A stretch of 64,000 nucleotides of DNA from Streptomyces sp. DH-12. GTDB taxonomy: Bacteria; Actinomycetota; Actinomycetes; Streptomycetales; Streptomycetaceae. Positions 1 through 64,000 of this stretch are shown here, piece after piece (the stretch's first letter is position 1; each line of letters opens with the position of its first letter). The notes beneath the pieces were generated by a model. It searched no databases. It worked only from the letters and a program-made list of their open reading frames with translations, and was not told the origin of the DNA. The translations under genes and the position numbers were made by a program. The stretch spans positions 5,059,001 through 5,123,000 of the forward strand of contig NZ_PPFB01000001.1 in the NCBI RefSeq assembly GCF_002899455.1, in the 5' to 3' direction.

Positions 1-1237
<1,237 letters not shown>

Positions 1238-1277
1238 GCGCGGCCCGGACGGCCGGGCGGCGGCACGCGAACACGAG

Positions 1278-1322
1278 AAACGGAGCAGCGGCCTCTTCGG
1301 CGGGGGGCCGCTGCTCCGTTTT
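1278..1322 (+). terminator. Intrinsic terminator after the radical SAM gene
   Basis: A 13-bp perfect stem (1281-1293 with 1306-1318) has A residues before it and four T residues after it. It sits 40 nt after the stop codon and just before the convergent gene at 1340, so it may serve both strands. Confidence 0.8.
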
Positions 1323-1339
1323 CGTGCGGGGGGGTGCCG

Positions 1340-2125
1340 TCACGGCATCTGGCGGCCGTCGTACGGGCGGACGCGGTGGCGGGGGCTGACCGTGCGGCGG
1401 GGTGGGCGGGTGAGGGTGATCTGGCGGACCAGCTGCTGGAAGCAGGCCAGGGCGGCGACGCCCGGGAGGGCCGCGGCCGCCGTGTCGGTGACGGTGCGGG
1501 GCGCCTGGGCCACGCACAGCAGGACCGCGACGGAGGAGAAGAGCAGGACGACGAACCAGGAGTGCAGGGCGCGTCGTTGGTGCAGGGCCGCGCGGAGGAT
1601 GGAGAGGGAGCCGGCCAGCCAGGGGCCGTACACCAGGATGGGCCACCAGGACGAGGAGTCGCCGCTGCTGTGCGCCGTGGTGACGAGGAGCAGGGGTTCG
1701 TAGGTGACCACGCCGCTGAAGACGCTCACCATCGACACGGTGACGGCCGCTATGGCGGCGATGGCGTAGCTGGCGACGCGCAGGGCGTCGGGGCGCGGTC
1801 GCGGGGGTTTGCGGTGGCCTCGCGGTGCGGAGCGCAGGGGCGGCAGTTCGGCCGTGATCTCCTGCAGGTTGTCCAGAGGGCTGCCGGCCGGGGGAGCGGT
1901 GACCGGGGTCTCCTCCCGCGGCGGCGGCACGGTGGGGGCGTATTCCTCGCCGCGGGCCTCCTGGAGGAGGTAGGCCAGTTCCTCGGCCGGGTCCCAGGGG
2001 GGCACGGCGGGTTCGACGGGTTCCGCGTAGACGGCTCCGGCCCGGTGCCGGCCGGTTCCCGCTTCGTTGAACGGGTCCGGTGCTTCGGTGTTGTACCAGA
2101 GCGGGTCGTAGCGTTCATCATTCAT
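1340..2125 (-). CDS. Membrane protein, DUF2637-like (261 aa)
   Basis: The N-terminal ~125 residues are hydrophilic and Pro/Glu-rich. Four hydrophobic segments follow, starting near ALRVASYAIAAIAAVTVSMV and then around WWPILVYGPWLAGSL, HSWFVVLLFSSVAVLL and a last Ala-rich helix, before a basic tail. The layout and the phrase RALHSWFVVLLF resemble actinobacterial DUF2637 proteins, some of which belong to plasmid-spread (SpdB-like) families; this is a recall-based match. The gene runs opposite to both radical SAM genes and separates them. No enzyme motif is seen, and the role is unknown. Confidence 0.7.
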   Translation of the reverse strand: MNDERYDPLWYNTEAPDPFNEAGTGRHRAGAVYAEPVEPAVPPWDPAEELAYLLQEARGEEYAPTVPPPREETPVTAPPAGSPLDNLQEITAELPPLRSAPRGHRKPPRPRPDALRVASYAIAAIAAVTVSMVSVFSGVVTYEPLLLVTTAHSSGDSSSWWPILVYGPWLAGSLSILRAALHQRRALHSWFVVLLFSSVAVLLCVAQAPRTVTDTAAAALPGVAALACFQQLVRQITLTRPPRRTVSPRHRVRPYDGRQMP

Positions 2126-2802
2126 GTCAGGATTGATTCATCGGGCCGGTGAGCGCACTCAACAGCGGGCGTGTGCAGTGCAGTTGGAGCGGACCTGACC
2201 TGCTTGCCTTCATACAGCGACTAACGGCGGCACATTCACTTGGATGCGCGGCGAACGAGTGAACACCCGTCGGGACAATGGGTTTGTCGAAGGCTCCGAG
2301 TTTCCTTTTTTTCGATGGGCTTTTCAGCGTATGAAGCGCCCGGAATCGGGTCGTGCGGCCGTTCGCGGCGCTGTGGCGGTGGAGGGCTCACCCCGGCCGG
2401 ACGTGCCGTCCGTGACGCGGTTTCGACCCGCTGCTCATCGCGGGAGACGAGTCCGCCGCGGACACCCCGGCCTCCCCGGGGGCGGACCCGCCGGCGCCTC
2501 GCACCCCACGGCCGCCTCCGAGGCGGACGCCTCCCTCGACGCCCCCGCCGACCCGCGCGGGGACGGCATGCCCGGGGCCACCTGGGGTACCGGAGCGCAG
2601 GGAGACCGTCCCGCCGGCTGGTGGCCCGCCGTACGGCGGTGCCACAAGGGCGGGCACCGGGGACCGGGGTCCCTGCTTGCACGTACCCTGAAAGGGACCA
2701 CGGCCCTGGTGCCCGGCCGGCGCAGCCGGGGCCGTCGTCGTACGGCCGTACCCTGGAAGGGGAGGCGCGCCCCGCGCCCCCTTGCGACAAGGAGAAGATC
2801 CA
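2126..2802. other. 677-nt gap with two TACCCT-type promoter-like modules
   Basis: No convincing gene is seen. The stretch from 2400 to 2640 is open in several frames, but none shows a clear start or a family. Two related modules, GTACCCTGAAAGGG at 2683 and GTACCCTGGAAGGGG at 2748, each hold a TACCCT hexamer like Streptomyces -10 boxes. Either could drive the radical SAM-associated gene at 2803. No matching -35 is obvious. Confidence 0.35.
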
Positions 2803-3633
2803 CTGGGCAAGCGACAGCCCGAAGGCCCGCCGCCCGCACCCGCGGTGCAGCGCATCCGACTGCGCTACACCAAGCGCGGCCGCCTCCGGTTCACCAGCCA
2901 CCGTGACTTCCAGCGTGCCTTCGAGCGCGCGCTGCGCCGCGCCGAGGTGCCCATGGCGTACTCGGCCGGTTTCACGCCGCACCCGAAGGTGTCGTACGCC
3001 AATGCCGCACCCACCGGCACCGGCAGCGAGGCCGAGTACCTGGAGATCGCGCTCACCGAGCCGCGGGACCCCGAGCGGCTGAGGGCCCTGCTCGACGAGT
3101 CGCTGCCCGCCGGGCTCGACGTCGTCGACGCGGTCGAGGCCCGCACCTCCGGGCTCGCCGACCGGCTCACGGCCTCCGTCTGGGAGCTGCGGCTGGACGG
3201 CGTCGCCCCCGAGGACGCCCGCCGCGCGGTGGACGCCTTCGAGGCGGCCGAGACCGTCGAGGTCCAGCGCCGCACCAAGAACGGCATCCGTACCTTCGAC
3301 GCCCGTTCCGCGGTCGTCGCCCTCGAAACCGTCGAGGAAGGCGCCGGGACGGATCCCTCGCCGGCTGATAGGCCGACCGACCGGCCCTGTGCGATACTGC
3401 GGCTGGTTGTTCGGCACGTGACGCCTGCCGTACGACCCGACGACGTCCTGTCCGGTCTCCGCGCCGTGGCCGACCTGGCGCCGCCGGTCCCCGTAGCGGT
3501 GACCAGGCTGGCGCAGGGGCTGTTCGATGAAGAGACCGGCACGGTGACCGACCCGCTCGCGCCCGACCGCGAGGCAGCAGCGACCGAGCCGCACACGGCC
3601 GCCGCCACTGCCGCCGCGACGGCGCCGGCGTAA
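2803..3633 (+). CDS. Radical SAM-associated protein, TIGR03936/DUF2344 family
   Basis: The core reads VQRIRLRYTKRGRLRFTSHRD, followed by PMAYSAGFTPHPKVSYANA, the signature of the DUF2344 domain that partners TIGR03960 radical SAM enzymes. The best start is a CTG at 2803, because AAGGAG lies 8 nt upstream (2789-2794). Alternatives are a TTG at 2782 and a GTG at 2845, neither with a good ribosome site. The C-terminal ~80 residues are Ala/Thr/Asp-rich and probably disordered. In some bacteria this domain is the C-terminal half of the radical SAM enzyme itself, so the two proteins probably act as one complex (established association, unknown reaction). It is followed by rne after 261 nt. Confidence 0.85.
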   Translation: MGKRQPEGPPPAPAVQRIRLRYTKRGRLRFTSHRDFQRAFERALRRAEVPMAYSAGFTPHPKVSYANAAPTGTGSEAEYLEIALTEPRDPERLRALLDESLPAGLDVVDAVEARTSGLADRLTASVWELRLDGVAPEDARRAVDAFEAAETVEVQRRTKNGIRTFDARSAVVALETVEEGAGTDPSPADRPTDRPCAILRLVVRHVTPAVRPDDVLSGLRAVADLAPPVPVAVTRLAQGLFDEETGTVTDPLAPDREAAATEPHTAAATAAATAPA

Positions 3634-3894
3634 GGAAGGTCCCGCGTAGGGACGGACGTCGTAAGCGCCGCCCTCGAACTCGGGAGCCACCTGGGTCGGG
3701 CAGCGCACCGACCAGAAGACTTTCGCCAGGCCGTGCGCATTCGGCGTACGGAACCGGCGAGACAGGACACAGAGAGCTTCCGAGCGGCGCCCGCGCCCCG
3801 GACGGCGGCCACCGCGCACCGCGCGGGCCGCGGACGTCACCGGCATCGCCGGACCAGGCGCGGCGCCCGGGAGCCTGACGGGAGAACCGCCCGC

Positions 3895-6800
3895 ATGCTC
3901 GAACCGACCGAGTCCACCGAGGGCTCCGAACCGAAGACCCCCAGCGACACCCTGCCGCCCCGCCGGCGACGCAGGGCCGCGTCCCGGCCGGCGGGCCCGC
4001 CCGCCGCCGCCGACGGCAGCGCCGCGGAGACCGTCGCGCCGGCCATACCGGCCACCGAGGCGCCCGCCGAGGCCGCGAAGACGCCCGAGCCCGCCGAGGG
4101 CACGACCGACACCCAGCAGGAGACCGGGGCCCCCGCGCCCCGGCGTCGCCGTGTGGTCCGCCGCGCGGCCGCGCCCGCCGGTGCGGCGGCGTCCGCGGAG
4201 GCCGCCGAGACCGTCGTACCGGCGGCACCGGCCGCGTCCGAGTCGGCCGCGGAAGAGGCCGCTCCGGCCGGCGGTACGACGGAGGACGCCGCTCCGCGTC
4301 GTACCCGTCGTCGTGCGACGCGCACCGTGACCTCTCCGGCGGCTGAGGCTTCCGCCGAGGCCGCCGCGGAAGAGGCCGCTCCGGCCGCCGGGCCCGCGGA
4401 GGAGCCCGCCGCCGACGCCACCGAGGACGCCGTCCCGCGCCGTACCCGTCGTCGTGCCACGCGGCGGGCCTCCGCGCCCGCCGGTGCTCCCGCTCCCGCC
4501 GAGGCGGCCGAGGCCGTCGCCGGGCAGAGCGACGACGAGACCGAGCAGGCCGCCCCGACCGCCGAGGAGGCCCCGGTGAGCGAGAACGACAAGCAGGACG
4601 ACACCCCCGCCGCGCAGGCCGCCGAGGAGGCCGCCCCGCGCCGCCGCCGTCGCGTCGTCCGCAAGGCCGCCGCCGGCTTCGCCGAGCCCGCGCGTCCCGC
4701 CCGCACCGCCGAGGACGAGGACGAGGAGGGCGCCCCGCGCCGTCCCGCGCGCCCCGCCGTCGCCGTGTTCCAGCCGCCGGTGTTCACCGAGCCGCGCTTC
4801 CAGACCCCGGAGCGGGCCGCCGCCGAGGCCGCCGCCGGACTCGCCGACGCCGCGGAGCCGGAGGAGGAGACCGAGGAGCTCCCGGAGGAGCAGCCCGCCG
4901 CCTCGCGCCGTCGCCGTCGCCGCAGGGGCGCGTCCGACGAGCCCGAGGCCGCCGCCCCGGCCGCCGTCGAGGAGGCCCCCGAGGCCGACGCCGAGGACGC
5001 CACGGAGCCGACCGAGGACCACGCCGACACCGACGAGGGCGACGACCACGCCGACACCGACGAGGGCGACGACCACGAGTCGTCCGGCTCGCGCCGCCGC
5101 CGCCGTCGGGGCGGCCGTCGCCGCCGGCGTGGTGACTCCGCCGACGCCGACGCCGAGGCGGAGGAGCAGCAGGACGGCGACACCGACGGCGCCGAGCCGA
5201 GCGCCGCCGAGCAGGCCGCCCAGGACGCCGAGGACACCGCCGAGCAGGCCGAGGAGGACGCCGAGGAGCGCGAGGAGCGCGAGGACAACGGCGGCTCCAG
5301 CAGCAGCCGGCGCCGGCGCCGCCGCCGTCGCCGCGCCGGGGACAGCGGAGGGGAGACCGAGCCGTCCGCCGACGACCCCGAGCGCACGGTCGTCAAGGTC
5401 CGCGAGCCCCGCCCGAAGGCCGAGCCGTCCGACGAGGTGCAGTCCATCAAGGGCTCCACCCGCCTGGAGGCCAAGAAGCAGCGCCGCCGCGAGGGCCGTG
5501 AGCAGGGCCGCCGGCGTGTGCCGATCATCACCGAGGCCGAGTTCCTGGCCCGCCGCGAGGCCGTCGAGCGCGTCATGGTGGTCCGCCAGCACGGCGACCG
5601 CACGCAGATCGGCGTCCTGGAGGACGGCGTGCTCGTCGAGCACTACGTCAACAAGGAGCAGGCCACCTCGTACGTCGGCAACGTCTACCTCGGCAAGGTG
5701 CAGAACGTCCTGCCGTCGATGGAGGCCGCCTTCATCGACATCGGCAAGGGCCGCAACGCCGTCCTGTACGCCGGCGAGGTCAACTTCGAGGCGCTCGGCA
5801 TGTCGGGCGGCCCGCGCCGCATCGAGTCCGCGCTGAAGTCCGGCCAGCCGGTGCTGGTCCAGGTCACCAAGGACCCGATCGGCCACAAGGGCGCCCGCCT
5901 CACCAGCCAGGTCTCCCTCCCGGGCCGCTACCTCGTGTACGTGCCCGAGGGCTCGATGACCGGCATCAGCCGCAAGCTGCCCGACACCGAGCGGGCCCGG
6001 CTGAAGACCATCCTCAAGAAGATCGTCCCCGAGGACGCGGGCGTCATCGTGCGCACCGCCGCCGAGGGCGCCAGCGAGGACGAGTTGCGCCGTGACGTCG
6101 AGCGGCTCCAGGCGCAGTGGGAGGAGATCAAGAAGAAGTCCAGGAACGGCGGCACCGCCCCGACGCTGCTGTACGGCGAGCCGGACATGACCGTCCGCGT
6201 CGTCCGGGACATCTTCAACGAGGACTTCTCCAAGGTCATCGTCAGCGGTGACGAGGCCTGGCAGACCATCCACGGCTACGTCTCCCACGTCGCGCCCGAC
6301 CTGGCCGACCGCCTGCAGCGGTGGACCAGCGAGGTCGACGTCTTCGCCACGTACCGGATCGACGAGCAGCTCGCCAAGGCGCTGGACCGCAAGGTCTGGC
6401 TGCCCAGCGGCGGTTCGCTGGTGATCGACCGCACCGAGGCGATGGTCGTCATCGACGTCAACACCGGCAAGTTCACCGGTCAGGGCGGCAACCTCGAGGA
6501 GACCGTCACCAGGAACAACCTGGAGGCGGCCGAGGAGATCGTGCGCCAGCTCCGGCTGCGCGACCTCGGCGGCATCATCGTCATCGACTTCATCGACATG
6601 GTGCTGGAGTCCAACCGGGACCTGGTGCTGCGCCGCCTGCTGGAGTGCCTGGGCCGGGACCGCACGAAGCACCAGGTCGCCGAGGTGACCTCGCTGGGCC
6701 TGGTCCAGATGACCCGCAAGCGGGTCGGGCAGGGCCTGCTGGAGTCGTTCTCCGAGACCTGCGTCCACTGCAACGGCCGCGGTGTGATCGTCCACCTCGA

Positions 6801-7923
6801 CCAGCCGTCCTCCTCCGGCGGCGGCAAGCGCCGCAAGAGGGCCCGGGCCGGCGCGGCGGACCAGCCGCACGAGCACGAGGCCGCCGTCGTGGAGACGGCC
6901 GAGCAGGAGGCCGAGGCGGAGGCGGAGACGCCGGCCGAGGTCGCCGCCGAGGTGGCCGAGCCGGCCGCGCTGCCCGCGCCCGAGTTCACTCCGGACGAGG
7001 AGCTGTACAGCAGCGCCGCCGAGGCGGAGGCCGCGGCCTCCCGCGGCCGTACGCGCCGCCGGGGGAGCCGTCGGGCGTCCGCGCCCGCGGGCTCGCCGCA
7101 GCGCGAGAGCGCCAGGGGCGGCCGCAGGCAGGCAGTGGCCGAGGAGCGCGGGGAGGAGACGCCCGTCGCCGAGGAGGCGCAGGTCCCCACGGCGCAGGAC
7201 GTGACGGCCGCCGAGGCGGCGGAGCGTCCCGTGCAGCCCGAGCCGGCCGCCGAGGCGCTGGCCGAGCCGGCCGCCGCCGAGGACGCCGTGGTGCCCCAGG
7301 CCGCCGAGGAGGCCGCTCCGCAGGGCCGTACCCGCCGCCGGGCCACCCGCAAGGTGTCCGCGCCGGCCGGTTCCCCGGCGGGCGCGGAGGCCGCGGTGGT
7401 GACCGTCGCCGAGTCGGCGAGGACGGAGGAGGCGCCGAAGGCCGAGGAGGAGACCCCGGCCGAGGCGGCTGCCGCCCCGGAGCCCGCGCCCGAGGCGTCG
7501 GCCCCGGCCCGTCCGCGGCGTCGCGCGGTGCGCAAGCCGAGCACCTCGACCGCGTCCGAGGACATGGCCGTCGTGGTCCTGCCGTCCGCCCCGGCGGAGG
7601 AGCAGAAGCCCGACGGGCCGGCTGCCGAGGAGCCCGCTGCCGAGCCTGAGGCCACCGCGCCCGCCGTCGAGGAACCGGCCGCCGAGGAGGCCGCTCCGGC
7701 CAAGAAGACCGCCGCCAAGAAGTCGGCGGCCAAGAAGGCCACGGCGAAGAAGGCCGCCGCGAAGAAGACGACCACGGCCAAGAAGACCGCCGCCAAGAAG
7801 ACGACGACGGCGAAGAAGACCGCCGCCAAGAAGTCGACGGCGAAGAAGGCCACGGCGAAGAAGACGGCCGCTGCCGAGCAGCAGGCGCCGTCCTCCGTCA
7901 CGGCCGCGGCCGAAGAGAGCTGA
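3895..7923 (+). CDS. rne: Ribonuclease E/G (1342 aa) with long charged tails
   Basis: This is the endoribonuclease of mRNA decay and rRNA maturation. The catalytic core starts near residue 538. The S1-like part (VGNVYLGKVQNVLPSMEAAF) is near residue 592, and the two metal-binding aspartates are D854 (VVIDVNTG) and D898 (IVIDFIDM), 44 apart, close to the E. coli D303/D346 spacing. The zinc-link CVHC motif is C956/C959. As in other streptomycetes the core is central. A ~535-residue N-terminal arm alternates RRRRR patches with Ala/Glu-rich acidic runs, and the C-terminus ends in histone-H1-like AKKTAAKK repeats (residues ~1269-1328). The ATG at 3895 has GGAG 10 nt upstream and gives the family's MLEPTE start; the frame is open further upstream but lacks coding character. 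Confidence 0.96.
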   Translation: MLEPTESTEGSEPKTPSDTLPPRRRRRAASRPAGPPAAADGSAAETVAPAIPATEAPAEAAKTPEPAEGTTDTQQETGAPAPRRRRVVRRAAAPAGAAASAEAAETVVPAAPAASESAAEEAAPAGGTTEDAAPRRTRRRATRTVTSPAAEASAEAAAEEAAPAAGPAEEPAADATEDAVPRRTRRRATRRASAPAGAPAPAEAAEAVAGQSDDETEQAAPTAEEAPVSENDKQDDTPAAQAAEEAAPRRRRRVVRKAAAGFAEPARPARTAEDEDEEGAPRRPARPAVAVFQPPVFTEPRFQTPERAAAEAAAGLADAAEPEEETEELPEEQPAASRRRRRRRGASDEPEAAAPAAVEEAPEADAEDATEPTEDHADTDEGDDHADTDEGDDHESSGSRRRRRRGGRRRRRGDSADADAEAEEQQDGDTDGAEPSAAEQAAQDAEDTAEQAEEDAEEREEREDNGGSSSSRRRRRRRRRAGDSGGETEPSADDPERTVVKVREPRPKAEPSDEVQSIKGSTRLEAKKQRRREGREQGRRRVPIITEAEFLARREAVERVMVVRQHGDRTQIGVLEDGVLVEHYVNKEQATSYVGNVYLGKVQNVLPSMEAAFIDIGKGRNAVLYAGEVNFEALGMSGGPRRIESALKSGQPVLVQVTKDPIGHKGARLTSQVSLPGRYLVYVPEGSMTGISRKLPDTERARLKTILKKIVPEDAGVIVRTAAEGASEDELRRDVERLQAQWEEIKKKSRNGGTAPTLLYGEPDMTVRVVRDIFNEDFSKVIVSGDEAWQTIHGYVSHVAPDLADRLQRWTSEVDVFATYRIDEQLAKALDRKVWLPSGGSLVIDRTEAMVVIDVNTGKFTGQGGNLEETVTRNNLEAAEEIVRQLRLRDLGGIIVIDFIDMVLESNRDLVLRRLLECLGRDRTKHQVAEVTSLGLVQMTRKRVGQGLLESFSETCVHCNGRGVIVHLDQPSSSGGGKRRKRARAGAADQPHEHEAAVVETAEQEAEAEAETPAEVAAEVAEPAALPAPEFTPDEELYSSAAEAEAAASRGRTRRRGSRRASAPAGSPQRESARGGRRQAVAEERGEETPVAEEAQVPTAQDVTAAEAAERPVQPEPAAEALAEPAAAEDAVVPQAAEEAAPQGRTRRRATRKVSAPAGSPAGAEAAVVTVAESARTEEAPKAEEETPAEAAAAPEPAPEASAPARPRRRAVRKPSTSTASEDMAVVVLPSAPAEEQKPDGPAAEEPAAEPEATAPAVEEPAAEEAAPAKKTAAKKSAAKKATAKKAAAKKTTTAKKTAAKKTTTAKKTAAKKSTAKKATAKKTAAAEQQAPSSVTAAAEES

Positions 7924-7938
7924 CCGGACGTCTACGCT

Positions 7939-7977
7939 GTGTGGTCCTGTCCCCCGTGGGGCAGGACCACACGTTTT
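7939..7977 (+). terminator. Intrinsic terminator after rne
   Basis: A ~16-bp stem (7939-7955 with 7957-7972) is followed by TTTT, 15 nt past the rne stop. It separates rne from the nucleotidyltransferase gene. Confidence 0.8.
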
Positions 7978-8002
7978 GTGTTCCATAAGGAGAAGGACCG
8001 CG

Positions 8003-8755
8003 ATGATAGGCCTCGTGCTCGCGGCCGGCGCCGGCCGGCGTCTGCGCCCCTACACCGACACGCTCCCCAAGGCCCTGGTGCCGGTGGGCGCGGAGGGCGA
8101 CCCGGACGCCGTGACCGTCCTGGACCTGACGCTCGGGAACTTCGCGGAGATCGGGCTGACCGAGGTCGGCGTCGTGGTCGGCTACCGCAAGGAGGCCGTG
8201 TACGAGCGCAAGGCGGCGCTGGAGGCGAAGTACGGGCTGAAGCTGACGCTCATCGACAACGACAAGGCGGAGGAGTGGAACAACGCCTACTCGCTGTGGT
8301 GCGCGCGGGACGCCCTGAGGGACGGCGTGATCCTCGCCAATGGCGACACGGTGCACCCGGTGTCGGTGGAGCGGGCGCTGCTGGAGGCGCGCGGTGACGG
8401 CAAGCGGATCATCCTGGCGCTGGACACGGTGAAGAAGCTCGCCGACGAGGAGATGAAGGTCGTCGTCGACCCCGGGAAGGGGATGACGCGGATCACGAAG
8501 CTGATGGACCCGGCGGAGGCGACGGGCGAGTACATCGGCGTCACCCTGATCGAGGGCGGGGCGGCCGAGGCGCTGGCGGACGCGCTGAAGACGACGTTCG
8601 AGCGGGATCCGCAGCTGTATTACGAGGACGGCTACCAGGAGCTGGTGAACCGGGGCTTCCGGATCGACGTGGCGCCGATCGGCGAGGTCCCGTGGGTCGA
8701 GATCGACAACCACGACGACCTCGCCCGCGGACGGGAGATCGTGGCCGGGTACTGA
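8003..8755 (+). CDS. NTP-transferase (phosphocholine/sugar-phosphate nucleotidyltransferase-like, 250 aa)
   Basis: The N-terminus LAAGAGRRLRPYTDTLPKAL matches the nucleotide-binding signature GxGxRxxPxTxxxPKxLxP of the nucleotidyltransferase fold. Later motifs include LANGDTVHP (metal-binding Asp) and WVEIDNHDDL near the C-terminus. The length fits cytidylyltransferases that make CDP-choline- or CDP-alcohol-type donors; the nucleotide and sugar or alcohol cannot be read from sequence. The ATG at 8003 has AAGGAG 10 nt upstream. It lies between the rne terminator and the rplU promoter and may be transcribed alone. The CDP-alcohol phosphatidyltransferase at 13888 is a plausible user of its product (inference). 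Confidence 0.82.
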   Translation: MIGLVLAAGAGRRLRPYTDTLPKALVPVGAEGDPDAVTVLDLTLGNFAEIGLTEVGVVVGYRKEAVYERKAALEAKYGLKLTLIDNDKAEEWNNAYSLWCARDALRDGVILANGDTVHPVSVERALLEARGDGKRIILALDTVKKLADEEMKVVVDPGKGMTRITKLMDPAEATGEYIGVTLIEGGAAEALADALKTTFERDPQLYYEDGYQELVNRGFRIDVAPIGEVPWVEIDNHDDLARGREIVAGY

Positions 8756-8780
8756 CCGGCGCGGGCCGCGGGGGTCCGGT

Positions 8781-8810
8781 TTGACCCCCGTGGGCCCGGC
8801 CCCGTAACCT
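8781..8810 (+). promoter_or_regulatory. Likely rplU-rpmA promoter
   Basis: TTGACC (8781-8786), an 18-bp spacer and TAACCT (8805-8810) fit the vegetative Streptomyces promoter well. Transcription would start near 8817, giving a ~140-nt leader that holds a CTCCCGG/CCGGGAG hairpin around 8860-8890, possibly autoregulatory. Confidence 0.6.
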
Positions 8811-8957
8811 TGACCGTCGGCGTGTCCATCGGGACCGCCACATCCCCGTAAACCTCTTCCTCCCGGACGCGGGCCGCGGCCGGGAGAGGTCGTCCGCGTA
8901 TGCGCGTGGGCGACTGGCCTGCGGGGGTGCCGTTCTTCGAGTGAGAGTGAGATCCGC

Positions 8958-9278
8958 GTGTACGCCATCGTGCGCAGCGGTGGTCGCCAGCACAAGGTTG
9001 CTGTCGGCGACATCGTCGAGGTTGACAAGATTTCCACCGCCAAGGTCGGCGACACGGTCGAGCTCTCGACCCTGCTCGTCGTCGACGGCGACTCCGTGAC
9101 CAGCGACCCCTGGGTGCTGGCCGGCATCAAGGTCCAGGCCGAGGTCGTGGACCACCACAAGGGCCAGAAGATCGACATTCTGCGCTACAAGAACAAGACC
9201 GGCTACCGCCGTCGTCAGGGCCACCGCCAGCAGTACACGGCGATCAAGGTCACTGAGATCCCCGCGGCTGCGAAGTAA
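8958..9278 (+). CDS. rplU: 50S ribosomal protein L21
   Basis: The 106-residue protein begins [14 protein letters not shown] and ends in the basic [14 protein letters not shown] region, full length for L21. L21 binds 23S rRNA. The start is GTG with a GAGTGAGA-type site upstream. It is cotranscribed with rpmA 14 nt downstream, the universal L21-L27 arrangement. Confidence 0.98.
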
Positions 9279-9292
9279 GGGACTGAGGAGAG

Positions 9293-9547
9293 ATGGCACA
9301 CAAGAAGGGCGCATCGTCCACCCGTAACGGTCGTGACTCCAACGCTCAGCGCCTCGGCGTGAAGCGCTTCGGCGGTCAGGTCGTCAACGCGGGCGAGATC
9401 CTGGTCCGCCAGCGCGGCACCCACTTCCACCCGGGCGCCGGCGTCGGCCGCGGCGGCGACGACACCCTGTTCGCGCTGCAGGCCGGTTCGGTGCAGTTCG
9501 GCACCAGCCGTGGCCGTAAGGTCGTGAACATCGTTCCGGTCGCCTGA
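9293..9547 (+). CDS. rpmA: 50S ribosomal protein L27
   Basis: This 84-residue protein begins [20 protein letters not shown] and contains [21 protein letters not shown], the conserved L27 core near the peptidyl-transferase centre. The strong site GAGGAGAG lies just upstream. The N-terminus starts directly with the mature form, so there is no Firmicutes-style cleaved extension. Confidence 0.98.
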
Positions 9548-9560
9548 TCGGACGCTTTCG

Positions 9561-9603
9561 CGAGGCGGACCTCACTTCCCGACGGGAAGCGGGTCCGCCT
9601 TTC
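9561..9603 (+). terminator. Hairpin between rpmA and obg
   Basis: AGGCGGAC (9563-9570) pairs with GTCCGCCT (9593-9600), enclosing a second CTTCCCG/CGGGAAG stem. Only a short T run follows, so some transcription may continue into obg. Confidence 0.6.
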
Positions 9604-9649
9604 GCGTGTTACCCAAGAGACAACCCCGTAGTAACTGGAGGCACCCTTC

Positions 9650-11095
9650 ATGACCACCTTCGTGGACCGCGTCGAACTGCACGTCGCCGCGGGTAACGGA
9701 GGCCACGGCTGTGCCTCCGTCCATCGCGAGAAGTTCAAGCCGCTCGGCGGACCCGACGGCGGCAACGGCGGACGCGGCGGCGATGTGATCCTCACCGTCG
9801 ACCAGTCCGTGACCACCCTGCTCGACTACCACCACTCGCCGCACCGCAAGGCCACCAACGGCAAGCCCGGCGAGGGTGGCAACCGCTCCGGCAAGGACGG
9901 CCAGGACCTGGTCCTGCCCGTGCCGGACGGCACCGTGGTGCTCGACAAGGCGGGCAACGTCCTCGCCGACCTCGTCGGCCACGGCACCTCCTACGTCGCC
10001 GCCCAGGGCGGCCGCGGCGGGCTCGGCAACGCCGCCCTCGCCTCGGCGCGGCGCAAGGCCCCCGGGTTCGCGCTGCTCGGCGAGCCGGGCGACCTGCGGG
10101 ACGTCGTCCTCGAGCTGAAGACCGTCGCCGACGTGGCCCTGGTGGGCTACCCCAGCGCCGGCAAGTCGTCCCTGATCTCCGTGCTCAGCGCCGCCAAGCC
10201 GAAGATCGCCGACTACCCGTTCACCACGCTGGTGCCCAACCTCGGTGTGGTCACCGCCGGTTCGACCGTCTACACCATCGCCGACGTCCCCGGTCTGATC
10301 CCCGGCGCCAGCCAGGGCAAGGGACTGGGCCTGGAGTTCCTGCGCCACGTGGAGCGGTGCAGCGTGCTGGTGCACGTGCTGGACACCGCCACCCTGGAGT
10401 CCGACCGCGACCCCGTCTCCGACCTCGACGTCATCGAGGAGGAGCTGCGGCAGTACGGCGGGCTGGACAACCGGCCGCGGCTCGTCGTCCTCAACAAGAT
10501 CGACGTGCCCGACGGCAAGGACCTCGCCGACATGGTCCGCCCGGACCTGGAGGCGCGCGGCTACCGCGTCTTCGAGGTGTCCGCCGTGGCCCACACCGGG
10601 CTGCGCGAGCTGTCCTTCGCGCTCGCCGACCTGGTGGCCACGGCGCGCGCCGCCAGGCCGAAGGAGGAGGCGACCCGCATCGTCATCCGTCCCAAGGCGG
10701 TCGACGACACCGGCTTCACCGTCACCCGCGAGGAGGCCGGCGGCGAGCTGGTGTTCCGGGTGCGCGGCGAGAAGCCCGAACGCTGGGTGCGGCAGACCGA
10801 CTTCAACAACGACGAGGCCGTCGGCTACCTCGCCGACCGGCTCAACCGCCTCGGTGTCGAGGACGAGCTGATGAAGTCCGGCGCCCGCTCCGGCGACGCC
10901 GTCGCCATCGGTCCCGAGGACAACGCCGTGGTCTTCGACTGGGAGCCGTCCGTCACCGCCGGCGCGGAGATGCTCGGCCGCCGCGGCGAGGACCACCGCT
11001 TCGAGGCGCCCCGCCCGGCCGCCCAGCGCCGCCGCGACCGCGACGCCGAACGCGACGAGGCGCAGCGGGAGTTCGACGGCTTCGAGCCGTTCTGA
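9650..11095 (+). CDS. obg: GTPase Obg/CgtA
   Basis: This is a ribosome-associated GTPase that in streptomycetes also influences the onset of morphological differentiation (established for S. coelicolor obg). The 481 residues hold the glycine-rich Obg domain (1-160: [14 protein letters not shown]), the G domain with P-loop G166-[14 protein letters not shown], and NKID near residue 282, and a C-terminal OCT domain ([11 protein letters not shown] to GDAVAIG, ~345-425), then an Arg/Glu-rich tail. The ATG at 9650 follows a GGAGG site. It probably shares the rplU promoter with partial readthrough. Confidence 0.97.
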
Positions 11096-11116
11096 CCGAG
11101 AAGCGCCCCACGCGCA

Positions 11117-11153
11117 CGAGAAGGGCCCGTTCCGTCGGAACGGGCCCTTCTCG
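11117..11153. terminator. Bidirectional terminator between obg and the acyltransferase gene
   Basis: A 17-bp perfect stem (11117-11133 with 11137-11153) with a 3-nt loop lies between convergent genes. Confidence 0.78.
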
Positions 11154-11166
11154 CTGTGGCCGGTGC

Positions 11167-13344
11167 TCAGGCTCCCGGGGTCCGGCTCAGGTCCGCCCCG
11201 AAGAGCCGCAGCAGCCGCTCCTCCACCACCGGGGTCAGGGCCTCGACGTAGGCGTCCGCCAGGTGGCCGAAGTCCCGGTACACCAGGGTGTTGCCCACCA
11301 CGACCGGGCAGGTGCCGGACGGGGCGCAGACCCAGTCGTAGGGGTCGATGACCGTCACGTCCTCGGCGGCCGCCGCCTCGCGGATCGCCTCGGTGACCGA
11401 GGGCTGCGGGTCGGCCTCGGACCGCTCGTTGGCGCACGCGTCGAGGTCGTCCGGGTGGGCGACCGCGCAGTCCACCGCGTTGTTCTTCGGCCAGGGGTTG
11501 TCCAGCAGCGTGAGCACCCGGGTGCGGCCCTGCTGGAGGATCCGGTACGTCTCGGCCTGGCCCTCGCCCCACTCGGCGGCGATGTCGCCCTCGCCCCACA
11601 GCTTCGCCGAGTTGGAACTGGAGGTGACGACCAGGTCGGGCTCCATCGCGCGGATCTTCTCGATGGTCACCTCACGCCACTCGTCGCAGGACGCGTACGG
11701 GCCGTTGTTGTACGCGATGGTGATCTGGGCGACCTTGCAGGCGTTCTTGGTGAACGAGTAGAGCTTCCAGCCGTGCTCGCGGGCGATGGCGTCGAAGGCC
11801 GGGAACCACTGGGCGATGTGCGAGTCGCCGAAGAGCACCACGGTGCGCTCGCCGTCCTTGTCGCCGTACAGGCACGGCTGCGTCTGCTTCTCCTCCGACA
11901 TGGTCAGCGCGCAGTCGTCGTCGTAGACCGCCGTCCGCTCGTACGCCACGTCGTGCACGCTCGGCGAGAGGTTGGACGGCATCTCCTCCGCCGGGTTCTG
12001 CAGCAGCCGGGTCAGCGCGGCCTGCGGGTCCGGCGCCTGGGCGATCGCCTCCTTGGTGTTCTGCTGCGCGCCGCCCGACGACAGGCTCGGCGGGAACTGC
12101 AGGGTGACCAGCGCGGCCGCCGCCGCGACCGCCGACAGACCCAGCCCCAGCGACAGGCCCCGGCCCGCGTGGGCCTTGAACGCCCGGTGGAACCGCATCG
12201 GGTCCTCGACCAGGTGCAGCGTCCCCCAGGCCAGCACGAGACCGCTCAGGGCGGCGATCAGCCGCAGCGGGCCCTCGTTCTCACCGAAGCCGAAGGCCGC
12301 GGGCACGATGACGATGAGCGGCCAGTGCCACAGGTACCAGGCGTAGGAGACCCCGCCGACCCACACGGCGGGCCGCAGCGACAGGAGGGCGCCCGCTCCG
12401 TAGCGGCCGCCCGCCGCGCCGCCGGCCAGCACGGCCGCCGCGCCGAGGACCGGGACGGCGGCGTTGTGGCCGGGGAAGACGGTGCTCTCGTCGAAGGCCA
12501 CCGCCGCGTAGGCGATGGCGGCCAGGCCCGCCCAGCTGAGGACCGCGGCGACCGGGCGGGGGATGTCGTTCAGCCGGTGCGCCACCAGCGCCAGCAGCGC
12601 GCCGACCGCCAGCTCCCAGATGCGGCCCTGCGAGCCGAAGTAGGCCCACGACGGGGACGTCTCGGTGAGGTGCAGGTTGACGGCGAAGGACGCGGCGGCC
12701 AGGGCCAGCAGCGGGATCGCCAGCAGGGCCCGGCGCCGGAGGATCTTCAGCGCCACGATCAGCACGACGGGCCAGATCAGGTAGAACTGCTCCTCCACCG
12801 CCAGCGACCAGAAGTGCTGGAACGGCGAGGGCGGCACGTCGGTGTGGAAGTAGTCGGTGCCCGAGTCGGCCAGCCGGAAGTTGACGACGTACCAGGCGGA
12901 GGCGATGGCGTCCTTGGCGTAGTCCGCGAACCGCAGCGGGCCCAGGAAGAGCCAGGACCCGGCCAGCGTCGCCAGGACGACCAGCGTGGAGGCGGGCAGC
13001 AGGCGCATGGCCCGGCGGGCGTAGAAGCGGCCCAGCGAGATCCGTCCCTCACGCTTCCACTCGCGGAGCATCAGCGAGGTGATGAGGAAGCCGGAGATGA
13101 CGAAGAAGACGTCCACGCCGACGAAACCGCCGGCCAGGGACGACACCCCCGCATGGGCGACCACCACCAGGGTGACCGCCACCGCGCGCAGTCCCTGGAT
13201 GTCCAGCCTCAGCCCGGCGCCGCCCGCCGCGGGGGCGGCGTTCCCGCCGGACGGCGGTGCGGGGGAGTCGCCCCGCGCCTGGGGGACGGACGGGGTGTCA
13301 TCTGCTGAAGGCCGCGGTGGGGACGCGAGATCGCGGGCGGACAC
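11167..13344 (-). CDS. OafA-type membrane acyltransferase with C-terminal SGNH domain (725 aa)
   Basis: The N-terminal half is an acyltransferase-3 membrane domain: LDIQGLRAVAVTLVVVAHAG with the catalytic-type His, FVGVDVFFVISGFLIT, RFYARRAMRLLPA and about ten helices. The C-terminal half is an extracytoplasmic SGNH domain: VVLFGDSHIAQWFPA (nucleophile Ser), KNAC, and a final DFGH matching the DxxH dyad. Such proteins O-acetylate cell-wall or exported glycans. The GTG at 13344 has AAGGAG 10 nt upstream; a longer version starting at 13407 lacks a good site. It is the first gene of the envelope island and may decorate the polymer made by its neighbours (inference). Confidence 0.9.
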   Translation of the reverse strand: MSARDLASPPRPSADDTPSVPQARGDSPAPPSGGNAAPAAGGAGLRLDIQGLRAVAVTLVVVAHAGVSSLAGGFVGVDVFFVISGFLITSLMLREWKREGRISLGRFYARRAMRLLPASTLVVLATLAGSWLFLGPLRFADYAKDAIASAWYVVNFRLADSGTDYFHTDVPPSPFQHFWSLAVEEQFYLIWPVVLIVALKILRRRALLAIPLLALAAASFAVNLHLTETSPSWAYFGSQGRIWELAVGALLALVAHRLNDIPRPVAAVLSWAGLAAIAYAAVAFDESTVFPGHNAAVPVLGAAAVLAGGAAGGRYGAGALLSLRPAVWVGGVSYAWYLWHWPLIVIVPAAFGFGENEGPLRLIAALSGLVLAWGTLHLVEDPMRFHRAFKAHAGRGLSLGLGLSAVAAAAALVTLQFPPSLSSGGAQQNTKEAIAQAPDPQAALTRLLQNPAEEMPSNLSPSVHDVAYERTAVYDDDCALTMSEEKQTQPCLYGDKDGERTVVLFGDSHIAQWFPAFDAIAREHGWKLYSFTKNACKVAQITIAYNNGPYASCDEWREVTIEKIRAMEPDLVVTSSSNSAKLWGEGDIAAEWGEGQAETYRILQQGRTRVLTLLDNPWPKNNAVDCAVAHPDDLDACANERSEADPQPSVTEAIREAAAAEDVTVIDPYDWVCAPSGTCPVVVGNTLVYRDFGHLADAYVEALTPVVEERLLRLFGADLSRTPGA

Positions 13345-13887
13345 CTTGGAAGTTCTCCTTGTTCGTGGAGCATGGAGCATCGGCGAGACCTGGGAAGTCT
13401 GCGACACGGTCCGGGGCCGGGTGCCTCCGGGACCTGCTGACGCCGGTGATCGACGCGGAGCCAGATGATCGAGCGTATCTCCGTCCGACCCCGGACCCGT
13501 CGCATCTTCCGCCGCATTGTCGTAACAAATGACTCAGGACGGTACGAAGGCGGCCCCCCGGGCCGGGACGTCCGCCCGGTCGGCGCACGGCGCCGAGGGC
13601 GACACGTCCGGCTTTCTCCCTGCTCGTACCGGTGATCGGCCGGAGAGGAGGCCACGTGGATGTTCCGGTCGGATTCCGTGTCCTTCGCGAGGGCGTCCCT
13701 CACCACGGCATCCATGACCGCCACGGCCTCGGCGGACTGCCCCTCGACGACGACCGCGTCGTCGAGCCGCCCGTGACCGTGCACGGCTCCGCGAGGCCGC
13801 GCGCAGTCCGGGGACGCGTCGGGATCCGCACACTCCCCGTCCGGAGCGTCCGCGCCCGTCCGTTCCGCCGGCCGCCCGGCTCCCCCC
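13345..13887. other. 543-nt gap; possible eroded coding stretch
   Basis: No family is recognised. On the minus strand from 13784, about 60 codons (DDAVVVEGQSAEAVAVMDAV...) have third positions almost all G or C and could be a gene remnant; the frame loses coding character by ~13600. The plus strand from 13655 is also open. The segment 13440-13540 is less GC-rich and probably holds the acyltransferase promoter, but no clean -35/-10 pair is seen. Confidence 0.3.
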
Positions 13888-14886
13888 TCAGACCAGCGTG
13901 GTCTGCTCCGACGGGCTGGGGGCGATGTCGGACTTCATCTCGGCCTCCAGGCGGTCGTACCGGGCCATCGTGCGCTGGAAGGCGCGGGTGGCGAGGAGGA
14001 GGCGGTAGACGACGAGCACCTCGAAGGCGAGGAGCAGGGCGCCCGCGGCGACCGTCGGCCAGAAGATCGAGTTGGCCAGCGGCGCGACGATGAAGATCGT
14101 CATCTGGAACTCGATGCCGCTGAACAGGTGGATGCGGATCCGGTGGCTGATGAGGAAGTCGCGCAGCCGCACATAGCCGGGGAGACGCGTGATGAACGTC
14201 TTCGCCGGGGAGACGACGTGCGCGGGGGCCGGCGCCTGGGCGGTGACCGCGGACGCCTCGCTGCCCGTCGGCTGGGCGGGGACCTTGGCGGTGCCCTTCA
14301 CCGGTGTGTCGTCGGCCTCGGAGTCCTCGTCGGAGCCGTTGTCCTGGGGCGTGGGGTCGATCAGCCCCAGTTCCGCGGCGCGCTCACGCTGGCGCCGCCG
14401 CATGTTCAGGCGGACCTTCCATATCTCGAGCGCGTCCATGTAGCGGAGCATGTCGAGGAACACCACGGCCACCGCGAGCCATATGTAGGTGACGTCCTCC
14501 GTCCGCTGGTACTGCCCGCCCATCAGGGCGACGGCGCAGACCAGCACGCGGACGCGGTCGAAGATGTAGTCGAGCCAGGCGCCGAACGCCGAGCCCTTCC
14601 CCGTCAGACGGGCGAGCTTCCCGTCCATGCAGTCCAGGATGAAGCTGACGTGATAGACGACGGCTCCGGCGATCAGCCACTGCCAGTCACCCTGGGCGAA
14701 GCAGGCCGCGGCCCCGATCCCCAGCACCAGGGCGGCCCAGGTGATCTGGTTCGGGGTCACCCGGGTCCACATGGCGGTCCACCGGACCAGGGGGGTGGCG
14801 ACGGGGTCGACCAGGAGAACGGTCCACCAGGCGTCTCGCTGCTTCTCCGTGAGGCGGCGGACTTCGGGGAGTGAAGGTACACGCAT
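13888..14886 (-). CDS. CDP-alcohol phosphatidyltransferase family membrane enzyme (332 aa)
   Basis: The signature DG(x2)AR(x8)G(x3)D(x3)D is complete: D88-G89, A92-R93, G102, D106, D110. These enzymes displace CMP from a CDP-alcohol onto a second alcohol inside the membrane. A ~60-residue acidic, Pro/Thr-rich insertion (QDNGSDEDSEADD onward) separates the catalytic helices from two to three further C-terminal helices; this is unusual compared with typical ~200-residue members. The chosen ATG is at 14886; a GTG at 14916 is also possible. The location beside Stealth and TagF-like genes points to a wall-polymer or phosphoglycan linkage rather than bulk phospholipid synthesis (inference). Confidence 0.88.
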   Translation of the reverse strand: MRVPSLPEVRRLTEKQRDAWWTVLLVDPVATPLVRWTAMWTRVTPNQITWAALVLGIGAAACFAQGDWQWLIAGAVVYHVSFILDCMDGKLARLTGKGSAFGAWLDYIFDRVRVLVCAVALMGGQYQRTEDVTYIWLAVAVVFLDMLRYMDALEIWKVRLNMRRRQRERAAELGLIDPTPQDNGSDEDSEADDTPVKGTAKVPAQPTGSEASAVTAQAPAPAHVVSPAKTFITRLPGYVRLRDFLISHRIRIHLFSGIEFQMTIFIVAPLANSIFWPTVAAGALLLAFEVLVVYRLLLATRAFQRTMARYDRLEAEMKSDIAPSPSEQTTLV

Positions 14887-15281
14887 GACCGTAAGTCTGC
14901 ATGCTCGCCCGAACACTCTGCTTCCAAACGCGAGTGTGTGCTACATCACGAAAGTGATCACCGGGTGAACGGGAACGGTCGGTGTCTCAAGAGGAAGGGA
15001 TATGTCCGAAGATTACGCTTGCGGGGGGTGTAAGTCCCGGAATTGACGGTCGCAAACACGAACGACGAGGGTGTGCGTTCCGCCGGTCGTGGCGGCCGAC
15101 GTCGTCGAACAGGAATGTGACCGCGTTGCTGTAAACTTCCCCCCTGCGGCTTGACCCTGGAGGGGCCCCGTGCGCTCCGCGTCTGGCGCCGTATGGGGGT
15201 GCAGCGCTCGTTGCCGCTGGTCGCCTTGATGCCTCCATCATGTAGGCCACGTCGGGACTCGCCGAAGGGTTTGGGATTGAA
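14887..15281. other. 395-nt divergent control region
   Basis: This separates the CDP-alcohol transferase (minus) from the Stealth operon (plus). A palindrome ATCAC-GAAA-GTGAT lies at 14945-14958, near the start of the minus gene. For the plus strand a TAAACT hexamer at 15132-15137 and two TTGACS boxes (15043, 15151) are present, but none pair at 16-19 nt. The leader to the Stealth start would be ~140 nt. Confidence 0.4.
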
Positions 15282-17015
15282 GTGAGTGTGCGTACCCGCA
15301 TCGGAAGCAGTCTGAAGTCGCGGACCAAGAGCGCGATGCAGGCGCAGAAGCGCCGGGCGTGGTTGTTGCGGGTGACACGGCAGCGGCAGGGCCTGTTGCG
15401 CTCCGACGCGGGTGTGCGCCAGGTGTCGTCCGGCAGTGATCCGTTGTGGGGGCGGGTGGTCGACTCGTTCACGGCGGCGGGTGCGGCGGCGGACAATCTG
15501 GGGCTGGTGGCGGACGCTCTGGAGCGTGCGGGGATCTCGTACTTCGTGGTGCCGGGTGTGTCGCGTACGGCGTGGGCGCTGGGGGTGCGTGAGTCGGATC
15601 GTGAGGCGTTCCTGGCGTCGATGCGGGAGTTGTACGCGGGGACGGTGGTGTTCGCGGCGCGTCCTCGTCCGGGTGGGGTGTCGGACTTCTCGTTGTTCGC
15701 GGACGAGGTGTGGCCGAAGTCGTTGTCGTCGGCTCCGGTGATGCGGTTCGGTGTGGTGCGTCTGGGTCCTGCGGGTCAGGTTCTGGGTGGTCCGCAGCTG
15801 GGCTGTGACGTGGAGTTCTGGCGGGACGGTGCGGAGCTGCTGACGGGTCCGCAGGCGGAGGCGGAGCTGGCGCGTGTGTCGCCGCAGGCCTCGGCCGATG
15901 TGCTGGCCGACTCCCTCGTCGCCCCCCGGCGCAACCGCATATCGGACGTCATGCCCACCAGCGAGCAGAAGTCCGCCAAGATCACCGTCCAGGGCCGCGA
16001 CTTCCCGACGTTCGCGCCGTTCACGATGACCACGGTGGAGGACGTGACGTTCCCCATCGACGTCGTCTACACCTGGGTCGACGGCGAGGACCCCGAGCTG
16101 CGCGCCAAGCGCCAGAGGTACAAGAGCGAGGGCGTCCCGGCGATCCTCGACAAGGAGACCAACGAGTCCCGGTACACCAGCCACGACGAGCTGAAGTACT
16201 CGCTGCGGTCGCTGGAGATGTACGCCGGCTTCGTGCGACACGTGTACATCGTCACCGACGGCCAGACCCCCGAGTGGCTGAACGCCGACGCGCCGGGTGT
16301 CACCGTGGTGGACCACAAGGACATCTTCCCCGAGGGCGTCCTGCCGGTGTTCAACTCGCACGCGATCGAGACGCGGCTGCACCACATCCCGGGCCTGTCG
16401 GACCACTACCTGTACTTCAACGACGACGTGTTCGTCGGCCGCAGCGTCACCCCGCAGCACTTCTTCTACGCCAACGGCATCGCCCGCATCCCGTTCTCGC
16501 CGCTCAAGGTCGGCGTCGGCCAGCCGCACGGCGGCGAGACCGCCACCAACTCGGCCGGCAAGAACGTGCGCCAGCTGCTGATGAAGGCCCACGACCGCTT
16601 CATCACGCACAACTTCATGCACACCCCGCTGCCGCAGGTGCGGTCCGTGCTGCAGGAGCTCGAGGAGATGTTCCCCGAGGAGGTCGGCCAGACCATGCGC
16701 TCGCGCTTCCGGTCGCCCGACGACATCGCCATGACCGCCTCGATGCACTACAACCACGCGTACATCACCGGCAAGGGCGTCCCGGGCAAGTTCCGCTTCC
16801 GGTACGTCAACATCAGCCGTGAGGACGCGGACCGCCGTCTCGAGGGCATCCGGACGAAGCGCAACTTCGACTTCTTCTGCCTCAACGACGTCGACGTGCC
16901 GCCGGAGCAGCGCGCCGAGGTCACGGCCCGCATGTTCTCCTTCCTGGAGGAGTACTTCCCCTTCCCGAGCTCCTTCGAGAAGGCACCTGAAAGCACGTCT
17001 TCCGGGACGCGTTGA
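15282..17015 (+). CDS. Stealth-family capsular/wall-polymer phosphotransferase, copy 1 (577 aa)
   Basis: All four Stealth regions are visible. CR1 IDVVYTWVDG is at residues 259-268. CR2 is SRYTSHDELKYSLRSLEMY followed by VYIVTDGQTPEWL. Next comes HYLYFNDDVFVG, then CR3 (ITHNFMHTPLPQVRSVL) and CR4 (FFCLNDVD). The family transfers hexose-1-phosphate units to make phosphodiester-linked polysaccharides and is homologous to the catalytic domain of animal GlcNAc-1-phosphotransferase. The N-terminal ~220 residues form the accessory domain. The start is GTG with a weak GAAGGG site. The stop overlaps the ATG of copy 2 (TGATG), so the two are translationally coupled. Codons from ~15380 to 15890 favour G and T at third positions, unlike the C-rich remainder. 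Confidence 0.93.
   Translation: MSVRTRIGSSLKSRTKSAMQAQKRRAWLLRVTRQRQGLLRSDAGVRQVSSGSDPLWGRVVDSFTAAGAAADNLGLVADALERAGISYFVVPGVSRTAWALGVRESDREAFLASMRELYAGTVVFAARPRPGGVSDFSLFADEVWPKSLSSAPVMRFGVVRLGPAGQVLGGPQLGCDVEFWRDGAELLTGPQAEAELARVSPQASADVLADSLVAPRRNRISDVMPTSEQKSAKITVQGRDFPTFAPFTMTTVEDVTFPIDVVYTWVDGEDPELRAKRQRYKSEGVPAILDKETNESRYTSHDELKYSLRSLEMYAGFVRHVYIVTDGQTPEWLNADAPGVTVVDHKDIFPEGVLPVFNSHAIETRLHHIPGLSDHYLYFNDDVFVGRSVTPQHFFYANGIARIPFSPLKVGVGQPHGGETATNSAGKNVRQLLMKAHDRFITHNFMHTPLPQVRSVLQELEEMFPEEVGQTMRSRFRSPDDIAMTASMHYNHAYITGKGVPGKFRFRYVNISREDADRRLEGIRTKRNFDFFCLNDVDVPPEQRAEVTARMFSFLEEYFPFPSSFEKAPESTSSGTR
15441..15938 (+). repeat. 498-nt intragenic repeat, copy A
   Basis: Identical to 17174-17671 except one base (A at 15843, G at 17576). 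It encodes the N-terminal accessory domain of Stealth copy 1. Flanking sequence diverges at once on both sides, while a second, slightly less perfect block follows at the same offset of 1733 nt (about 16164-16467). Confidence 0.95.
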
Positions 17016-18721
17016 TGGCACCGGGGTCGCGGCCGATCCGGAAGCTCGCGCGCAGGGGACTCGGCGTCGGACGGAAGGTGCGCGACCGGGCGTCGGCCGC
17101 GCGCCTGGACCGGCAGCGGCAGGCCGTGCTCGGCCCGGACGCGGGTGTGCGTCAGGCGTCGTTCCACGATCAGCCGTTGTGGGGGCGGGTGGTCGACTCG
17201 TTCACGGCGGCGGGTGCGGCGGCGGACAATCTGGGGCTGGTGGCGGACGCTCTGGAGCGTGCGGGGATCTCGTACTTCGTGGTGCCGGGTGTGTCGCGTA
17301 CGGCGTGGGCGCTGGGGGTGCGTGAGTCGGATCGTGAGGCGTTCCTGGCGTCGATGCGGGAGTTGTACGCGGGGACGGTGGTGTTCGCGGCGCGTCCTCG
17401 TCCGGGTGGGGTGTCGGACTTCTCGTTGTTCGCGGACGAGGTGTGGCCGAAGTCGTTGTCGTCGGCTCCGGTGATGCGGTTCGGTGTGGTGCGTCTGGGT
17501 CCTGCGGGTCAGGTTCTGGGTGGTCCGCAGCTGGGCTGTGACGTGGAGTTCTGGCGGGACGGTGCGGAGCTGCTGGCGGGTCCGCAGGCGGAGGCGGAGC
17601 TGGCGCGTGTGTCGCCGCAGGCCTCGGCCGATGTGCTGGCCGACTCCCTCGTCGCCCCCCGGCGCAACCGCGTCGCCGACGTGCTGCCGACCGCGGAGCA
17701 GCAGCCCGCGAAGGTCACGGTCGCCGGACGGGTCCACCCCACCTTCGCGCCGTTCACGGTGACCACGGTGGAGGACGTGACGTTCCCCATCGACGTCGTC
17801 TACACCTGGGTCGACGGCCAGGATCCCGAGCTGCGCGCCAAACGCCAGAAGTACAGGAGCGAGGGGGACGTCGGCATCGCGGCCCGCGAGGTGGGCGAGT
17901 CCCGGTACACCAGCCACGACGAGCTGAAGTACTCGCTGCGGTCGCTGGAGATGTACGCCGGCTTCGTGCGGCACGTGTACATCGTCACCGACGGCCAGAC
18001 CCCCGAGTGGCTGGACCCGGACGCGCCGGGTGTCACCGTGGTGGACCACAAGGACATCTTCCCCGAGGGCGTCCTGCCGGTGTTCAACTCGCACGCGATC
18101 GAGACGCGGCTGCACCACATCCCGGGCCTGTCGGACCACTACCTGTACTTCAACGACGACGTGTTCGTCGGCCGCAGCGTCACCCCGCAGCACTTCTTCC
18201 ACGCCAACGGCATCGCCCGCCTGCCCTTCTCCTCGTACCAGATCGGCGCCGGCGCCCCGCACCCGCAGGCCTCCGCCCCCAACTCGGCCGGGCGGAACGT
18301 GCGCCGGCTGCTGGAGGAGGCCTACGGGGTGTCCATCACCCACAAGTTCCTGCACACCCCGCACCCGCAGCGCCGGGACGTGCTGAACGACCTGGAGCGG
18401 GACTTCCCGGACGCGATCGGGCGGACCATGCGGTCGCGGTTCCGGTCCATCGAGGACGTGGCGCCGGCCACCTCCTTCCACCACCACCTGGCGCTGCTCA
18501 CCGGCCGCGCCGTCCCGGGGAAGTTCACGTACCGCTACGTCGACGTCGGCAAGGCCCACCTGGAGGAGCGGGTCGAGTCCCTCAAGGCGCGGCGCGGCTA
18601 CGACTTCTTCTGCCTGAACGACGTGGACACCGCCCCCGAGCGGCGGGAGTACGTGCGTTCCTACGTCCGCGACTTCCTGGAGTGGTACTTCCCGTACCCG
18701 AGCTCCTTCGAGCGCGCCTGA
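17015..18721 (+). CDS. Stealth-family phosphotransferase, copy 2 (568 aa)
   Basis: A tandem paralogue of the preceding gene with the same Stealth regions: IDVVYTWVDG, SRYTSHDELKYSLRSLEMY, HYLYFNDDVFVG, ITHKFLHTPHPQRRDVL and FFCLNDVD. The chosen start is the ATG at 17015, which overlaps the upstream TGA; a TTG at 17012 would add one residue. The N-terminal domain DNA is nearly identical to copy 1, whereas the acceptor-side C-terminal third differs clearly (for instance SSYQIGAGAPHPQASAPN against SPLKVGVGQPHGGETATN). That suggests two enzymes using the same donor but different acceptors (inference). The phosphodiester glycosidase gene follows 372 nt downstream. Confidence 0.93.
   Translation: MAPGSRPIRKLARRGLGVGRKVRDRASAARLDRQRQAVLGPDAGVRQASFHDQPLWGRVVDSFTAAGAAADNLGLVADALERAGISYFVVPGVSRTAWALGVRESDREAFLASMRELYAGTVVFAARPRPGGVSDFSLFADEVWPKSLSSAPVMRFGVVRLGPAGQVLGGPQLGCDVEFWRDGAELLAGPQAEAELARVSPQASADVLADSLVAPRRNRVADVLPTAEQQPAKVTVAGRVHPTFAPFTVTTVEDVTFPIDVVYTWVDGQDPELRAKRQKYRSEGDVGIAAREVGESRYTSHDELKYSLRSLEMYAGFVRHVYIVTDGQTPEWLDPDAPGVTVVDHKDIFPEGVLPVFNSHAIETRLHHIPGLSDHYLYFNDDVFVGRSVTPQHFFHANGIARLPFSSYQIGAGAPHPQASAPNSAGRNVRRLLEEAYGVSITHKFLHTPHPQRRDVLNDLERDFPDAIGRTMRSRFRSIEDVAPATSFHHHLALLTGRAVPGKFTYRYVDVGKAHLEERVESLKARRGYDFFCLNDVDTAPERREYVRSYVRDFLEWYFPYPSSFERA
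17174..17671 (+). repeat. 498-nt intragenic repeat, copy B
   Basis: Partner of 15441-15938 at an offset of 1733 nt with a single mismatch. Its third-codon composition (G/T-rich) switches back to the C-rich host pattern near its 3' end, as in copy A. Confidence 0.95.
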
Positions 18722-19093
18722 CGGTGGCGCCCCCACTTCGGGCGGGTCCGGTGTGTTGTCGTGCGGCGGCCCGCCGCACCCTTCCGGCCGGGTCCGCGGA
18801 CTCCCCGGTGCGACGTGGTCCGCGAGGCCGAAGGGCCTGAGACGCCGACCGTTCTCGCCGCCCCCGCCAGGTGTCGGAGCCGCGGCGGGGACGGTTGCGC
18901 CACCCCCGCCGCAGGACTGACACGAGTCACTCATATGATCTTGGCTCTGTCGCGAAATCTTCACGCTCCCGTCATGTGGAGAAGTGCTGCCCGGATCCCT
19001 TCGGTGGCGGCCGTCTTTCACCGTTGTCGCGTCGACCGTGTGCGGTCGAGAGGGCGCGGTCCCCCATTCGTTCCTTTTCTCCAGTTGGTGCAG
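18722..19093 (+). other. 372-nt gap with hairpin and -10-like box
   Basis: A perfect hairpin (GTGCGGCG/CGCCGCAC, 18761-18779) without T tract may end the Stealth transcript. TATGAT at 18934-18939 is a good -10 hexamer without a clear -35; it would start transcripts ~150 nt before the glycosidase gene. The frame of that gene is open through the gap but lacks recognisable protein. Confidence 0.4.
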
Positions 19094-20713
19094 ATGATCA
19101 AGAGACTGTGCGGCGCGGGCGTCGCCATGGCCGTCGGCGTCGCCGTCATGGTGAACGTGCCGTCCCTGCAGGCGTCCTCGGCCGCGAAGCAGGGGGAGAA
19201 CGCCCTGCCGCTGGGCCCCGCCGGTCTGAAGGAGACCCGCACCACGCGGACCGTGCAGCCCGGCGTCACCCTCACCCGCATCGTCCGCGGTGCCAAGGAC
19301 CCGGCGCTTCGCTGGACGGTCGAGGTCGCCGTTCCGGGAGGTGACACCTCACCCGACCCCGACGCGCCGCTGACCGTCCTGAAGGACCGGCCGAGCGCCA
19401 CCGAGTGGGCGGCCGACCTGGAGCTGGACGGTTTCCGGGCCCGGGCCGAGCAGGTGACAACACCGAAGGCGGCCGATTACGCCGGAGGCACACTGGGATG
19501 GCGGGTCCGCGTCGGATCGTTCGACTCGCAGTCCGCCGCGACGTCCGAGCGTGCACGGCTGAAGGCAGCCGGGTACGCGGGGACCGTCGTGTACACGGGC
19601 TGGGACGGTGACGTCGCGGCCGGAGGCCCGTGGCGCGTCGACGTGCTCACCATCGACCCGAGCCGGTTCCGCGGGAGTCTCCGGGCGTCGTACGGCCCGG
19701 ACCTGGAGAACAGCGAGACGACCAGCGAGCTGGCGGACGAGGCCGGTGCCGTCGCGGCGGTCAACGCCGGGTTCTTCGTCTTCGATCCCGACGCGGGCGC
19801 GCCCGGGGATCCCGCCGGCACGGGCGTGTACGACGGGCGCCTGCTGAGTGAGCCGGTGAGCGGGCGTCCCAGTCTGGTGGTCCACGACGACGGGCGGCGG
19901 ACGGAGATCACCCGGTACACGTGGGAGGGACGTGTCGTCGGAGGGGACGCCTCGCTGCGTCTGAGCGGCCTCAACCGGGTGCCGGGTCTGATCCGGAACT
20001 GCGGCGGATCCGTGGACGACGCCCCGACCTCCCGGCCGCTGCACGACGTGACCTGCACCAACGCCGACGAACTCGTCGCCTTCACGCCCGACTACGGGCA
20101 GCGCACCCCGGAGGGCGAAGGGCTCGAGGCCGTGCTGGACGCCCAGGACCGGGTCGTCGAACTGCGCTCACCGCGCGGCGGACCGCTCCCGTCGGGGGGC
20201 AGCTCGATCCAGGCGACCGGGCGCCGCGTCGGCGAGCTGTCGGGCCTCGCGGGGATCGGTGAGAACCTGAGCCTGAGGACGGCCCTGCTGGACCCGCGCG
20301 GGCGCCGGGTCTCGCCCTCCCCCGGGACCGACGTCCTGAACGCCGGCCCGGAACTCGTCCGCGACGGACGGCTCCACATCACCCCCGCCGCCGACGGCAT
20401 GGTGCGCCGGGACGACCCGAGCTTCTACTACGGCTGGGCGCACAAGCGCAATCCGCGCACGCTGGCCGGGGTGGACGCGGCCGGCCGCACCGTGCTGGTC
20501 ACCGCCCACGGACGCAGCACCGACGCCCTCGGGCTCAGCATCGGCGAGAGCGCCGAGGTCGCCAAGACGCTCGGGCTGCGCGACGCGGTCAGCCTCGACG
20601 GCGGCGGCTCGACCACGATGGTGGTCGACGGCGCGGTGCTCACCGCGCCGTCCGACCCCACCGACGAACGCCCCGTCGGCGACGCCCTGCTGATCCTGCC
20701 CCGCAGGGACTGA
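19094..20713 (+). CDS. Secreted SPOR-domain phosphodiester glycosidase (NAGPA-like, 539 aa)
   Basis: The N-terminus MIKRLCGAGVAMAVGVAVMV is a signal peptide or anchor. A SPOR-like domain (GWRVRVGSFDSQSAATSE to GPWRVDV, residues ~135-190), which binds peptidoglycan glycan strands, is followed by the NAGPA/DUF2233 domain: VAAVNAGFF, GRPSLVVHDDG, DVLNAGPELVRDG and the end motif DAVSLDGGGSTTMVVDG. The family removes a sugar from a phosphodiester-linked glycan; the animal member uncovers mannose-6-phosphate. The ATG at 19094 was chosen for the signal peptide; its ribosome site is weak. Position directly after two Stealth genes suggests it trims or remodels their product outside the cell (inference). 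Confidence 0.9.
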   Translation: MIKRLCGAGVAMAVGVAVMVNVPSLQASSAAKQGENALPLGPAGLKETRTTRTVQPGVTLTRIVRGAKDPALRWTVEVAVPGGDTSPDPDAPLTVLKDRPSATEWAADLELDGFRARAEQVTTPKAADYAGGTLGWRVRVGSFDSQSAATSERARLKAAGYAGTVVYTGWDGDVAAGGPWRVDVLTIDPSRFRGSLRASYGPDLENSETTSELADEAGAVAAVNAGFFVFDPDAGAPGDPAGTGVYDGRLLSEPVSGRPSLVVHDDGRRTEITRYTWEGRVVGGDASLRLSGLNRVPGLIRNCGGSVDDAPTSRPLHDVTCTNADELVAFTPDYGQRTPEGEGLEAVLDAQDRVVELRSPRGGPLPSGGSSIQATGRRVGELSGLAGIGENLSLRTALLDPRGRRVSPSPGTDVLNAGPELVRDGRLHITPAADGMVRRDDPSFYYGWAHKRNPRTLAGVDAAGRTVLVTAHGRSTDALGLSIGESAEVAKTLGLRDAVSLDGGGSTTMVVDGAVLTAPSDPTDERPVGDALLILPRRD

Positions 20714-20732
20714 CCCGCCGGCCGACGCGTCG

Positions 20733-22868
20733 CTAGGCCGGCTGCCCGGGTCGTTCCGACGCGGACCTGGCGGGCGGCGTGAGCCGCGCGGGCGCCGGGG
20801 GCGCCTGTCGTGGACCGGGGACTCCCGCGGCCGTCCGCCCGGTCATCCGTGCCCTGTGCGTCCCGGCCGCCGCGCACAGGGCGCGTACGGCCCCGGCGAA
20901 GCGTTCCTGGGACGAGGGCTCGGCCGGGCCCAGCAGTTCCAGTCTCAGGTCCGCGCGCGCCTGCGCCAGACCGTCCTTCTCCGGATGCCGGACCGCTTCC
21001 AGCAGGGCCGGCACCCCCGTCGCGTCCGGGGTCAGGACGGTCGCCGCCGTCACCGTCGGGAAGGCCGCGCGGAACGCGGCCTCGGACATCCCGCCCGTGT
21101 TGGCCACCGCGTACGGCTTGCCGCTCGCCAGGAAGTCGCTGATCACGCTCGACACGTCGCTGATCAGCAGGTCGGCGACGTTGAAGCAGGAGTACAGCGA
21201 AGGGCGGGCGTCGACGACGACCTGGTGCTCCCACTCCGGCAGCGACGCCCAGTACGCCGCCTCCCAGGCCGCCGTCGCCCGCGCCACGGCCTCCGCGCGG
21301 CCCGGCGGGGGAGCGGACTGGACGAGCATCCGCTCGGCCTGGTCGGCGCCCTCCCGGAACTCCGCGGCGGTCAGCCGGGTCAGCTCGGCGGTGCGGGCGG
21401 CCAGCTCCTTCGACGGGGCGGGACGCGAGCCGGAGCGGGCCCGGTTGGCCGCGCGGATCAGCTCCCGGACACGGCGGTCCGCGGCGCCCGCCCGCGGGTC
21501 CACCGAACCGGTCAGCGGGTGCGGCTTGTACAGCAGACGCACCCCCGGGTCCGCGAGCAGCGCCCGCACCAGGTTCTCGCCGGCCGCGATCACCGAGGTG
21601 TTGCCCGGGTTGCCGTCCCAGCCCTCCCAGGTCGGCGCGTACAGCACGGTGGTGTACGCGCCCGTGGGCGGCCCCGCGTACGGCCGCACCGCGTCCAGCT
21701 GCGGGCGGCCGATCTCCACCACGTCCTTGTCCTCGACCCCCACCTCGGCCAGCGCGTACCGCTCGCGCGCCGCCGGACCCGCGACCCACACCTCGTCGTA
21801 CGCCTTCGCGTACGGGTTGCACGAGGACAGCTTGTCGCTCTCCCCGTGGTTGACGAAGGCGTGCTTGATGGTGGGGATGCGCAGCACCTGCGAGGTCTTG
21901 CCCGAGTTGGACGGGTGGATGAGCACCTGGAGCGTGGAGTGCTCCAGGCGCATCAGGGTGGGCACCTTCGGCAGGCACACGATCGGGATGTCGGTCGCCG
22001 GGATCCGCGACACCATGGACCGCTCGCGCAGCACGATGAGCGGCCGGCCGTCGAGCCGGGCCAGCGGCTCCAGCCACATCCCCGCCTGGTAGACGGAGGA
22101 CGGCCCGCCGGAGAAGTACAGCCCCACCGTGGGCCGGTACTCGGCCAGCCACGCGTCGAACCAGGCGAGCACCTCCTGCTCGCCCGCCGGCCGCCGCCCC
22201 GGCAGCAGCCGCAGCGACAGCGTCACCAGTCCGCCCAGCGCGAGCGCCAGCGACAGCGCGATCCCGGCCGCCGCGCACCGCGTGTCGTCCGTCACCGCCG
22301 TCGCCGTCAGCCCGGCCGTCGCGGGCAGCCCGAACACCAGCAGCCGGTGCCCGGGGCGGCGCAGCAGCGCGGGCGGGGCGGAGGTGAGGCGCAGCGCGGA
22401 GGCGTCGATGTTGCGGGTCACCACGGGCAGGGTGCGGGTGCGGCGCACCAGCACGGACACCGCCTGGATGGCGCAGTGCAGGGCGTAGCAGAGCAGCAGA
22501 CCGGCGAGCAGCGGCGCGTACTGCGTCTCACGCTGCTGCTCGCCGAGCCGCAGCAGGCCCACCACCAGCAGCAGGTCGCGCAGCACATGGCGGACGGTGA
22601 CGTCCGCGTGCGCCTTGGCGAACAGCGCCGGCACGCCCCGCTGCCAGCGGTACAGCACGCCCTCGGCGGCCAGCGAGAGGGCGGTGGCGGCCAGCAGCAG
22701 CGGCACGTGCGGGGCCAGCGCCGCCACGGCCTGCGCCGCATAGGCGCCGGCCAGGACGGACGCCGTCAGCACCGTGGTGAGCGCGGGGCGGCCGGGCAGG
22801 CGGGGCAGCGGGAGGCGGGGCCGGCGGATTCCCGCCCGGAACCGCCGACGGGACGTGGGTCGGGACAC
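20733..22868 (-). CDS. CDP-glycerol:polyglycerophosphate transferase-like polymerase (TagF/TagB family, 711 aa)
   Basis: The N-terminal ~200 residues contain five to seven hydrophobic helices. The C-terminal ~470 residues form a GT-B-type Glyphos_transf domain with NHGESDKLS, YDEVWVAGPAARERY, VLYAPTWEGWDG, LYKPHP and the acidic DLLISDVSSVISDFLASGKP. Such enzymes polymerise glycerol- or ribitol-phosphate, or related polyol-phosphate, onto a lipid-linked primer. The GTG at 22868 has GGAG 8 nt upstream; the frame is open further upstream but without coding character. The gene converges with the glycosidase gene, leaving only 19 nt between stops. The substrate cannot be told from sequence. Confidence 0.88.
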   Translation of the reverse strand: MSRPTSRRRFRAGIRRPRLPLPRLPGRPALTTVLTASVLAGAYAAQAVAALAPHVPLLLAATALSLAAEGVLYRWQRGVPALFAKAHADVTVRHVLRDLLLVVGLLRLGEQQRETQYAPLLAGLLLCYALHCAIQAVSVLVRRTRTLPVVTRNIDASALRLTSAPPALLRRPGHRLLVFGLPATAGLTATAVTDDTRCAAAGIALSLALALGGLVTLSLRLLPGRRPAGEQEVLAWFDAWLAEYRPTVGLYFSGGPSSVYQAGMWLEPLARLDGRPLIVLRERSMVSRIPATDIPIVCLPKVPTLMRLEHSTLQVLIHPSNSGKTSQVLRIPTIKHAFVNHGESDKLSSCNPYAKAYDEVWVAGPAARERYALAEVGVEDKDVVEIGRPQLDAVRPYAGPPTGAYTTVLYAPTWEGWDGNPGNTSVIAAGENLVRALLADPGVRLLYKPHPLTGSVDPRAGAADRRVRELIRAANRARSGSRPAPSKELAARTAELTRLTAAEFREGADQAERMLVQSAPPPGRAEAVARATAAWEAAYWASLPEWEHQVVVDARPSLYSCFNVADLLISDVSSVISDFLASGKPYAVANTGGMSEAAFRAAFPTVTAATVLTPDATGVPALLEAVRHPEKDGLAQARADLRLELLGPAEPSSQERFAGAVRALCAAAGTHRARMTGRTAAGVPGPRQAPPAPARLTPPARSASERPGQPA

Positions 22869-23075
22869 TGCGGTCGCTCCAGGGTCGTGAGGGACGTGCG
22901 CTGGGGTTAACGGCCGTCGCCCTCCGGACGACACGCGTGTGACGCGCGGTCCTCGGCCCGGTGCCGTCGCACAGGTGCCCGCACGCCGGGTCGCACGGAC
23001 GGGGTGCGGCGTCGCGTGCCCGGAGCGGCCGTGTCCGGGGGCTGGACCGCCGAGCGTCCTTCGATGCGCTTCGCG

Positions 23076-23081
23076 TAGATT
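23076..23081 (+). promoter_or_regulatory. Possible proB -10 box
   Basis: TAGATT closely fits the vegetative -10 consensus, 43 nt before the proB start. No good -35 lies 16-19 nt upstream. Confidence 0.35.
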
Positions 23082-23124
23082 GCCTGGCGGGCGAAACGAT
23101 CGATCCGAGGGGAGCGACGGCAAG

Positions 23125-24252
23125 GTGGCAGGGGCACGGCAGGCCGTGGGCGAGGCGCGCAGGATCGTCGTCAAGGTCGGCTCCTCGTCGCTGACCACCG
23201 CGGCGGGCGGACTGGACGCCGACCGCGTGGACGCGCTCGTGGACGTCCTGGCCAAGACCAGGAGCGGCGGGGAGCGGGAGGTCGTCCTCGTCTCCTCGGG
23301 CGCCATCGCCGCCGGACTCGCCCCGCTGGGACTGCGCCGCCGCCCCCGCGACCTGGCCCGCCAGCAGGCCGCCGCCAGCGTCGGCCAGGGCCTCCTGGTC
23401 GCCCGCTACACCGCCTCCTTCGCCCGCTACGGCGTCCGCGTCGGCCAGGTGCTGCTGACCAGCGACGACATGAGCCGCCGCGCCCACCACCGCAACGCCT
23501 CCCGCACCCTGGACAAGCTGCTCGCGATGGGCGCCCTCCCGGTCGTCAACGAGAACGACACGGTGGCCACCGACGAGATCCGCTTCGGCGACAACGACCG
23601 CCTCGCCGCCCTCGTCGCCCACCTGGTCCACGCCGACCTGCTGGTGCTGCTGTCCGACGTGGACGGCGTCTACGACGGCGACCCGTCCCGCCCCGGCACC
23701 TCACGGATCGCCGAGGTCAGGGGCCCCGAGGACCTCGCCCACGTGGAGATCGGCAGCGCCGGCAAGGCGGGCGTCGGCACCGGCGGCATGGTCACCAAGG
23801 TCGAGGCCGCCCGGATCGCCGCCGCCGCAGGCATCCAGGTGGTGCTGACCAGCGCGGTCCACGCGGCCGAGGCGCTCGGCGGCGGCGACACCGGCACCTA
23901 CTTCCACCCCACCGGACGCCGCTCCGCCGACCGGCTGCTGTGGCTCCAGCACGCCTCCACCCCGCAGGGCTCGCTCACCCTGGACGACGGCGCGGTGCGC
24001 GCGGTCGTCCAGGGCCGCAAGTCACTGCTGCCGGCCGGCATCGCGGGCGTCGAGGGCGACTTCAGCGCGGGCGACCCGGTGGAGCTGCGGGACCGGGAGG
24101 GACGCGCGGTGGCCCGCGGGCTCGTCAACTTCGACGCCAAGGAGATCCCCCTCCTGGTGGGCCGCTCCACCCGCGAACTCGCCCGGGAACTCGGCCCCGG
24201 GTACGAACGCGAGGTCGTACACAGGGACGATCTCGTGGTCCTGCATCCGTAA
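23125..24252 (+). CDS. proB: Glutamate 5-kinase
   Basis: This is the first step of proline synthesis, phosphorylating L-glutamate. The 375 residues contain the kinase domain (RIVVKVGSSSLT, VLVSSGAIAAG, PVVNENDTVAT, RFGDNDRLAALVA, LLSDVDGVYDGDP, GTGGMVTKVEAA) and a C-terminal PUA domain (~280-360). The GTG at 23125 has GAGGGGAG 10 nt upstream. proA follows after one small gene, giving an interrupted proBA arrangement. Confidence 0.97.
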   Translation: MAGARQAVGEARRIVVKVGSSSLTTAAGGLDADRVDALVDVLAKTRSGGEREVVLVSSGAIAAGLAPLGLRRRPRDLARQQAAASVGQGLLVARYTASFARYGVRVGQVLLTSDDMSRRAHHRNASRTLDKLLAMGALPVVNENDTVATDEIRFGDNDRLAALVAHLVHADLLVLLSDVDGVYDGDPSRPGTSRIAEVRGPEDLAHVEIGSAGKAGVGTGGMVTKVEAARIAAAAGIQVVLTSAVHAAEALGGGDTGTYFHPTGRRSADRLLWLQHASTPQGSLTLDDGAVRAVVQGRKSLLPAGIAGVEGDFSAGDPVELRDREGRAVARGLVNFDAKEIPLLVGRSTRELARELGPGYEREVVHRDDLVVLHP

Positions 24253-24382
24253 TGCACCAGAACGTCGGCCCTCGGTGGTGGACGTTCCGCGAAACCGCCC
24301 CGCGAACCGCGACGGCCTGCTCCACTTTGTCACAGGGACACATTCCGCCCGGCCGGGCGGTCCGCGTGTGAAGGAGGCCGTC

Positions 24383-24853
24383 GTGAGACGAGTGCGCCCT
24401 GGGACACCGGTGTCCCGCGGTGGTCGCGGTCCCCGGGCGGCGGGCGAGGAACGCGCCCTGACCAGCGTCGCGGCCGGGGACCGGCACCGGGGCGGCGAGG
24501 CGCGCGACCTGCCCCGCCTGTGGCATGTCACGCTCAGCGTGTCCGGTGCGCCCGCGCCGGTCGCGGAGGTCCGGCGGGCGCTGGAACAGCTCGCCCACGA
24601 CCATCCCTTCCTGCTGACCAGCCGCTACGCCGACGACCATGCGGAGATCCGCTACTGGGAGGAGGCCCGCGACCTGCACGACGCGGCCGCGGTGGCGCTG
24701 CGCCTGTGGGGGGAGCACCGGCGGACCGCGGGGCTGCCGCCGTGGGAGATCGTGGGCCTGGAGGTCATCGACCGGGTCACCTATCGCCAGCGGGTCGCCG
24801 CCGGACACGGGCCGGTGCCGGCCACCCCGGTCGGGGTGCACCCCTTCCCGTAG
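24383..24853 (+). CDS. Hypothetical protein between proB and proA (156 aa)
   Basis: The first ~45 residues are basic and low in complexity. The rest (WHVTLSVSGAPAPVAEVRRALEQL...HPFLLTSRYADDHAEIRYWEEA...WEIVGLEVIDRVTYRQR) is well ordered and coding-like and may be a small alpha/beta fold; no family is recognised. AAGGAGG lies 5 nt before the GTG at 24383. It sits 130 nt after proB and 105 nt before proA on the same strand, suggesting co-regulation. No known proline-pathway motif is visible. Confidence 0.7.
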   Translation: MRRVRPGTPVSRGGRGPRAAGEERALTSVAAGDRHRGGEARDLPRLWHVTLSVSGAPAPVAEVRRALEQLAHDHPFLLTSRYADDHAEIRYWEEARDLHDAAAVALRLWGEHRRTAGLPPWEIVGLEVIDRVTYRQRVAAGHGPVPATPVGVHPFP

Positions 24854-24958
24854 TGTCGGGCGCCCCACCGGTCACATCCGTTATGACGGTGAATGTCCCT
24901 GTCTCGGGGTGTGGGACGAACGCCTCCGCGGCGCGCCGCGCGCACTACGCTTCCTTCC

Positions 24959-26245
24959 ATGACCACGCTCTCGCCGTTCGACTCCATGTCCCCGGTCAGC
25001 CAGGCCGCCTACCGCGCCAAGGGCGCCGCCGCCACCCTCGCGCCGCTGCCGCGCGCCGCCAAGGACGACGCGCTGCTCGCCATCGCGGACGCGCTGGAGG
25101 TCCGCACGAGCGAGATCGTCGAGGCCAACGCACAGGACGTGGCGAAGGCGCGCGAGGCCGGCACCAGCGAGGGCATGATCGACCGGCTCACCCTCACCCC
25201 GGAGCGGGTCCGCGCCATCGCCGCCGACGTGCGCGACGTGGCCGCGCTGCCCGACCCGGTCGGCGAGGTCGTCCGCGGCTCGAGCCTGCCCAACGGCATC
25301 GACCTGCGCCAGGTCCGGGTGCCGCTCGGCGTCGTCGGCATCATCTACGAGGGCCGGCCCAACGTGACGGTCGACGCCGCCGCCCTCTGCCTGAAGTCGG
25401 GCAACGCGGTCCTGCTGCGCGGCTCCTCCTCCGCCTACCGCTCCAACACCGCGCTGGTGCGGGTGCTGCGCGACGCCGTGCACGGCGCGGGCCTGCCCGC
25501 CGACGCCGTCCAGATGGTCCCCGGGGAGAGCCGGGACAGCGTGCGCGAGCTGATGCGCGCCCGCGGCCTGGTCGACGTGCTGATCCCGCGCGGCGGCGCC
25601 TCGCTGATCAACACCGTCGTGCAGGAGTCCACCGTCCCCGTCATCGAGACCGGCACCGGCAACTGCCACGTCTACGTCGACGCCCGGGCCGACATCGACA
25701 TGGCCGTCGAGATCCTGGTGAACTCCAAGGCGCAGCGGGTCGGCGTGTGCAACGCCGCCGAGACGCTGCTGGTGCACCAGGACATCGCCGCCGAGTTCCT
25801 GCCCCGCGCGCTGGACGCCCTCGCCGACGCCGGGGTCACCGTGCACGCCGACGAGCGCGTGATGGCGTACGCCAAGGACTCCCGCGCCACCGTCGTGGAG
25901 GCCACCACGGAGGACTGGGAGACCGAGTACCTCTCCCACGACATCGCCGCCGCCGTGGTCGACTCCCTGGACCGGGCGGTCGAGCACATCCGGCTGTGGA
26001 CCTCCGGCCACACCGAGGCCATCGTCACCAGCTCCCAGCAGGCCGCCCGCCGGTTCACCCAGCTGGTGGACTCCACCACGGTCGCGGTGAACGCCTCCAC
26101 CCGGTTCACCGACGGCGGCCAGTTCGGCTTCGGCGCGGAGATCGGCATCTCCACGCAGAAGCTGCACGCCCGCGGTCCGATGGGTCTGCCCGAGCTGACC
26201 AGCACGAAGTACATCGTCACCGGCGACGGCCACACCCGGCGCTGA
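24959..26245 (+). CDS. proA: Glutamate-5-semialdehyde dehydrogenase (gamma-glutamyl phosphate reductase)
   Basis: This is the second step of proline synthesis, NADPH-dependent reduction of gamma-glutamyl phosphate. The 428 residues show [33 protein letters not shown], the catalytic-Cys segment [15 protein letters not shown], and the terminal [19 protein letters not shown]. The ATG at 24959 has no Shine-Dalgarno site, but TACGCT ends 7 nt upstream, so the transcript may be leaderless; an upstream in-frame start at 24893 is less likely. Confidence 0.96.
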
Positions 26246-26345
26246 CCGGCGCGCCCCGCGGGGCGCCTCCGCGGGCGGTGTCCGGTGGACGGACGAATTT
26301 CCGTACCGTCTGCCCAAATTGACCCCCCAGGTCTACTCTGGATCC

Positions 26346-26900
26346 GTGCCGGAGGACGTGGGGGGCACGCCGTTCCCGGACGGCTGGAAGCCCGACGACG
26401 ACGACCACGACCGCGGGGTGTCGGACGAAGAGTTCGCCTCCGTGGTCCTCGACGAGGCCTTCGTCCGGGCGGCCGCGGTGCACGAGCCGACGGCCGTGGA
26501 GCGCCTCCTGGCCGCCGCGCAAGCCAGGGCCGAGGCCTCCGAGGCCGAGGCCCACCGCGCCCGCGCCCGGCGGCACGACGACGCCCACGGCGGCTACCGG
26601 GGCGCCGGCGGCCACCGCCCCGACGACGAGGACGCCGACGTCCTGGAGTCCGACCACGGCTGCCCCTACGGCCGGCAGGTCCGCTGGCACCGGCCGGTCG
26701 CCTGGATGCTGACCCTGCTGATGGGCGTCGGCATGGTCGCGCTCGCCTTCTCCGCGGTCTACCGGGGCGGCTCCGCGCAGCGCCAGGACCCCGCCCCGCC
26801 GCCGGCCACCACCGGGGTCGGCCCGGGTGCCGCCGAGCCCTCCGCGTCGGCCGACCACTCCCGGCCGGCCGTCCCGGTGCTCCCCACCGGCGGCCCCTGA
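26346..26900 (+). CDS. Bitopic membrane protein with FVRAA motif, first of a pair (184 aa)
   Basis: The cytoplasmic N-terminus carries EEFASVVLDEAFVRAA (residues ~28-43), followed by an Ala/Glu/Arg helix, one transmembrane segment (VAWMLTLLMGVGMVALAFSAVY, near residue 120) and a short Pro-rich outer tail. The same motif recurs in the next gene. The GTG at 26346 has a TACTCT hexamer ending 6 nt before it and no ribosome site, so the mRNA may be leaderless. No enzyme motif is visible and the function is unknown. Confidence 0.8.
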   Translation: MPEDVGGTPFPDGWKPDDDDHDRGVSDEEFASVVLDEAFVRAAAVHEPTAVERLLAAAQARAEASEAEAHRARARRHDDAHGGYRGAGGHRPDDEDADVLESDHGCPYGRQVRWHRPVAWMLTLLMGVGMVALAFSAVYRGGSAQRQDPAPPPATTGVGPGAAEPSASADHSRPAVPVLPTGGP

Positions 26901-26904
26901 GAGC

Positions 26905-26935
26905 GGCCCGCGGCGTGGCGGGAACCTGCCACGGG
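26905..26935 (+). terminator. Possible hairpin between the paired membrane-protein genes
   Basis: GTGGCGGG pairs with CCTGCCAC around an AA loop, and outer GCCCG pairs with CGGGC. There is no T tract. Confidence 0.4.
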
Positions 26936-26987
26936 CCGGATCGCCGACGGGCGTTTACCGGCACCCCGCCGGACCTACCCTGAAGGT

Positions 26988-28055
26988 ATGGGAGAGCCTT
27001 CGGACCCGCCCGAGGGGACGCCCGGGGGAGGCGGCGAGGACGAGTACCGGTCCGTCGTCTTCGACGAGACCTTCGTGCGCGCTGCACGGCTCCAGGAGTT
27101 CTCCGCGCAGGAGCGCATCACCGACCACACGCCCGCCGTGCGGCGTCTCCCGCCGGCCCGCCGCGGCGGGCTGTCCCGGCAGGCCCTCGTGCTGGTCCTG
27201 CTGATCGCCGTGGCCTTCGGCACCGCCGTCTACATGGGCGTACGCCACCCCTACCGGACACCCGTCGCCGAGCGGCCCGCCGAGCCCCTGCGGATGACCG
27301 TCGTGCCCCTCGCCCCCGAGGACCCGGTGCCCGGCGCCCGCGACGTGGAGCGGCTGTACGCGCACAGTCCCGCCGCGCGGTTCCGCCCCGGAGCCGAGGG
27401 CGTGCCCCTCCCGCCGACCCGGCGCACCGCGCACTTCTCCGACGACCAGGTCGTGTCCGCCCTGCTCACCGCGAGGGACTACGTCGTACGGTCCGCCCTC
27501 GACCCGGCCGTGATCACCGGCGGCGAGACCCGGACCGTGCGGGTACTGCTCGACTCCCGCCAGCGGGAGCAGTTCGACGAGAGCGTCGACCGGCCCGCCG
27601 CCGACGGACGGCACGCGGTCACCGGATGGCTGGTCCGCTTCGACCCCACCCGGGTCGAACTGGCCGACCCGTACATCCGGGTCCGGGGCACCCTCCAGGC
27701 CGCCGAGGCCGACTCCGGGACGCTGGAGGTCACCACCGACCACACCGTCGTCTACGCGCTGCGGCCGGCCGACGCGGGCCGGGACGCGGAGGCGTCGCTG
27801 TTCACCGTCCGCCGCGAGCTGCGGTTCCGCTTCGACCGCGAGGACCTGCGGCTGCACCAGGCGGAACTGGTCCTCTCCCACGTCCAGGCAGGCCCCCAGT
27901 CCTGCGCCCTGGACCCGGCCTCCCGCCTCCACCCCCTCCTCGCCGGCCAACGCGCCGACCGCACGACCCCGCCCGGCACCGACCCCTACGCCCCCGGCAC
28001 CACGGCCCCGGCGCTCTGCGGCACGCTCTCCCGGGCGGCGCAGCCACAGCTGTGA
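26988..28055 (+). CDS. Bitopic membrane protein with FVRAA motif and large outer domain (355 aa)
   Basis: The N-terminus has EDEYRSVVFDETFVRAARL (residues ~17-35), matching the motif of the preceding gene. One transmembrane segment follows (ALVLVLLIAVAFGTAVYMGV, ~66-85), then an extracytoplasmic domain of ~260 residues with mixed beta-type sequence (VRVLLDSRQREQF, VTGWLVRFDPTRVEL, TLEVTTDHTVVYALRP) and two cysteines that could pair (QSCAL and ALCGT). No known domain is recognised. TACCCT ends 6 nt before the ATG, with TTTACC 16 nt further upstream, a plausible promoter for a leaderless mRNA. The transposon begins 17 nt after the stop. Confidence 0.85.
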   Translation: MGEPSDPPEGTPGGGGEDEYRSVVFDETFVRAARLQEFSAQERITDHTPAVRRLPPARRGGLSRQALVLVLLIAVAFGTAVYMGVRHPYRTPVAERPAEPLRMTVVPLAPEDPVPGARDVERLYAHSPAARFRPGAEGVPLPPTRRTAHFSDDQVVSALLTARDYVVRSALDPAVITGGETRTVRVLLDSRQREQFDESVDRPAADGRHAVTGWLVRFDPTRVELADPYIRVRGTLQAAEADSGTLEVTTDHTVVYALRPADAGRDAEASLFTVRRELRFRFDREDLRLHQAELVLSHVQAGPQSCALDPASRLHPLLAGQRADRTTPPGTDPYAPGTTAPALCGTLSRAAQPQL

Positions 28056-28071
28056 GCGGAGGGCGGGGCGC

Positions 28072-28123
28072 CGGCCTCGGGGAACATCGGTACAGCGGTT
28101 AACGCTAAGCCGGTGATCATGGC
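28072..28123 (+). repeat. Left terminal inverted repeat
   Basis: It begins CGGCCTCGGGGAACATCGG and ends GGTGATCATGGC. It contains GGGG near the outer end and AACGCTAAG inside, resembling Tn3-family ends. It is an exact reverse complement of 34146-34197. Confidence 0.92.
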
Positions 28124-28204
28124 GTCTAGTACAGGTGGCGGGCTCGGCGGCGGGATTCGGTGGAAGATCCCTGAACGGCTGCGGGCGCCGACAGCTTCGC
28201 GCTC

Positions 28205-28920
28205 ATGCCAGTGGAGTTCCTGACCGATGAGCAGGCGGCGTCGTACGGCAAGCTCAACGAGGAGCCGACCCGGCCGGAGCTGGAGCGGTTCTTCTTCTTG
28301 GACGACGAGGACCGCAAGCTGATCGGGAGGCGGCGCGGGGACCACAGTCGGCTCGGGTTCGCTCTCCAGATGTGCACGGTGCGCTACATCGGCCGCTTCC
28401 TCCCGGATGACCCGCTCGACGTGCCGTGGGTCGTGGTCGAGCACCTGGCCGCGCAGCTCGGCATCGAGGACATCTCGTGTGTGAAGCGGTACACCGAACG
28501 CAAGCCGACGGCGTACGAGCACGCGTGGGAGATCCGGGACGCCTACGAGTACCGCGAGTACGAGGACGCGGAGTGGCCGCGCCGGTTCCGTACCTTCCTG
28601 CACGGGCGGGCGTGGACGCACGCCGAGGGGCCGGTGGCGCTGTTCAACCAGGCGGCGGGCTGGCTGCGCCGGCACCGGGTGCTGCTGCCCGGGGTGAGCG
28701 TGTCGGCCCGGCAGGTGTCGGAGGCCCGGAAGGGCGCGGAGAAGCGGCTGCACGCCACCGCGGCGGGCGCCGCCCGCCGCGCCGACCCGGCGCTGCCCGG
28801 GGAACTGGTGGTGACGCTCAAGACGCCGGAGGGCTCGCGGTTCTCGGAGCTGGAGCGGCTGCGCCGGCCGCCGACGCGGGCGACCGGGACGGCGTTCGCC
28901 CGCGCGCTGGAGCGGGTGGT
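28205..28920 (+). pseudogene. Truncated Tn3-family transposase (N-terminal ~238 aa)
   Basis: The start MPVEFLTDEQAASYGKLNEE and following text (LGFALQMCTVRYIGRFL, RRHRVLLPGVSVSARQV, ELERLRRPP) match the DUF4158 N-terminal region of TnpA, which reads the inverted repeats. A full protein is ~1000 residues with a DDE domain; here homology-like sequence stops near ERV at ~28920 and unrelated sequence continues to a stop at 29005. The catalytic part is gone, so the element cannot move by itself. Confidence 0.85.
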
Positions 28921-28950
28921 GACGTGCCTTCCTCGGCGGTCGCATGCCGA

Positions 28951-29688
28951 TCAGCCGAGGGCGGGTCGGCCGCCCATCGCGCTGAGTGTGGCGCCGTTGA
29001 CGTAGCTGGCATCGGGGGAGGCCATGAAGGCGATGGCTCCGGCGATTTCCTCGGGGTCGGCGAGGCGCTGGAGAGCGACGGCCTGTCCTGCGGATTCGAA
29101 GGCGTCGCCGTAGGCGGCGGTGCCCTCCGTGCGGGTGGGACCGGCGGCGACGGCGTTGACGCGGACTCCGGCGGGGCCGTACTCGGCGGCCCAGACGCGG
29201 GTGAGGGATTCCAGGGCGGCTTTGGTGGCTCCGTAGATGCCGCTGCCGAGGCCGGGGGTGTCGGCAGCGCCGCTGCTGACGTTGATGATGGCGCCGTGTC
29301 CGCGTTCGGTCATGCCGGGGGCGAGGGCCTGGACGAGGAGGTAGGGGGCGCGGAGGTTGACGGCGATGTGGGCGTCGAAGGTGGCGGGGGTGGTGTCGAC
29401 GGTGCGGGCGAAGTGGAAGATCCCCGCGTTGTTGACCAGGATGTCGACTTCTCCGGCCCGGTCGGCCAAGGCGGTGACCTGTGCGGGATCAGTCAGGTCG
29501 GCGGGCTCGAAGCGGGCTTTGGCGCCGAGGGCTTCGATACGCTGGAGGGTGTCGGTGGCGCGCTGCTCGTTGCGGCCGTGGACGATGATGCTGGCGCCGC
29601 GGGCGGCCAGAGCCTGAGCGGTGGCCCGTCCGATGCCGGCGGTGGCGCCGGTGACCAGAGCGGTCTGCTGAGCGAGGTCGTGGTGCAT
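28951..29688 (-). CDS. Short-chain dehydrogenase/reductase (245 aa)
   Basis: Classical SDR features are complete: TGATAGIG cofactor motif near residue 14, NNAG near 90, NVSSG Ser, and YGATK as the YxxxK catalytic pair, ending in DASYVNGATLSAMGG. It oxidises or reduces a hydroxyl/keto group with NAD(P)H; the substrate is unknown. This is the only cargo enzyme left intact. Its start lies 44 nt after the original stop of the methyltransferase gene, so it was probably the last gene of an exporter-methyltransferase-SDR operon divergent from the XRE-cupin regulator. Confidence 0.9.
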   Translation of the reverse strand: MHHDLAQQTALVTGATAGIGRATAQALAARGASIIVHGRNEQRATDTLQRIEALGAKARFEPADLTDPAQVTALADRAGEVDILVNNAGIFHFARTVDTTPATFDAHIAVNLRAPYLLVQALAPGMTERGHGAIINVSSGAADTPGLGSGIYGATKAALESLTRVWAAEYGPAGVRVNAVAAGPTRTEGTAAYGDAFESAGQAVALQRLADPEEIAGAIAFMASPDASYVNGATLSAMGGRPALG

Positions 29689-29732
29689 GGTCGTGCTCGT
29701 TCCTGTGCGGTGTCGGCTGTTTGCGGGCGGGG

Positions 29733-30374
29733 CTAATGGGTGCGCTGGGCGGTCAGGACGGTGTCGTGGATGGTGACCTGTCGACCGTCGGGTGTGGTGG
29801 CGGTGCGGGGGCGGGCGGTGCGGGTGACGGGCTTTCAGGCGTGTGCGGGGAGGTCGTCGATGAGGTCGTCGGCGGTGTAGAAGATGTCGGGTTCGGGCGG
29901 GCGGGGCATGGCGGTGTCCAGGTCGCTGGGGTGGTGGCCGATGATCACCAGATGTCCGTCGCGGGCGACTCGTGAGGCGAGGGCGGCGAAGACGGCGAGG
30001 CGCAGGGGTGAGGGGAAGTGGAGGAAGGAGGCGGTGACGAGGTCGTAGCAGGGGGCGCCGTCATCGTGGGGCGTCCAGGTGCGGATGTCGGCCTTCTGCC
30101 AGGTGAGGCGGCCGGCCAGTGCGGCCGGGGTGTGGTCGGCTGCGCGGGCGAGGGCCTGGGCGGAGAAGTCGGTGCCGGTGACCTGCCAGCCTGCCTGGGC
30201 CAGCCAGAGGGCGTCGGCGCCCTCGCCGCATCCCGCCTCCAGCGCCGTACCCGGCACGAGCGCGCTTGCCGCCTCGACGAGAGCGGGGTTGGGCTGTCCG
30301 CTCCACAAGGGGTTGGGCTGGTGGTAGCGCTGGTCCCAGAACGCGGCTTCGTAGCGCGGATCGGTGTCACTCAT
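29733..30374 (-). pseudogene. Class I SAM-dependent methyltransferase with in-frame stop
   Basis: The open part (30374 to 29835, 179 aa) has ALEAGCGEGADALWLAQAGW (SAM motif I), TGTDFSAQAL and the following YDLVTASFLHF. It ends at a TGA at 29835-29837. Reading on in the same frame gives 33 more coding-like residues (KPVTRTARPRTATTPDGRQV...) to a TAG at 29733, which looks like the proper C-terminal beta strands of this fold. TGG to TGA is the simplest explanation. The ATG at 30374 has GGAG 8 nt upstream. The shortened protein may or may not be active. Confidence 0.75.
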
Positions 30375-31158
30375 CAGGAGTTCTCCAGGGTGTGGTCGGG
30401 GGGCTGGGGTGATCATGCGGGGGGTGTCGGGGGCGGGGATGCGGCGTGCCCAGAGACCGAACAGGAGCAGGCCGGCCAGGAGGAAGGCGGCGGTCGCGGG
30501 CAGGGCCGCTCCCAGACCGCCCTCCAGGCCGCCGGTGGCGGACAGCACGCCGGCCAGGACGGCCAGGCCCATGCCGCCGCCGAGTTGCTGCAGGCCTTGG
30601 GTGAGACTGGCGGCGGCGCCGATGTGCTCGGTGGGGGCCTGGTGCATGATCATGGCGGTGGCGGGGGCGAAAGTGGCGCCGGCGCCCGCGCCAAGCAGGA
30701 TCGAGGGCAGCAGCACGGTGACGATCGAGGTGTGCGCGTCGGCGTCGGCAGCCACCAGCGCCGTCCAGGCGATGCCCAGCACCAGCCCGGCAAGTCCCGT
30801 GCTGCCGATGACGCGCTCGCCCAGGCGCGGCAGCAGCCAGGGGGTGAGCTGGCTGGTGGCGATCAGGCCGGCGGTGAAGGGCACCAGGGCAAGGCCGGTC
30901 TGGATCGGGGTGAAGCCCAAGCACCTGCTGGGTGAGCAGGGTGGTGAGGAACAGGAAGCCGACCTGCCCGGCCGGGACGACCAGCATCGCCAGCAGCGGG
31001 CCCGAGCTGCGCATGGAGGAGAAGAACGCCAGCGGCATCACCGAGATCACCGCAGCCAGCGCCACCGGCCCACGCCGCACCGCCACCGCCACCGCCGCGC
31101 CGGGCGTAGCCGCGGCCCGCGGCGCCTCCGGCGCCTCGGTCCTGCTGTCGTTGCTCAT
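30375..31158 (-). pseudogene. MFS drug-exporter (DHA2-type) remnant
   Basis: The start MSNDSRTEAPEAP at 31158 (GGAG upstream) leads into one hydrophobic helix and then PLAFFSSMRSSGPLLAM, which in DHA2 exporters belongs to the middle of the protein; the first half of the transporter appears deleted. At about 30919 an extra T in GTGCTTGGGCTTC shifts the frame: QQVLG continues as FTPIQTGLALVPFTAG in the next frame. That second frame carries the C-terminal helices and runs without a stop into the methyltransferase frame. Two lesions make function unlikely. Confidence 0.8.
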
Positions 31159-31238
31159 CACGTCTCCATCACGTGCGGCGGACCCGATCGGCGCGCCTGG
31201 GTCCACAGTCACGCCGACCGTGCCGGAGCGCAAAGATC

Positions 31239-31256
31239 CTTGCTGTGGTGGCAAGG
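31239..31256. promoter_or_regulatory. Inverted repeat, probable operator of the XRE-cupin regulator
   Basis: CCTTGC-N7-GCAAGG lies in the 105-nt space between the divergent exporter and regulator genes, ending 7 nt before the regulator's start. Position and symmetry suit autoregulation. Confidence 0.5.
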
Positions 31257-31263
31257 TGGAAGG

Positions 31264-31848
31264 ATGGATGACGAGACACAGTCGACGATGGCCGCGGTCG
31301 GCCCCCGCCTCAAAGGGCTGCGCACCCAGCGCAACCTCTCCCTGACAGCCCTCGCCGAAGCCACCGGCATATCCCTCAGCACGCTCTCGCGCCTGGAATC
31401 AGGCCAGCGCCGCCCCACCCTCGAACTGCTCCTGCCCCTGGCCCGGGAACTGCGCGTGGACATCGGCCAGCTCATCGGCGCCCCGCAGACGGGCGACCCC
31501 CGCCTGCACCTCCAGCCCGTCACCCGCCACGGCATGACCATGCTCCCGCTCACCCGACGGGCAGGCAGCCTGCAAGCCTACAAATTGATCATCTCGCCGA
31601 AGATGCGCTCGCCCGAACCCGAGCAGGCCAGCCACGAGGGCTACGAATGGATCTACGTCCTCGACGGCCGACTGCGCCTGGTCCTGGGCGACAACGACCT
31701 GATCATGGGCCCGGGCGAAGCCGCCGAATTCGACACCCGCACCCCCCACTGGTTCGGCAACGCCGACGAACACCCCGTCGAGATTCTCAGCCTCCTCGGC
31801 CACCAAGGAGAACGCGCACACCTCCGCGCCCGCACCACACCACGATGA
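31264..31848 (+). CDS. XRE-family regulator with cupin sensor domain (194 aa)
   Basis: An N-terminal XRE helix-turn-helix (LKGLRTQRNLSLTALAEATG, then SLSTLSRLESGQRRP, residues ~12-65) is followed by a C-terminal cupin barrel (HEGYEWIYVLDGRLRLVLGD, LIMGPGEAAEFDTRTPHWFGN). Such proteins sense a small ligand and repress divergent metabolic or export genes. The start ATG at 31264 has GTGGAAGG just upstream. It is divergent from the MFS-methyltransferase-SDR genes, which it probably controlled. Intact. Confidence 0.9.
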   Translation: MDDETQSTMAAVGPRLKGLRTQRNLSLTALAEATGISLSTLSRLESGQRRPTLELLLPLARELRVDIGQLIGAPQTGDPRLHLQPVTRHGMTMLPLTRRAGSLQAYKLIISPKMRSPEPEQASHEGYEWIYVLDGRLRLVLGDNDLIMGPGEAAEFDTRTPHWFGNADEHPVEILSLLGHQGERAHLRARTTPR

Positions 31849-31877
31849 ACCCCCTGCGGCCACGCCTGCCATTCCAC

Positions 31878-33142
31878 CCTGTGGGCAAAGGATGGCACCC
31901 TCAAGTGATCAACGCACCACCCTCGGATGATCATGTGATCGTGGAGGCACAGGTGCGTGACTACGGGTTTTCGCCAGCTCAGCAGGACGAGATCTGGAGA
32001 CGCTGGCGCGAGGGGCAGTCGTTCAGCTTGATCGGGCGGGCGCTCGGGGCGCCGATGCAGAGCGCCCGTCGGTTCCTGCACCAGAGCGGCGGCGTCCGCC
32101 TCGCCGCTCAGATGCGGTCAGAGCGGCATCTGAACGGCAGAGAGCGCGAGGAGATATCCCGCGGCCTCGCCGCCGGGGAATCGGCCCGGCAGCTGGCCAA
32201 GCGGCTAGGCCGATCTCCTTCGACCATCTCACGCGAGATCGCCCGCAACGGCGGCCGGGACCGCTACCGAGCCGCGTCGGCCGATGCGGCCGCCTACGAG
32301 CGCGGGCGCCGCCCCAAGCAGGCCAAACTCGCCCAGCGACCTGCTCTACGCGCCCTGGTGGAAGCCAAGCTCGCTCTGTGCTGGTCACCCGAGCAGATCG
32401 CAGGATGGCTGCGCCGGCAGTTTCCTGATGACGCCTCCATGCAGATCTCGCACGAAGCGATCTACCTCTCGCTCTACGACCCTCGCCGGCGCCAGGCGAT
32501 CGACCGCAGCCTCACCCAGCGGCTGCGGTCAGGCAGGCCCATGCGCCGTCCGAAGATCGCCCGTCGGCCCACCGGGCGGGGCGTCATCCGCGGCATGGTG
32601 TCCATCACCGCCCGCCCCGCGGAGGTCGAGGACCGCAAGATCCCGGGCCACTGGGAGGGCGACCTCGTCATGGGTACCCGGCCCTCGGCCGTCGCCACGC
32701 TGGTCGAGCGCACCAGCCGTTACACGGCCATCGTCGCGCTGCCCGACGGCATCAAGGCCGAGCAAGTCACTCCGCATCTCACCAGGAATCTCCTCGGCAT
32801 CCCGCCCCAGCTACGACGAACGCTCACCTGGGACCGAGGGCGCGAGATCGCCGAGCACCAGGCCATCACCGCCGAGACGGGGATGCCGATCTACCTCTGC
32901 AAGCCGCGCAGCCCGTGGCAGCGCGGCACCAACGAGAACACCAACCGGCTGCTTCGGCAGTACCTGCCCAAGGGCGCGGACCTTCGCAGGTTCAGCCAGG
33001 CCGACCTGGACGCCATCGCCCACGAGCTCAACCACCGCCCGCGCAAGATCCATGGCTACCGCACTCCGGCAGAGGTCTACGCTGACCTTCTGAACAGCGG
33101 TGATGCGCTGACCGCTTGAGCTCGCCATCGTTTGACGACAGG
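31878..33142 (+). mobile_element. IS30-family insertion sequence nested in the transposon (~1265 bp)
   Basis: Imperfect terminal inverted repeats of 38 bp (29 matches) begin CCTGT...CAAA.GATGGC at 31878 and, reversed, at 33142. They enclose one transposase gene. The IS sits 29 nt after the regulator's stop. A target duplication could not be settled by eye. Confidence 0.75.
31935..33119 (+). CDS. IS30-family transposase (394 aa)
   Basis: A helix-turn-helix region (REREEISRGLAAGESARQLA to SPSTISREI) precedes a DDE catalytic domain: IPGHWEGDLVMG (first Asp), LTWDRGREIAEH (second Asp), and SPWQRGTNENTNRLLRQYLP (Glu). All three acidic residues are present and the frame is uninterrupted, so it looks functional. 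The GTG at 31935 gives the family's VEAQVRDYGFS start; a GTG at 31905 is also in frame and lies inside the left inverted repeat. Confidence 0.9.
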   Translation: MIVEAQVRDYGFSPAQQDEIWRRWREGQSFSLIGRALGAPMQSARRFLHQSGGVRLAAQMRSERHLNGREREEISRGLAAGESARQLAKRLGRSPSTISREIARNGGRDRYRAASADAAAYERGRRPKQAKLAQRPALRALVEAKLALCWSPEQIAGWLRRQFPDDASMQISHEAIYLSLYDPRRRQAIDRSLTQRLRSGRPMRRPKIARRPTGRGVIRGMVSITARPAEVEDRKIPGHWEGDLVMGTRPSAVATLVERTSRYTAIVALPDGIKAEQVTPHLTRNLLGIPPQLRRTLTWDRGREIAEHQAITAETGMPIYLCKPRSPWQRGTNENTNRLLRQYLPKGADLRRFSQADLDAIAHELNHRPRKIHGYRTPAEVYADLLNSGDALTA

Positions 33143-33274
33143 CGGCCGACGCGTCCGATGAACCCGTGCAATCCGGGGTTCGCGGCGGCGCGAATCCAAT
33201 CAGATCCGAGGGTGATTGCTGACGGAGTCTGACGACGGACAGGGTCCGATCCTCCGTACGGAAGGGGCCCCTCG

Positions 33275-34152
33275 GTGGCGAACCCGGTCCACAAGCGGGT
33301 CCCGACCGACCAGCGGTCAGCCGCCCGGCAGAGCCTCGTCCTCGACGAAGCCGGCATCGACGAGCCGGTCGTCTTCGAGGAGGACGGCGGCACCTCCACC
33401 CGCTCCAGCGGCCGAAGTCCGGCGAGCTGCTCACCTACGCGCGGCCGGGCGGCACCGGGCACATCCTCGACGTGCTCGACGTCCTCCACCGCGACCAGGT
33501 GGCGCTGCGCATCCACGACGGCGCGTTCTCCGCGATGGACCTCACCGCCCGCCACCCGCGCACCGGAGAGCTGCTGTCCACCGTGAAGTTCACGGTGCAG
33601 ACCCTGGCCGCCGCGGGCGAACTCCAGCGCGACCTCCAACGGGAGCTGACGTACGACGGGCTGCGGGCCGCCGAGGCCAAGGGCAGCAAGGGCGGGCGCC
33701 GCCCCGCCGTGGCGGCCGACAGGACGACACCGTGCGCACCGCGTACGTGGAGGGCCGTTCGATCGCCGCCCTCGCCCGCGACCACCGGGTCAGCCGCGGC
33801 GCGATCCGCACGGCCGTCGCGGACCTCATGCCCGACCACACCGCCGCTGAGGAGAATGCCCCCGCCCGGAGCCGCCGGTCACCCTCGCCATGCCGGGCAA
33901 GCTCGCCGACTTCCTCCACGCGGCCGACTTGGAGCCCGCCGGGCGGGCCGCGCTCGACCAGGGGGCACCGTACGGCGAGGTCAGGGCTACACCCTGCGCG
34001 TCACCGCCGTGCCCGCGGTCCACCGCCGACTTCTCGACCTCTCCCAGCCTCTCGACGGCGCCCCTGGGGCCGCTGTGATCCCGGCCCAGCGCAAGGCCCG
34101 CCGCGAGTACGCGAACCGCGTCACCGCTCTCGGAGCTCCGGCCTGGCCATGA
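33275..34152 (+). pseudogene. Serine recombinase/resolvase of the Tn3 element, frameshifted
   Basis: The start VHKRVPTDQRSAARQSLVLDE resembles the N-terminus of resolvases (here VPTDQ instead of the usual VSTDQ). The text then jumps frame: GTGHILDVLDVLHRDQVALR and LSTVKFTVQTLAAAGELQR (resolvase long-helix region), GRSIAALARDHRVSRGAIRT (C-terminal helix-turn-helix), and a final GYTLRVTAVPAVHRRLLDL in further frames. At least four frame changes and an internal deletion in the catalytic region are implied. It is not functional as written. Confidence 0.8.
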
Positions 34153-34197
34153 TCACCGGCTTAGCGTTAACCGCTGTACCGATGTTCCCCGAGGCCG
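34146..34197 (-). repeat. Right terminal inverted repeat
   Basis: Exact reverse complement of 28072-28123. The 5 bp just outside (34198-34202) are GGCGC, the same as 28067-28071. Confidence 0.92.
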
Positions 34198-34374
34198 GGC
34201 GCCGGCTCAGCCGCCGCGCGCCCGCGCGCCCGCGCGCCCGCCCGGCCGAGCGGCCGAGCGGCCGGAGACGCCGGCCCGCCCGGCTCTGAGAGGTCGAGGG
34301 CGGCGGTCGAGGGGCAGTCGGCCGTCGTGCGGCGATGCGTCTCGGGCGCACGGGTGTGCCTGCCCGGCCGTCGT

Positions 34375-34413
34375 GCCGGTGACGCGGCGCGGATCCCGCG
34401 CCGCGTCACCGGC
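34375..34413 (-). terminator. Terminator of the M48 protease gene
   Basis: A perfect 18-bp stem (34375-34392 with 34396-34413) with a 3-nt loop immediately follows the stop codon. There is no T tract, as is common in Streptomyces. Confidence 0.7.
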
Positions 34414-35520
34414 TCACGCCTCGTCGCGCGGCGGGTTCCGGTCGTCGTCGGGGTCCGGGCGGGAGGACGGGCCCGGCTTCGGGCCGGTGAAGCCGCCGAA
34501 GCCGCGGCGGACCCGGTCGCCCAGGTCGCCCGCGCCGCCCGCGATGTCGCTGACCAGCTTCATCAGCGGGTCCTTGGAGGTCCGCACCTCGCCGGCGTAG
34601 GCGCTCGCCGACTCCCGCCAGGAGTCCCGCACCGACGCGTCCTTGTCCTCCTCGCGGCGCGGGTAGTGGCCGTCCATGATCCGCTGGTACTCGCGGGAGG
34701 CCGCCCACTTCTTCAGCTCGGCCGCCCGCACCGTGGTGAACGGGTGCGAGCGCGGCAGCACGTTCAGGATCTTCAGCACGGAGTCGCGCAGGTCCCCGCC
34801 CGACTCGTACTCCTCGGCCTGCTCCAGGAACGCGTCCACGTTCATCTCGTGCAGGTGGTTGCCGCCCGCGATCTTCATCAGGCCGCGCATCGACGCCTGG
34901 AGGTCCTGGCCGACCAGCAGCCCCGCGCGGTCCGCCGACAGCTCCGACTTGCGGAACCACTCCCGCAGCGCGGTGACGATCGCCATGATCGCCACGTTGC
35001 CCAGCGGGATCCAGGCCACCCGGACCGCGAGCGACGTCAGGAACAGCAGGACCGTCCGGTACACCGAGTGACCGGACAGCGCGTGCCCGACCTCGTGCCC
35101 GACGACCGCCCGCATCTCCTCCTCGTCGAGCAGCTCCACCAGACCCGTGGTCACCACGATGACCGGCTCGTCGAGGCCGATGCACATCGCGTTGGGGTTC
35201 GGGTCCTGGTTGACGTACATCGGCGGGACCTTCTCCAGGTCCAGGATGTAGCAGGCGTCCCGCAGCATGTCGTTGAGGTGGGCGAACTGCCGGTCCGAGA
35301 CCCGTACCGAGTCGGACAGGAACAGCAGCCGCAGACTGCGCTCGGGCAGCAGCCCGCTGAGCGCCTTGAAGACCGTGTCGAACCCGCTCAGCTTCCGCAG
35401 CGCCACCAGCGCGGAACGGTCGGCGGGGTGTTCGTACGCACGCGAGGAGATTCCGGGGAAGCGCCTGCGCTGCCTGCCGGGCACCCTCTCGTGCCCGTGG
35501 TGCTGGTGGCCGTCGGACAT
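34414..35520 (-). CDS. M48-family membrane metallopeptidase (368 aa)
   Basis: Zinc site H142-EVG-H146 plus the downstream glutamate E193 (SELSADRAG) define the gluzincin core. Hydrophobic stretches (TVLLFLTSLAVRVAWIPLGNVAIMAIV) lie between the two parts of the site, as in HtpX/Ste24-like proteins that handle damaged membrane proteins. The N-terminus is His/Arg-rich and hydrophilic; the C-terminal ~60 residues are Pro/Asp/Arg-rich. The start ATG at 35520 has GGGGGA close upstream. It is transcribed alone; the transposon ended up between it and the FVRAA-pair genes. Confidence 0.92.
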   Translation of the reverse strand: MSDGHQHHGHERVPGRQRRRFPGISSRAYEHPADRSALVALRKLSGFDTVFKALSGLLPERSLRLLFLSDSVRVSDRQFAHLNDMLRDACYILDLEKVPPMYVNQDPNPNAMCIGLDEPVIVVTTGLVELLDEEEMRAVVGHEVGHALSGHSVYRTVLLFLTSLAVRVAWIPLGNVAIMAIVTALREWFRKSELSADRAGLLVGQDLQASMRGLMKIAGGNHLHEMNVDAFLEQAEEYESGGDLRDSVLKILNVLPRSHPFTTVRAAELKKWAASREYQRIMDGHYPRREEDKDASVRDSWRESASAYAGEVRTSKDPLMKLVSDIAGGAGDLGDRVRRGFGGFTGPKPGPSSRPDPDDDRNPPRDEA

Positions 35521-35810
35521 GTATCCCCCATGTGCGTCTGAGTGACCTGTGCGGTCGCCGGTGCGGCCCTTCGCTCCCCCGCGGCGGGACCCAGCCTAGG
35601 CGGAGATTCCGTGCGCGGGCAGCAGGGACGGCCGCTCCGTGCGGCTCCACGCGGAAGGACGACCGGGCACCGGGCAACGGTTGCCTCCCCGCGCCGGACG
35701 CCGGACGCCGCACGCCCGCAACGGCGGAGTCGGCGTGATCGCCGTGAAGTCGCCCGCTTACGATGAGCCCACGTCTTTATCCCGCCCACACGCGATAGGT
35801 CCTGCCGAAG
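35521..35810. other. 290-nt divergent gap
   Basis: This holds the promoters of the M48 gene (minus) and of the small membrane peptide gene (plus). No gene and no clean consensus promoter is visible; a GATAGGTCC segment 14 nt before the plus-strand start is the only -10-like candidate. Confidence 0.3.
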
Positions 35811-35975
35811 ATGAGCTTCCCCAGCACCGCTGTCCAGATGGTCACGCTCGCCGCCGAGGGCGGAGAGCACGGCGGCAACCACCAGAGCCTCAACCCCTGG
35901 GTCACGGGAGGCGGCGCCCTGCTCGCGCTGCTGCTCCTGCTGTGGATCACCACCCGCTTCAACCGCGACCGCTGA
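35811..35975 (+). CDS. Small membrane protein (54 aa)
   Basis: ATG at 35811 to TGA at 35973-35975. The peptide starts [20 protein letters not shown], has a His/Gly/Asn linker, then a single helix ([18 protein letters not shown]) and a short basic end NRDR. Third codon positions are almost all G or C and the gene sits 70 nt before nadD on the same strand, so it is probably a real, translated gene. The function is unknown. Confidence 0.75.
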
Positions 35976-36045
35976 ACCGCCGGGCCCCCGTCTCCGGGGC
36001 ACTGGCCGACGGAGCCCGCGGGCCGGGCCGGTAGGGTCTGCACGC

Positions 36046-36684
36046 ATGGGAGAGCAGGACATGCCTACCGGCCCCGGCACCGGCCCGGGCGAGCGGGGCA
36101 AGCGCCGTCTGGGCGTCATGGGCGGCACTTTCGACCCGATCCACCACGGGCACCTCGTGGCGGCCAGCGAGGTGGCCGCGCAGTTCCACCTCGACGAGGT
36201 GGTCTTCGTCCCCACCGGCCAGCCGTGGCAGAAGAGCCACCGCGCGGTCTCGCCCGCCGAGGACCGTTACCTGATGACGGTCATCGCCACCGCCGAGAAC
36301 CCGCAGTTCTCGGTGAGCCGCATCGACATCGACCGCGGCGGACCCACCTACACCGTGGACACCCTGCGCGACCTCGACGCGCTCAACCCGGACACGGACC
36401 TGTTCTTCATCACCGGCGCCGACGCCCTCGCCCAGATCCTGACCTGGCGCGACAGCGAGGAACTGTTCTCCCTGGCACACTTCATCGGCGTGACCCGGCC
36501 CGGCCACCACCTGACCGACGCCGGTCTGCCCGAGGGCGGTGTCTCGCTCGTGGAGGTCCCGGCCCTCGCCATCTCCTCCACGGACTGCCGTGCGAGAGTC
36601 GCCAAGGGAGACCCCGTCTGGTACCTGGTGCCGGACGGTGTCGTGCGCTACATCGCCAAGCGTCAGCTGTATCGCGGCGAGTGA
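36046..36684 (+). CDS. nadD: Nicotinate-nucleotide adenylyltransferase
   Basis: NAD synthesis step that adenylates nicotinate mononucleotide. Motifs: [20 protein letters not shown] (GxFxPxHxGH), [15 protein letters not shown], and [11 protein letters not shown] (ISSTxxR). The length of 212 residues is normal. The start is ambiguous: ATG at 36046 has TAGGGT ending 8 nt before it (leaderless pattern), while ATG at 36061 has GGAGAG 6 nt before it. The LCP gene follows after 16 nt and rsfS after that, a common actinobacterial order. Confidence 0.95.
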
Positions 36685-36700
36685 GCCGAGAGGGGCACCG

Positions 36701-38455
36701 GTGAACGACGGATACGACGCGGGGTACGGCGACGGGGGCCCGTACGAGCTCGTCGGCTACGACGAGTACGGCCGGCCGGTCTACCGCCAGGCCGCCGACC
36801 AGCAGACGCAGCAGGCCCAGCAGTACGACCCCTACGGGCAGCAGGGGCAGCAGGGGCAGCAGGGTTACGGCTACGACCCGTACGCCGCGGGCGGCCACCA
36901 GCAGCAGTCGTACGACCCGTACGGGAACGGCGGCGCCCCCGTGCCCCCGCAGCAGCAGCCGCAGGATCCCTCCTACGGCTCCTACGACTACGACGCCTAC
37001 CAGCAGCAGCCCGCCCACGACCCCTACGGACAGGGCGCCGGCACCGGACAGCAGCCCCGGGTGACCGAGCAGACGGCGTACATACCGGAGCAGTCCGGCC
37101 ACTCCACGGAGCGGACCGCGCACATCCCGCAGCAGTCCGGCCCGGTGGACGACGGGCCCGACGGCTCCGAGCCGGCCCCCGAGTACCGCACCGAGCAGTT
37201 CGCCTTCGTCGAGGAGCCCGACGACGACTCCGAGGACGTCATCGACTGGCTCAAGTTCACCGAGAACCGCACCGAGCGCCGCGAGGAGGCCCGGCGCCGC
37301 GCCCGCAGCCGGATCATCGCCCTCACCGTGGTGCTCGCGCTGGTCGTCGCCGGCGGCGTCGGCTACCTCTGGTACGCCGGGAAGCTGCCCGGACTCTCCG
37401 GCTCCGGCACGGGCGCCGGCACCACCACCGCCGCGGGCGCGCAGAAGCGGGACGTGCTCGTCGTCCACCTGCACGACACCGAGAACGGCGGCACCTCCAC
37501 CGCGCTGCTCGTCGACAACACCACCACCCGGCAGGGCACCACGGTGCTGCTGCCCAACTCCCTCGCCCTCACCGCCGAGGACGGCACCACCACCACGCTC
37601 GCCAAGTCCGTCGAGGACGACGGCTCCGAGGGCACCAGGACCGCCCTCGACACCGTCCTCGGCACCGACATCGAGGGCACCTGGCGGCTGGACACCCCGT
37701 TCCTGCTCACCCTCGTCGACCTGGTCGGCAACATCGAGGTCGACACCGACACCGACGTGCCCGACCCGGACGCCAAGAGGAAGGGCGAGGCGCCGCTGGT
37801 CAGGAAGGGCAAGGGCCAGACCCTCGGCGGCAAGGCGGCCGTCGCCTACGCCACCCACCGCGCCCCGGGCGAGACCCAGAACGCCCAGCTGGAGCGGTTC
37901 GGCCAGGTGCTGCACGGCGTGCTGCGCAAGATGACCTCCGACCCGGACGCCGCCACGGTCACCGTCCAGACCCTCGGCCAGATCATCGAGCCGCCGCTGA
38001 CCGACGCGGACCTCGGCGCCTTCCTCGCGGAGCTCTCCGACCTCGCCAAGGGCGGCGACCACCGCACGACGCTGCTCCCCGTCGAGGAGGACGGCACGCT
38101 CACCGCCGAGACCAGCGACAGCGTGGTCCAGGACGTCCTCGGCGGCACCGCCAAGAGCCCCGACCGGGACGCCGCGGTCACCGTCTCCGTGCGCAACGCC
38201 ACCGGCGACAAGGACACCACCGAGAAGGCCCGGGTGGTGCTCCTCAACGGCGGCTTCACCTTCCTGGAGGGCGGCACCGCCGGCTCCGCCGAGGCCACCT
38301 CCGAGGTCGTCTACGCCGACCCCGCGGAGAAGGAGAACGCCACCGAGGTCGCCAAGACCCTGGGCCTGCCCGCCGACGCCGTCACCAAGGGCGAGATCCC
38401 CGGCAACGCGCGCGTGGCGGTGGTCCTCGGCCAGGACTACGACCCCGGCTCGTAG
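36701..38455 (+). CDS. LCP (LytR-CpsA-Psr) family protein with LytR_C domain (584 aa)
   Basis: A ~200-residue cytoplasmic tail rich in Gln, Tyr, Gly and Pro (repeated YDPYG, QQGQQGQQG) precedes one transmembrane helix (IIALTVVLALVVAGGVGYLWY) and an extracytoplasmic LCP-like domain (DVLVVHLHDTENGGTSTALLV, GTWRLDTPFLLTLVDLVG, GKAAVAYATHRAPGETQNAQLERFGQVL), then a LytR_C-type domain (VSVRNATGDKDTTEKARVVL). LCP enzymes transfer phosphate-linked polymers from lipid carriers to peptidoglycan. Position after nadD and before rsfS matches S. coelicolor SCO2578/PdtA, reported to attach a polydiglycosylphosphate wall polymer (recalled). The GTG at 36701 follows GAGAGGGG. Confidence 0.9.
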   Translation: MNDGYDAGYGDGGPYELVGYDEYGRPVYRQAADQQTQQAQQYDPYGQQGQQGQQGYGYDPYAAGGHQQQSYDPYGNGGAPVPPQQQPQDPSYGSYDYDAYQQQPAHDPYGQGAGTGQQPRVTEQTAYIPEQSGHSTERTAHIPQQSGPVDDGPDGSEPAPEYRTEQFAFVEEPDDDSEDVIDWLKFTENRTERREEARRRARSRIIALTVVLALVVAGGVGYLWYAGKLPGLSGSGTGAGTTTAAGAQKRDVLVVHLHDTENGGTSTALLVDNTTTRQGTTVLLPNSLALTAEDGTTTTLAKSVEDDGSEGTRTALDTVLGTDIEGTWRLDTPFLLTLVDLVGNIEVDTDTDVPDPDAKRKGEAPLVRKGKGQTLGGKAAVAYATHRAPGETQNAQLERFGQVLHGVLRKMTSDPDAATVTVQTLGQIIEPPLTDADLGAFLAELSDLAKGGDHRTTLLPVEEDGTLTAETSDSVVQDVLGGTAKSPDRDAAVTVSVRNATGDKDTTEKARVVLLNGGFTFLEGGTAGSAEATSEVVYADPAEKENATEVAKTLGLPADAVTKGEIPGNARVAVVLGQDYDPGS

Positions 38456-38464
38456 CGAGCAGAG

Positions 38465-38494
38465 GCGCACCCCGCGTCATCGCGTGGGGTGCGC
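38465..38494 (+). terminator. Hairpin between the LCP gene and rsfS
   Basis: GCGCACCCCGCG pairs with CGCG-T-GGGGTGCGC, with one bulged base and a TCAT loop. Confidence 0.55.
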
Positions 38495-38549
38495 CCGGCG
38501 GTCCGTGAGACCCTTGAGGACAAGTGACCGCCGACCCGAAAGCCGTGCA

Positions 38550-38996
38550 GTGACCGCAACCGACCGTTCCATCGAGCTCGTCAACACCGCCGCCCAGGCG
38601 GCCGCCGACAAGCTCGCGCACGACATCGTCGCCTACGACGTCAGTGACGTGCTGTCCATCACCGACGCATTCCTGCTGGCCTCCGCGCCGAACGACCGCC
38701 AGGTCAAGTCGATCGTCGACGAGATCGAGGAGCGGCTGAGCAAGGAGCTCGGCGCCAAGCCGGTCCGCCGCGAGGGTGACCGCGAGGCTCGCTGGGTGCT
38801 GCTCGACTACGTCGACATCGTCGTCCACGTCCAGCACAGCGAGGAGCGGGTCTTCTACGCCCTGGAGCGGCTGTGGAAGGACTGCCCCGAGCTGGACCTC
38901 CCCGAGGAGGCCAGGGCCACCCGCGGCAAGGCCGCCGAGCACGCCAAGCTCCAGGAGGCCGGGGAGGCGACGGAGCCGGGCGGTGAGTGGGGATGA
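38550..38996 (+). CDS. rsfS: Ribosomal silencing factor RsfS
   Basis: The 148 residues show the DUF143/Iojap fold: ITDAFLLASAPNDRQVKSIVDEIEE, REGDREARWVLLDYVDIVVHVQ and ERVFYALERLWKDCPE. RsfS binds L14 and blocks subunit joining during slow growth. The GTG start at 38550 has only a weak upstream site. The stop overlaps the ATG of the next gene (ATGA). Confidence 0.95.
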   Translation: MTATDRSIELVNTAAQAAADKLAHDIVAYDVSDVLSITDAFLLASAPNDRQVKSIVDEIEERLSKELGAKPVRREGDREARWVLLDYVDIVVHVQHSEERVFYALERLWKDCPELDLPEEARATRGKAAEHAKLQEAGEATEPGGEWG

Positions 38997-39661
38997 GCGC
39001 CACCGGTGAGGTGGGCGGCTCCGCCGGCCGGGGCCGCCGCATCATCCTCTGGCGGCACGGCCAGACCCTGTGGAACGTGGAGCGCCGCTTCCAGGGCTCC
39101 ACGGACGTCGAGCTGACCGAGACCGGCGTCGCCCAGGCCCGCCGGGCCGCCCGCCTGCTGGCGGGCCTCAGGCCCGACGCGATCATCGCCTCCGACCTGA
39201 AGCGGGCCGCCGCCACCGCCGCCGAGCTGGCCGCGCTCACCGGCCTGGACGTCGTCCACGACGAGGCCCTGCGGGAGACCTACGCGGGCGTCTGGCAGGG
39301 CCTGACGCACGACGAGATCATCGCCCGCCACGGCGACGAGTACGCCGCGTGGAAGCGCGGCGAGCCGGTCCGCCGGGGCGGCGGCGAACTGGAGACCGAG
39401 GTCGCCGACCGCGCCGCCCCCGTGGTGCTGCGGCACGCCGAGAAGCTCCCGGAGGACGGCACACTCGTGGTCGTCAGCCACGGCGGGACCATCCGCACCA
39501 CCATCGGCCGGCTGCTCGGCCTCGACGCGCGCAGCTGGGAGAGCCTGGGCGGTCTCACCAACTGCTGCTGGTCCGTCCTCGGCGAGGGCGCCCGGGGCTG
39601 GCGGCTGCTGGAGCACAACGCCGGCAGCCTGCCGGAGCCGGTGCTCGGCGACGACGACTGA
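38993..39661 (+). CDS. Histidine phosphatase family protein (222 aa)
   Basis: The phosphohistidine motif IILWRHGQTLWN near the N-terminus, an ASDLKRAAATA segment, the ETYAGVWQGLT acid region and VVVSHGGTIRTTI complete the 2H-phosphatase site. Members act on phosphosugars or phospholipid-like substrates; the substrate here is unknown. ATG at 38993 overlaps the rsfS stop, so translation is coupled. Confidence 0.9.
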   Translation: MSATGEVGGSAGRGRRIILWRHGQTLWNVERRFQGSTDVELTETGVAQARRAARLLAGLRPDAIIASDLKRAAATAAELAALTGLDVVHDEALRETYAGVWQGLTHDEIIARHGDEYAAWKRGEPVRRGGGELETEVADRAAPVVLRHAEKLPEDGTLVVVSHGGTIRTTIGRLLGLDARSWESLGGLTNCCWSVLGEGARGWRLLEHNAGSLPEPVLGDDD

Positions 39662-39734
39662 GGACGGCCGTGCCCGCCGCCGGCGCCGTCCGGCGGCGGC
39701 CGTGCGACCCGCCCAGAGGCGTCCCGGCCCCGGA

Positions 39735-39765
39735 TTTCACTTTCTGGCAGGTCGCAGGCTAAAGT
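39735..39765 (+). promoter_or_regulatory. Promoter of first tRNA-Ala
   Basis: TTTCAC (39735-39740), 19-bp spacer, TAAAGT (39760-39765). The second tRNA gene has the same TAAAGTT preceded by a GATTT-type -35 region. Confidence 0.5.
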
Positions 39766-39824
39766 TCTTCTTGTTCGCCCCGCCGAGCGGGGCGAAACCA
39801 GGAAGCCACTTCACGTGGCGGCCA

Positions 39825-39897
39825 GGGGCTATAGCTCAGTTGGTAGAGCGCCTGCATGGCATGCAGGAGGTCAGGAGTTCAATTCTCCTTAGCTCCA
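39825..39897 (+). tRNA. tRNA-Ala (anticodon GGC)
   Basis: A 73-nt cloverleaf: acceptor GGGGCTA/TAGCTCC with the G3:U70 pair that identifies tRNA-Ala, D-arm GCTCAGTTGGTAGAGC, anticodon stem CCTGC/GCAGG with loop ATGGCAT (anticodon GGC), T-arm with GTTCAAT. CCA is not encoded. Confidence 0.97.
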
Positions 39898-39904
39898 CAT
39901 GGTG

Positions 39905-39940
39905 AAGATCCCGTCTCCCTCCGCGGAGGCGGGATCTTTT
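39905..39940 (+). terminator. Terminator of first tRNA-Ala
   Basis: AAGATCCCGTCTCC (39905-39918) pairs with GGAGGCGGGATCTT, followed by TTTT: a good intrinsic terminator 7 nt after the tRNA. Confidence 0.8.
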
Positions 39941-40026
39941 GTCGTCCGCGGGTGAGCGCGGCGGCGTTCTCCGACGTACACCTCTACGAGGCGTACAGCC
40001 GTGTCCTTACCGGTACCACGGCGTCG

Positions 40027-40056
40027 CTGACCGTATTGGCCCGGTCGTGGCAGAAT
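40027..40056 (+). promoter_or_regulatory. Promoter of the small Cys-rich gene pair
   Basis: CTGACC (40027-40032), 18-bp spacer, CAGAAT (40051-40056), ending 43 nt before the ATG at 40100. Confidence 0.45.
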
Positions 40057-40099
40057 CAAACGACCGGAAGGGGGCGCGGCCCGACGGGAGGGAGTTGTG

Positions 40100-40273
40100 A
40101 TGCCTGCGAGCATCCTCGAGGAGGTCGACCACCTCCTCGGAGCGGTGTCGACCCGACGGACCTCTACCCGTCTCGGCTGCCCTTCCTGCGGTTCCGCGCA
40201 CGTCGCCCAGGTGCTCGGCGACAACGGCGGGATCTCCTACGTGTGCACGGCCTGCGGCCACAGCTGGAGCTGA
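40100..40273 (+). CDS. Small zinc-ribbon protein (57 aa)
   Basis: ATG at 40100 (GGGAGGG upstream) to TGA at 40271. After a short helix (SILEEVDHLLGAVSTRR) comes a zinc ribbon with CPSC (C27, C30) and CTACGHSW (C49, C52), like the C-terminal ribbon of TFIIS-type or DNA/RNA-binding proteins. The next gene starts 3 nt downstream and also has two CxxC pairs. No known family was recalled; a nucleic-acid or ribosome partner is likely for such a ribbon (inference). Confidence 0.75.
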   Translation: MPASILEEVDHLLGAVSTRRTSTRLGCPSCGSAHVAQVLGDNGGISYVCTACGHSWS

Positions 40274-40276
40274 CCG

Positions 40277-40510
40277 ATGGGTGCACACAGGCGGAAGTGC
40301 GACTGGTGCGGCAGCGGCACGCCGATCGTCCGCGACATGGAGCCGGTCAACGCCGACTACCAGTACTGGTGCGAGGAGTGCGCGCGGGCGCTGATCATAA
40401 AAGGCGACCCCATCGAGACGTACCGGGAACTCGAGGGGGAGCCGATCTACGGCCGGCTGCTGGAGGAGCACTGCACCCTCAAACGCTTCTACTCGTTCGT
40501 GACGGCGTGA
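40277..40510 (+). CDS. Small protein with two CxxC pairs (77 aa)
   Basis: MGAHRRKCDWCGSG (C8, C11) and YWCEECARAL (C32, C35) form a probable zinc knuckle, followed by a charged segment (KGDPIETYRELEGEPIYGRL) and one more Cys. It is separated by 3 nt from the zinc-ribbon gene, so the two are cotranscribed. It lies between two identical tRNA-Ala genes. The function is unknown. Confidence 0.75.
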   Translation: MGAHRRKCDWCGSGTPIVRDMEPVNADYQYWCEECARALIIKGDPIETYRELEGEPIYGRLLEEHCTLKRFYSFVTA

Positions 40511-40581
40511 GCGCCTGACGGGGTGGGAGCGCTCCTTCGGGGGCGGGCGTTCCGGGCGGACCGGGGCGAAGCGAAACCGAT

Positions 40582-40612
40582 TTGGTGTTGGGCCGGGGGG
40601 ACCGTGTAAAGT
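40582..40612 (+). promoter_or_regulatory. Promoter of second tRNA-Ala
   Basis: TTGGTG (40582-40587), 19-bp spacer, TAAAGT (40607-40612); same -10 as the first tRNA promoter. Confidence 0.5.
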
Positions 40613-40649
40613 TGGCGTCGCCGCCGGGGAGACCCGGGGGACACCGCAA

Positions 40650-40722
40650 GGGGCTATAGCTCAGTTGGTAGAGCGCCTGCATGGCATGCAGGAGGTCAGG
40701 AGTTCAATTCTCCTTAGCTCCA
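40650..40722 (+). tRNA. tRNA-Ala (anticodon GGC), second copy
   Basis: Identical over all 73 nt to the tRNA at 39825-39897, including the G3:U70 pair and GGC anticodon. It has its own promoter-like region and terminator. Confidence 0.97.
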
Positions 40723-40729
40723 CAGAAGT

Positions 40730-40765
40730 CGAGGGCGGATCATCCGAACGGATGGTCCGCCCTCG
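40730..40765 (+). terminator. Terminator of second tRNA-Ala
   Basis: A 17-bp stem (40730-40746 with 40749-40765, one G-T pair) starts 7 nt after the tRNA. Confidence 0.75.
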
Positions 40766-40813
40766 GTCGTTGTGCGCGCGTTCCCGGGCCGCCCGCGCCC
40801 AGGGGACGGGAAC

Positions 40814-40850
40814 GCCCCTTTCCGGCGGCCTGAGACGCCCGGAAAGGGGC
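40814..40850 (-). terminator. Terminator of the NuoF-ferredoxin gene
   Basis: GCCCCTTTCCGG (40814-40825) and CCGGAAAGGGGC (40839-40850) form a perfect 12-bp stem 21 nt past the minus-strand stop. Confidence 0.7.
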
Positions 40851-40871
40851 CGGCTGCGTGAGGGACCCCCG

Positions 40872-42485
40872 TCAGCGCCCCAGGGCGCGCCTGCCGCGTC
40901 CCTGGGAGAGCACCGGGAGGTTCCGGGACGGCGCCTTCGCCTGCGGGGCCGAGTCCTCGATGCGCAGGGCCAGCGCCGGGCAGCGGCGCACCGCGCGCAG
41001 CGCCTTCGCCTCGGCGTGACGCGGCACCTGAGCCTGAGCCACCGTGGGGAAGCCGTCCGCGCCGAGCTGGAACACCTCCGGGAGGATGTCCGCGCACAGT
41101 CCGTGGCCCCGGCACAGCGTCCAGTCGACGAAGATCTTCTGACGGCTGGGGCCGTTCCTCTCCTCGTCCTCGCCGCCCGGGACGCCCGTCGGGGCCGCGC
41201 CCCCCTCGAAGAGCGGCAGCACGCCCGCCACGGGCCGTCCGCAGCCGTTGCCGAGGGCATGGGCCGCGATGTCGTCGGTGAACGCCTTGAGGGTGGACTC
41301 CAGGAACATCGCGGAGCCGTCCGGGTGCGAACAGGCGCCGCGCCGCTTCACGTTCTTGGCGACCTGCCTGACCGCCTCGAACGCGGCCGGGCCGCCGCCG
41401 TTGAGGATGTCCTCCAGGCCGCGCGCGGCGGCCGGGAGCCCCAGGTAGCAGGGGCCGCACTGGTTGGCGCTCTCCTGCGCCAGCCACTTGGCCACCATCA
41501 GTGACTCGCCCAGCGGGCAGGTGTCCTGACTGATCGGCAGGATGGCGCCCGCGCCCAGCGAACCGCCCACCGCGTCCAGCGAGTTGCGGGAGACGATCGC
41601 CTCGTTCACGGTCGCCGCGTCGATCCACTTGCCGTGGTAGCCGCCCGTCAGCACGCCCTGCGGGACCGGCGGGGCGCCGGCCAGCTGGAGCACGTAGCGC
41701 AGCGGCACGCCGGTCGGCACCTCGATCACCATCGGGCGGGCCACCGCCCCGGACACCGTGAGCATCACGGTGCCCGGCTCGTCGTACAGGCCGGTGTTGC
41801 CGTAGCGCTCCGGGCCGATGCGGGCGGCGATGGCGAGCTGGGCGAACGTCTCGGCGTTGGACAGCAGCGTGGGCGCGCCGCCCACGCCGCTCCTGGAGGC
41901 GCTGGTCTTGCGGCCCGGGGGGATCGCCGGGCCGCCGTCGATGGAGCGGATCAGGGAGGCCGCGGCTCCCGTCACCATGCGCACCGGGTTGCGCTGCACA
42001 CGGGCGCGCAGCACCGAGCGGCGGCCGTTGCTCAGGCCGCGCTCGGCGAGCGCCTGTTCCATCGAGCGCTGGGTGGACTCACGGGTGACCCCCACCACGA
42101 GCGTGCGGGCGCCCATGGCCTCGGCGCACAGCAGCGCGCCGTCGAGGATGAGATGGGGTGCGCGGTTGATGAGCACCGTGTCCTTGCGGCAGGCCGGTTC
42201 GTCCTCGCTGCCGTTGACGACGACGACCGGCCGGACGCCGCGCTTGATCGCCGATTCGGCGACCGCGCGCAGCTTCTTGTGGAAGGGGAAGCCCGCGCCG
42301 CCGCGGCCCCTGAGGTTGATGCGTTCGGCGAGCTGCGCGAGCTGCTCGCCGCCCAGGGGCTCGAGCGGCCCGTGCACCTTGAGGTGCATCTGCAGATCGA
42401 GCCGGTCGACAAGGTCGAAACCCGACGTGAGCTGGGGAAGCCCTACGACGCGGACTTCGGGGACGTCGGGCAGGGCCTCGTTCAC
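40872..42485 (-). CDS. NuoF-like flavoprotein fused to a C-terminal ferredoxin (537 aa)
   Basis: RGRGGAGFPFHKKL (residues 59-72) is the FMN/NADH-binding motif of the complex I 51-kDa subunit; NGSEDEPACRKDTVLI and GTVMLTVSGAV/SLBB-like text follow. CGPC (C343, C346) and GACSHPDGSA supply the NuoF-type Fe-S site. The last ~80 residues are a separate single-cluster ferredoxin: VDWTLCRGHGLCADILPEVF...RRCPALAL, like the 3Fe-4S ferredoxins that feed P450s. The GTG at 42485 has GGAGG 6 nt upstream and overlaps the stop of the membrane gene (GTGA). An NADH- or ferredoxin-linked electron path to the membrane partner is inferred. Confidence 0.88.
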   Translation of the reverse strand: MNEALPDVPEVRVVGLPQLTSGFDLVDRLDLQMHLKVHGPLEPLGGEQLAQLAERINLRGRGGAGFPFHKKLRAVAESAIKRGVRPVVVVNGSEDEPACRKDTVLINRAPHLILDGALLCAEAMGARTLVVGVTRESTQRSMEQALAERGLSNGRRSVLRARVQRNPVRMVTGAAASLIRSIDGGPAIPPGRKTSASRSGVGGAPTLLSNAETFAQLAIAARIGPERYGNTGLYDEPGTVMLTVSGAVARPMVIEVPTGVPLRYVLQLAGAPPVPQGVLTGGYHGKWIDAATVNEAIVSRNSLDAVGGSLGAGAILPISQDTCPLGESLMVAKWLAQESANQCGPCYLGLPAAARGLEDILNGGGPAAFEAVRQVAKNVKRRGACSHPDGSAMFLESTLKAFTDDIAAHALGNGCGRPVAGVLPLFEGGAAPTGVPGGEDEERNGPSRQKIFVDWTLCRGHGLCADILPEVFQLGADGFPTVAQAQVPRHAEAKALRAVRRCPALALRIEDSAPQAKAPSRNLPVLSQGRGRRALGR

Positions 42486-43720
42486 TTAAAGCCTCCGGAA
42501 GGCGTGTTCCAAGGTTCGCCCGAACCCGGTGCGCCGAAGTCGTAGGACGACGGGGGCGCACCGGGGGCTGGTTCATTGGCGGGACCGCTGTTGTACGTGT
42601 CGTCCGGGTTGTACGTGCCGTAGAGCGTGTTCGTCTCAGCGGTGTCGTACACATCACTCGACCCGTAGCCGGAGGCGGCCGAATTGTCATAGGCCGGGAT
42701 GGTGTATCCGGTGTCGTTGAGCGGGTCGTACGCCGACGGCGGGGCCTCGCCGACCGGCGGCGGGGACGGGATCGGCCAGCTGCCCGAGGTGCTGGAGGGC
42801 GTCTCCACGCGGGGTATCGCCTCCGTGGCCCGCAGGCCCGGCATCTCCATGCGGGCGGTGGCGTCCGGGAACGGGCCCTGCGCCGCGGACGGCCGGGGAG
42901 GCGCGGACACCGCGCGGTAGGCGGCCGCGAAGCCGTGCGCCGGTTCCGGGGCCGGCGCGGGCTCGGGGGTGTCGAACGACGGGCGGCCGGAGCGCGACCG
43001 CCTGTCGTCCCGGGCGTTCCCGCCGCCGTGACCGGGCAGGCCGGACTCGGCGGCGCGCGCTCCGGCCTCGTCCAGCCGGTCACGGCCCGGCTGCCGGCCG
43101 GTGAGGCCCAGCAGGGAGGTGAGGCGGTCGGCCACCTTGCGCTTGACCGGGCGCGGGGAGGCCCGCAGCATCAGGGCCGCGAACACGCCGAGCAGCGACA
43201 GGCCGTACAGGATCATGAAGACCGGCTTGGCCGCTCGACCCGCGTAGAGGCCGTGCACCAGCGCCGCGCACCAGGCCGGATAGGCCAGCATGTGCACCGC
43301 GCGCCAGCGGGCGGCGACCTCCGCGGGGGAGGCGAAGCGGTTGCGCAGGACGCCCGTGATCGCGACGAAGACCATCAGCATGCCGGCCAGGGTGCCGAGG
43401 CCGATCAGGAAGCTGCGTCCCATGACGGCCTCGTCGTCGGTGAGGACGAGCCCGAAGGGGAGCACGGCGGCGATCCACGTGGTGTGGTCCAGCGCCAGCT
43501 TGACGACGACGTGGATCAGCAGGAAGACGACGGCCGCGACCGCCGTGGTGCGGTGCACCGCCTGCGCGAGGATCCGCTGCCGGGGGCCGAGCAGGATCCG
43601 GTCCTGCGCCACGAGTCCCCAGATCACGGAGCAGCTGAGGCAGACCAGCGACAGGACGCCGACGCCGAAGTCGAGGAAGTCGACGAACCAGTCGTCCGCC
43701 GTGCTGTCGTCCGGCCTCAC
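42482..43720 (-). CDS. Ferric reductase-like b-type membrane protein (412 aa)
   Basis: Six or so hydrophobic helices fill residues ~10-220. Two histidine pairs on neighbouring helices, H-x13-H (AVHRTTAVAAVVFLLIHVV) and H-x12-H (VHMLAYPAWCAALVHG), match heme b ligands of the ferric reductase/NOX transmembrane domain. The C-terminal ~190 residues are a Pro/Ser/Tyr-rich disordered tail. The usual FAD/NAD domain of ferric reductases is absent; its role could be filled by the NuoF-ferredoxin protein translated from the overlapping gene. The GTG at 43720 has GGAGG 6 nt upstream and is preferred over the start at 43756. Confidence 0.85.
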   Translation of the reverse strand: MRPDDSTADDWFVDFLDFGVGVLSLVCLSCSVIWGLVAQDRILLGPRQRILAQAVHRTTAVAAVVFLLIHVVVKLALDHTTWIAAVLPFGLVLTDDEAVMGRSFLIGLGTLAGMLMVFVAITGVLRNRFASPAEVAARWRAVHMLAYPAWCAALVHGLYAGRAAKPVFMILYGLSLLGVFAALMLRASPRPVKRKVADRLTSLLGLTGRQPGRDRLDEAGARAAESGLPGHGGGNARDDRRSRSGRPSFDTPEPAPAPEPAHGFAAAYRAVSAPPRPSAAQGPFPDATARMEMPGLRATEAIPRVETPSSTSGSWPIPSPPPVGEAPPSAYDPLNDTGYTIPAYDNSAASGYGSSDVYDTAETNTLYGTYNPDDTYNSGPANEPAPGAPPSSYDFGAPGSGEPWNTPSGGFK

Positions 43721-43954
43721 GACGCACCTCCGGACGTCCGGACGCGCAGCGGGCACGACGGAGTCGCAGCCGACCTGCCCCGAGCGGGGGGTGGGCTGCC
43801 GAGTGGACGAGGGTTCATGGGGGCAACTCCGAACGGTTCGGTAAAGCGGTCCCGCTGCCGCACTCTAAGCCTCGCCGTACCCGTCAGTACCAGGTTTGAG
43901 TTATTGCGCTGTTATCAAAAGACAATGAGGCTGTTGCGTTGTCCCTTAGGGGTT

Positions 43955-43969
43955 GTTACGCGAAGTAAC
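43955..43969. promoter_or_regulatory. GTTAC-N5-GTAAC palindrome in the divergent region
   Basis: GTTAC-GCGAA-GTAAC, flanked by GGGGTT and CCC, lies between the redox operon (minus) and leuS leader (plus), in an AT-richer stretch (43890-43980). It could be an operator; the regulator is unknown. Confidence 0.4.
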
Positions 43970-44039
43970 CCTTGACCTTCGTCCGGTGCGCCGGGGAAGA
44001 GCGTCGCGGCCGGATCCGTCCCTGCGGTACCCTGACCGC

Positions 44040-44078
44040 ATGCGTGCCGTACGCCTTCTGCTTAGCGAGCCGCGCTGA
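44040..44078 (+). CDS. leuS leader peptide (12 aa, MRAVRLLLSEPR)
   Basis: ATG at 44040, three consecutive leucine codons CTT CTG CTT (CTT is rare in this host) and TGA at 44076-44078. TACCCT ends 6 nt before the ATG, so the transcript probably starts at or next to the start codon. An intrinsic terminator follows 48 nt downstream and leuS after that. Ribosome stalling at Leu codons when charged tRNA-Leu is scarce would favour readthrough. Confidence 0.75.
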   Translation: MRAVRLLLSEPR

Positions 44079-44125
44079 TCAGTCCCGACCGCCGGAGTTC
44101 CGGCAGGCCGGAATCGGCGCGGCGT

Positions 44126-44149
44126 CCCCTCCTGTGCGAGGGGTTTTTT
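44126..44149 (+). terminator. Attenuator terminator of leuS
   Basis: CCCCTC (44126-44131) and GAGGGG (44138-44143) form the stem, followed by TTTTTT (44144-44149). A GCCGG/CCGGC hairpin and a related CCGGAAT segment (44091-44115) upstream could form the alternative pairing. Confidence 0.8.
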
Positions 44150-44204
44150 CATTTCCAGGAAGTCGCAGCAGCAGGCAGAGACGATCGATGGAGCTTTGAG
44201 GATC

Positions 44205-47075
44205 ATGAGCGAGACGAACCCCGCAGCCGCGGAGGCCGCGCCGCACCGCTACACGGCCGCCCTGGCCGCCGAGATCGAGGCACGCTGGCAGGACTTCTGG
44301 GACGCCGAGGGGACGTACGCGGCGCCGAACCCGAAGGGTGACCTGGCGGGCGATTCGGAGCTGGTCGCGCGACCCAAGAAGTTCATCATGGACATGTTCC
44401 CGTACCCCTCGGGCGCGGGCCTGCACGTCGGACACCCGCTGGGCTACATCGCCACCGACGTCTACGCCCGCTTCCAGCGCATGACCGGGCACAACGTCCT
44501 GCACACCCTGGGCTTCGACGCCTTCGGCCTGCCCGCCGAGCAGTACGCGGTGCAGACCGGCACGCACCCGCGCGTGTCCACCGAGGCCAACATCAAGAAC
44601 ATGCAGAGCCAGCTGCGCCGGCTGGGCCTGGGCCACGACAAGCGCCGGTCGTTCGCCACGATCGACCCGGACTACTACAAGTGGACCCAGTGGATCTTCC
44701 TGCAGATCTTCAACTCCTGGTACGACCAGGACGCGAAGAAGGCCCGCCCGATCTCCGAGCTGGTCGCGCAGTTCGAGTCCGGTGAGCGTCCGGTCCCCGG
44801 TCACACGCGCCCGTGGAGCGAGCTGACCGAGGCCGAGCGCGCCGACGTGCTGGGCGAGTTCCGCCTGGCCTACGCCTCCGACGCGCCCGTCAACTGGTGC
44901 CCCGGGCTGGGCACCGTGCTGGCCAACGAGGAGGTCACCGCCGACGGCCGCTCCGAGCGCGGCAACTTCCCCGTCTTCAAGGCCAAGCTGCGCCAGTGGA
45001 ACATGCGCATCACGGCCTACGCCGACCGCCTGCTGGACGACCTGGACGCCCTGGACTGGCCCGAGGCGATCAAACTGCAGCAGCGCAACTGGATCGGCCG
45101 CTCCGAGGGCGCCCGCGTCGACTTCCCCATCGACGGCGAGTCCGTCACCGTCTTCACGACCCGTCCCGACACGCTGTTCGGCGCCACCTACATGGTGCTG
45201 GCGCCCGAGCACCCGCTGGTCGAGAAGTTCACCCCGGACGCCTGGCCCGAGGGCACCCACGAGGTGTGGACCGGCGGTCACGCGACGCCCGCCGAGGCCG
45301 TCGCCGCCTACCGCGCCCAGGCCGCCTCGAAGTCCGACGTCGAGCGGCAGGCCGAGGCCAAGGACAAGACCGGCGTCTTCACCGGCGCGTACGCGACCAA
45401 CCCGGTCAACGGGCAGAAGGTGCCCGTCTTCATCGCCGACTACGTCCTGATGGGCTACGGCACCGGCGCGATCATGGCCGTCCCCGGTCACGACTCCCGC
45501 GACTTCGCGTTCGCCCGCGCCTTCGAACTGCCCGTCGTCTGCGTGGTCGAGCCGACCGACGGCCGCGGCACCGACCCGTCGACCTGGGACGACGCCTTCG
45601 TCTCCCACGACGCGAAGATCGTCAACTCCTCCGGCGAGCACGTCTCCCTGGACGGCCTGGGCGTCACCGAGGCCAAGGCGCGCATCACCGAGTGGCTGGA
45701 GCGCGAGGGCCACGGCGAGGGCACCGTCAACTTCCGCCTGCGCGACTGGCTGTTCAGCCGTCAGCGCTACTGGGGCGAGCCCTTCCCGATCGTCTACGAC
45801 GAGGACGGCATCGCCCACGCGCTGCCCGAGTCGATGCTGCCGCTGGAGCTGCCCGAGGTCGAGGACTACAGCCCGCGCACCTTCGACCCGGACGACGCCG
45901 ACACCCAGCCCGAGACGCCGCTGTCGCGCAACGAGGAGTGGGTGAACGTCACCCTGGACCTGGGCGACGGGCCGAAGAAGTACCGGCGCGAGACCAACAC
46001 CATGCCCAACTGGGCCGGTTCCTGCTGGTACGAGCTGCGCTACCTGGACCCGGACAACTCCGAGAAGCTGGTCGACCCCGGGATCGAGCGGTACTGGATG
46101 GGCCCGCGCGAGGGCATGCCGCACGGCGGCGTCGACCTGTACGTCGGCGGCGCCGAACATGCCGTGCTGCACCTGCTGTACGCCCGCTTCTGGTCCAAGG
46201 TGCTGTACGACCTGGGGCACATCTCCTCGGCGGAGCCGTTCCACAAGCTGTTCAACCAGGGCATGATCCAGGCCTACGTCTACCGCGACAGCCGGGGCAT
46301 CGCCGTGCCGGCCGCCGAGGTGGAGGAGCGTGACGGCGGCTACTGGTACCAGGGCGAGCGCGTCACCCGCCTGCTGGGCAAGATGGGCAAGTCCCTGAAG
46401 AACGCGGTCACCCCGGACGAGATCTGCGCCGAGTACGGCGCCGACACGCTGCGCCTGTACGAGATGGCCATGGGCCCGCTGGACGTGTCCCGCCCCTGGG
46501 ACACCCGCGCGGTCGTCGGCCAGTTCCGCCTGCTGCAGCGGCTGTGGCGCAACATCGTCGACGAGACGACCGGCGAGGTGACCGTCGCCGACACCGACGA
46601 CGTCGACGAGGCCACCCTGCGCGCCCTGCACAAGGCCGTCGACGGCGTCCGCGGCGACCTGGAGGGCATGCGCTTCAACACCGCCATCGCCAAGGTCACG
46701 GAGCTGAACAACCACCTGACCAAGCGAGGAGGCCCGCTGCCGCGTCCGGTCGCGGAGTCGCTGGTGCTGCTGATCGCGCCGCTGGCCCCGCACATCGCCG
46801 AGGAGCTGTGGCGCAAGCTGGGTCACACCGACTCCGTGGTGCACCGGGACTTCCCGGTGGCCAACCCGGCGTACGTGGCCGACGAGACCGTCACCTGCGT
46901 GGTGCAGATCAAGGGCAAGGTGAAGGCGCGGCTGGAGGTGTCCCCGGACATCTCCGACGACGAGCTGGAGAAGGCGGCGCTGGCCGACGAGCGGGTGGTC
47001 GCGGCGCTGGACGGCGCCGGGATCCGCAAGGTGATCGTGCGGGCGCCGAAGCTGGTGAACATCGTTCCGGCCTGA
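44205..47075 (+). CDS. leuS: Leucyl-tRNA synthetase (956 aa)
   Basis: Class Ia synthetase with the HIGH-type motif HVGH at H74 ([15 protein letters not shown]) and the KMSKS-type loop KMGKS at K726. The editing CP1 domain contains [20 protein letters not shown] and [20 protein letters not shown]. The length is normal. The ATG at 44205 follows TTGAGGAT. Expression is probably set by the upstream leader peptide and terminator. Confidence 0.98.
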
Positions 47076-47130
47076 ACCGGCCTGAACCGGCCTGAACCGG
47101 CCTGAACCGGCCTGAACCGACTTGAACCGG
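47071..47130 (+). repeat. Tandem 10-bp repeat at the leuS 3' end
   Basis: Six units of CCTGAACCGG (the last two with one change each) begin within the last codons of leuS and run past the stop; related CTGAGTCGG units follow at 47151-47176. Each unit contains TGA in the same phase of the repeat. Looks like a slippage-prone minisatellite. Confidence 0.85.
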
Positions 47131-47250
47131 CTCGGATAGGAGCTGAAATGGTCTGAGTCGGCCTGAGTCGGCCTGATGGGCCCGGCTCACCCTTACGGGG
47201 TGGGGGTCGTGCCGTCGGCCGACCCTTACGGGGAGCCGTCGCGTTGTGTG

Positions 47251-47291
47251 CGGGCAGGTTCGGGGTTCCGCAGGAACTCCGGGCCTGCCCG
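47251..47291 (+). terminator. Long hairpin downstream of leuS
   Basis: CGGGCAGG (47251-47258) pairs with CCTGCCCG (47284-47291), with an inner GGGGTTCC/GGAACTCC stem. No T tract. Confidence 0.55.
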
Positions 47292-47360
47292 TAGCGTTTA
47301 CCGTGGAAGAGCGGCACGACGTGTGCCGGACAGGCCGGACGTGCCCGGAGGAGGAGCCTC

Positions 47361-48107
47361 GTGGAAGCGGTGTTCGCAGTGATCGCCCTGCTCTTCGTGC
47401 TCTTCGTGGCACTGGGCGTCTACGCCACGGTGAAGGTCGTCGGCGCCGCCAAGCGCAGCGCGGACCGCCACATCCACCAGGCCCGCCGCACGGTCGAGGA
47501 CCACACCCTGCGCGCCAAGGCGTTCGCGCAGTCCGGCCCGGCCGGTGAGATCGCCCAGCTCCGGCTGAAGCTGCGCACCTCGATGCGCGCCACACAGGAC
47601 GCCCTGGAGGCGGTCGCCGCCGAGGACGATTCGGTGAAGGAGTCCCTCGCCCTCTTCCAGCGCCTCAGCGCGCACGGCCACGAGCTGGACGCCGAGCTGC
47701 GCCGCCTGGAGGGCGAGCCGGACCGCGCGACGCTGTCCGCGCGCCTGCCCGACCTGCGCGAGCGCACCGAACGCATCACCAGCTCCGCGGACTCCCTGCG
47801 CTGGGCCACCCACGACCGCGCCCGCCGCTTCGCGGACGACGACCTCGACTCGCTGAGCACGCAGATCGACATGGAGGCCGGCGCCCTGCGGCACTGGACC
47901 ACCACGGACCAGCCGGCCACCCCCGCGCCCCCGCGCCGGCCCGAGGCGCCGGCCGCCGACGCCTCGGGCCGGACCTGGCCGGACACCGCGCGGCAGGAGA
48001 CGGAGCCGCAGCGGGACGAGGACCAGGAGCGGCCCGCCATCGCCCCGGCCACCCCGCACCCCACCTACCCCTGGCAGAAGAAGCCGCGCCCCGAAAGCAC
48101 CACGTGA
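47361..48107 (+). CDS. Membrane-anchored coiled-coil protein (248 aa)
   Basis: One N-terminal transmembrane helix (VFAVIALLFVLFVALGVYATV) is followed by ~150 residues of charged, heptad-like helix (EIAQLRLKLRTSMRATQDAL, LFQRLSAHGHELDAELRRL, LRERTERITSSADSLRWAT) and a Pro-rich acidic tail. The GTG at 47361 has GGAGGAGGA just upstream. No catalytic motif is visible. It sits between leuS and degV; the function is unknown. Confidence 0.85.
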   Translation: MEAVFAVIALLFVLFVALGVYATVKVVGAAKRSADRHIHQARRTVEDHTLRAKAFAQSGPAGEIAQLRLKLRTSMRATQDALEAVAAEDDSVKESLALFQRLSAHGHELDAELRRLEGEPDRATLSARLPDLRERTERITSSADSLRWATHDRARRFADDDLDSLSTQIDMEAGALRHWTTTDQPATPAPPRRPEAPAADASGRTWPDTARQETEPQRDEDQERPAIAPATPHPTYPWQKKPRPESTT

Positions 48108-48199
48108 CGACCGCCTGAGCAGCGGTGATCACACCACGGTGGACGACGCCCCACGGTCCGGGCTGCCGCACGGCCACCACGGCAGGTAACCTCCAGCTC

Positions 48200-49045
48200 A
48201 TGTCCCGCCATGTCGCGATCGTCACCGATTCAACGGCCTACCTTCCGGCCCGGACGATGGAGCGGCACGGCATCACGGCGGTACCGCTGACCGTGGTGCT
48301 GGGGGACCGCGCCCTCGAGGAGGGCACCGAGATCTCCACCCGCTCCCTCGCCCAGGCTTTGCAGAAGCGGCGTTCCGTCACGACGTCCCGGCCCAGCCCC
48401 GAGCTCTTCGCGGAGACCTACCGCAGGGCCGCCGCGTCCGGCGCGACCGGCATCGTCTCGCTCCATCTCTCCGCCGAGCTGTCCGGCACCTACGACGCGG
48501 CGGTCCTCGCGGCCCGCGAGGCCCCGGTGCCGGTGCGCGTGGTGGACACCGGCATGATCGCGATGGCCCTCGGCTTCTGCGCGGTGGCGGCCGCCGAGAG
48601 CGCGGAGGCGGGCGGCACCGTGGACGAGGCGGTCACCGCGGCGGAGAAGCGGGCGGCGGCCACGTCGGCCTACTTCTACGTCGACACGCTCGACTATCTG
48701 CGCCGGGGCGGCCGGATCGGCGCGGCCCAGGCACTGCTGGGCTCCGCCCTCGCGGTGAAGCCGCTGCTGCAGCTGGCGGGCGGCCGTATCGAACCGCTGG
48801 AGAAGGTGCGGACGGCGTCGAAGGCGATCGCCCGCCTGGAGGAGATCGCCGCTGACCGGGCGGGGAGCGCGGAGGTGGACGTCGCCGTCCACCATCTCGC
48901 CGCGCCGGAGCGCGCCTCGGCGCTGGCCGACCGGCTCCGCGCCCGGCTGCCGGCACTGTCCGAGCTGCATGTCAGCGAGGTGGGCGCGGTGATCGGGGCG
49001 CACACGGGACCGGGGTTGCTGGGGGTGGTGGTTTCGGCCCGGTGA
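48200..49045 (+). CDS. DegV family fatty-acid-binding protein (281 aa)
   Basis: VAIVTDSTAYLP at the N-terminus, VTTSRPSPELFAETYRRA, GIVSLHLSAELSGTYDAAVLA, and VDTLDYLRRGGRIGAAQALLGS are the DegV landmarks. DegV (FakB-like) proteins bind a fatty acid and can present it for phosphorylation; no partner kinase gene is nearby in the window. TAACCT ends 7 nt before the ATG at 48200 and no ribosome site is seen, so the mRNA may be leaderless. Confidence 0.93.
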   Translation: MSRHVAIVTDSTAYLPARTMERHGITAVPLTVVLGDRALEEGTEISTRSLAQALQKRRSVTTSRPSPELFAETYRRAAASGATGIVSLHLSAELSGTYDAAVLAAREAPVPVRVVDTGMIAMALGFCAVAAAESAEAGGTVDEAVTAAEKRAAATSAYFYVDTLDYLRRGGRIGAAQALLGSALAVKPLLQLAGGRIEPLEKVRTASKAIARLEEIAADRAGSAEVDVAVHHLAAPERASALADRLRARLPALSELHVSEVGAVIGAHTGPGLLGVVVSAR

Positions 49046-49145
49046 GGCGGGAGCCGGAGTCCGCTCCTTCGAACGGGTGACGGAGTTGTCCACAACCGGG
49101 CGCTCGTCCACGGGTTCCGAGCAAGATCATCGCGATGGGGCGGTC

Positions 49146-50531
49146 GTGTCCGACCCTCGGTGCATGGCACTTCGATCTCACACACGTACAGCTGTTCCGA
49201 CCAGCGGTCCGGGCCGCGGTCCCCTGTCCGACGGCCGCACCTCGCACCATCGTCACCGTCGTCCGAGCCGGGCTCGCGCGTGGTCCCGTGACGGTGGTCG
49301 TCAGGCTCCGGGCGAGGAGATCCGGCGCCGTGCGGAGACGTTGTTCGGCGGGGAGCCCGTGGTCCGCGGAGGGCGTCCGGCGCGGAGGGCGCCGAGCTGG
49401 GCGCGGGCGGGGGAGAGCGGCGCCTTAGCGGCCGTGAAGGATGCGGCGCCTTCGCCGCCGCCGCGCCGAGCCGTGGTGGTGGACCGTCAAGGAGCGGCAG
49501 GGCACGCGCTGCTGACGACGCCTCGGGCGGGTGCGGGGCGCGCGGCGACGACGGACGACCGGACGCTCGTGCTGCGGCGCCTCCCGGACGGCGCGGGGAG
49601 GCGTCCGGCAGCCGGGCCGAGCGGTGCGCACGCGGCTCGTCCGGGGCGGTTCCTCGGTGTCGGACCGGAGGGGGACGAGCCGGCCACCCACCCCGTGCGC
49701 CTGCCTGCCCCGCGCCCCCGCCACGAGGCGGGCGATGCCGGCGACCGTCCGGACGCCGTGACCGGGGAGGCGCCCGACGGGGCGCCCGAGCCGGGACCCC
49801 CGCCAGGGCCTCCGCCAGGGCGGTGGGGACCCGCGTTGCGGGAGCGGCTGCCGCTGTGGGTGCAAGCCCGGTGCGGGCTGGAGCGGCGGAGCGTGGTGGC
49901 GCTCTCGGCGCTGCTCGTCCTCGCCCTGGTGTTCGCCGTGCAGCACTTCTGGACCGGGCGCACCCAGCCGGTACGGGCACCGGAGGTGGTGCGGGCGGCT
50001 CCGGCCGCGCAGGAGGGCGCGGAAGGTGGGACAGGCCCGTCGGGCGCTCCCCGTGCTCCCGGCTCCTGGGCGCAGGCGGGCGGCACGGCGGCTCCCGAGA
50101 TCGTGGTGGACGTCAGCGGCAAGGTGCGGGACCCGGGCGTCCACCGCCTGCCCGCCGGCTCACGGGTCGAGGACGCGCTGAGGGCGGCCGGCGGGGTGCG
50201 GCCCGGCACGAGGACCGGCGGCCTCAACCGCGCCCGCTTCCTGGTCGACGGCGAGCAGGTGGTGGTCGGGGGCCCGGCACCGGCCGGAGCGGCGGCCCCC
50301 GCGCCCCCGGCGGGCACCGGAACGGCGGCCGCCCCCACGGCACCCGTCTCCCTCAACACCGCCACCGTCGACCAGCTCGACACCCTCCCCGGCGTCGGAC
50401 CCGTCCTCGCCCGGCACATCGTCGACTACCGCACCCGCAACGGCGGTTTCCGTTCGGTGGACGAGCTGAGGGAGGTCAACGGCATCGGCGACCGCCGCTT
50501 CGCCGACCTGCGCGACCTCGTACGGCCATGA
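49146..50531 (+). CDS. comEA: ComEA-family DNA-binding membrane protein (461 aa)
   Basis: A long Arg/Pro/Gly-rich N-terminal region precedes one transmembrane helix (SVVALSALLVLALVFAVQHF, near residue 248), an SLBB-type domain (VVDVSGKVRDPGVHRLPAG, ~318) and two helix-hairpin-helix motifs (LNTATVDQLDTLPGVGPVLA to VNGIGDRRFADL, ~400-460). ComEA binds incoming DNA in competent bacteria. The start is uncertain: GTG at 49146 is used; ATG at 49164 and GTG at 49077 are alternatives. The stop overlaps the comEC ATG (ATGA). Confidence 0.9.
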   Translation: MSDPRCMALRSHTRTAVPTSGPGRGPLSDGRTSHHRHRRPSRARAWSRDGGRQAPGEEIRRRAETLFGGEPVVRGGRPARRAPSWARAGESGALAAVKDAAPSPPPRRAVVVDRQGAAGHALLTTPRAGAGRAATTDDRTLVLRRLPDGAGRRPAAGPSGAHAARPGRFLGVGPEGDEPATHPVRLPAPRPRHEAGDAGDRPDAVTGEAPDGAPEPGPPPGPPPGRWGPALRERLPLWVQARCGLERRSVVALSALLVLALVFAVQHFWTGRTQPVRAPEVVRAAPAAQEGAEGGTGPSGAPRAPGSWAQAGGTAAPEIVVDVSGKVRDPGVHRLPAGSRVEDALRAAGGVRPGTRTGGLNRARFLVDGEQVVVGGPAPAGAAAPAPPAGTGTAAAPTAPVSLNTATVDQLDTLPGVGPVLARHIVDYRTRNGGFRSVDELREVNGIGDRRFADLRDLVRP

Positions 50532-53056
50532 GCACCCGCACCCCCGTCGTCCATGCGGACTCGGGCACCCGCCCGGACGCCTCCCCTCCACGGCAGGAGG
50601 GGCCGACCGACCTCCGGCTGGTCCCGCCCGCCCTCGCCGCCTGGGCCACGGCGGCGGTGATGCTGCACGCCCCGCCCGGCTGGGCCGCGGTCACCGCGGT
50701 CGTCTCGGTCCTGGCCGCCGCCGCCCTCCTCCCCGCGCGCAGGCGCCTGACGGAACGGGCACGCGTCACCGCCCACGCGGTCGCGGCCACCCTGCTGTGC
50801 GTCGCGGCCGCCGCCGGTTCGGCGGGCCTGCACGGCGCGGACGTCCGGCGCGGCCCCGTCCCCGGACTGGCCCGGGAGTACGCCGGAGTCGTCGCGGAGG
50901 TGGAGGTCACCGCCGATCCACGGCTCACCCGGCCCCGGGTCGGCGGCAACCGCGCGGCCCCGGTGTCCGTGCTGATCGAGGCCGACGTCCGGCGCGTGGA
51001 GCGGGCCGGCGCGGCCGCGCGGAAAACCCGGGCACCGGTTCTGCTGATCGTCGGCGCCGGTGACCGCGACGCCGGTGACCGGAAGCCGGCCGCCCCCGCC
51101 GCCGGCCACCCCCACTCGCCCTGGCTGTCCCTGCTGCCCTCCACCCGGCTGCGGGTCGAGGCGGGGCTCGCGCCGGCGCGGGAGGGCGGCGACCGGTTCG
51201 CGGCGGTGCTGCGGGTGCGGGGTGAGGACGGCCCCCGGGTCGTGGGCGGACCGTCGGCCCCGCAGCGGCTGGCGGGGCGGCTGCGCGCCGGACTGCGCGA
51301 GGCGACCGAGGACCTGCCGGAGGACGCGCGGGCACTGCTCCCGGGACTGGTCGTCGGGGACACCGCGCGGGTGACGCCGGAGCTGGACGAGGCGTTCCGG
51401 GAGACCGACCTCACGCACACCCTCGCCGTGTCCGGCGCGAACTTCACCATCCTGCTCGCCCTGCTCCTCGGTCCGCCGGGACTGGCGCAGCGGGCCGAGC
51501 GACGCGGGCTCGCGCCCCGCCTGGGCATCTCGCTGCGGACCACGGCGGTGCTGGGCGCGGCGCTGTCCCTCGCGTTCGTCGTCGTGTGCCGGCCCGACCC
51601 CAGCGTGCTGCGCGCCGCCGCCTGCGGATCCGTGGCGCTGCTCGCGCTCGCCACCGGCCGCCGCAGATCCCTCGTCCCGGCCCTGGCGACGGCCGTCCTG
51701 CTGCTGGTGCTGTACGACCCGTGGCTGGCCCGCGCCTACGGTTTCCTGCTCTCCGTGCTGGCGACCGGCGCGCTGCTCACCCTCGCCCCTCGCTGGAGCG
51801 GGACACTGCGCCGCCACGGGGTGCCGCCCCGCGTCGCGGAGGCGCTGGCCGCCGCCGGTGCCGCCCAGGCGCTCTGCGCGCCGGTGGTGGCCGTGCTGTC
51901 GGCCCGGGTGAGCCTGGTGGGGATCCCGTGCAACCTGCTCGCCGAGGCCGCGCTCGCGCCGGCCACCGTGCTGGGATTCCTGGCGCTGGCCACCGCGCCG
52001 GTCGCGATGCCGTTGGCCGAGGCGGTGGCGTGGTGCGCGGGCTGGCCCGCGGGGTGGATCGCGCAGGTCGCGCGGACCGGGGCGGCGATGCCGGGCGCCG
52101 GGGTGGACTGGCCGGGAAGCTGGGCGGGGGCGGCGGCGCTCGGCGCGGTCACCCTGGCCGTGCTGCTCGTGGGGCGGAGACTGCTGCGACACCCCTGGTG
52201 GTGCGCCGCGTGCGCGCTGCTGCTGGCGCTGCTGGTGGTGCAGCCGCGCCCCCTGGTGCGCACGATCACGGGCTGGCCGCCGCCGGACTGGCGAATGGTG
52301 ATGTGCGACGTGGGACAGGGCGACGCGCTGGTGCTGGCGGCGGGGGAGGGCGCCGGGGTGGTCGTGGACGCGGGACCCGACCCCGAGCTCGTCGACCACT
52401 GCCTGCGCTCCCTCGACGTCACCCGGGTCCCGCTCGTCGTCCTGACCCACTTCCACGCCGACCACGTGGCCGGGCTGACCGGTGTGCTGCGCGGACGCGA
52501 GGTGGGCGGCATCGGGACCACGGCCCTGGAGGAACCGGCCGACCAGGCGGCGTCCGTCCGGAGAGCCGCTGCCGCCGCGGGCGTTCCGGTGACCCGGGCC
52601 GTCGCCGGGGAGCAGCGGCGGGCCGGCGACCTGTCCTGGGAGGTGGTGTGGCCGCCACCGGGCGGACACCCGGCGGTGGAGGGGCCGAACGACGCCAGCG
52701 TGGCCCTGCTGGTCCGCACCGGGGGCCTGCGCCTGCTGCTCCTCGGCGACCTGGAGCCCCCGGCCCAGCGTGCCCTGGCCCGGTCACCGGCGGCGCGGGA
52801 TCTGGCGGCCGTGGACGTCCTCAAGGTCGCCCATCACGGCTCGGCGTACCAGGACCCGGGCCTCGTACGCCTGGCCGCGCCACGGCTGGCGCTGATCAGC
52901 ACCGGTGCGGACAACTCCTACGGCCACCCCGCTCCGGGGACGGTCGACGCGCTGCGGGCCCAGGGGGCGGCCGTGCTGCGCACCGACCGGGACGGGGCGC
53001 TGGCGGTCCTCTCCGGCACGGACGGGGGCGGAGAGCTGGAGGTGGCGCGACACTGA
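50528..53056 (+). CDS. comEC: ComEC/Rec2-family DNA-uptake channel protein (842 aa)
   Basis: An N-terminal DUF4131-like region with membrane helices is followed by the Competence domain (LLPGLVVGDT, TLAVSGANFTILLALLLG, LRAAACGSVALLALATGR and many helices) and a C-terminal metallo-beta-lactamase domain (MVMCDVGQGDALVLAAGEG, VLTHFHADHVAGL, KVAHHGSAYQDPGL). It is full length for the family. ATG at 50528 overlaps the comEA stop. Pilus-type competence genes are not present in the window. Confidence 0.95.
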   Translation: MSTRTPVVHADSGTRPDASPPRQEGPTDLRLVPPALAAWATAAVMLHAPPGWAAVTAVVSVLAAAALLPARRRLTERARVTAHAVAATLLCVAAAAGSAGLHGADVRRGPVPGLAREYAGVVAEVEVTADPRLTRPRVGGNRAAPVSVLIEADVRRVERAGAAARKTRAPVLLIVGAGDRDAGDRKPAAPAAGHPHSPWLSLLPSTRLRVEAGLAPAREGGDRFAAVLRVRGEDGPRVVGGPSAPQRLAGRLRAGLREATEDLPEDARALLPGLVVGDTARVTPELDEAFRETDLTHTLAVSGANFTILLALLLGPPGLAQRAERRGLAPRLGISLRTTAVLGAALSLAFVVVCRPDPSVLRAAACGSVALLALATGRRRSLVPALATAVLLLVLYDPWLARAYGFLLSVLATGALLTLAPRWSGTLRRHGVPPRVAEALAAAGAAQALCAPVVAVLSARVSLVGIPCNLLAEAALAPATVLGFLALATAPVAMPLAEAVAWCAGWPAGWIAQVARTGAAMPGAGVDWPGSWAGAAALGAVTLAVLLVGRRLLRHPWWCAACALLLALLVVQPRPLVRTITGWPPPDWRMVMCDVGQGDALVLAAGEGAGVVVDAGPDPELVDHCLRSLDVTRVPLVVLTHFHADHVAGLTGVLRGREVGGIGTTALEEPADQAASVRRAAAAAGVPVTRAVAGEQRRAGDLSWEVVWPPPGGHPAVEGPNDASVALLVRTGGLRLLLLGDLEPPAQRALARSPAARDLAAVDVLKVAHHGSAYQDPGLVRLAAPRLALISTGADNSYGHPAPGTVDALRAQGAAVLRTDRDGALAVLSGTDGGGELEVARH

Positions 53057-53061
53057 GAGGC

Positions 53062-53913
53062 ATGACCGAGGGGATCGACACCGCGACGACCGACGCCTAT
53101 CTGCGCCGCCTAGGGGTGGAACGGCCCGTCCGGCCCACCACGGACGCGCTGAGGGAGCTGCATCTGCGCCATCTGCGGACCGTGCCGTTCGAGAACCTGT
53201 CCGTGCATCTCGGCGAGGAGATCGTGCTCGAGGAGAAGCGGCTGCTGGACAAGGTGGTGGAGGCCCGGCGCGGGGGGTTCTGCTACGAGCTCAACGGCGC
53301 CTTCGGCGCGTTGCTCACCGCGCTCGGTTACGACGTCACCCTGCTCGCCGCACGCGTCCACGCGGGCGGCGGCCGGCTGGGCATCCCGTACGACCACCTC
53401 GCGCTGCGGGTGCGGACGGAGGACGGCGGTGACTGGCTGGTGGACGTCGGGTTCGGCTCGCACTTCCATCTGCCGCTCGCCCGGGAGGAGCGGGGGGAGC
53501 AGCGGGACCCGGCGGGCGTGTTCCGGGTCGCGGAGGCGGACGCGGACGCGGCCGGGGTGCGCGGCGGGCACGACGCGGCCGGGGCGGCGGACCTGGACGT
53601 GCTGCGCGACGGACGGCCCGTGTACCGGCTGGAGACGCGGCCCAGGGTGCTCGCCGACTTCACGGCCGGCGCGTGGTGGCACAGCACCTCGCCCCACTCC
53701 CACTTCCCCCGGTCGCTGGTGTGCTCGCGGGTCACCGAGGACGGCGGCCGGATCACGCTCAGCGGCCGCCGGCTGACCCGCACGGCGCCGGACGGGACGC
53801 GGCAGGAGCGCGGGACCGGGTCGGACGCGGAGGTGCTGGCGATCTACCGGGACGAGTTCGGGATCACGCTGGACGCGGTGCCGGCCGTGCGGGGCGGCGG
53901 GACGGGCGGCTGA
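53062..53913 (+). CDS. Arylamine N-acetyltransferase (283 aa)
   Basis: The catalytic triad is complete: C74 in RRGGFCYELN, H112 in IPYDHLALRV and D128 in WLVDVGFG. The enzyme acetylates arylamines or hydrazines with acetyl-CoA; the natural substrate in streptomycetes is usually unknown. ATG at 53062 lies 5 nt after the comEC stop and GAGAGG overlaps that stop, so translation is probably coupled. Confidence 0.94.
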   Translation: MTEGIDTATTDAYLRRLGVERPVRPTTDALRELHLRHLRTVPFENLSVHLGEEIVLEEKRLLDKVVEARRGGFCYELNGAFGALLTALGYDVTLLAARVHAGGGRLGIPYDHLALRVRTEDGGDWLVDVGFGSHFHLPLAREERGEQRDPAGVFRVAEADADAAGVRGGHDAAGAADLDVLRDGRPVYRLETRPRVLADFTAGAWWHSTSPHSHFPRSLVCSRVTEDGGRITLSGRRLTRTAPDGTRQERGTGSDAEVLAIYRDEFGITLDAVPAVRGGGTGG

Positions 53914-53936
53914 GCCCGTACCGGACAATGGCCCGT

Positions 53937-54182
53937 GTGAGTGATGTGCGACATGTGCTGGTGCTGCCCGACCGGGACGCGGCCGAGGAGGTGGCCGAGG
54001 CGCTGGAGGAGCGCTTCGGTGTCGACGAGGAGCCACAGCTCGTACGGGACGCCCTCGCGGGCGAGGACGACGCGGAGGACGCGCAGTGGCTCGTCGTCCT
54101 GCGGGACGAGGCGGGACGGCTGGACGCCGGCGAGCTGGACGAGTTCGTCGGCCGCTGGGACGGCTGGCGCGAGGAGCCGTAG
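53937..54182 (+). CDS. Small acidic hypothetical protein (81 aa)
   Basis: The sequence MSDVRHVLVLPDRDAAEEVA...FGVDEEPQLVRDALAGEDDAED...ELDEFVGRWDGWREEP is very acidic and looks like a compact alpha/beta fold. No family is recognised. GACAAT ends 7 nt before the GTG at 53937, a possible -10 for a leaderless mRNA; an ATG at 53928 is in frame. It lies between the acetyltransferase and holA on the same strand. Confidence 0.75.
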   Translation: MSDVRHVLVLPDRDAAEEVAEALEERFGVDEEPQLVRDALAGEDDAEDAQWLVVLRDEAGRLDAGELDEFVGRWDGWREEP

Positions 54183-54259
54183 CCGCCGCTGCCGCCCGGT
54201 CGGGACGGGTGCGGCCGGCCGGGCGGTGCTGTCGGTGGCCCGTGGGATGCTTGTCGGCG

Positions 54260-55249
54260 ATGGCCAGGAAGAACGCATCCGACGACCCCCTCGCCCCCGT
54301 GACGCTCGCCGTGGGCCAGGAGGAGCTGCTGCTCGACCGCGCCGTGCGGGAGGTGGTGGCAGCGGCGAAGGCCGCCGACGCCGACACGGACGTCCGTGAC
54401 CTGACCCCGGACCAGCTCCAGCCGGGCACCCTCGCCGAGCTGGTCAGCCCCTCGCTGTTCGCCGAGCGCAAGGTCGTGGTCGTGCGCGATGCGCAGGACC
54501 TGTCGGCCGACACGGTCAAGGACGTCAAGGCGTACCTGTCCTCGCCCGCCGAGGAGATCACCCTCGTGCTGCTGCACGCGGGCGGCGCGAAGGGCAAGGG
54601 CCTGCTGGACGCGGCCCGCAAGACGGGCGCGCGGGAGGTGGCCTGCCCGAAGATGACCAAGCCGGCCGACCGGCTGGCGTTCGTGCGCGGCGAGTTCCGG
54701 ACGGCCGGGCGGTCGGCCACCCCCGAGGCGTGCCAGGCCCTCGTCGACGCCATCGGCAGCGACCTGCGCGAGCTGGCCTCCGCGGTGACGCAGCTCGTCG
54801 CGGACGTCGAGGGCACGATCGACGAGGCCGTCGTCGGCCGCTACTACACCGGGCGGGCCGAGGCGTCGAGCTTCACGGTCGCCGACCGGGCGGTCGAGGG
54901 GCGGACGGCGGAGGCCCTGGAGGCGCTGCGCTGGTCGCTGTCGACCGGTGTGGCCCCGGTGCTGATCACCAGTGCGCTGGCGCAGGGCGTGCGGGCCATC
55001 GGCAAGCTGTCCTCGGCGCGCGGCGGCCGGCCCGCCGACCTGGCGCGCGAGCTGGGCATGCCGCCCTGGAAGATCGACCGCGTGCGGCAGCAGATGCGCG
55101 GCTGGACCCCGGACGGCGTGGCCGAGGCGCTGCGCGCCGTCGCCGAGGCGGACGCGGGCGTCAAGGGCGGCGGGGACGACCCCGGGTACGCCCTGGAGAA
55201 GGCCGTCGTCACCATCGCCCGCGCGGCCCGCTCCCGGGGCCGGGCGTAG
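54260..55249 (+). CDS. holA: DNA polymerase III delta subunit (329 aa)
   Basis: The clamp-loader delta subunit opens the beta clamp. The order is normal: VGQEELLLDRAVREVV near the N-terminus, LVSPSLFAERKVVVVRDAQ, EITLVLLHAGGAKGKGLLDA, VDAIGSDLRELASAVTQL, and LGMPPWKIDRVRQQMRGW in the C-terminal collar domain. No P-loop is expected or seen. The start ATG at 54260 has no Shine-Dalgarno site. Confidence 0.95.
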   Translation: MARKNASDDPLAPVTLAVGQEELLLDRAVREVVAAAKAADADTDVRDLTPDQLQPGTLAELVSPSLFAERKVVVVRDAQDLSADTVKDVKAYLSSPAEEITLVLLHAGGAKGKGLLDAARKTGAREVACPKMTKPADRLAFVRGEFRTAGRSATPEACQALVDAIGSDLRELASAVTQLVADVEGTIDEAVVGRYYTGRAEASSFTVADRAVEGRTAEALEALRWSLSTGVAPVLITSALAQGVRAIGKLSSARGGRPADLARELGMPPWKIDRVRQQMRGWTPDGVAEALRAVAEADAGVKGGGDDPGYALEKAVVTIARAARSRGRA

Positions 55250-55306
55250 CACCGGGAGCGGTCGCCGTACCGCGGCCACGCCTCGCGCGTCCCGCCCGCA
55301 AGCCGA

Positions 55307-55349
55307 AGGCCCCGTCTCCGACCCTGGGGAAGGGTGGGAGACGGGGCCT
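55307..55349. terminator. Terminator between holA and rpsT
   Basis: AGGCCCCGTCTCC-G-ACCCT pairs with AGGGT-G-GGAGACGGGGCCT, a ~18-bp stem with a 5-nt loop between convergent genes. Confidence 0.8.
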
Positions 55350-55363
55350 CCGGATGAAACTGT

Positions 55364-55407
55364 CGAGCCCGTACCCGCGTGGCGAACGCAGGCCGCGTAC
55401 GGGCTCG
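55364..55407 (-). terminator. Second hairpin, likely for rpsT
   Basis: CGAGCCCGTACCCGCG (55364-55379) pairs with CGCGTACGGGCTCG (55394-55407), with a one-base bulge. Confidence 0.55.
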
Positions 55408-55475
55408 GGGGTGCCGGCCGGGGGCGGATGAGAGAGGGCCCGCCCGGGTCCCGCCGGCGGTCAGATCAGGGTGGT

Positions 55476-55742
55476 TCAGCCCTTGACGGCCGCGACCTTG
55501 CGAGCCAGCGCCGACTTCTTGTTGGCGGCCTGGTTCTTGTGGATGACGCCCTTCGAGACGGCCTTGTCGAGCTGGCGCGCGGCGGCGCGCTGGTACTCGG
55601 CGGCCTTCTCGACGTCACCCGCGGCGGCGGCCTCGCGGGCCTTGCGGATCGCGGTCTTCAGAGAGGACTTGACGGCCTTGTTGCGCAGCCGGGCCTTCTC
55701 GTTCGTCTTGTTCCGCTTGATCTGGGACTTGATGTTCGCCAC
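55476..55742 (-). CDS. rpsT: 30S ribosomal protein S20
   Basis: The 88 residues read [20 protein letters not shown] to the terminal [15 protein letters not shown], full-length S20, which binds 16S rRNA. The GTG start at 55742 has GAGG 7 nt upstream. It is transcribed alone, divergent from lepA. Confidence 0.97.
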
Positions 55743-55854
55743 GAATGAGCCTCTACAGGTTCTGGCACGGGGCCGTACGCGGGCGCACGGTTCCGCACCG
55801 GGTGATTTCTTGGGGGTGTGCCTCGCGCTGAGAGGGCATGAGACACAGCCCCCC

Positions 55855-55884
55855 ACACTACCAGCGGGTCGTTCCGCGGCCCAA
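55855..55884 (-). promoter_or_regulatory. Possible rpsT promoter
   Basis: On the minus strand, TTGGGC (55884-55879), 18-bp spacer and TAGTGT (55860-55855). Transcription would give a ~105-nt leader. Confidence 0.4.
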
Positions 55885-55995
55885 ACCCGTCCCCGGTCGC
55901 CACCCGTGGGACCATGGAGGCTACGTATCGATCCGACCCGAGACCGCAGACGGACAAGCACACGTATGCGGACGCCTCAAGAATCAGGACCCTGC

Positions 55996-57864
55996 GTGCC
56001 CGCGATCCCCAGCCATGTGCCCGAGCCGAGCCGTACCGACCCGGCGCTGATCCGCAATTTCTGCATCATCGCGCACATCGACCACGGCAAGTCCACGCTC
56101 GCCGACCGGATGCTCCAGCTGACCGGAGTGGTCGAGCAGCGGCAGATGCGCGCTCAGTACCTCGACCGCATGGACATCGAGCGCGAGCGCGGCATCACGA
56201 TCAAGTCCCAGGCGGTGCGCCTGCCGTGGGCCCCGACCCACGACAAGAGCAAGACGCACATCCTCAACATGATCGACACCCCGGGTCACGTCGACTTCAC
56301 CTACGAGGTCTCCCGGTCGCTCGCCGCCTGCGAGGGGACCATCCTCCTGGTCGACGCCGCCCAGGGCATCGAGGCGCAGACCCTCGCCAACCTCTACCTG
56401 GCGATGGAGAACGACCTCCAGATCATCCCGGTGCTGAACAAGATCGATCTGCCGGCCGCGCAGCCGGAGAAGTTCGCCGAGGAGCTGGCGAACCTGGTCG
56501 GCTGCGAGCCCGACGACGTGCTGAAGGTGTCCGCGAAGACCGGTCTGGGCGTCGAGGCGCTGCTGGACCGCGTGGTCGCCGACATCCCGGCCCCGGTCGG
56601 CGTCGCGGACGCCCCCGCCCGCGCGATGATCTTCGACTCGGTCTACGACTCCTACCGCGGTGTCGTGACGTACGTCCGGGTCATCGACGGGCAGCTCAAC
56701 AAGCGTGAGCGCATCCGGATGATGTCGACCGGCGCCACCCACGAGCTGCTGGAGATCGGCACCAACTCGCCGGAGATGCTGTCCGCGGACGGCCTCGGCG
56801 TCGGCGAGGTCGGCTACCTGATCACGGGTGTGAAGGACGTCCGCCAGTCGAAGGTCGGCGACACCGTCACCAGCCAGTCCAAGGGCGCCACGGAGGCCCT
56901 CGGCGGCTACAAGGACCCCAAGCCCATGGTGTTCTCCGGGCTGTACCCGCTGGACGGCTCGGACTACCCGGAGCTGCGCGAGGCCCTCGACAAGCTCCAG
57001 CTCAACGACGCCGCCCTGGTCTACGAGCCGGAGACCTCCGCCGCCCTCGGCTTCGGCTTCCGCGTCGGCTTCCTCGGCCTGCTCCACCTGGACGTGATCC
57101 GCGAGCGGCTGGAGCGCGAGTTCGGGCTCGACCTGATCGCCACCGCGCCCAACGTGGTCTACCGCGTGGTCATGGAGGACGGCACCGAGCACACCGTCAC
57201 CAACCCGAGCGAGTTCCCCGAGGGGAAGATCCACGAGGTCTACGAGCCGGTCGTGCGGGCCACGATCCTCGCGCCCAGCGAGTTCATCGGCTCGATCATG
57301 GAGCTGTGCCAGAACCGGCGCGGCGTCATGCTCGGCATGGACTACCTCTCCGAGGACCGGGTGGAGATCCGCTACACCCTGCCGCTCGCCGAGATCGTCT
57401 TCGACTTCTTCGACCAGCTGAAGTCCAAGACCCGCGGCTACGCCTCCCTCGACTACGAGCCCACCGGCGAGCAGACCTCCAGCCTGGTCAAGGTGGACAT
57501 CCTGCTGCACGGCGACAAGGTGGACGCGTTCTCCGCGATCACCCACAAGGACCAGGCGTACGCGTACGGCGTGCGGCTCGTCGCCAAGCTGAAGGAGCTG
57601 ATCCCGCGGCAGGCGTTCGAGGTGCCGGTGCAGGCGGCCATCGGCTCGCGGGTCATCGCCCGCGAGACCATCCGCGCCATCCGCAAGGACGTCCTCGCCA
57701 AGTGCTACGGCGGTGACATCTCCCGTAAGCGGAAGCTGCTGGAGAAGCAGAAGGAGGGCAAGAAGCGGATGAAGATGGTGGGGTCCGTGGAGGTCCCGCA
57801 GGAGGCCTTCATCGCCGTCCTCTCCAGCGACGAGAGCGCGGGGTCGGGCAAGGCCAAGAAGTAA
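55996..57864 (+). CDS. lepA: Elongation factor 4 (LepA)
   Basis: This ribosome-bound GTPase has the P-loop [15 protein letters not shown], DxxG as [12 protein letters not shown], then the EF-G-like domains and the LepA-specific C-terminus ([23 protein letters not shown]). It is 622 residues, slightly longer than E. coli LepA because of a short insertion after PWAPTH. GTG at 55996 follows AGGA at 7 nt; an ATG at 55966 would add ten residues. Confidence 0.97.
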
Positions 57865-58026
57865 CGCCGGTTACCGGGGGTCACTCCGCGAATCGGGCGA
57901 ATCGGGGCCCGTCGCACGTGCGTGCGGCGGGCCTCGCACGTCCCTCACGTGGCTGTCTGTGTGAAGTCACCGGCCGTGGCCCCTTACGCGGTGGCCGGTC
58001 GGCCTTTACTCTGTCCGTGCTCGATA

Positions 58027-58044
58027 GTTACTCGTGAGTTAAAC
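58027..58044. promoter_or_regulatory. Palindromic operator before the acyl-CoA synthetase gene
   Basis: GTTACTC-GT-GAGTTAAAC, with a perfect ACTC-GT-GAGT core and TT/AA flanks, lies 65 nt before the start codon. Symmetry and location suit a TetR-type repressor of fatty-acid genes. Confidence 0.45.
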
Positions 58045-58108
58045 AGCGTCGCGAGGAAACCCCAGCCGCACTGAGCCAGCCGCACCGTCGCGGGCCCCGG
58101 AGGATGTC

Positions 58109-59983
<1,875 letters not shown>

Positions 59984-59990
59984 CGTCCCG

Positions 59991-60019
59991 CCGGCCGGGA
60001 GACACGCTCTCCCGGCCGG
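59991..60019 (+). terminator. Terminator after the acyl-CoA synthetase gene
   Basis: A perfect 12-bp stem (59991-60002 with 60008-60019) starts 8 nt past the stop. A second hairpin, GCCGGCCCCGGG/CCCGGGGCCGGC, follows at 60029-60059. Confidence 0.7.
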
Positions 60020-60185
60020 CCGTTCCGCCGCCGGCCCCGGGAACCGACCCGGGGCCGGCGCGGTCGCCCTCGGCCGTGCGGGCCACTGGACCGCCCGCTC
60101 ACGGCGGCCCCCGGCGTTCTGCGGGGAGGGAGCTTCCCACGCCCGGGGCGGAACCCGGCGAGGCCCGGTCAGGGCGCACGCCGCC

Positions 60186-60413
60186 GGGAACCCCACGGAC
60201 GTCGCGCTGCGCAGCGGTGGCCACGCCGCCCGGACGGCGGGCGTCCGACCCCCGGACGTGCCCGGCACGGACGCGGCGGACGTGACCGGCCGGACCGGCC
60301 CCGGCGTCGACGGCCGGCTCGCCGAGGCGCTGTCCGCCTCCGGCGCGGCCGGGGCGCACCGCCTGCCCGGGGCCGGCGGTCCGCGCGGACTCCTGGTCCT
60401 CGACTTCTCCTGA
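60186..60413 (+). pseudogene. Coding-like remnant, 3' end of an unknown gene
   Basis: One frame ending at TGA 60411-60413 has ~75 codons with third positions nearly all G or C: GNPTDVALRSGGHAARTAGV near the start and LAEALSASGAAGAHRLPGAG, then GLLVLDFS at the end. No credible start or ribosome site lies upstream, and sequence before ~60165 loses the pattern. This suggests a gene whose 5' part has been lost. No family is recognised; it could also be chance in GC-rich DNA. Confidence 0.3.
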
Positions 60414-60649
60414 CGCTCACCGAGGAACGCCCCGCGCCGGCCGCTTCCCGGCCGACGTGGACTCGCACCTCCACGTTCCGCGATGACCGAAAACGATCGG
60501 TCACGTCGTCGTTCTTGAGTGAATATGTAGCGCTGTTCCCCCGACAAACGATCCACTTTCGTGACTCGGCGCTTATGGGCGGGTCCGTTCTGTCACCCTG
60601 TCGGCAAGCGATCGAGTTCTCTTCGTACGAACTGCCCGGGGAGCTGCCC

Positions 60650-62635
60650 ATGCGGGCCATTCCGACCCAACGGGAGACCACCTCGTGCGCCCCCGACGTG
60701 CGGGGGTGCGCGCGGGTGGAGGCGACGCTGTCCGGAAGCCCCCTCGCGCCGGGCTCCGCACGCGCGTTGCTGCGCAAGGCGCTCACCGAGTGGGCGCAGC
60801 TCCCGGTGCCCGGCGCCGACCTCCTCACCGGCCGCGTCGGCGACGAGGCCGCCCTGGTCGCCAGCGAGCTGGTCACCAACGCGGTCGTGCACGCCGGCAC
60901 CGAGGTGCGGCTGACCTGCCGGCTGGAGGAGGACACCGGCGCACTCGTCGTGGAGGTCGCCGACCGGCACCCCTCCCGCGCGCCGCGCGACGCGGCGGAG
61001 GCGCCGGCGCACGACGCCCCCGAGTACGGGCGCGGGCTGCGCACGGTCGCCGCGCTCGCCGAGTCCTGGGGCGTCACCTACCGCGCCGGGAGCAAGACCG
61101 TGTGGGCGCGGCTGCCGACGCGCGAGGAGACGCCCGCCGACCCGGCCGCCGCGTACGCCGGGGAGCGCGCCCCGGCGCGGGACCTGCGGGCGGCCGCCCT
61201 CCTCGCCGCCGACCCGCTCGACCCCCTCGCCCGCACCGGGCCCCGCGACACCCCCCGCGACACCTGGCGGGCCGCCTCCTACGGAGACGACTGGCTGGCC
61301 CGCCGCCCCTGTCGCGACGGCGCCTGGCTGGGCCGGGGCGCGCTGTCCTTCCTGGCCGAGGCGTCCGACCTGCTCGCCGGACAGCTGGACGAGGACCTGG
61401 TCGCCTCGCTCACCGGCCAGCTGATCGTGCCGCGGCTCGCCGACTGGTGCGCGGTCTGGCTGGAGGACGAGGCCGCCGCCCACAGCGGCCGGCCCGGCGC
61501 CGGAGGCCGCCTCGCCCGCGTCTGGCACGCCAGCGAGCACCTCGTCGAGGAACTGAGCCGGGCGCTGGAGCGCAACCCGCCGCCCCAGGCCGACGACCCG
61601 CCCGGCACCGGGCCCGTGCCCTGTCCGTGGCCGGGGTCCGCGGGGGCCGGCCCGTCCACGGAGGCCGACGGCACCGGGACCGCGCTCGCGTACCGGCTCG
61701 TCGCCGGGGGCCGCCCGCTCGGCACGCTGGTGATCGGACGCGGCGGCATCGACCGCTTCCCCGACGAGATCACCGGGCTCGTGGAGGATCTGGGCCGGCG
61801 GGTCGCGCTCGCCATCGGGGCCGCCCGGCAGTACGCCCGCCAGGCCACCATCAGCGCCGTGCTGCAGCGCGGCCTGCTGCCCGGCGCCGTCGCCGAGATC
61901 CCCGGCGTGCGCAGCGCCCTCGTCCACGAACCGTGCGACAAGGGCGGCCCCAGCGGCGACTTCTACGACCTCTTCCCGGCCGGCCGCGGACGCTGGTGCT
62001 TCGCCGTCGGCGACGTGCAGGGCAAGGGCCCCGAGGCGGCCGTCGTCATCGGGCTCGTCCGGCCCTGGCTGCGGCTGCTCGCCCGCGAGGGGTACCGCGT
62101 CGCCGACGTCCTCGACCGGCTCAACCAGCTCCTCCTCGACGACGCCACCGAGGCCGCCGACGCCGCCGCCCGCGCCCTGGTGGCCGCGGGAGCCCGCCCG
62201 ACCACGCCCGGTGACGGCCCCCAGACCCGCTTCCTGTCCCTCCTCTACGGTGAGCTCGTGCCTTTCGCCGGCGGCGTGCGCTGCACCCTCGCCTCCGCCG
62301 GCCACCCCCTGCCCCTCCTGCTCGACCCCGAGGGCGCCGTCCGTCCCGTCGCCCAGCCGCAGACGCTGCTCGGGGTCGTCGAGGACACGGCGTACACCAG
62401 CGAGACGTTCGAGATGTACTCGGGCGACACCCTGCTCTGCGTCACCGACGGAGTGACCGAGCGGCGCTCCGGGTCGCGGCAGTTCGACGACGGCGACGGG
62501 CTGGCCGCGGCACTGGCGGGCTGCGCCGGGCTGGAGGCCGAAGCGGTGGCGGAACGGATCACCCGGCTCGTGCACGACTTCGGGGCGCGGCCCCCGGCGG
62601 ACGACCTCGCCCTGCTGGTGCTCCAGGCGGAATGA
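60650..62635 (+). CDS. SpoIIE-type PP2C phosphatase with ATPase-like and GAF domains (661 aa)
   Basis: The N-terminal HATPase_c-like domain of the anti-sigma kinase type (VASELVTNAVVHAGTEVRL near residue 66, YGRGLRTVAALAESWGV near 125) is followed by a GAF-like region (~230-395) and the SpoIIE/PP2C domain (VLQRGLLPG, KGGPSGDFYDLF, VGDVQGKGPEAA, and PADDLALLVL at the end). The metal-binding aspartates are present. Such proteins both phosphorylate and dephosphorylate anti-sigma antagonists. ATG at 60650 has GGGGAG 6 nt upstream; ATG at 60575 is in frame and would add 25 residues. Confidence 0.9.
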   Translation: MRAIPTQRETTSCAPDVRGCARVEATLSGSPLAPGSARALLRKALTEWAQLPVPGADLLTGRVGDEAALVASELVTNAVVHAGTEVRLTCRLEEDTGALVVEVADRHPSRAPRDAAEAPAHDAPEYGRGLRTVAALAESWGVTYRAGSKTVWARLPTREETPADPAAAYAGERAPARDLRAAALLAADPLDPLARTGPRDTPRDTWRAASYGDDWLARRPCRDGAWLGRGALSFLAEASDLLAGQLDEDLVASLTGQLIVPRLADWCAVWLEDEAAAHSGRPGAGGRLARVWHASEHLVEELSRALERNPPPQADDPPGTGPVPCPWPGSAGAGPSTEADGTGTALAYRLVAGGRPLGTLVIGRGGIDRFPDEITGLVEDLGRRVALAIGAARQYARQATISAVLQRGLLPGAVAEIPGVRSALVHEPCDKGGPSGDFYDLFPAGRGRWCFAVGDVQGKGPEAAVVIGLVRPWLRLLAREGYRVADVLDRLNQLLLDDATEAADAAARALVAAGARPTTPGDGPQTRFLSLLYGELVPFAGGVRCTLASAGHPLPLLLDPEGAVRPVAQPQTLLGVVEDTAYTSETFEMYSGDTLLCVTDGVTERRSGSRQFDDGDGLAAALAGCAGLEAEAVAERITRLVHDFGARPPADDLALLVLQAE

Positions 62636-62688
62636 GGGTGCGGGAGGGGACCGGCGGGGATCGGGCGAGGTGCGGGACAATGGAGCAC

Positions 62689-63921
62689 ATGCCTTCCGCA
62701 CTCCCCGACGGCGAGCCCGTCCCCGCCGACGGCGCGCTGCCCGCGTCCGCGCTCGCCGGGGCGGCCGACCGCCCCCTCGGGTTCTACCTGCACGTCCCCT
62801 ACTGCGCGACCCGCTGCGGCTACTGCGACTTCAACACCTACACCGCGACCGAGCTGCGCGGCACCGGCGGCGTGCTGGCCTCCCGCGACAACTACGCCGA
62901 GACGCTCGTCGACGAGATCCGGCTGGCCCGCAAGGTGCTCGGCGACGACCCGCGGCCGGTGCGCACGGTGTTCGTCGGCGGGGGCACGCCCACGCTGCTC
63001 GCCGCCGGCGACCTGGTGCGGATGCTGGCGGCCGTCCGCGAGGAGTTCGGGCTCGCGCCCGACGCCGAGGTGACCACGGAGGCGAACCCCGAGTCCGTCG
63101 ACCCCGCCTACCTGGCCGAGCTGCGGGCCGGCGGCTTCAACCGCGTCTCCTTCGGCATGCAGAGCGCCAGGCGGCACGTGCTGAAGGTCCTCGACCGCAC
63201 GCACACCCCCGGCCGTCCCGAGGCGTGCGTCGCCGAAGCCCGCGCGGCCGGGTTCGACCACGTCAACCTCGACCTGATCTACGGCACGCCGGGGGAGTCG
63301 GACGACGACTGGCGCGCCTCGCTGGACGCGGCGATCGGCGCCGGGCCGGACCACGTGTCCGCGTACGCGCTGATCGTCGAGGAGGGCACCCGACTGGCGC
63401 ACCGGATCCGGCGGGGGGAGGTGCCGATGACGGACGACGACGTCCACGCGGACCGGTACCTGATCGCCGAGGAGCGGCTGTCGGAGGCGGGGTTCTCCTG
63501 GTACGAGGTGTCGAACTGGGCGACCTCGGACGCGGGGCGCTGTCTGCACAACGAGCTGTACTGGAGGGGGGCCGACTGGTGGGGGGCCGGGCCCGGGGCG
63601 CACTCGCACGTGGGCGGGGTGCGCTGGTGGAACGTGAAGCATCCGGGCGCGTACGCGGCGGCGTTGGCGGAGGGGCGGTCGCCGGGGGCGGGGCGGGAGG
63701 TGTTGTCCTCGGAGGACCGGCGGGTGGAGCGGATCCTGCTGGAGCTCCGGCTGCGGGACGGGGTGCCGCTGGATCTCCTCCGGGAGGAGGGGCGTGCGGC
63801 TGCTGACCGCGCGCTGTCGGACGGCTTGCTCCGTCCCGGGCCTTTCGCGGAGGGCCGCGCGGCCCTCACCCTGCGGGGACGCCTCCTGGCCGACGCGGTG
63901 GTCCGGGACCTGGTCGACTGA
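62689..63921 (+). CDS. hemW: Radical SAM heme chaperone HemW
   Basis: CxxxCxYC motif as C39-ATR-C43-GY-C46 followed by DFNTYT, GGGTPT, and the HemW-type HNELYW and GAGPGAHSH motifs. The protein binds heme and delivers it to respiratory enzymes, and lacks the features of true coproporphyrinogen oxidase HemN. GACAAT ends 7 nt before the ATG at 62689, so the mRNA may be leaderless; an ATG at 62680 is also in frame. It is 410 residues, full length. Confidence 0.94.
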   Translation: MPSALPDGEPVPADGALPASALAGAADRPLGFYLHVPYCATRCGYCDFNTYTATELRGTGGVLASRDNYAETLVDEIRLARKVLGDDPRPVRTVFVGGGTPTLLAAGDLVRMLAAVREEFGLAPDAEVTTEANPESVDPAYLAELRAGGFNRVSFGMQSARRHVLKVLDRTHTPGRPEACVAEARAAGFDHVNLDLIYGTPGESDDDWRASLDAAIGAGPDHVSAYALIVEEGTRLAHRIRRGEVPMTDDDVHADRYLIAEERLSEAGFSWYEVSNWATSDAGRCLHNELYWRGADWWGAGPGAHSHVGGVRWWNVKHPGAYAAALAEGRSPGAGREVLSSEDRRVERILLELRLRDGVPLDLLREEGRAAADRALSDGLLRPGPFAEGRAALTLRGRLLADAVVRDLVD

Positions 63922-64000
63922 CCAGAGTTCCTTCGTCCCCGCCGCCCCTTCCCGTCCCGACCCCGGGGCTCCGCCCCGGACCCCGCTCCTCAGACGCCGG
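63922..64000 (+). other. Intergenic tail with GGGGCTCCGCCCC hairpin
   Basis: The last 79 nt hold CCCCGGGGCTCCGCCCCGGACCCC, a hairpin-forming type of sequence found very often between genes in Streptomyces. It may end hemW transcription. No gene is seen before the window ends. Confidence 0.5.

Follow-up and report, generated by a model that had tools for sequence, protein, structure and literature searches.

In humans, GNPTAB makes a sugar-phosphate-sugar link, GlcNAc-P-6-mannose, and NAGPA, the uncovering enzyme, opens it, a cut that in animals unmasks a terminal phosphate. The catalytic part of GNPTAB, a GlcNAc-1-phosphotransferase (GNPT), has homologues in the bacterial Stealth proteins, which include the capsule hexose-1-phosphate transferases of Neisseria and CpsY of Mycobacterium tuberculosis; hexose-1-phosphate transferases of this type make phosphodiester-bridged polymers (PMC5974469). 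In Streptomyces coelicolor, polydiglycosylphosphate (PDP) has the repeat -6)-alpha-Gal-(1-6)-alpha-GlcNAc-(1-P- and carries alpha-GlcNAc-1-P-6-hexose links (PMC7831098, PMC11481543). LCP enzymes join PDP to peptidoglycan via alpha-GlcNAc-1-P, and the ligase needed for PDP is PdtA (SCO2578), an LCP protein encoded next to nadD (PMC7831098). The link within PDP belongs to the type that GNPTAB makes and NAGPA opens. To our knowledge, no wall-polymer trimming or releasing enzyme has been characterised in Streptomyces.

The window considered here, that is, the whole stretch of 64,000 nucleotides analysed from Streptomyces sp. DH-12, holds the same two catalytic families, by sequence and predicted fold, as neighbours (Table 1). 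Unlike the human pair, the Streptomyces Stealth proteins would be cytoplasmic and the NAGPA homologue would lie outside the membrane, at the wall, where it carries a SPOR domain; a substrate common to the two is putative. Upstream of the Stealth genes are those for the OafA-like protein and the CDP-alcohol phosphatidyltransferase, and downstream is the TagF-like gene, which converges on NAGPA-SPOR 20 bp past the stop codon of the latter, followed by proB and proA and, further along, by nadD and the gene for the LCP/LytR_C protein. These surroundings resemble those of PDP and PdtA in S. coelicolor, with nadD-LCP near proBA and obg, and the LCP/LytR_C protein is likely the counterpart of PdtA, the window strain's own polymer being putative. 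Between the proA-side genes and nadD (window 28205-36000), a gene of the transposase type (DUF4158) and what looks like an MFS-methyltransferase frame suggest that a mobile element was inserted into DNA that is otherwise conserved.

Table 1. Features of the Stealth/NAGPA-SPOR locus and its surroundings, in window coordinates
Feature	Position	Strand	Description and basis
OafA-like membrane O-acyltransferase with SGNH domain	11167..13407	-	Same cassette; PF01757 + PF19040
CDP-alcohol phosphatidyltransferase	13888..14916	-	Same cassette; PF01066; position kept in relatives
Stealth A, predicted hexose-1-phosphate transferase	15282..17015	+	577 aa, CR1-CR4; Pfam, solved homologues, predicted fold
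Stealth B, predicted second hexose-1-phosphate transferase	17012..18721	+	569 aa; Pfam
Intergenic region Stealth B / NAGPA-SPOR	18722..19093	.	372 bp
NAGPA-SPOR, exported phosphodiester-glycosidase homologue	19094..20713	+	539 aa; signal peptide, SPOR, NAGPA; Pfam, solved homologues, predicted fold
TagF-like CDP-polyol phosphotransferase	20733..22900 (start approximate)	-	Weak PF04464 match; conserved in cassette
LCP + LytR_C protein beside nadD	36539..38455	+	PF13399; PF03816 just below cut-off

Both Stealth proteins, the sole members of their family in the genome, contain CR1, CR2, CR3 and CR4 in order, each above the Pfam cut-off (CR2 at E 2e-43), and among solved proteins they best match M. 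tuberculosis CpsY and the human, zebrafish and fly GlcNAc-1-phosphotransferases. Comparison of the AlphaFold model of Stealth A with CpsY (8j2n; TM 0.93, target length) and with 9bgf (E 6e-22) places the GT-A-like catalytic fold of CpsY/GNPT in this protein. While CR1-CR4 and the catalytic fold are thus shared with CpsY and the Neisseria transferases, the window pair differs from these in standing in tandem, in the N-terminal extension of approximately 250 residues on each protein and in the lack of a separate glycosyltransferase gene in the cassette. The 4-bp overlap between the end of Stealth A and the start of Stealth B implies translational coupling. The motif CDxEFW is invariant in the N-terminal regions of the two proteins (window 15282-16030 and 17012-17760), and the fold of these regions, predicted with confidence, was not clearly covered by any solved structure listed in a fold search with the model; in Stealth A, the domain without a known fold spans approximately aa 54-213. 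Near-identical DNA blocks join the two genes (15441-15920 with 17174-17653, and 16161-16460 with 17894-18193), covering this domain and part of the catalytic domain. Across aa 54-213, A and B share 88-99.8 % DNA identity within a species and the mean identity between species is 88 %, whereas the flanks of the domain show the opposite pattern. Judged from these identities, the blocks are homogenised inside each species by ongoing gene conversion, which was not seen in the distant tandem Stealth pairs examined. In one close relative (G146), Stealth A (L061 11775-13504) has no single readable frame and matches in two pieces, which is either a frameshift or an assembly error.

The start of NAGPA-SPOR, at first set at 18761, is most likely the ATG at 19094, which gives a protein of the length in Table 1 with a signal peptide read from its N-terminal sequence. 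Pfam assigns a NAGPA domain (PF09992; 7.7e-31, 108 bits against a cut-off of 25) and a SPOR domain (PF05036; 4.3e-8, 33.8 bits against a cut-off of 21), and the solved homologues are 6ozd, 6pku and 3ohg. The AlphaFold model matches the animal uncovering enzymes (6pki at E 1e-12, 6pku at E 6e-11) as well as BACOVA_00430, its SPOR part has a fold match to CwlC (1x60), and its full length matches Burkholderia BPSS2145 (6ozd), a protein of the same length and overall fold at 32 % identity. The DGGGS and NPRT motifs typical of the family are kept among 15 relatives. An earlier note on this DNA had claimed two Stealth genes homologous to the catalytic part of GNPT and, directly after them, an exported glycosidase homologous to NAGPA with a peptidoglycan-binding SPOR domain. 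The Stealth assignment is borne out by CR1-CR4 and the AlphaFold match to GNPT/CpsY, the NAGPA assignment by PF09992 and the match to solved uncovering enzymes, and the predicted export and wall binding agree with the signal peptide and PF05036. The position has to be qualified: NAGPA-SPOR is the next gene, but a start near 19094 leaves the gap listed in Table 1.

Approximately 170 bp of that gap, immediately upstream of NAGPA, is conserved among the relatives carrying the gene. A 15-bp terminator-like hairpin lies between the genes at the filled site of S. griseoincarnatus (L073; z -4.66), and one is found in the same region of the empty site of S. werraensis (L083; z -3.5), while the corresponding region of the window itself folds no better than shuffled sequence. 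Because of the gap and the strong hairpin in a relative, NAGPA-SPOR is likely a transcription unit of its own. Control by a PHO box was considered and rejected, the best match (9/14) equalling the median of background windows.

The explanation that fits best, and to which we would give somewhat less than an even chance, is that NAGPA-SPOR hydrolyses a Stealth-built wall polymer and that the locus is one strain-variable version of a wall-glycopolymer cassette between obg and proB. Here, Stealth A and B would transfer sugar-1-phosphate units in the cytoplasm, building glycosyl-phosphate links into a polymer; after export, this polymer would be joined to peptidoglycan, the PdtA-like LCP protein being the probable ligase. 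NAGPA-SPOR would be secreted, held by SPOR at denuded peptidoglycan, and would hydrolyse glycosyl-1-phosphodiester bonds of the polymer, so that the chain is shortened, cut or turned over and phosphomonoester ends are left. Applied to a chain, the uncovering reaction would do more than expose a terminal phosphate: it would break the backbone, or detach the polymer if the GlcNAc-1-P-MurNAc link were hit. The enzyme would be an optional, separately expressed accessory. The domains, predicted folds, export signal, locus and distribution on which this account draws were observed, and from knowledge of the families we infer the activities, the substrate and the order of events.

A distinct possibility, though one held well short of even, is that NAGPA-SPOR is an independent secreted hydrolase for an unrelated substrate (e.g. 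glycosyl phosphodiesters of foreign or environmental origin) and that a spare copy of its gene landed in an island of wall genes by chance and is now being lost. The restriction of the adjacency to one Streptomyces clade, with its losses, agrees with this. In a survey of 393 Streptomyces genomes, with relatives counted at E <= 1e-20, 144 encoded a relative of Stealth and 99 one of NAGPA, yet the window genome, G245 and G272 alone had NAGPA-SPOR beside Stealth, the named carriers of the adjacency being S. althioticus, S. griseoincarnatus (G245) and strain CHD11 (G272). The same cassette is present without NAGPA in S. cellulosae, S. werraensis and S. pseudogriseolus, and NAGPA is also missing there in G146; S. 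werraensis, like S. althioticus, is among the near-identical relatives of the window strain, and tblastn found no NAGPA remnant at the empty sites. The NAGPA copies of the carriers form one clade, CHD11 falls outside the rest in the host-gene tree, and one gain followed by about three to four losses fits best, repeated loss being indicated by the empty site in four close relatives with the same cassette. A gene lost so often is not required for making the polymer, and the survey together with those empty sites rules out NAGPA as a general part of the Stealth locus. By chance alone, approximately 0.27 genomes with the adjacency would be expected in Streptomyces, and the adjacency in this genus is by itself not significant. 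Judged by the earlier note's own criterion, whether the Stealth-NAGPA adjacency is confined to this strain, it extends beyond the strain, but within Streptomyces it is nearly private to one clade and was lost there repeatedly.

Additional features of the gene agree with an unrelated substrate. NAGPA-SPOR has its own upstream region and hairpin, a second NAGPA copy (a paralogue at 72 %) resides elsewhere in the genome, and its usual neighbour is an esterase rather than Stealth, a secreted PF00756 protein being encoded directly downstream in 15 of 21 loci. This two-gene unit (L144 7723-10578 and 14 other loci) is conserved in many Streptomyces, although its surroundings otherwise differ, and may encode two hydrolases acting on one acylated phosphodiester polymer. 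Arrival of NAGPA together with the esterase does not apply in the window, where the next gene is TagF-like instead. Set against the unrelated-substrate explanation are the SPOR domain, which points to the organism's own peptidoglycan, and the reading frame, which is intact in all four species and under purifying selection (dN/dS 0.2-0.6).

Two further results, one from Nocardiopsis and one on co-occurrence, speak against an unrelated substrate. The 40 Nocardiopsis genomes examined contain 27 NAGPA loci, of which four are no more than 10 kb from Stealth (0.10 expected), independently of the Streptomyces neighbourhood. By their coordinates, NAGPA and Stealth are directly adjacent and convergent in one of these genomes (G906; approximately 1.2 kb start to start), while in Nocardiopsis sp. 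FR4 NAGPA is near a second cassette, in which Stealth A and Stealth B are accompanied by OafA, GalE and a TagF fragment. Two of the four loci carry a different, larger type of NAGPA and may represent one event. Counted as events, there are four in two genera against approximately 0.37 expected (p ~6e-4, assuming random placement). Within Streptomyces, NAGPA-SPOR and Stealth co-occur beyond what phylogeny accounts for: when Stealth presence was simulated on a 117-species tree regardless of NAGPA, the observed log odds (1.44, against 0 +/- 0.52 expected) was reached in 0.35 % of runs (p = 0.0035). The specificity of this signal is limited because a single gene underlies the tree, carriers are enriched in the sample, and NAGPA homologues of other types, in a simpler test, are also associated with Stealth, albeit more weakly. 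No further Stealth genome with an adjoining NAGPA was found in a phylum-wide sample, nor was a paper on bacterial Stealth-NAGPA neighbourhoods found in the open literature.

It is unlikely that NAGPA-SPOR is instead a polymer-releasing enzyme, sent to bare glycan by SPOR, that cuts the common link between polymer and peptidoglycan (alpha-GlcNAc-1-P-6-MurNAc) and not Stealth-made repeats: LCP attachment of PDP via alpha-GlcNAc-1-P (PMC7831098) provides a bond of the chemical kind found in GlcNAc-P-6-Man, SPOR is present, and such an enzyme could occur with or without Stealth, which agrees with the seven of 28 NAGPA-SPOR species without detectable Stealth, but its enrichment next to Stealth would not be predicted, and a relative occurs in Burkholderia. 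Burkholderia lacks wall teichoic acid.

Hydrolysis of a Stealth-built polymer thus draws its case from the Stealth, NAGPA and SPOR domains and folds, the conserved motifs, the signal peptide, the intact frames under purifying selection, the wall-polymer genes on both sides, the PdtA-like LCP gene with nadD, the Nocardiopsis proximity, the co-occurrence and the matching PDP link. Weighing against it are the single-clade event with its losses, the NAGPA-SPOR species without Stealth, the esterase neighbour, the likely separate transcription, the weak specificity and the Burkholderia NAGPA-SPOR. Support is likewise partial for the make-and-trim pathway put forward in the earlier note, the chemistry of which fits PDP and the neighbourhood and co-occurrence of which exceed chance over two genera, but which has to contend with a clade-private adjacency, losses, a different usual neighbour and probable separate transcription; a shared Stealth-NAGPA pathway is plausible.

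The setting of the pair is itself variable. The obg-proB interval (window 11096-22900; L164-L280) spans between 0.1 and 14.2 kb in 92 genomes and is longer in 14, and Stealth, GT4-Stealth fusion, GT2-TagF and TagF-like genes are exchanged between species at this site, which appears to be a hypervariable wall-glycopolymer island in Streptomyces. One genome (G352) encodes near obg a protein of 942 aa in which a GT4 glycosyltransferase is fused to Stealth (L170:5253-8078), a single-protein candidate for making a chain in which glycosidic and phosphodiester links alternate, as they do in PDP. The island may be a surface-diversity locus of the type that umbrella toxins read (PMC13274773, where the locus is a different one), and obg-proB is a place in which to seek the surface variation read by umbrella toxins and phages. 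Tentatively, a glycosyl-phosphate wall polymer of Actinobacteria may pass through an extracellular make-and-cut cycle that uses the enzyme families of animal mannose-6-phosphate tagging, NAGPA-SPOR trimming or releasing the polymer. If NAGPA-SPOR does act on wall polymer, it would serve in the turnover or release of glycosyl-phosphate polymers in actinobacteria, and the locus would be a bacterial counterpart of the lysosomal tagging pair.

Follow-up and report, generated by a model that had tools for sequence, protein, structure and literature searches.

A widespread leader upstream of leuS in Streptomyces sp. DH-12: an apparently leaderless leader peptide, a stop-codon hairpin and a terminator in a probable attenuator

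The window analyzed here, a 64,000-nucleotide stretch of the Streptomyces sp. DH-12 genome, contains leuS preceded by a compact leader region (Table 1). Six nucleotides (GACCGC) separate a -10 box from the ATG of a 12-codon open reading frame, which is closed by a stop codon. About 47 bases beyond that stop lies an intrinsic terminator with a 6-bp stem free of mismatches. A preliminary description of this DNA had pointed to a TACCCT box 6 nt before the leader ATG, which proved exact to the base, and to a leader with CTT CTG CTT followed by a short perfect stem, six T and leuS, all of which are present. It had missed a 10-bp hairpin, here called H, located between the leader and the terminator. 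Two terminator-like sites were detected in the 1.1 kb examined, vs. 0.5 expected. Elsewhere in the window, two tRNA-Ala (GGC) genes (39825-39898 and 40650-40723) share a strand, are separated by about 0.8 kb and received equal model scores.

Table 1. Positions within the window of leuS and of the elements upstream of it.
Feature	Position	Strand	Remarks
-10 box of the leader promoter, TACCCT	44028..44033	+	TAnnnT 6-7 nt 5' of the start in 161/161 leaders
Leader open reading frame, MRAVRLLLSEPR	44040..44078	+	probably leaderless, transcript beginning at the ATG or adjacent to it
Regulatory Leu codons, CTT CTG CTT	44055..44063	+	last codon CTT in 156/161 leaders
H, 5' arm, GCCGCGCTGA	44069..44078	+	final 10 nt of the leader including the stop codon; pairs with 44114-44123
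H, 3' arm, TCGGCGCGGC	44114..44123	+	2 nt 5' of the terminator
Intrinsic terminator hairpin, CCCCTC-CTGTGC-GAGGGG	44126..44143	+	arms 44126-44131 and 44138-44143
Terminator T tract, six T	44144..44149	+	sequence
leuS, leucyl-tRNA synthetase	44205..47075	+	ATG at 44205

Nearly every genome of the genus (99 of 101) and of the family (57 of 61) carried the DNA block, and many of its alignments started at the -10 box (around 44022). We then considered 182 leuS upstream regions, all mutually different, and counted as a leader any short open reading frame with a run of Leu codons after a TAnnnT motif, permitting 4-9 nt between motif and start. Such a leader, which places Leu codons ahead of the leucyl-tRNA synthetase gene, was found in 161 of the 182 regions. 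The distance from TAnnnT to the start was 6 nt in 147 of these leaders and 7 nt in the other 14. Given its presence in nearly all genus and family genomes and the fixed spacing in 161 of 182 regions, the leader block is not a product of chance.

The same leaders speak to how translation begins. A tetramer resembling a Shine-Dalgarno (SD) motif preceded the leader start in none of the 161 cases, vs. 139 of 161 for leuS itself. The fixed spacing and the absent SD-like motif both agree with a leaderless start, as the preliminary description had proposed, and RNA-seq of an identical leader in S. lividans lends this further support (PMC8079986). The leader of Streptomyces sp. DH-12 is thus probably leaderless as well. 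That the leader is spurious, with a transcript starting further upstream, seems scarcely credible: the -35 consensus is indeed absent (mean best match to TTGACA 2.2 of 6, vs. 2.5 in a shifted control, 161 leaders), but the -10 spacing is invariant across the 161 leaders and the identical S. lividans leader has been reported as leaderless.

The structures downstream of the leader were conserved to a similar extent. A strict pattern of a stem followed by at least four T matched the terminator in 135 of 161 leaders, rising to 157 of 161 with a relaxed stem pattern that did not require the T run. All 10 pairs of H were retained in 148 of 161 leaders and nine of 10 in a further nine (at least 9/10 in 157 of 161). 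The two arms of H were separated by 10 to 55 bases, and the gap between H and the terminator was mostly 1-3 bases. Covariation had been suggested in the preliminary description as a check on the leader, and pairs in H and in the terminator do covary: compensatory changes on both sides occurred at two positions in each (60-sequence alignment), where shuffles led us to expect 0.4. This support is modest because the sequence hardly varies. Extending H into the 5' arm of the terminator was considered and rejected, as the two bases flanking H vary with no consistent pairing by eye. Also by eye, the Leu codon run could possibly pair with the 3' arm of the terminator, and the terminator 5' arm (CCTCC) could possibly pair with the leuS SD sequence.

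In addition to the leader and leaderless start, the earlier proposal had called this locus a variation of trp-type control. We assessed this by constrained folding of 156 leuS leaders in five ribosome states; these included a ribosome positioned on the first, the second or the last Leu codon and one positioned on the stop codon. Bases covered by the ribosome were masked, and we recorded whether the 5' arm of the terminator was free ahead of the synthesis of the 3' arm. The model treats folding as an equilibrium with a fixed ribosome footprint and ignores kinetics, NusA, NusG and Rho. As a positive control, the E. coli trp leader behaved as a switch, with the 5' arm 17% free when the ribosome was stalled at the Trp codons and 97% free when it was at the stop. 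In the leuS leaders the 5' arm was on average 84-97% free with a stalled ribosome and 65% free with the ribosome at the stop, and predicted terminator formation averaged 0.92-0.99 at every ribosome position. No conserved, mutually exclusive antiterminator sharing bases with the terminator was found across the 156 folded leaders, by a measure that moves between 0.17 and 0.97 for E. coli trp. H and the terminator have no bases in common and do not compete.

A classical trp-type attenuator, whose base-sharing antiterminator escaped our simple folding model, is therefore a reading to which we assign very little weight. It can appeal to the antiterminator and terminator hairpins that Seliverstov et al. 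named for leuS in two Streptomyces species (2005; PMC1262725) and to the mutually exclusive hairpins drawn by the authors of the Mycobacterium tuberculosis (Mtb) ilvB1 study (PMC13236596). Set against these is the failure of the leuS leaders to toggle by a metric that does so for E. coli trp. In addition, the stretch separating the arms of H spans 10 to 55 nt and in some leaders is a mere 10 nt, which leaves the terminator arm no conserved partner other than H. Since H adjoins the terminator with no shared bases and no mutually exclusive antiterminator was found, trp-type control in the strict sense is not shown. What stands of the original claim is the leader, the leaderless start and the intrinsic terminator, and the leuS attenuator is trp-type in a broad sense only.

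In the folding model, H forms only if the ribosome has not yet reached it, which makes H the element in these leaders that could report the position of the ribosome. Transcriptional pause sites typically have a hairpin located some 10 bases behind a U or C that precedes a G. H together with GUCCCCUCCU-G would fit this layout.

On balance, this region probably works as an attenuator of leuS transcription that is ribosome-mediated and has a leaderless leader peptide. Its parts are all conserved and in order, with the intrinsic terminator between leader and gene, and the identical S. lividans leader is listed both as leaderless and as having a terminator. RNA polymerase would start at the leader ATG or within 1-2 bases of it, and a 70S ribosome would load directly on the 5' end. 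With charged tRNA-Leu plentiful, the ribosome would reach the stop codon and keep H open, and transcription would end at the terminator. With charged tRNA-Leu scarce, it would wait on CTT CTG CTT, H would form ahead of it, and more polymerases would enter leuS. H may hinder the folding of the terminator, or may hinder the polymerase in some other way; alternatively, its main role may be that of a pause hairpin coordinating the polymerase with the ribosome. That leuS responds to leucine, and in which direction, we infer from this arrangement. Our literature search returned no leucine-response data for a leuS of this kind.

Counted against the attenuator are the missing base-sharing antiterminator and a result from S. 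coelicolor ilvB, where changes to the leader codons had no effect, as cited in PMC1262725. The lack of competition between H and the terminator, together with the same ilvB result, lends itself to a different account, in which leuS is controlled independently of stalling at Leu codons: H would be a constitutive pause or processing hairpin, or one bound by a factor, and the terminator would set a fixed basal level. Streptomyces ilvB shares the same layout of a stop-codon hairpin adjoining the terminator. We consider this account unlikely, for the Leu run is kept in the leaders and their last Leu codon is the rare CTT in 156 of 161. Moreover, a related element before a citramalate-synthase-like gene carries a leader with Ile, Val and Leu codons, and the Mtb ilvB1 leader does depend on its regulatory codons, with replacement of LVVI by AAAA abolishing induction of a reporter (PMC13236596).

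To assess how far the element extends, we built a covariance model from 60 leuS leader sequences. It detected one significant copy in this genome and, across the class, had matches in 129 of 296 genomes; elsewhere in the phylum matches were few (17 of 198 genomes, the 198 including drawn genus and class genomes). The stronger matches were upstream of leuS across many families, and weaker ones lay upstream of leuA, leuC, ilvB and the citramalate-synthase-like gene. The last of these, whose identity was read from the protein sequence, was seen in family f17 (L225-L229 and L242), where the leader is MPSQVLIIVRRAG or close to it. This leader has its own stop-codon hairpin with a terminator directly after it. 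Leaders with Leu runs resembling the LEU element were also seen before leuC, encoding 3-isopropylmalate dehydratase, at three loci (L236, L239 and L243), besides those before leuA. One genome (G354) holds two LeuS genes of different type (L232 and L233), each with a leuS-type leader, and only one of the two genes is restricted to CTG. No Rfam family covers the leuS element. On the leuS strand we found neither a match to a T-box riboswitch nor any Rfam family at its gathering score, and a single sub-threshold Rfam match on the opposite strand was dismissed as chance. This known element proves to be widespread: in many families of Actinomycetes it governs leucyl-tRNA synthetase, or is built to do so.

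The use of leucine codons offers a further perspective on leader and gene. CTT, the last Leu codon of nearly all leaders, is rare in this genome: among 223 background genes it accounts for 1.4% of the Leu codons, vs. 61% for CTG and 36% for CTC. Within leuS, all 77 Leu codons are CTG and none is CTC; a single TTG that was counted belongs to an upstream start and not to the leuS start. Under the background usage such a composition has a chance of about 2.5e-17. The codon bias of leuS is real, and CTG-only leuS is usual in the genus. High expression was considered as its cause and rejected, since the CTG fraction is 0.48 in EF-Tu and 0.51 in EF-G, with EF-Tu, EF-G, valS, metS and ileS together spanning 0.48-0.75; in leuA it is 0.84.

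Whether this bias is tied to the leader is less clear. In an initial set of 30 genomes, leuS contained 0-7 CTC codons where the leader bore CTT (19 genomes), 8-29 where there was no leader (eight genomes) and 15-20 where the leader was CTC-only (three genomes, one with an added TTG). Twenty further genomes brought exceptions in both directions, and the difference there was not significant (p 0.09 and 0.07). One leuS (L348, genome G278) has no CTC among 89 Leu codons and no leuS leader was found upstream of it; L233 and L238 are also exceptions. The link between codon bias and leader is therefore suggestive only.

In the theory of Elf and Ehrenberg, the codons used in leaders are the ones read by whichever tRNA is first to become uncharged (PMC1183508). 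We can imagine, though only tentatively and with more doubt than belief, that the codons are divided between leader and gene. The leader would stall on CTT, read by a tRNA-Leu that presumably also reads CTC, and leuS would be confined to CTG so that leucyl-tRNA synthetase is still made when that tRNA is uncharged, with the attenuator acting through the non-competing hairpin adjoining the terminator. If true, selective tRNA charging would here have shaped an attenuator and its gene alike, in a natural setting. With a leader that bears CTT and a leuS that uses CTG exclusively, Streptomyces allows this theory to be examined by synonymous recoding.

The preliminary description had suggested that the locus would be a neat variation of trp-type control, and this claim to novelty does not survive comparison with earlier work. 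Seliverstov et al. (2005; PMC1262725) had already predicted classical attenuators of leuS, consisting of a leader peptide, an antiterminator and a terminator, for S. avermitilis and S. coelicolor. The 2021 RNA-seq reannotation of S. lividans lists leuL2, with the same peptide, before leuS as “transcribed leaderless”, with a hairpin and uridines after it (PMC8079986). The leuL2-leuS locus of S. lividans TK24 differs from ours in no substantive way and is its ortholog. The RNA-seq study also reported leaderless starts for four other kinds of S. lividans leader, namely leuA, trp, met and thr (PMC8079986). Leaderless polycysteine open reading frames act as attenuators in mycobacteria (Canestrari et al., 2020, as cited in PMC13236596). 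Because of these precedents, the leuS attenuator is already known and is not a new variation.

Other known systems resemble the leuS element in part. The mycobacterial polycysteine attenuators likewise have a short leaderless open reading frame with a run of the controlling codon, but they serve cysteine operons and are described, as cited in PMC13236596, as translation attenuation. The Mtb ilvB1NC attenuator shares a short leader open reading frame with branched-chain codons and an intrinsic terminator; it differs in controlling a biosynthetic operon rather than a tRNA synthetase, and in the mutually exclusive hairpins proposed for it (PMC13236596). The LEU element of leuA also has a Leu-rich leader with a hairpin, and the model matches before leuA and leuC, which were weak, are of this type. 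That element is described as lacking an obvious terminator and as having its run of Leu codons paired with the SD sequence of the gene (PMC1262725), whereas the leuS element ends in a terminator. A pseudoknot likewise belongs to the LEU element.

The E. coli trp attenuator also combines a leader peptide containing the controlling codons with an intrinsic terminator, but its 2:3 antiterminator shares bases with the terminator, and such an antiterminator was not found in the leuS leaders. Translation of the E. coli trp leader is SD-dependent, whereas the leuS leaders have no SD-like motif. In the leuS leaders the conserved stop-codon hairpin adjoins the terminator but is not in competition with it, so the textbook model, with its competing antiterminator, may not apply to this group of actinobacterial attenuators.
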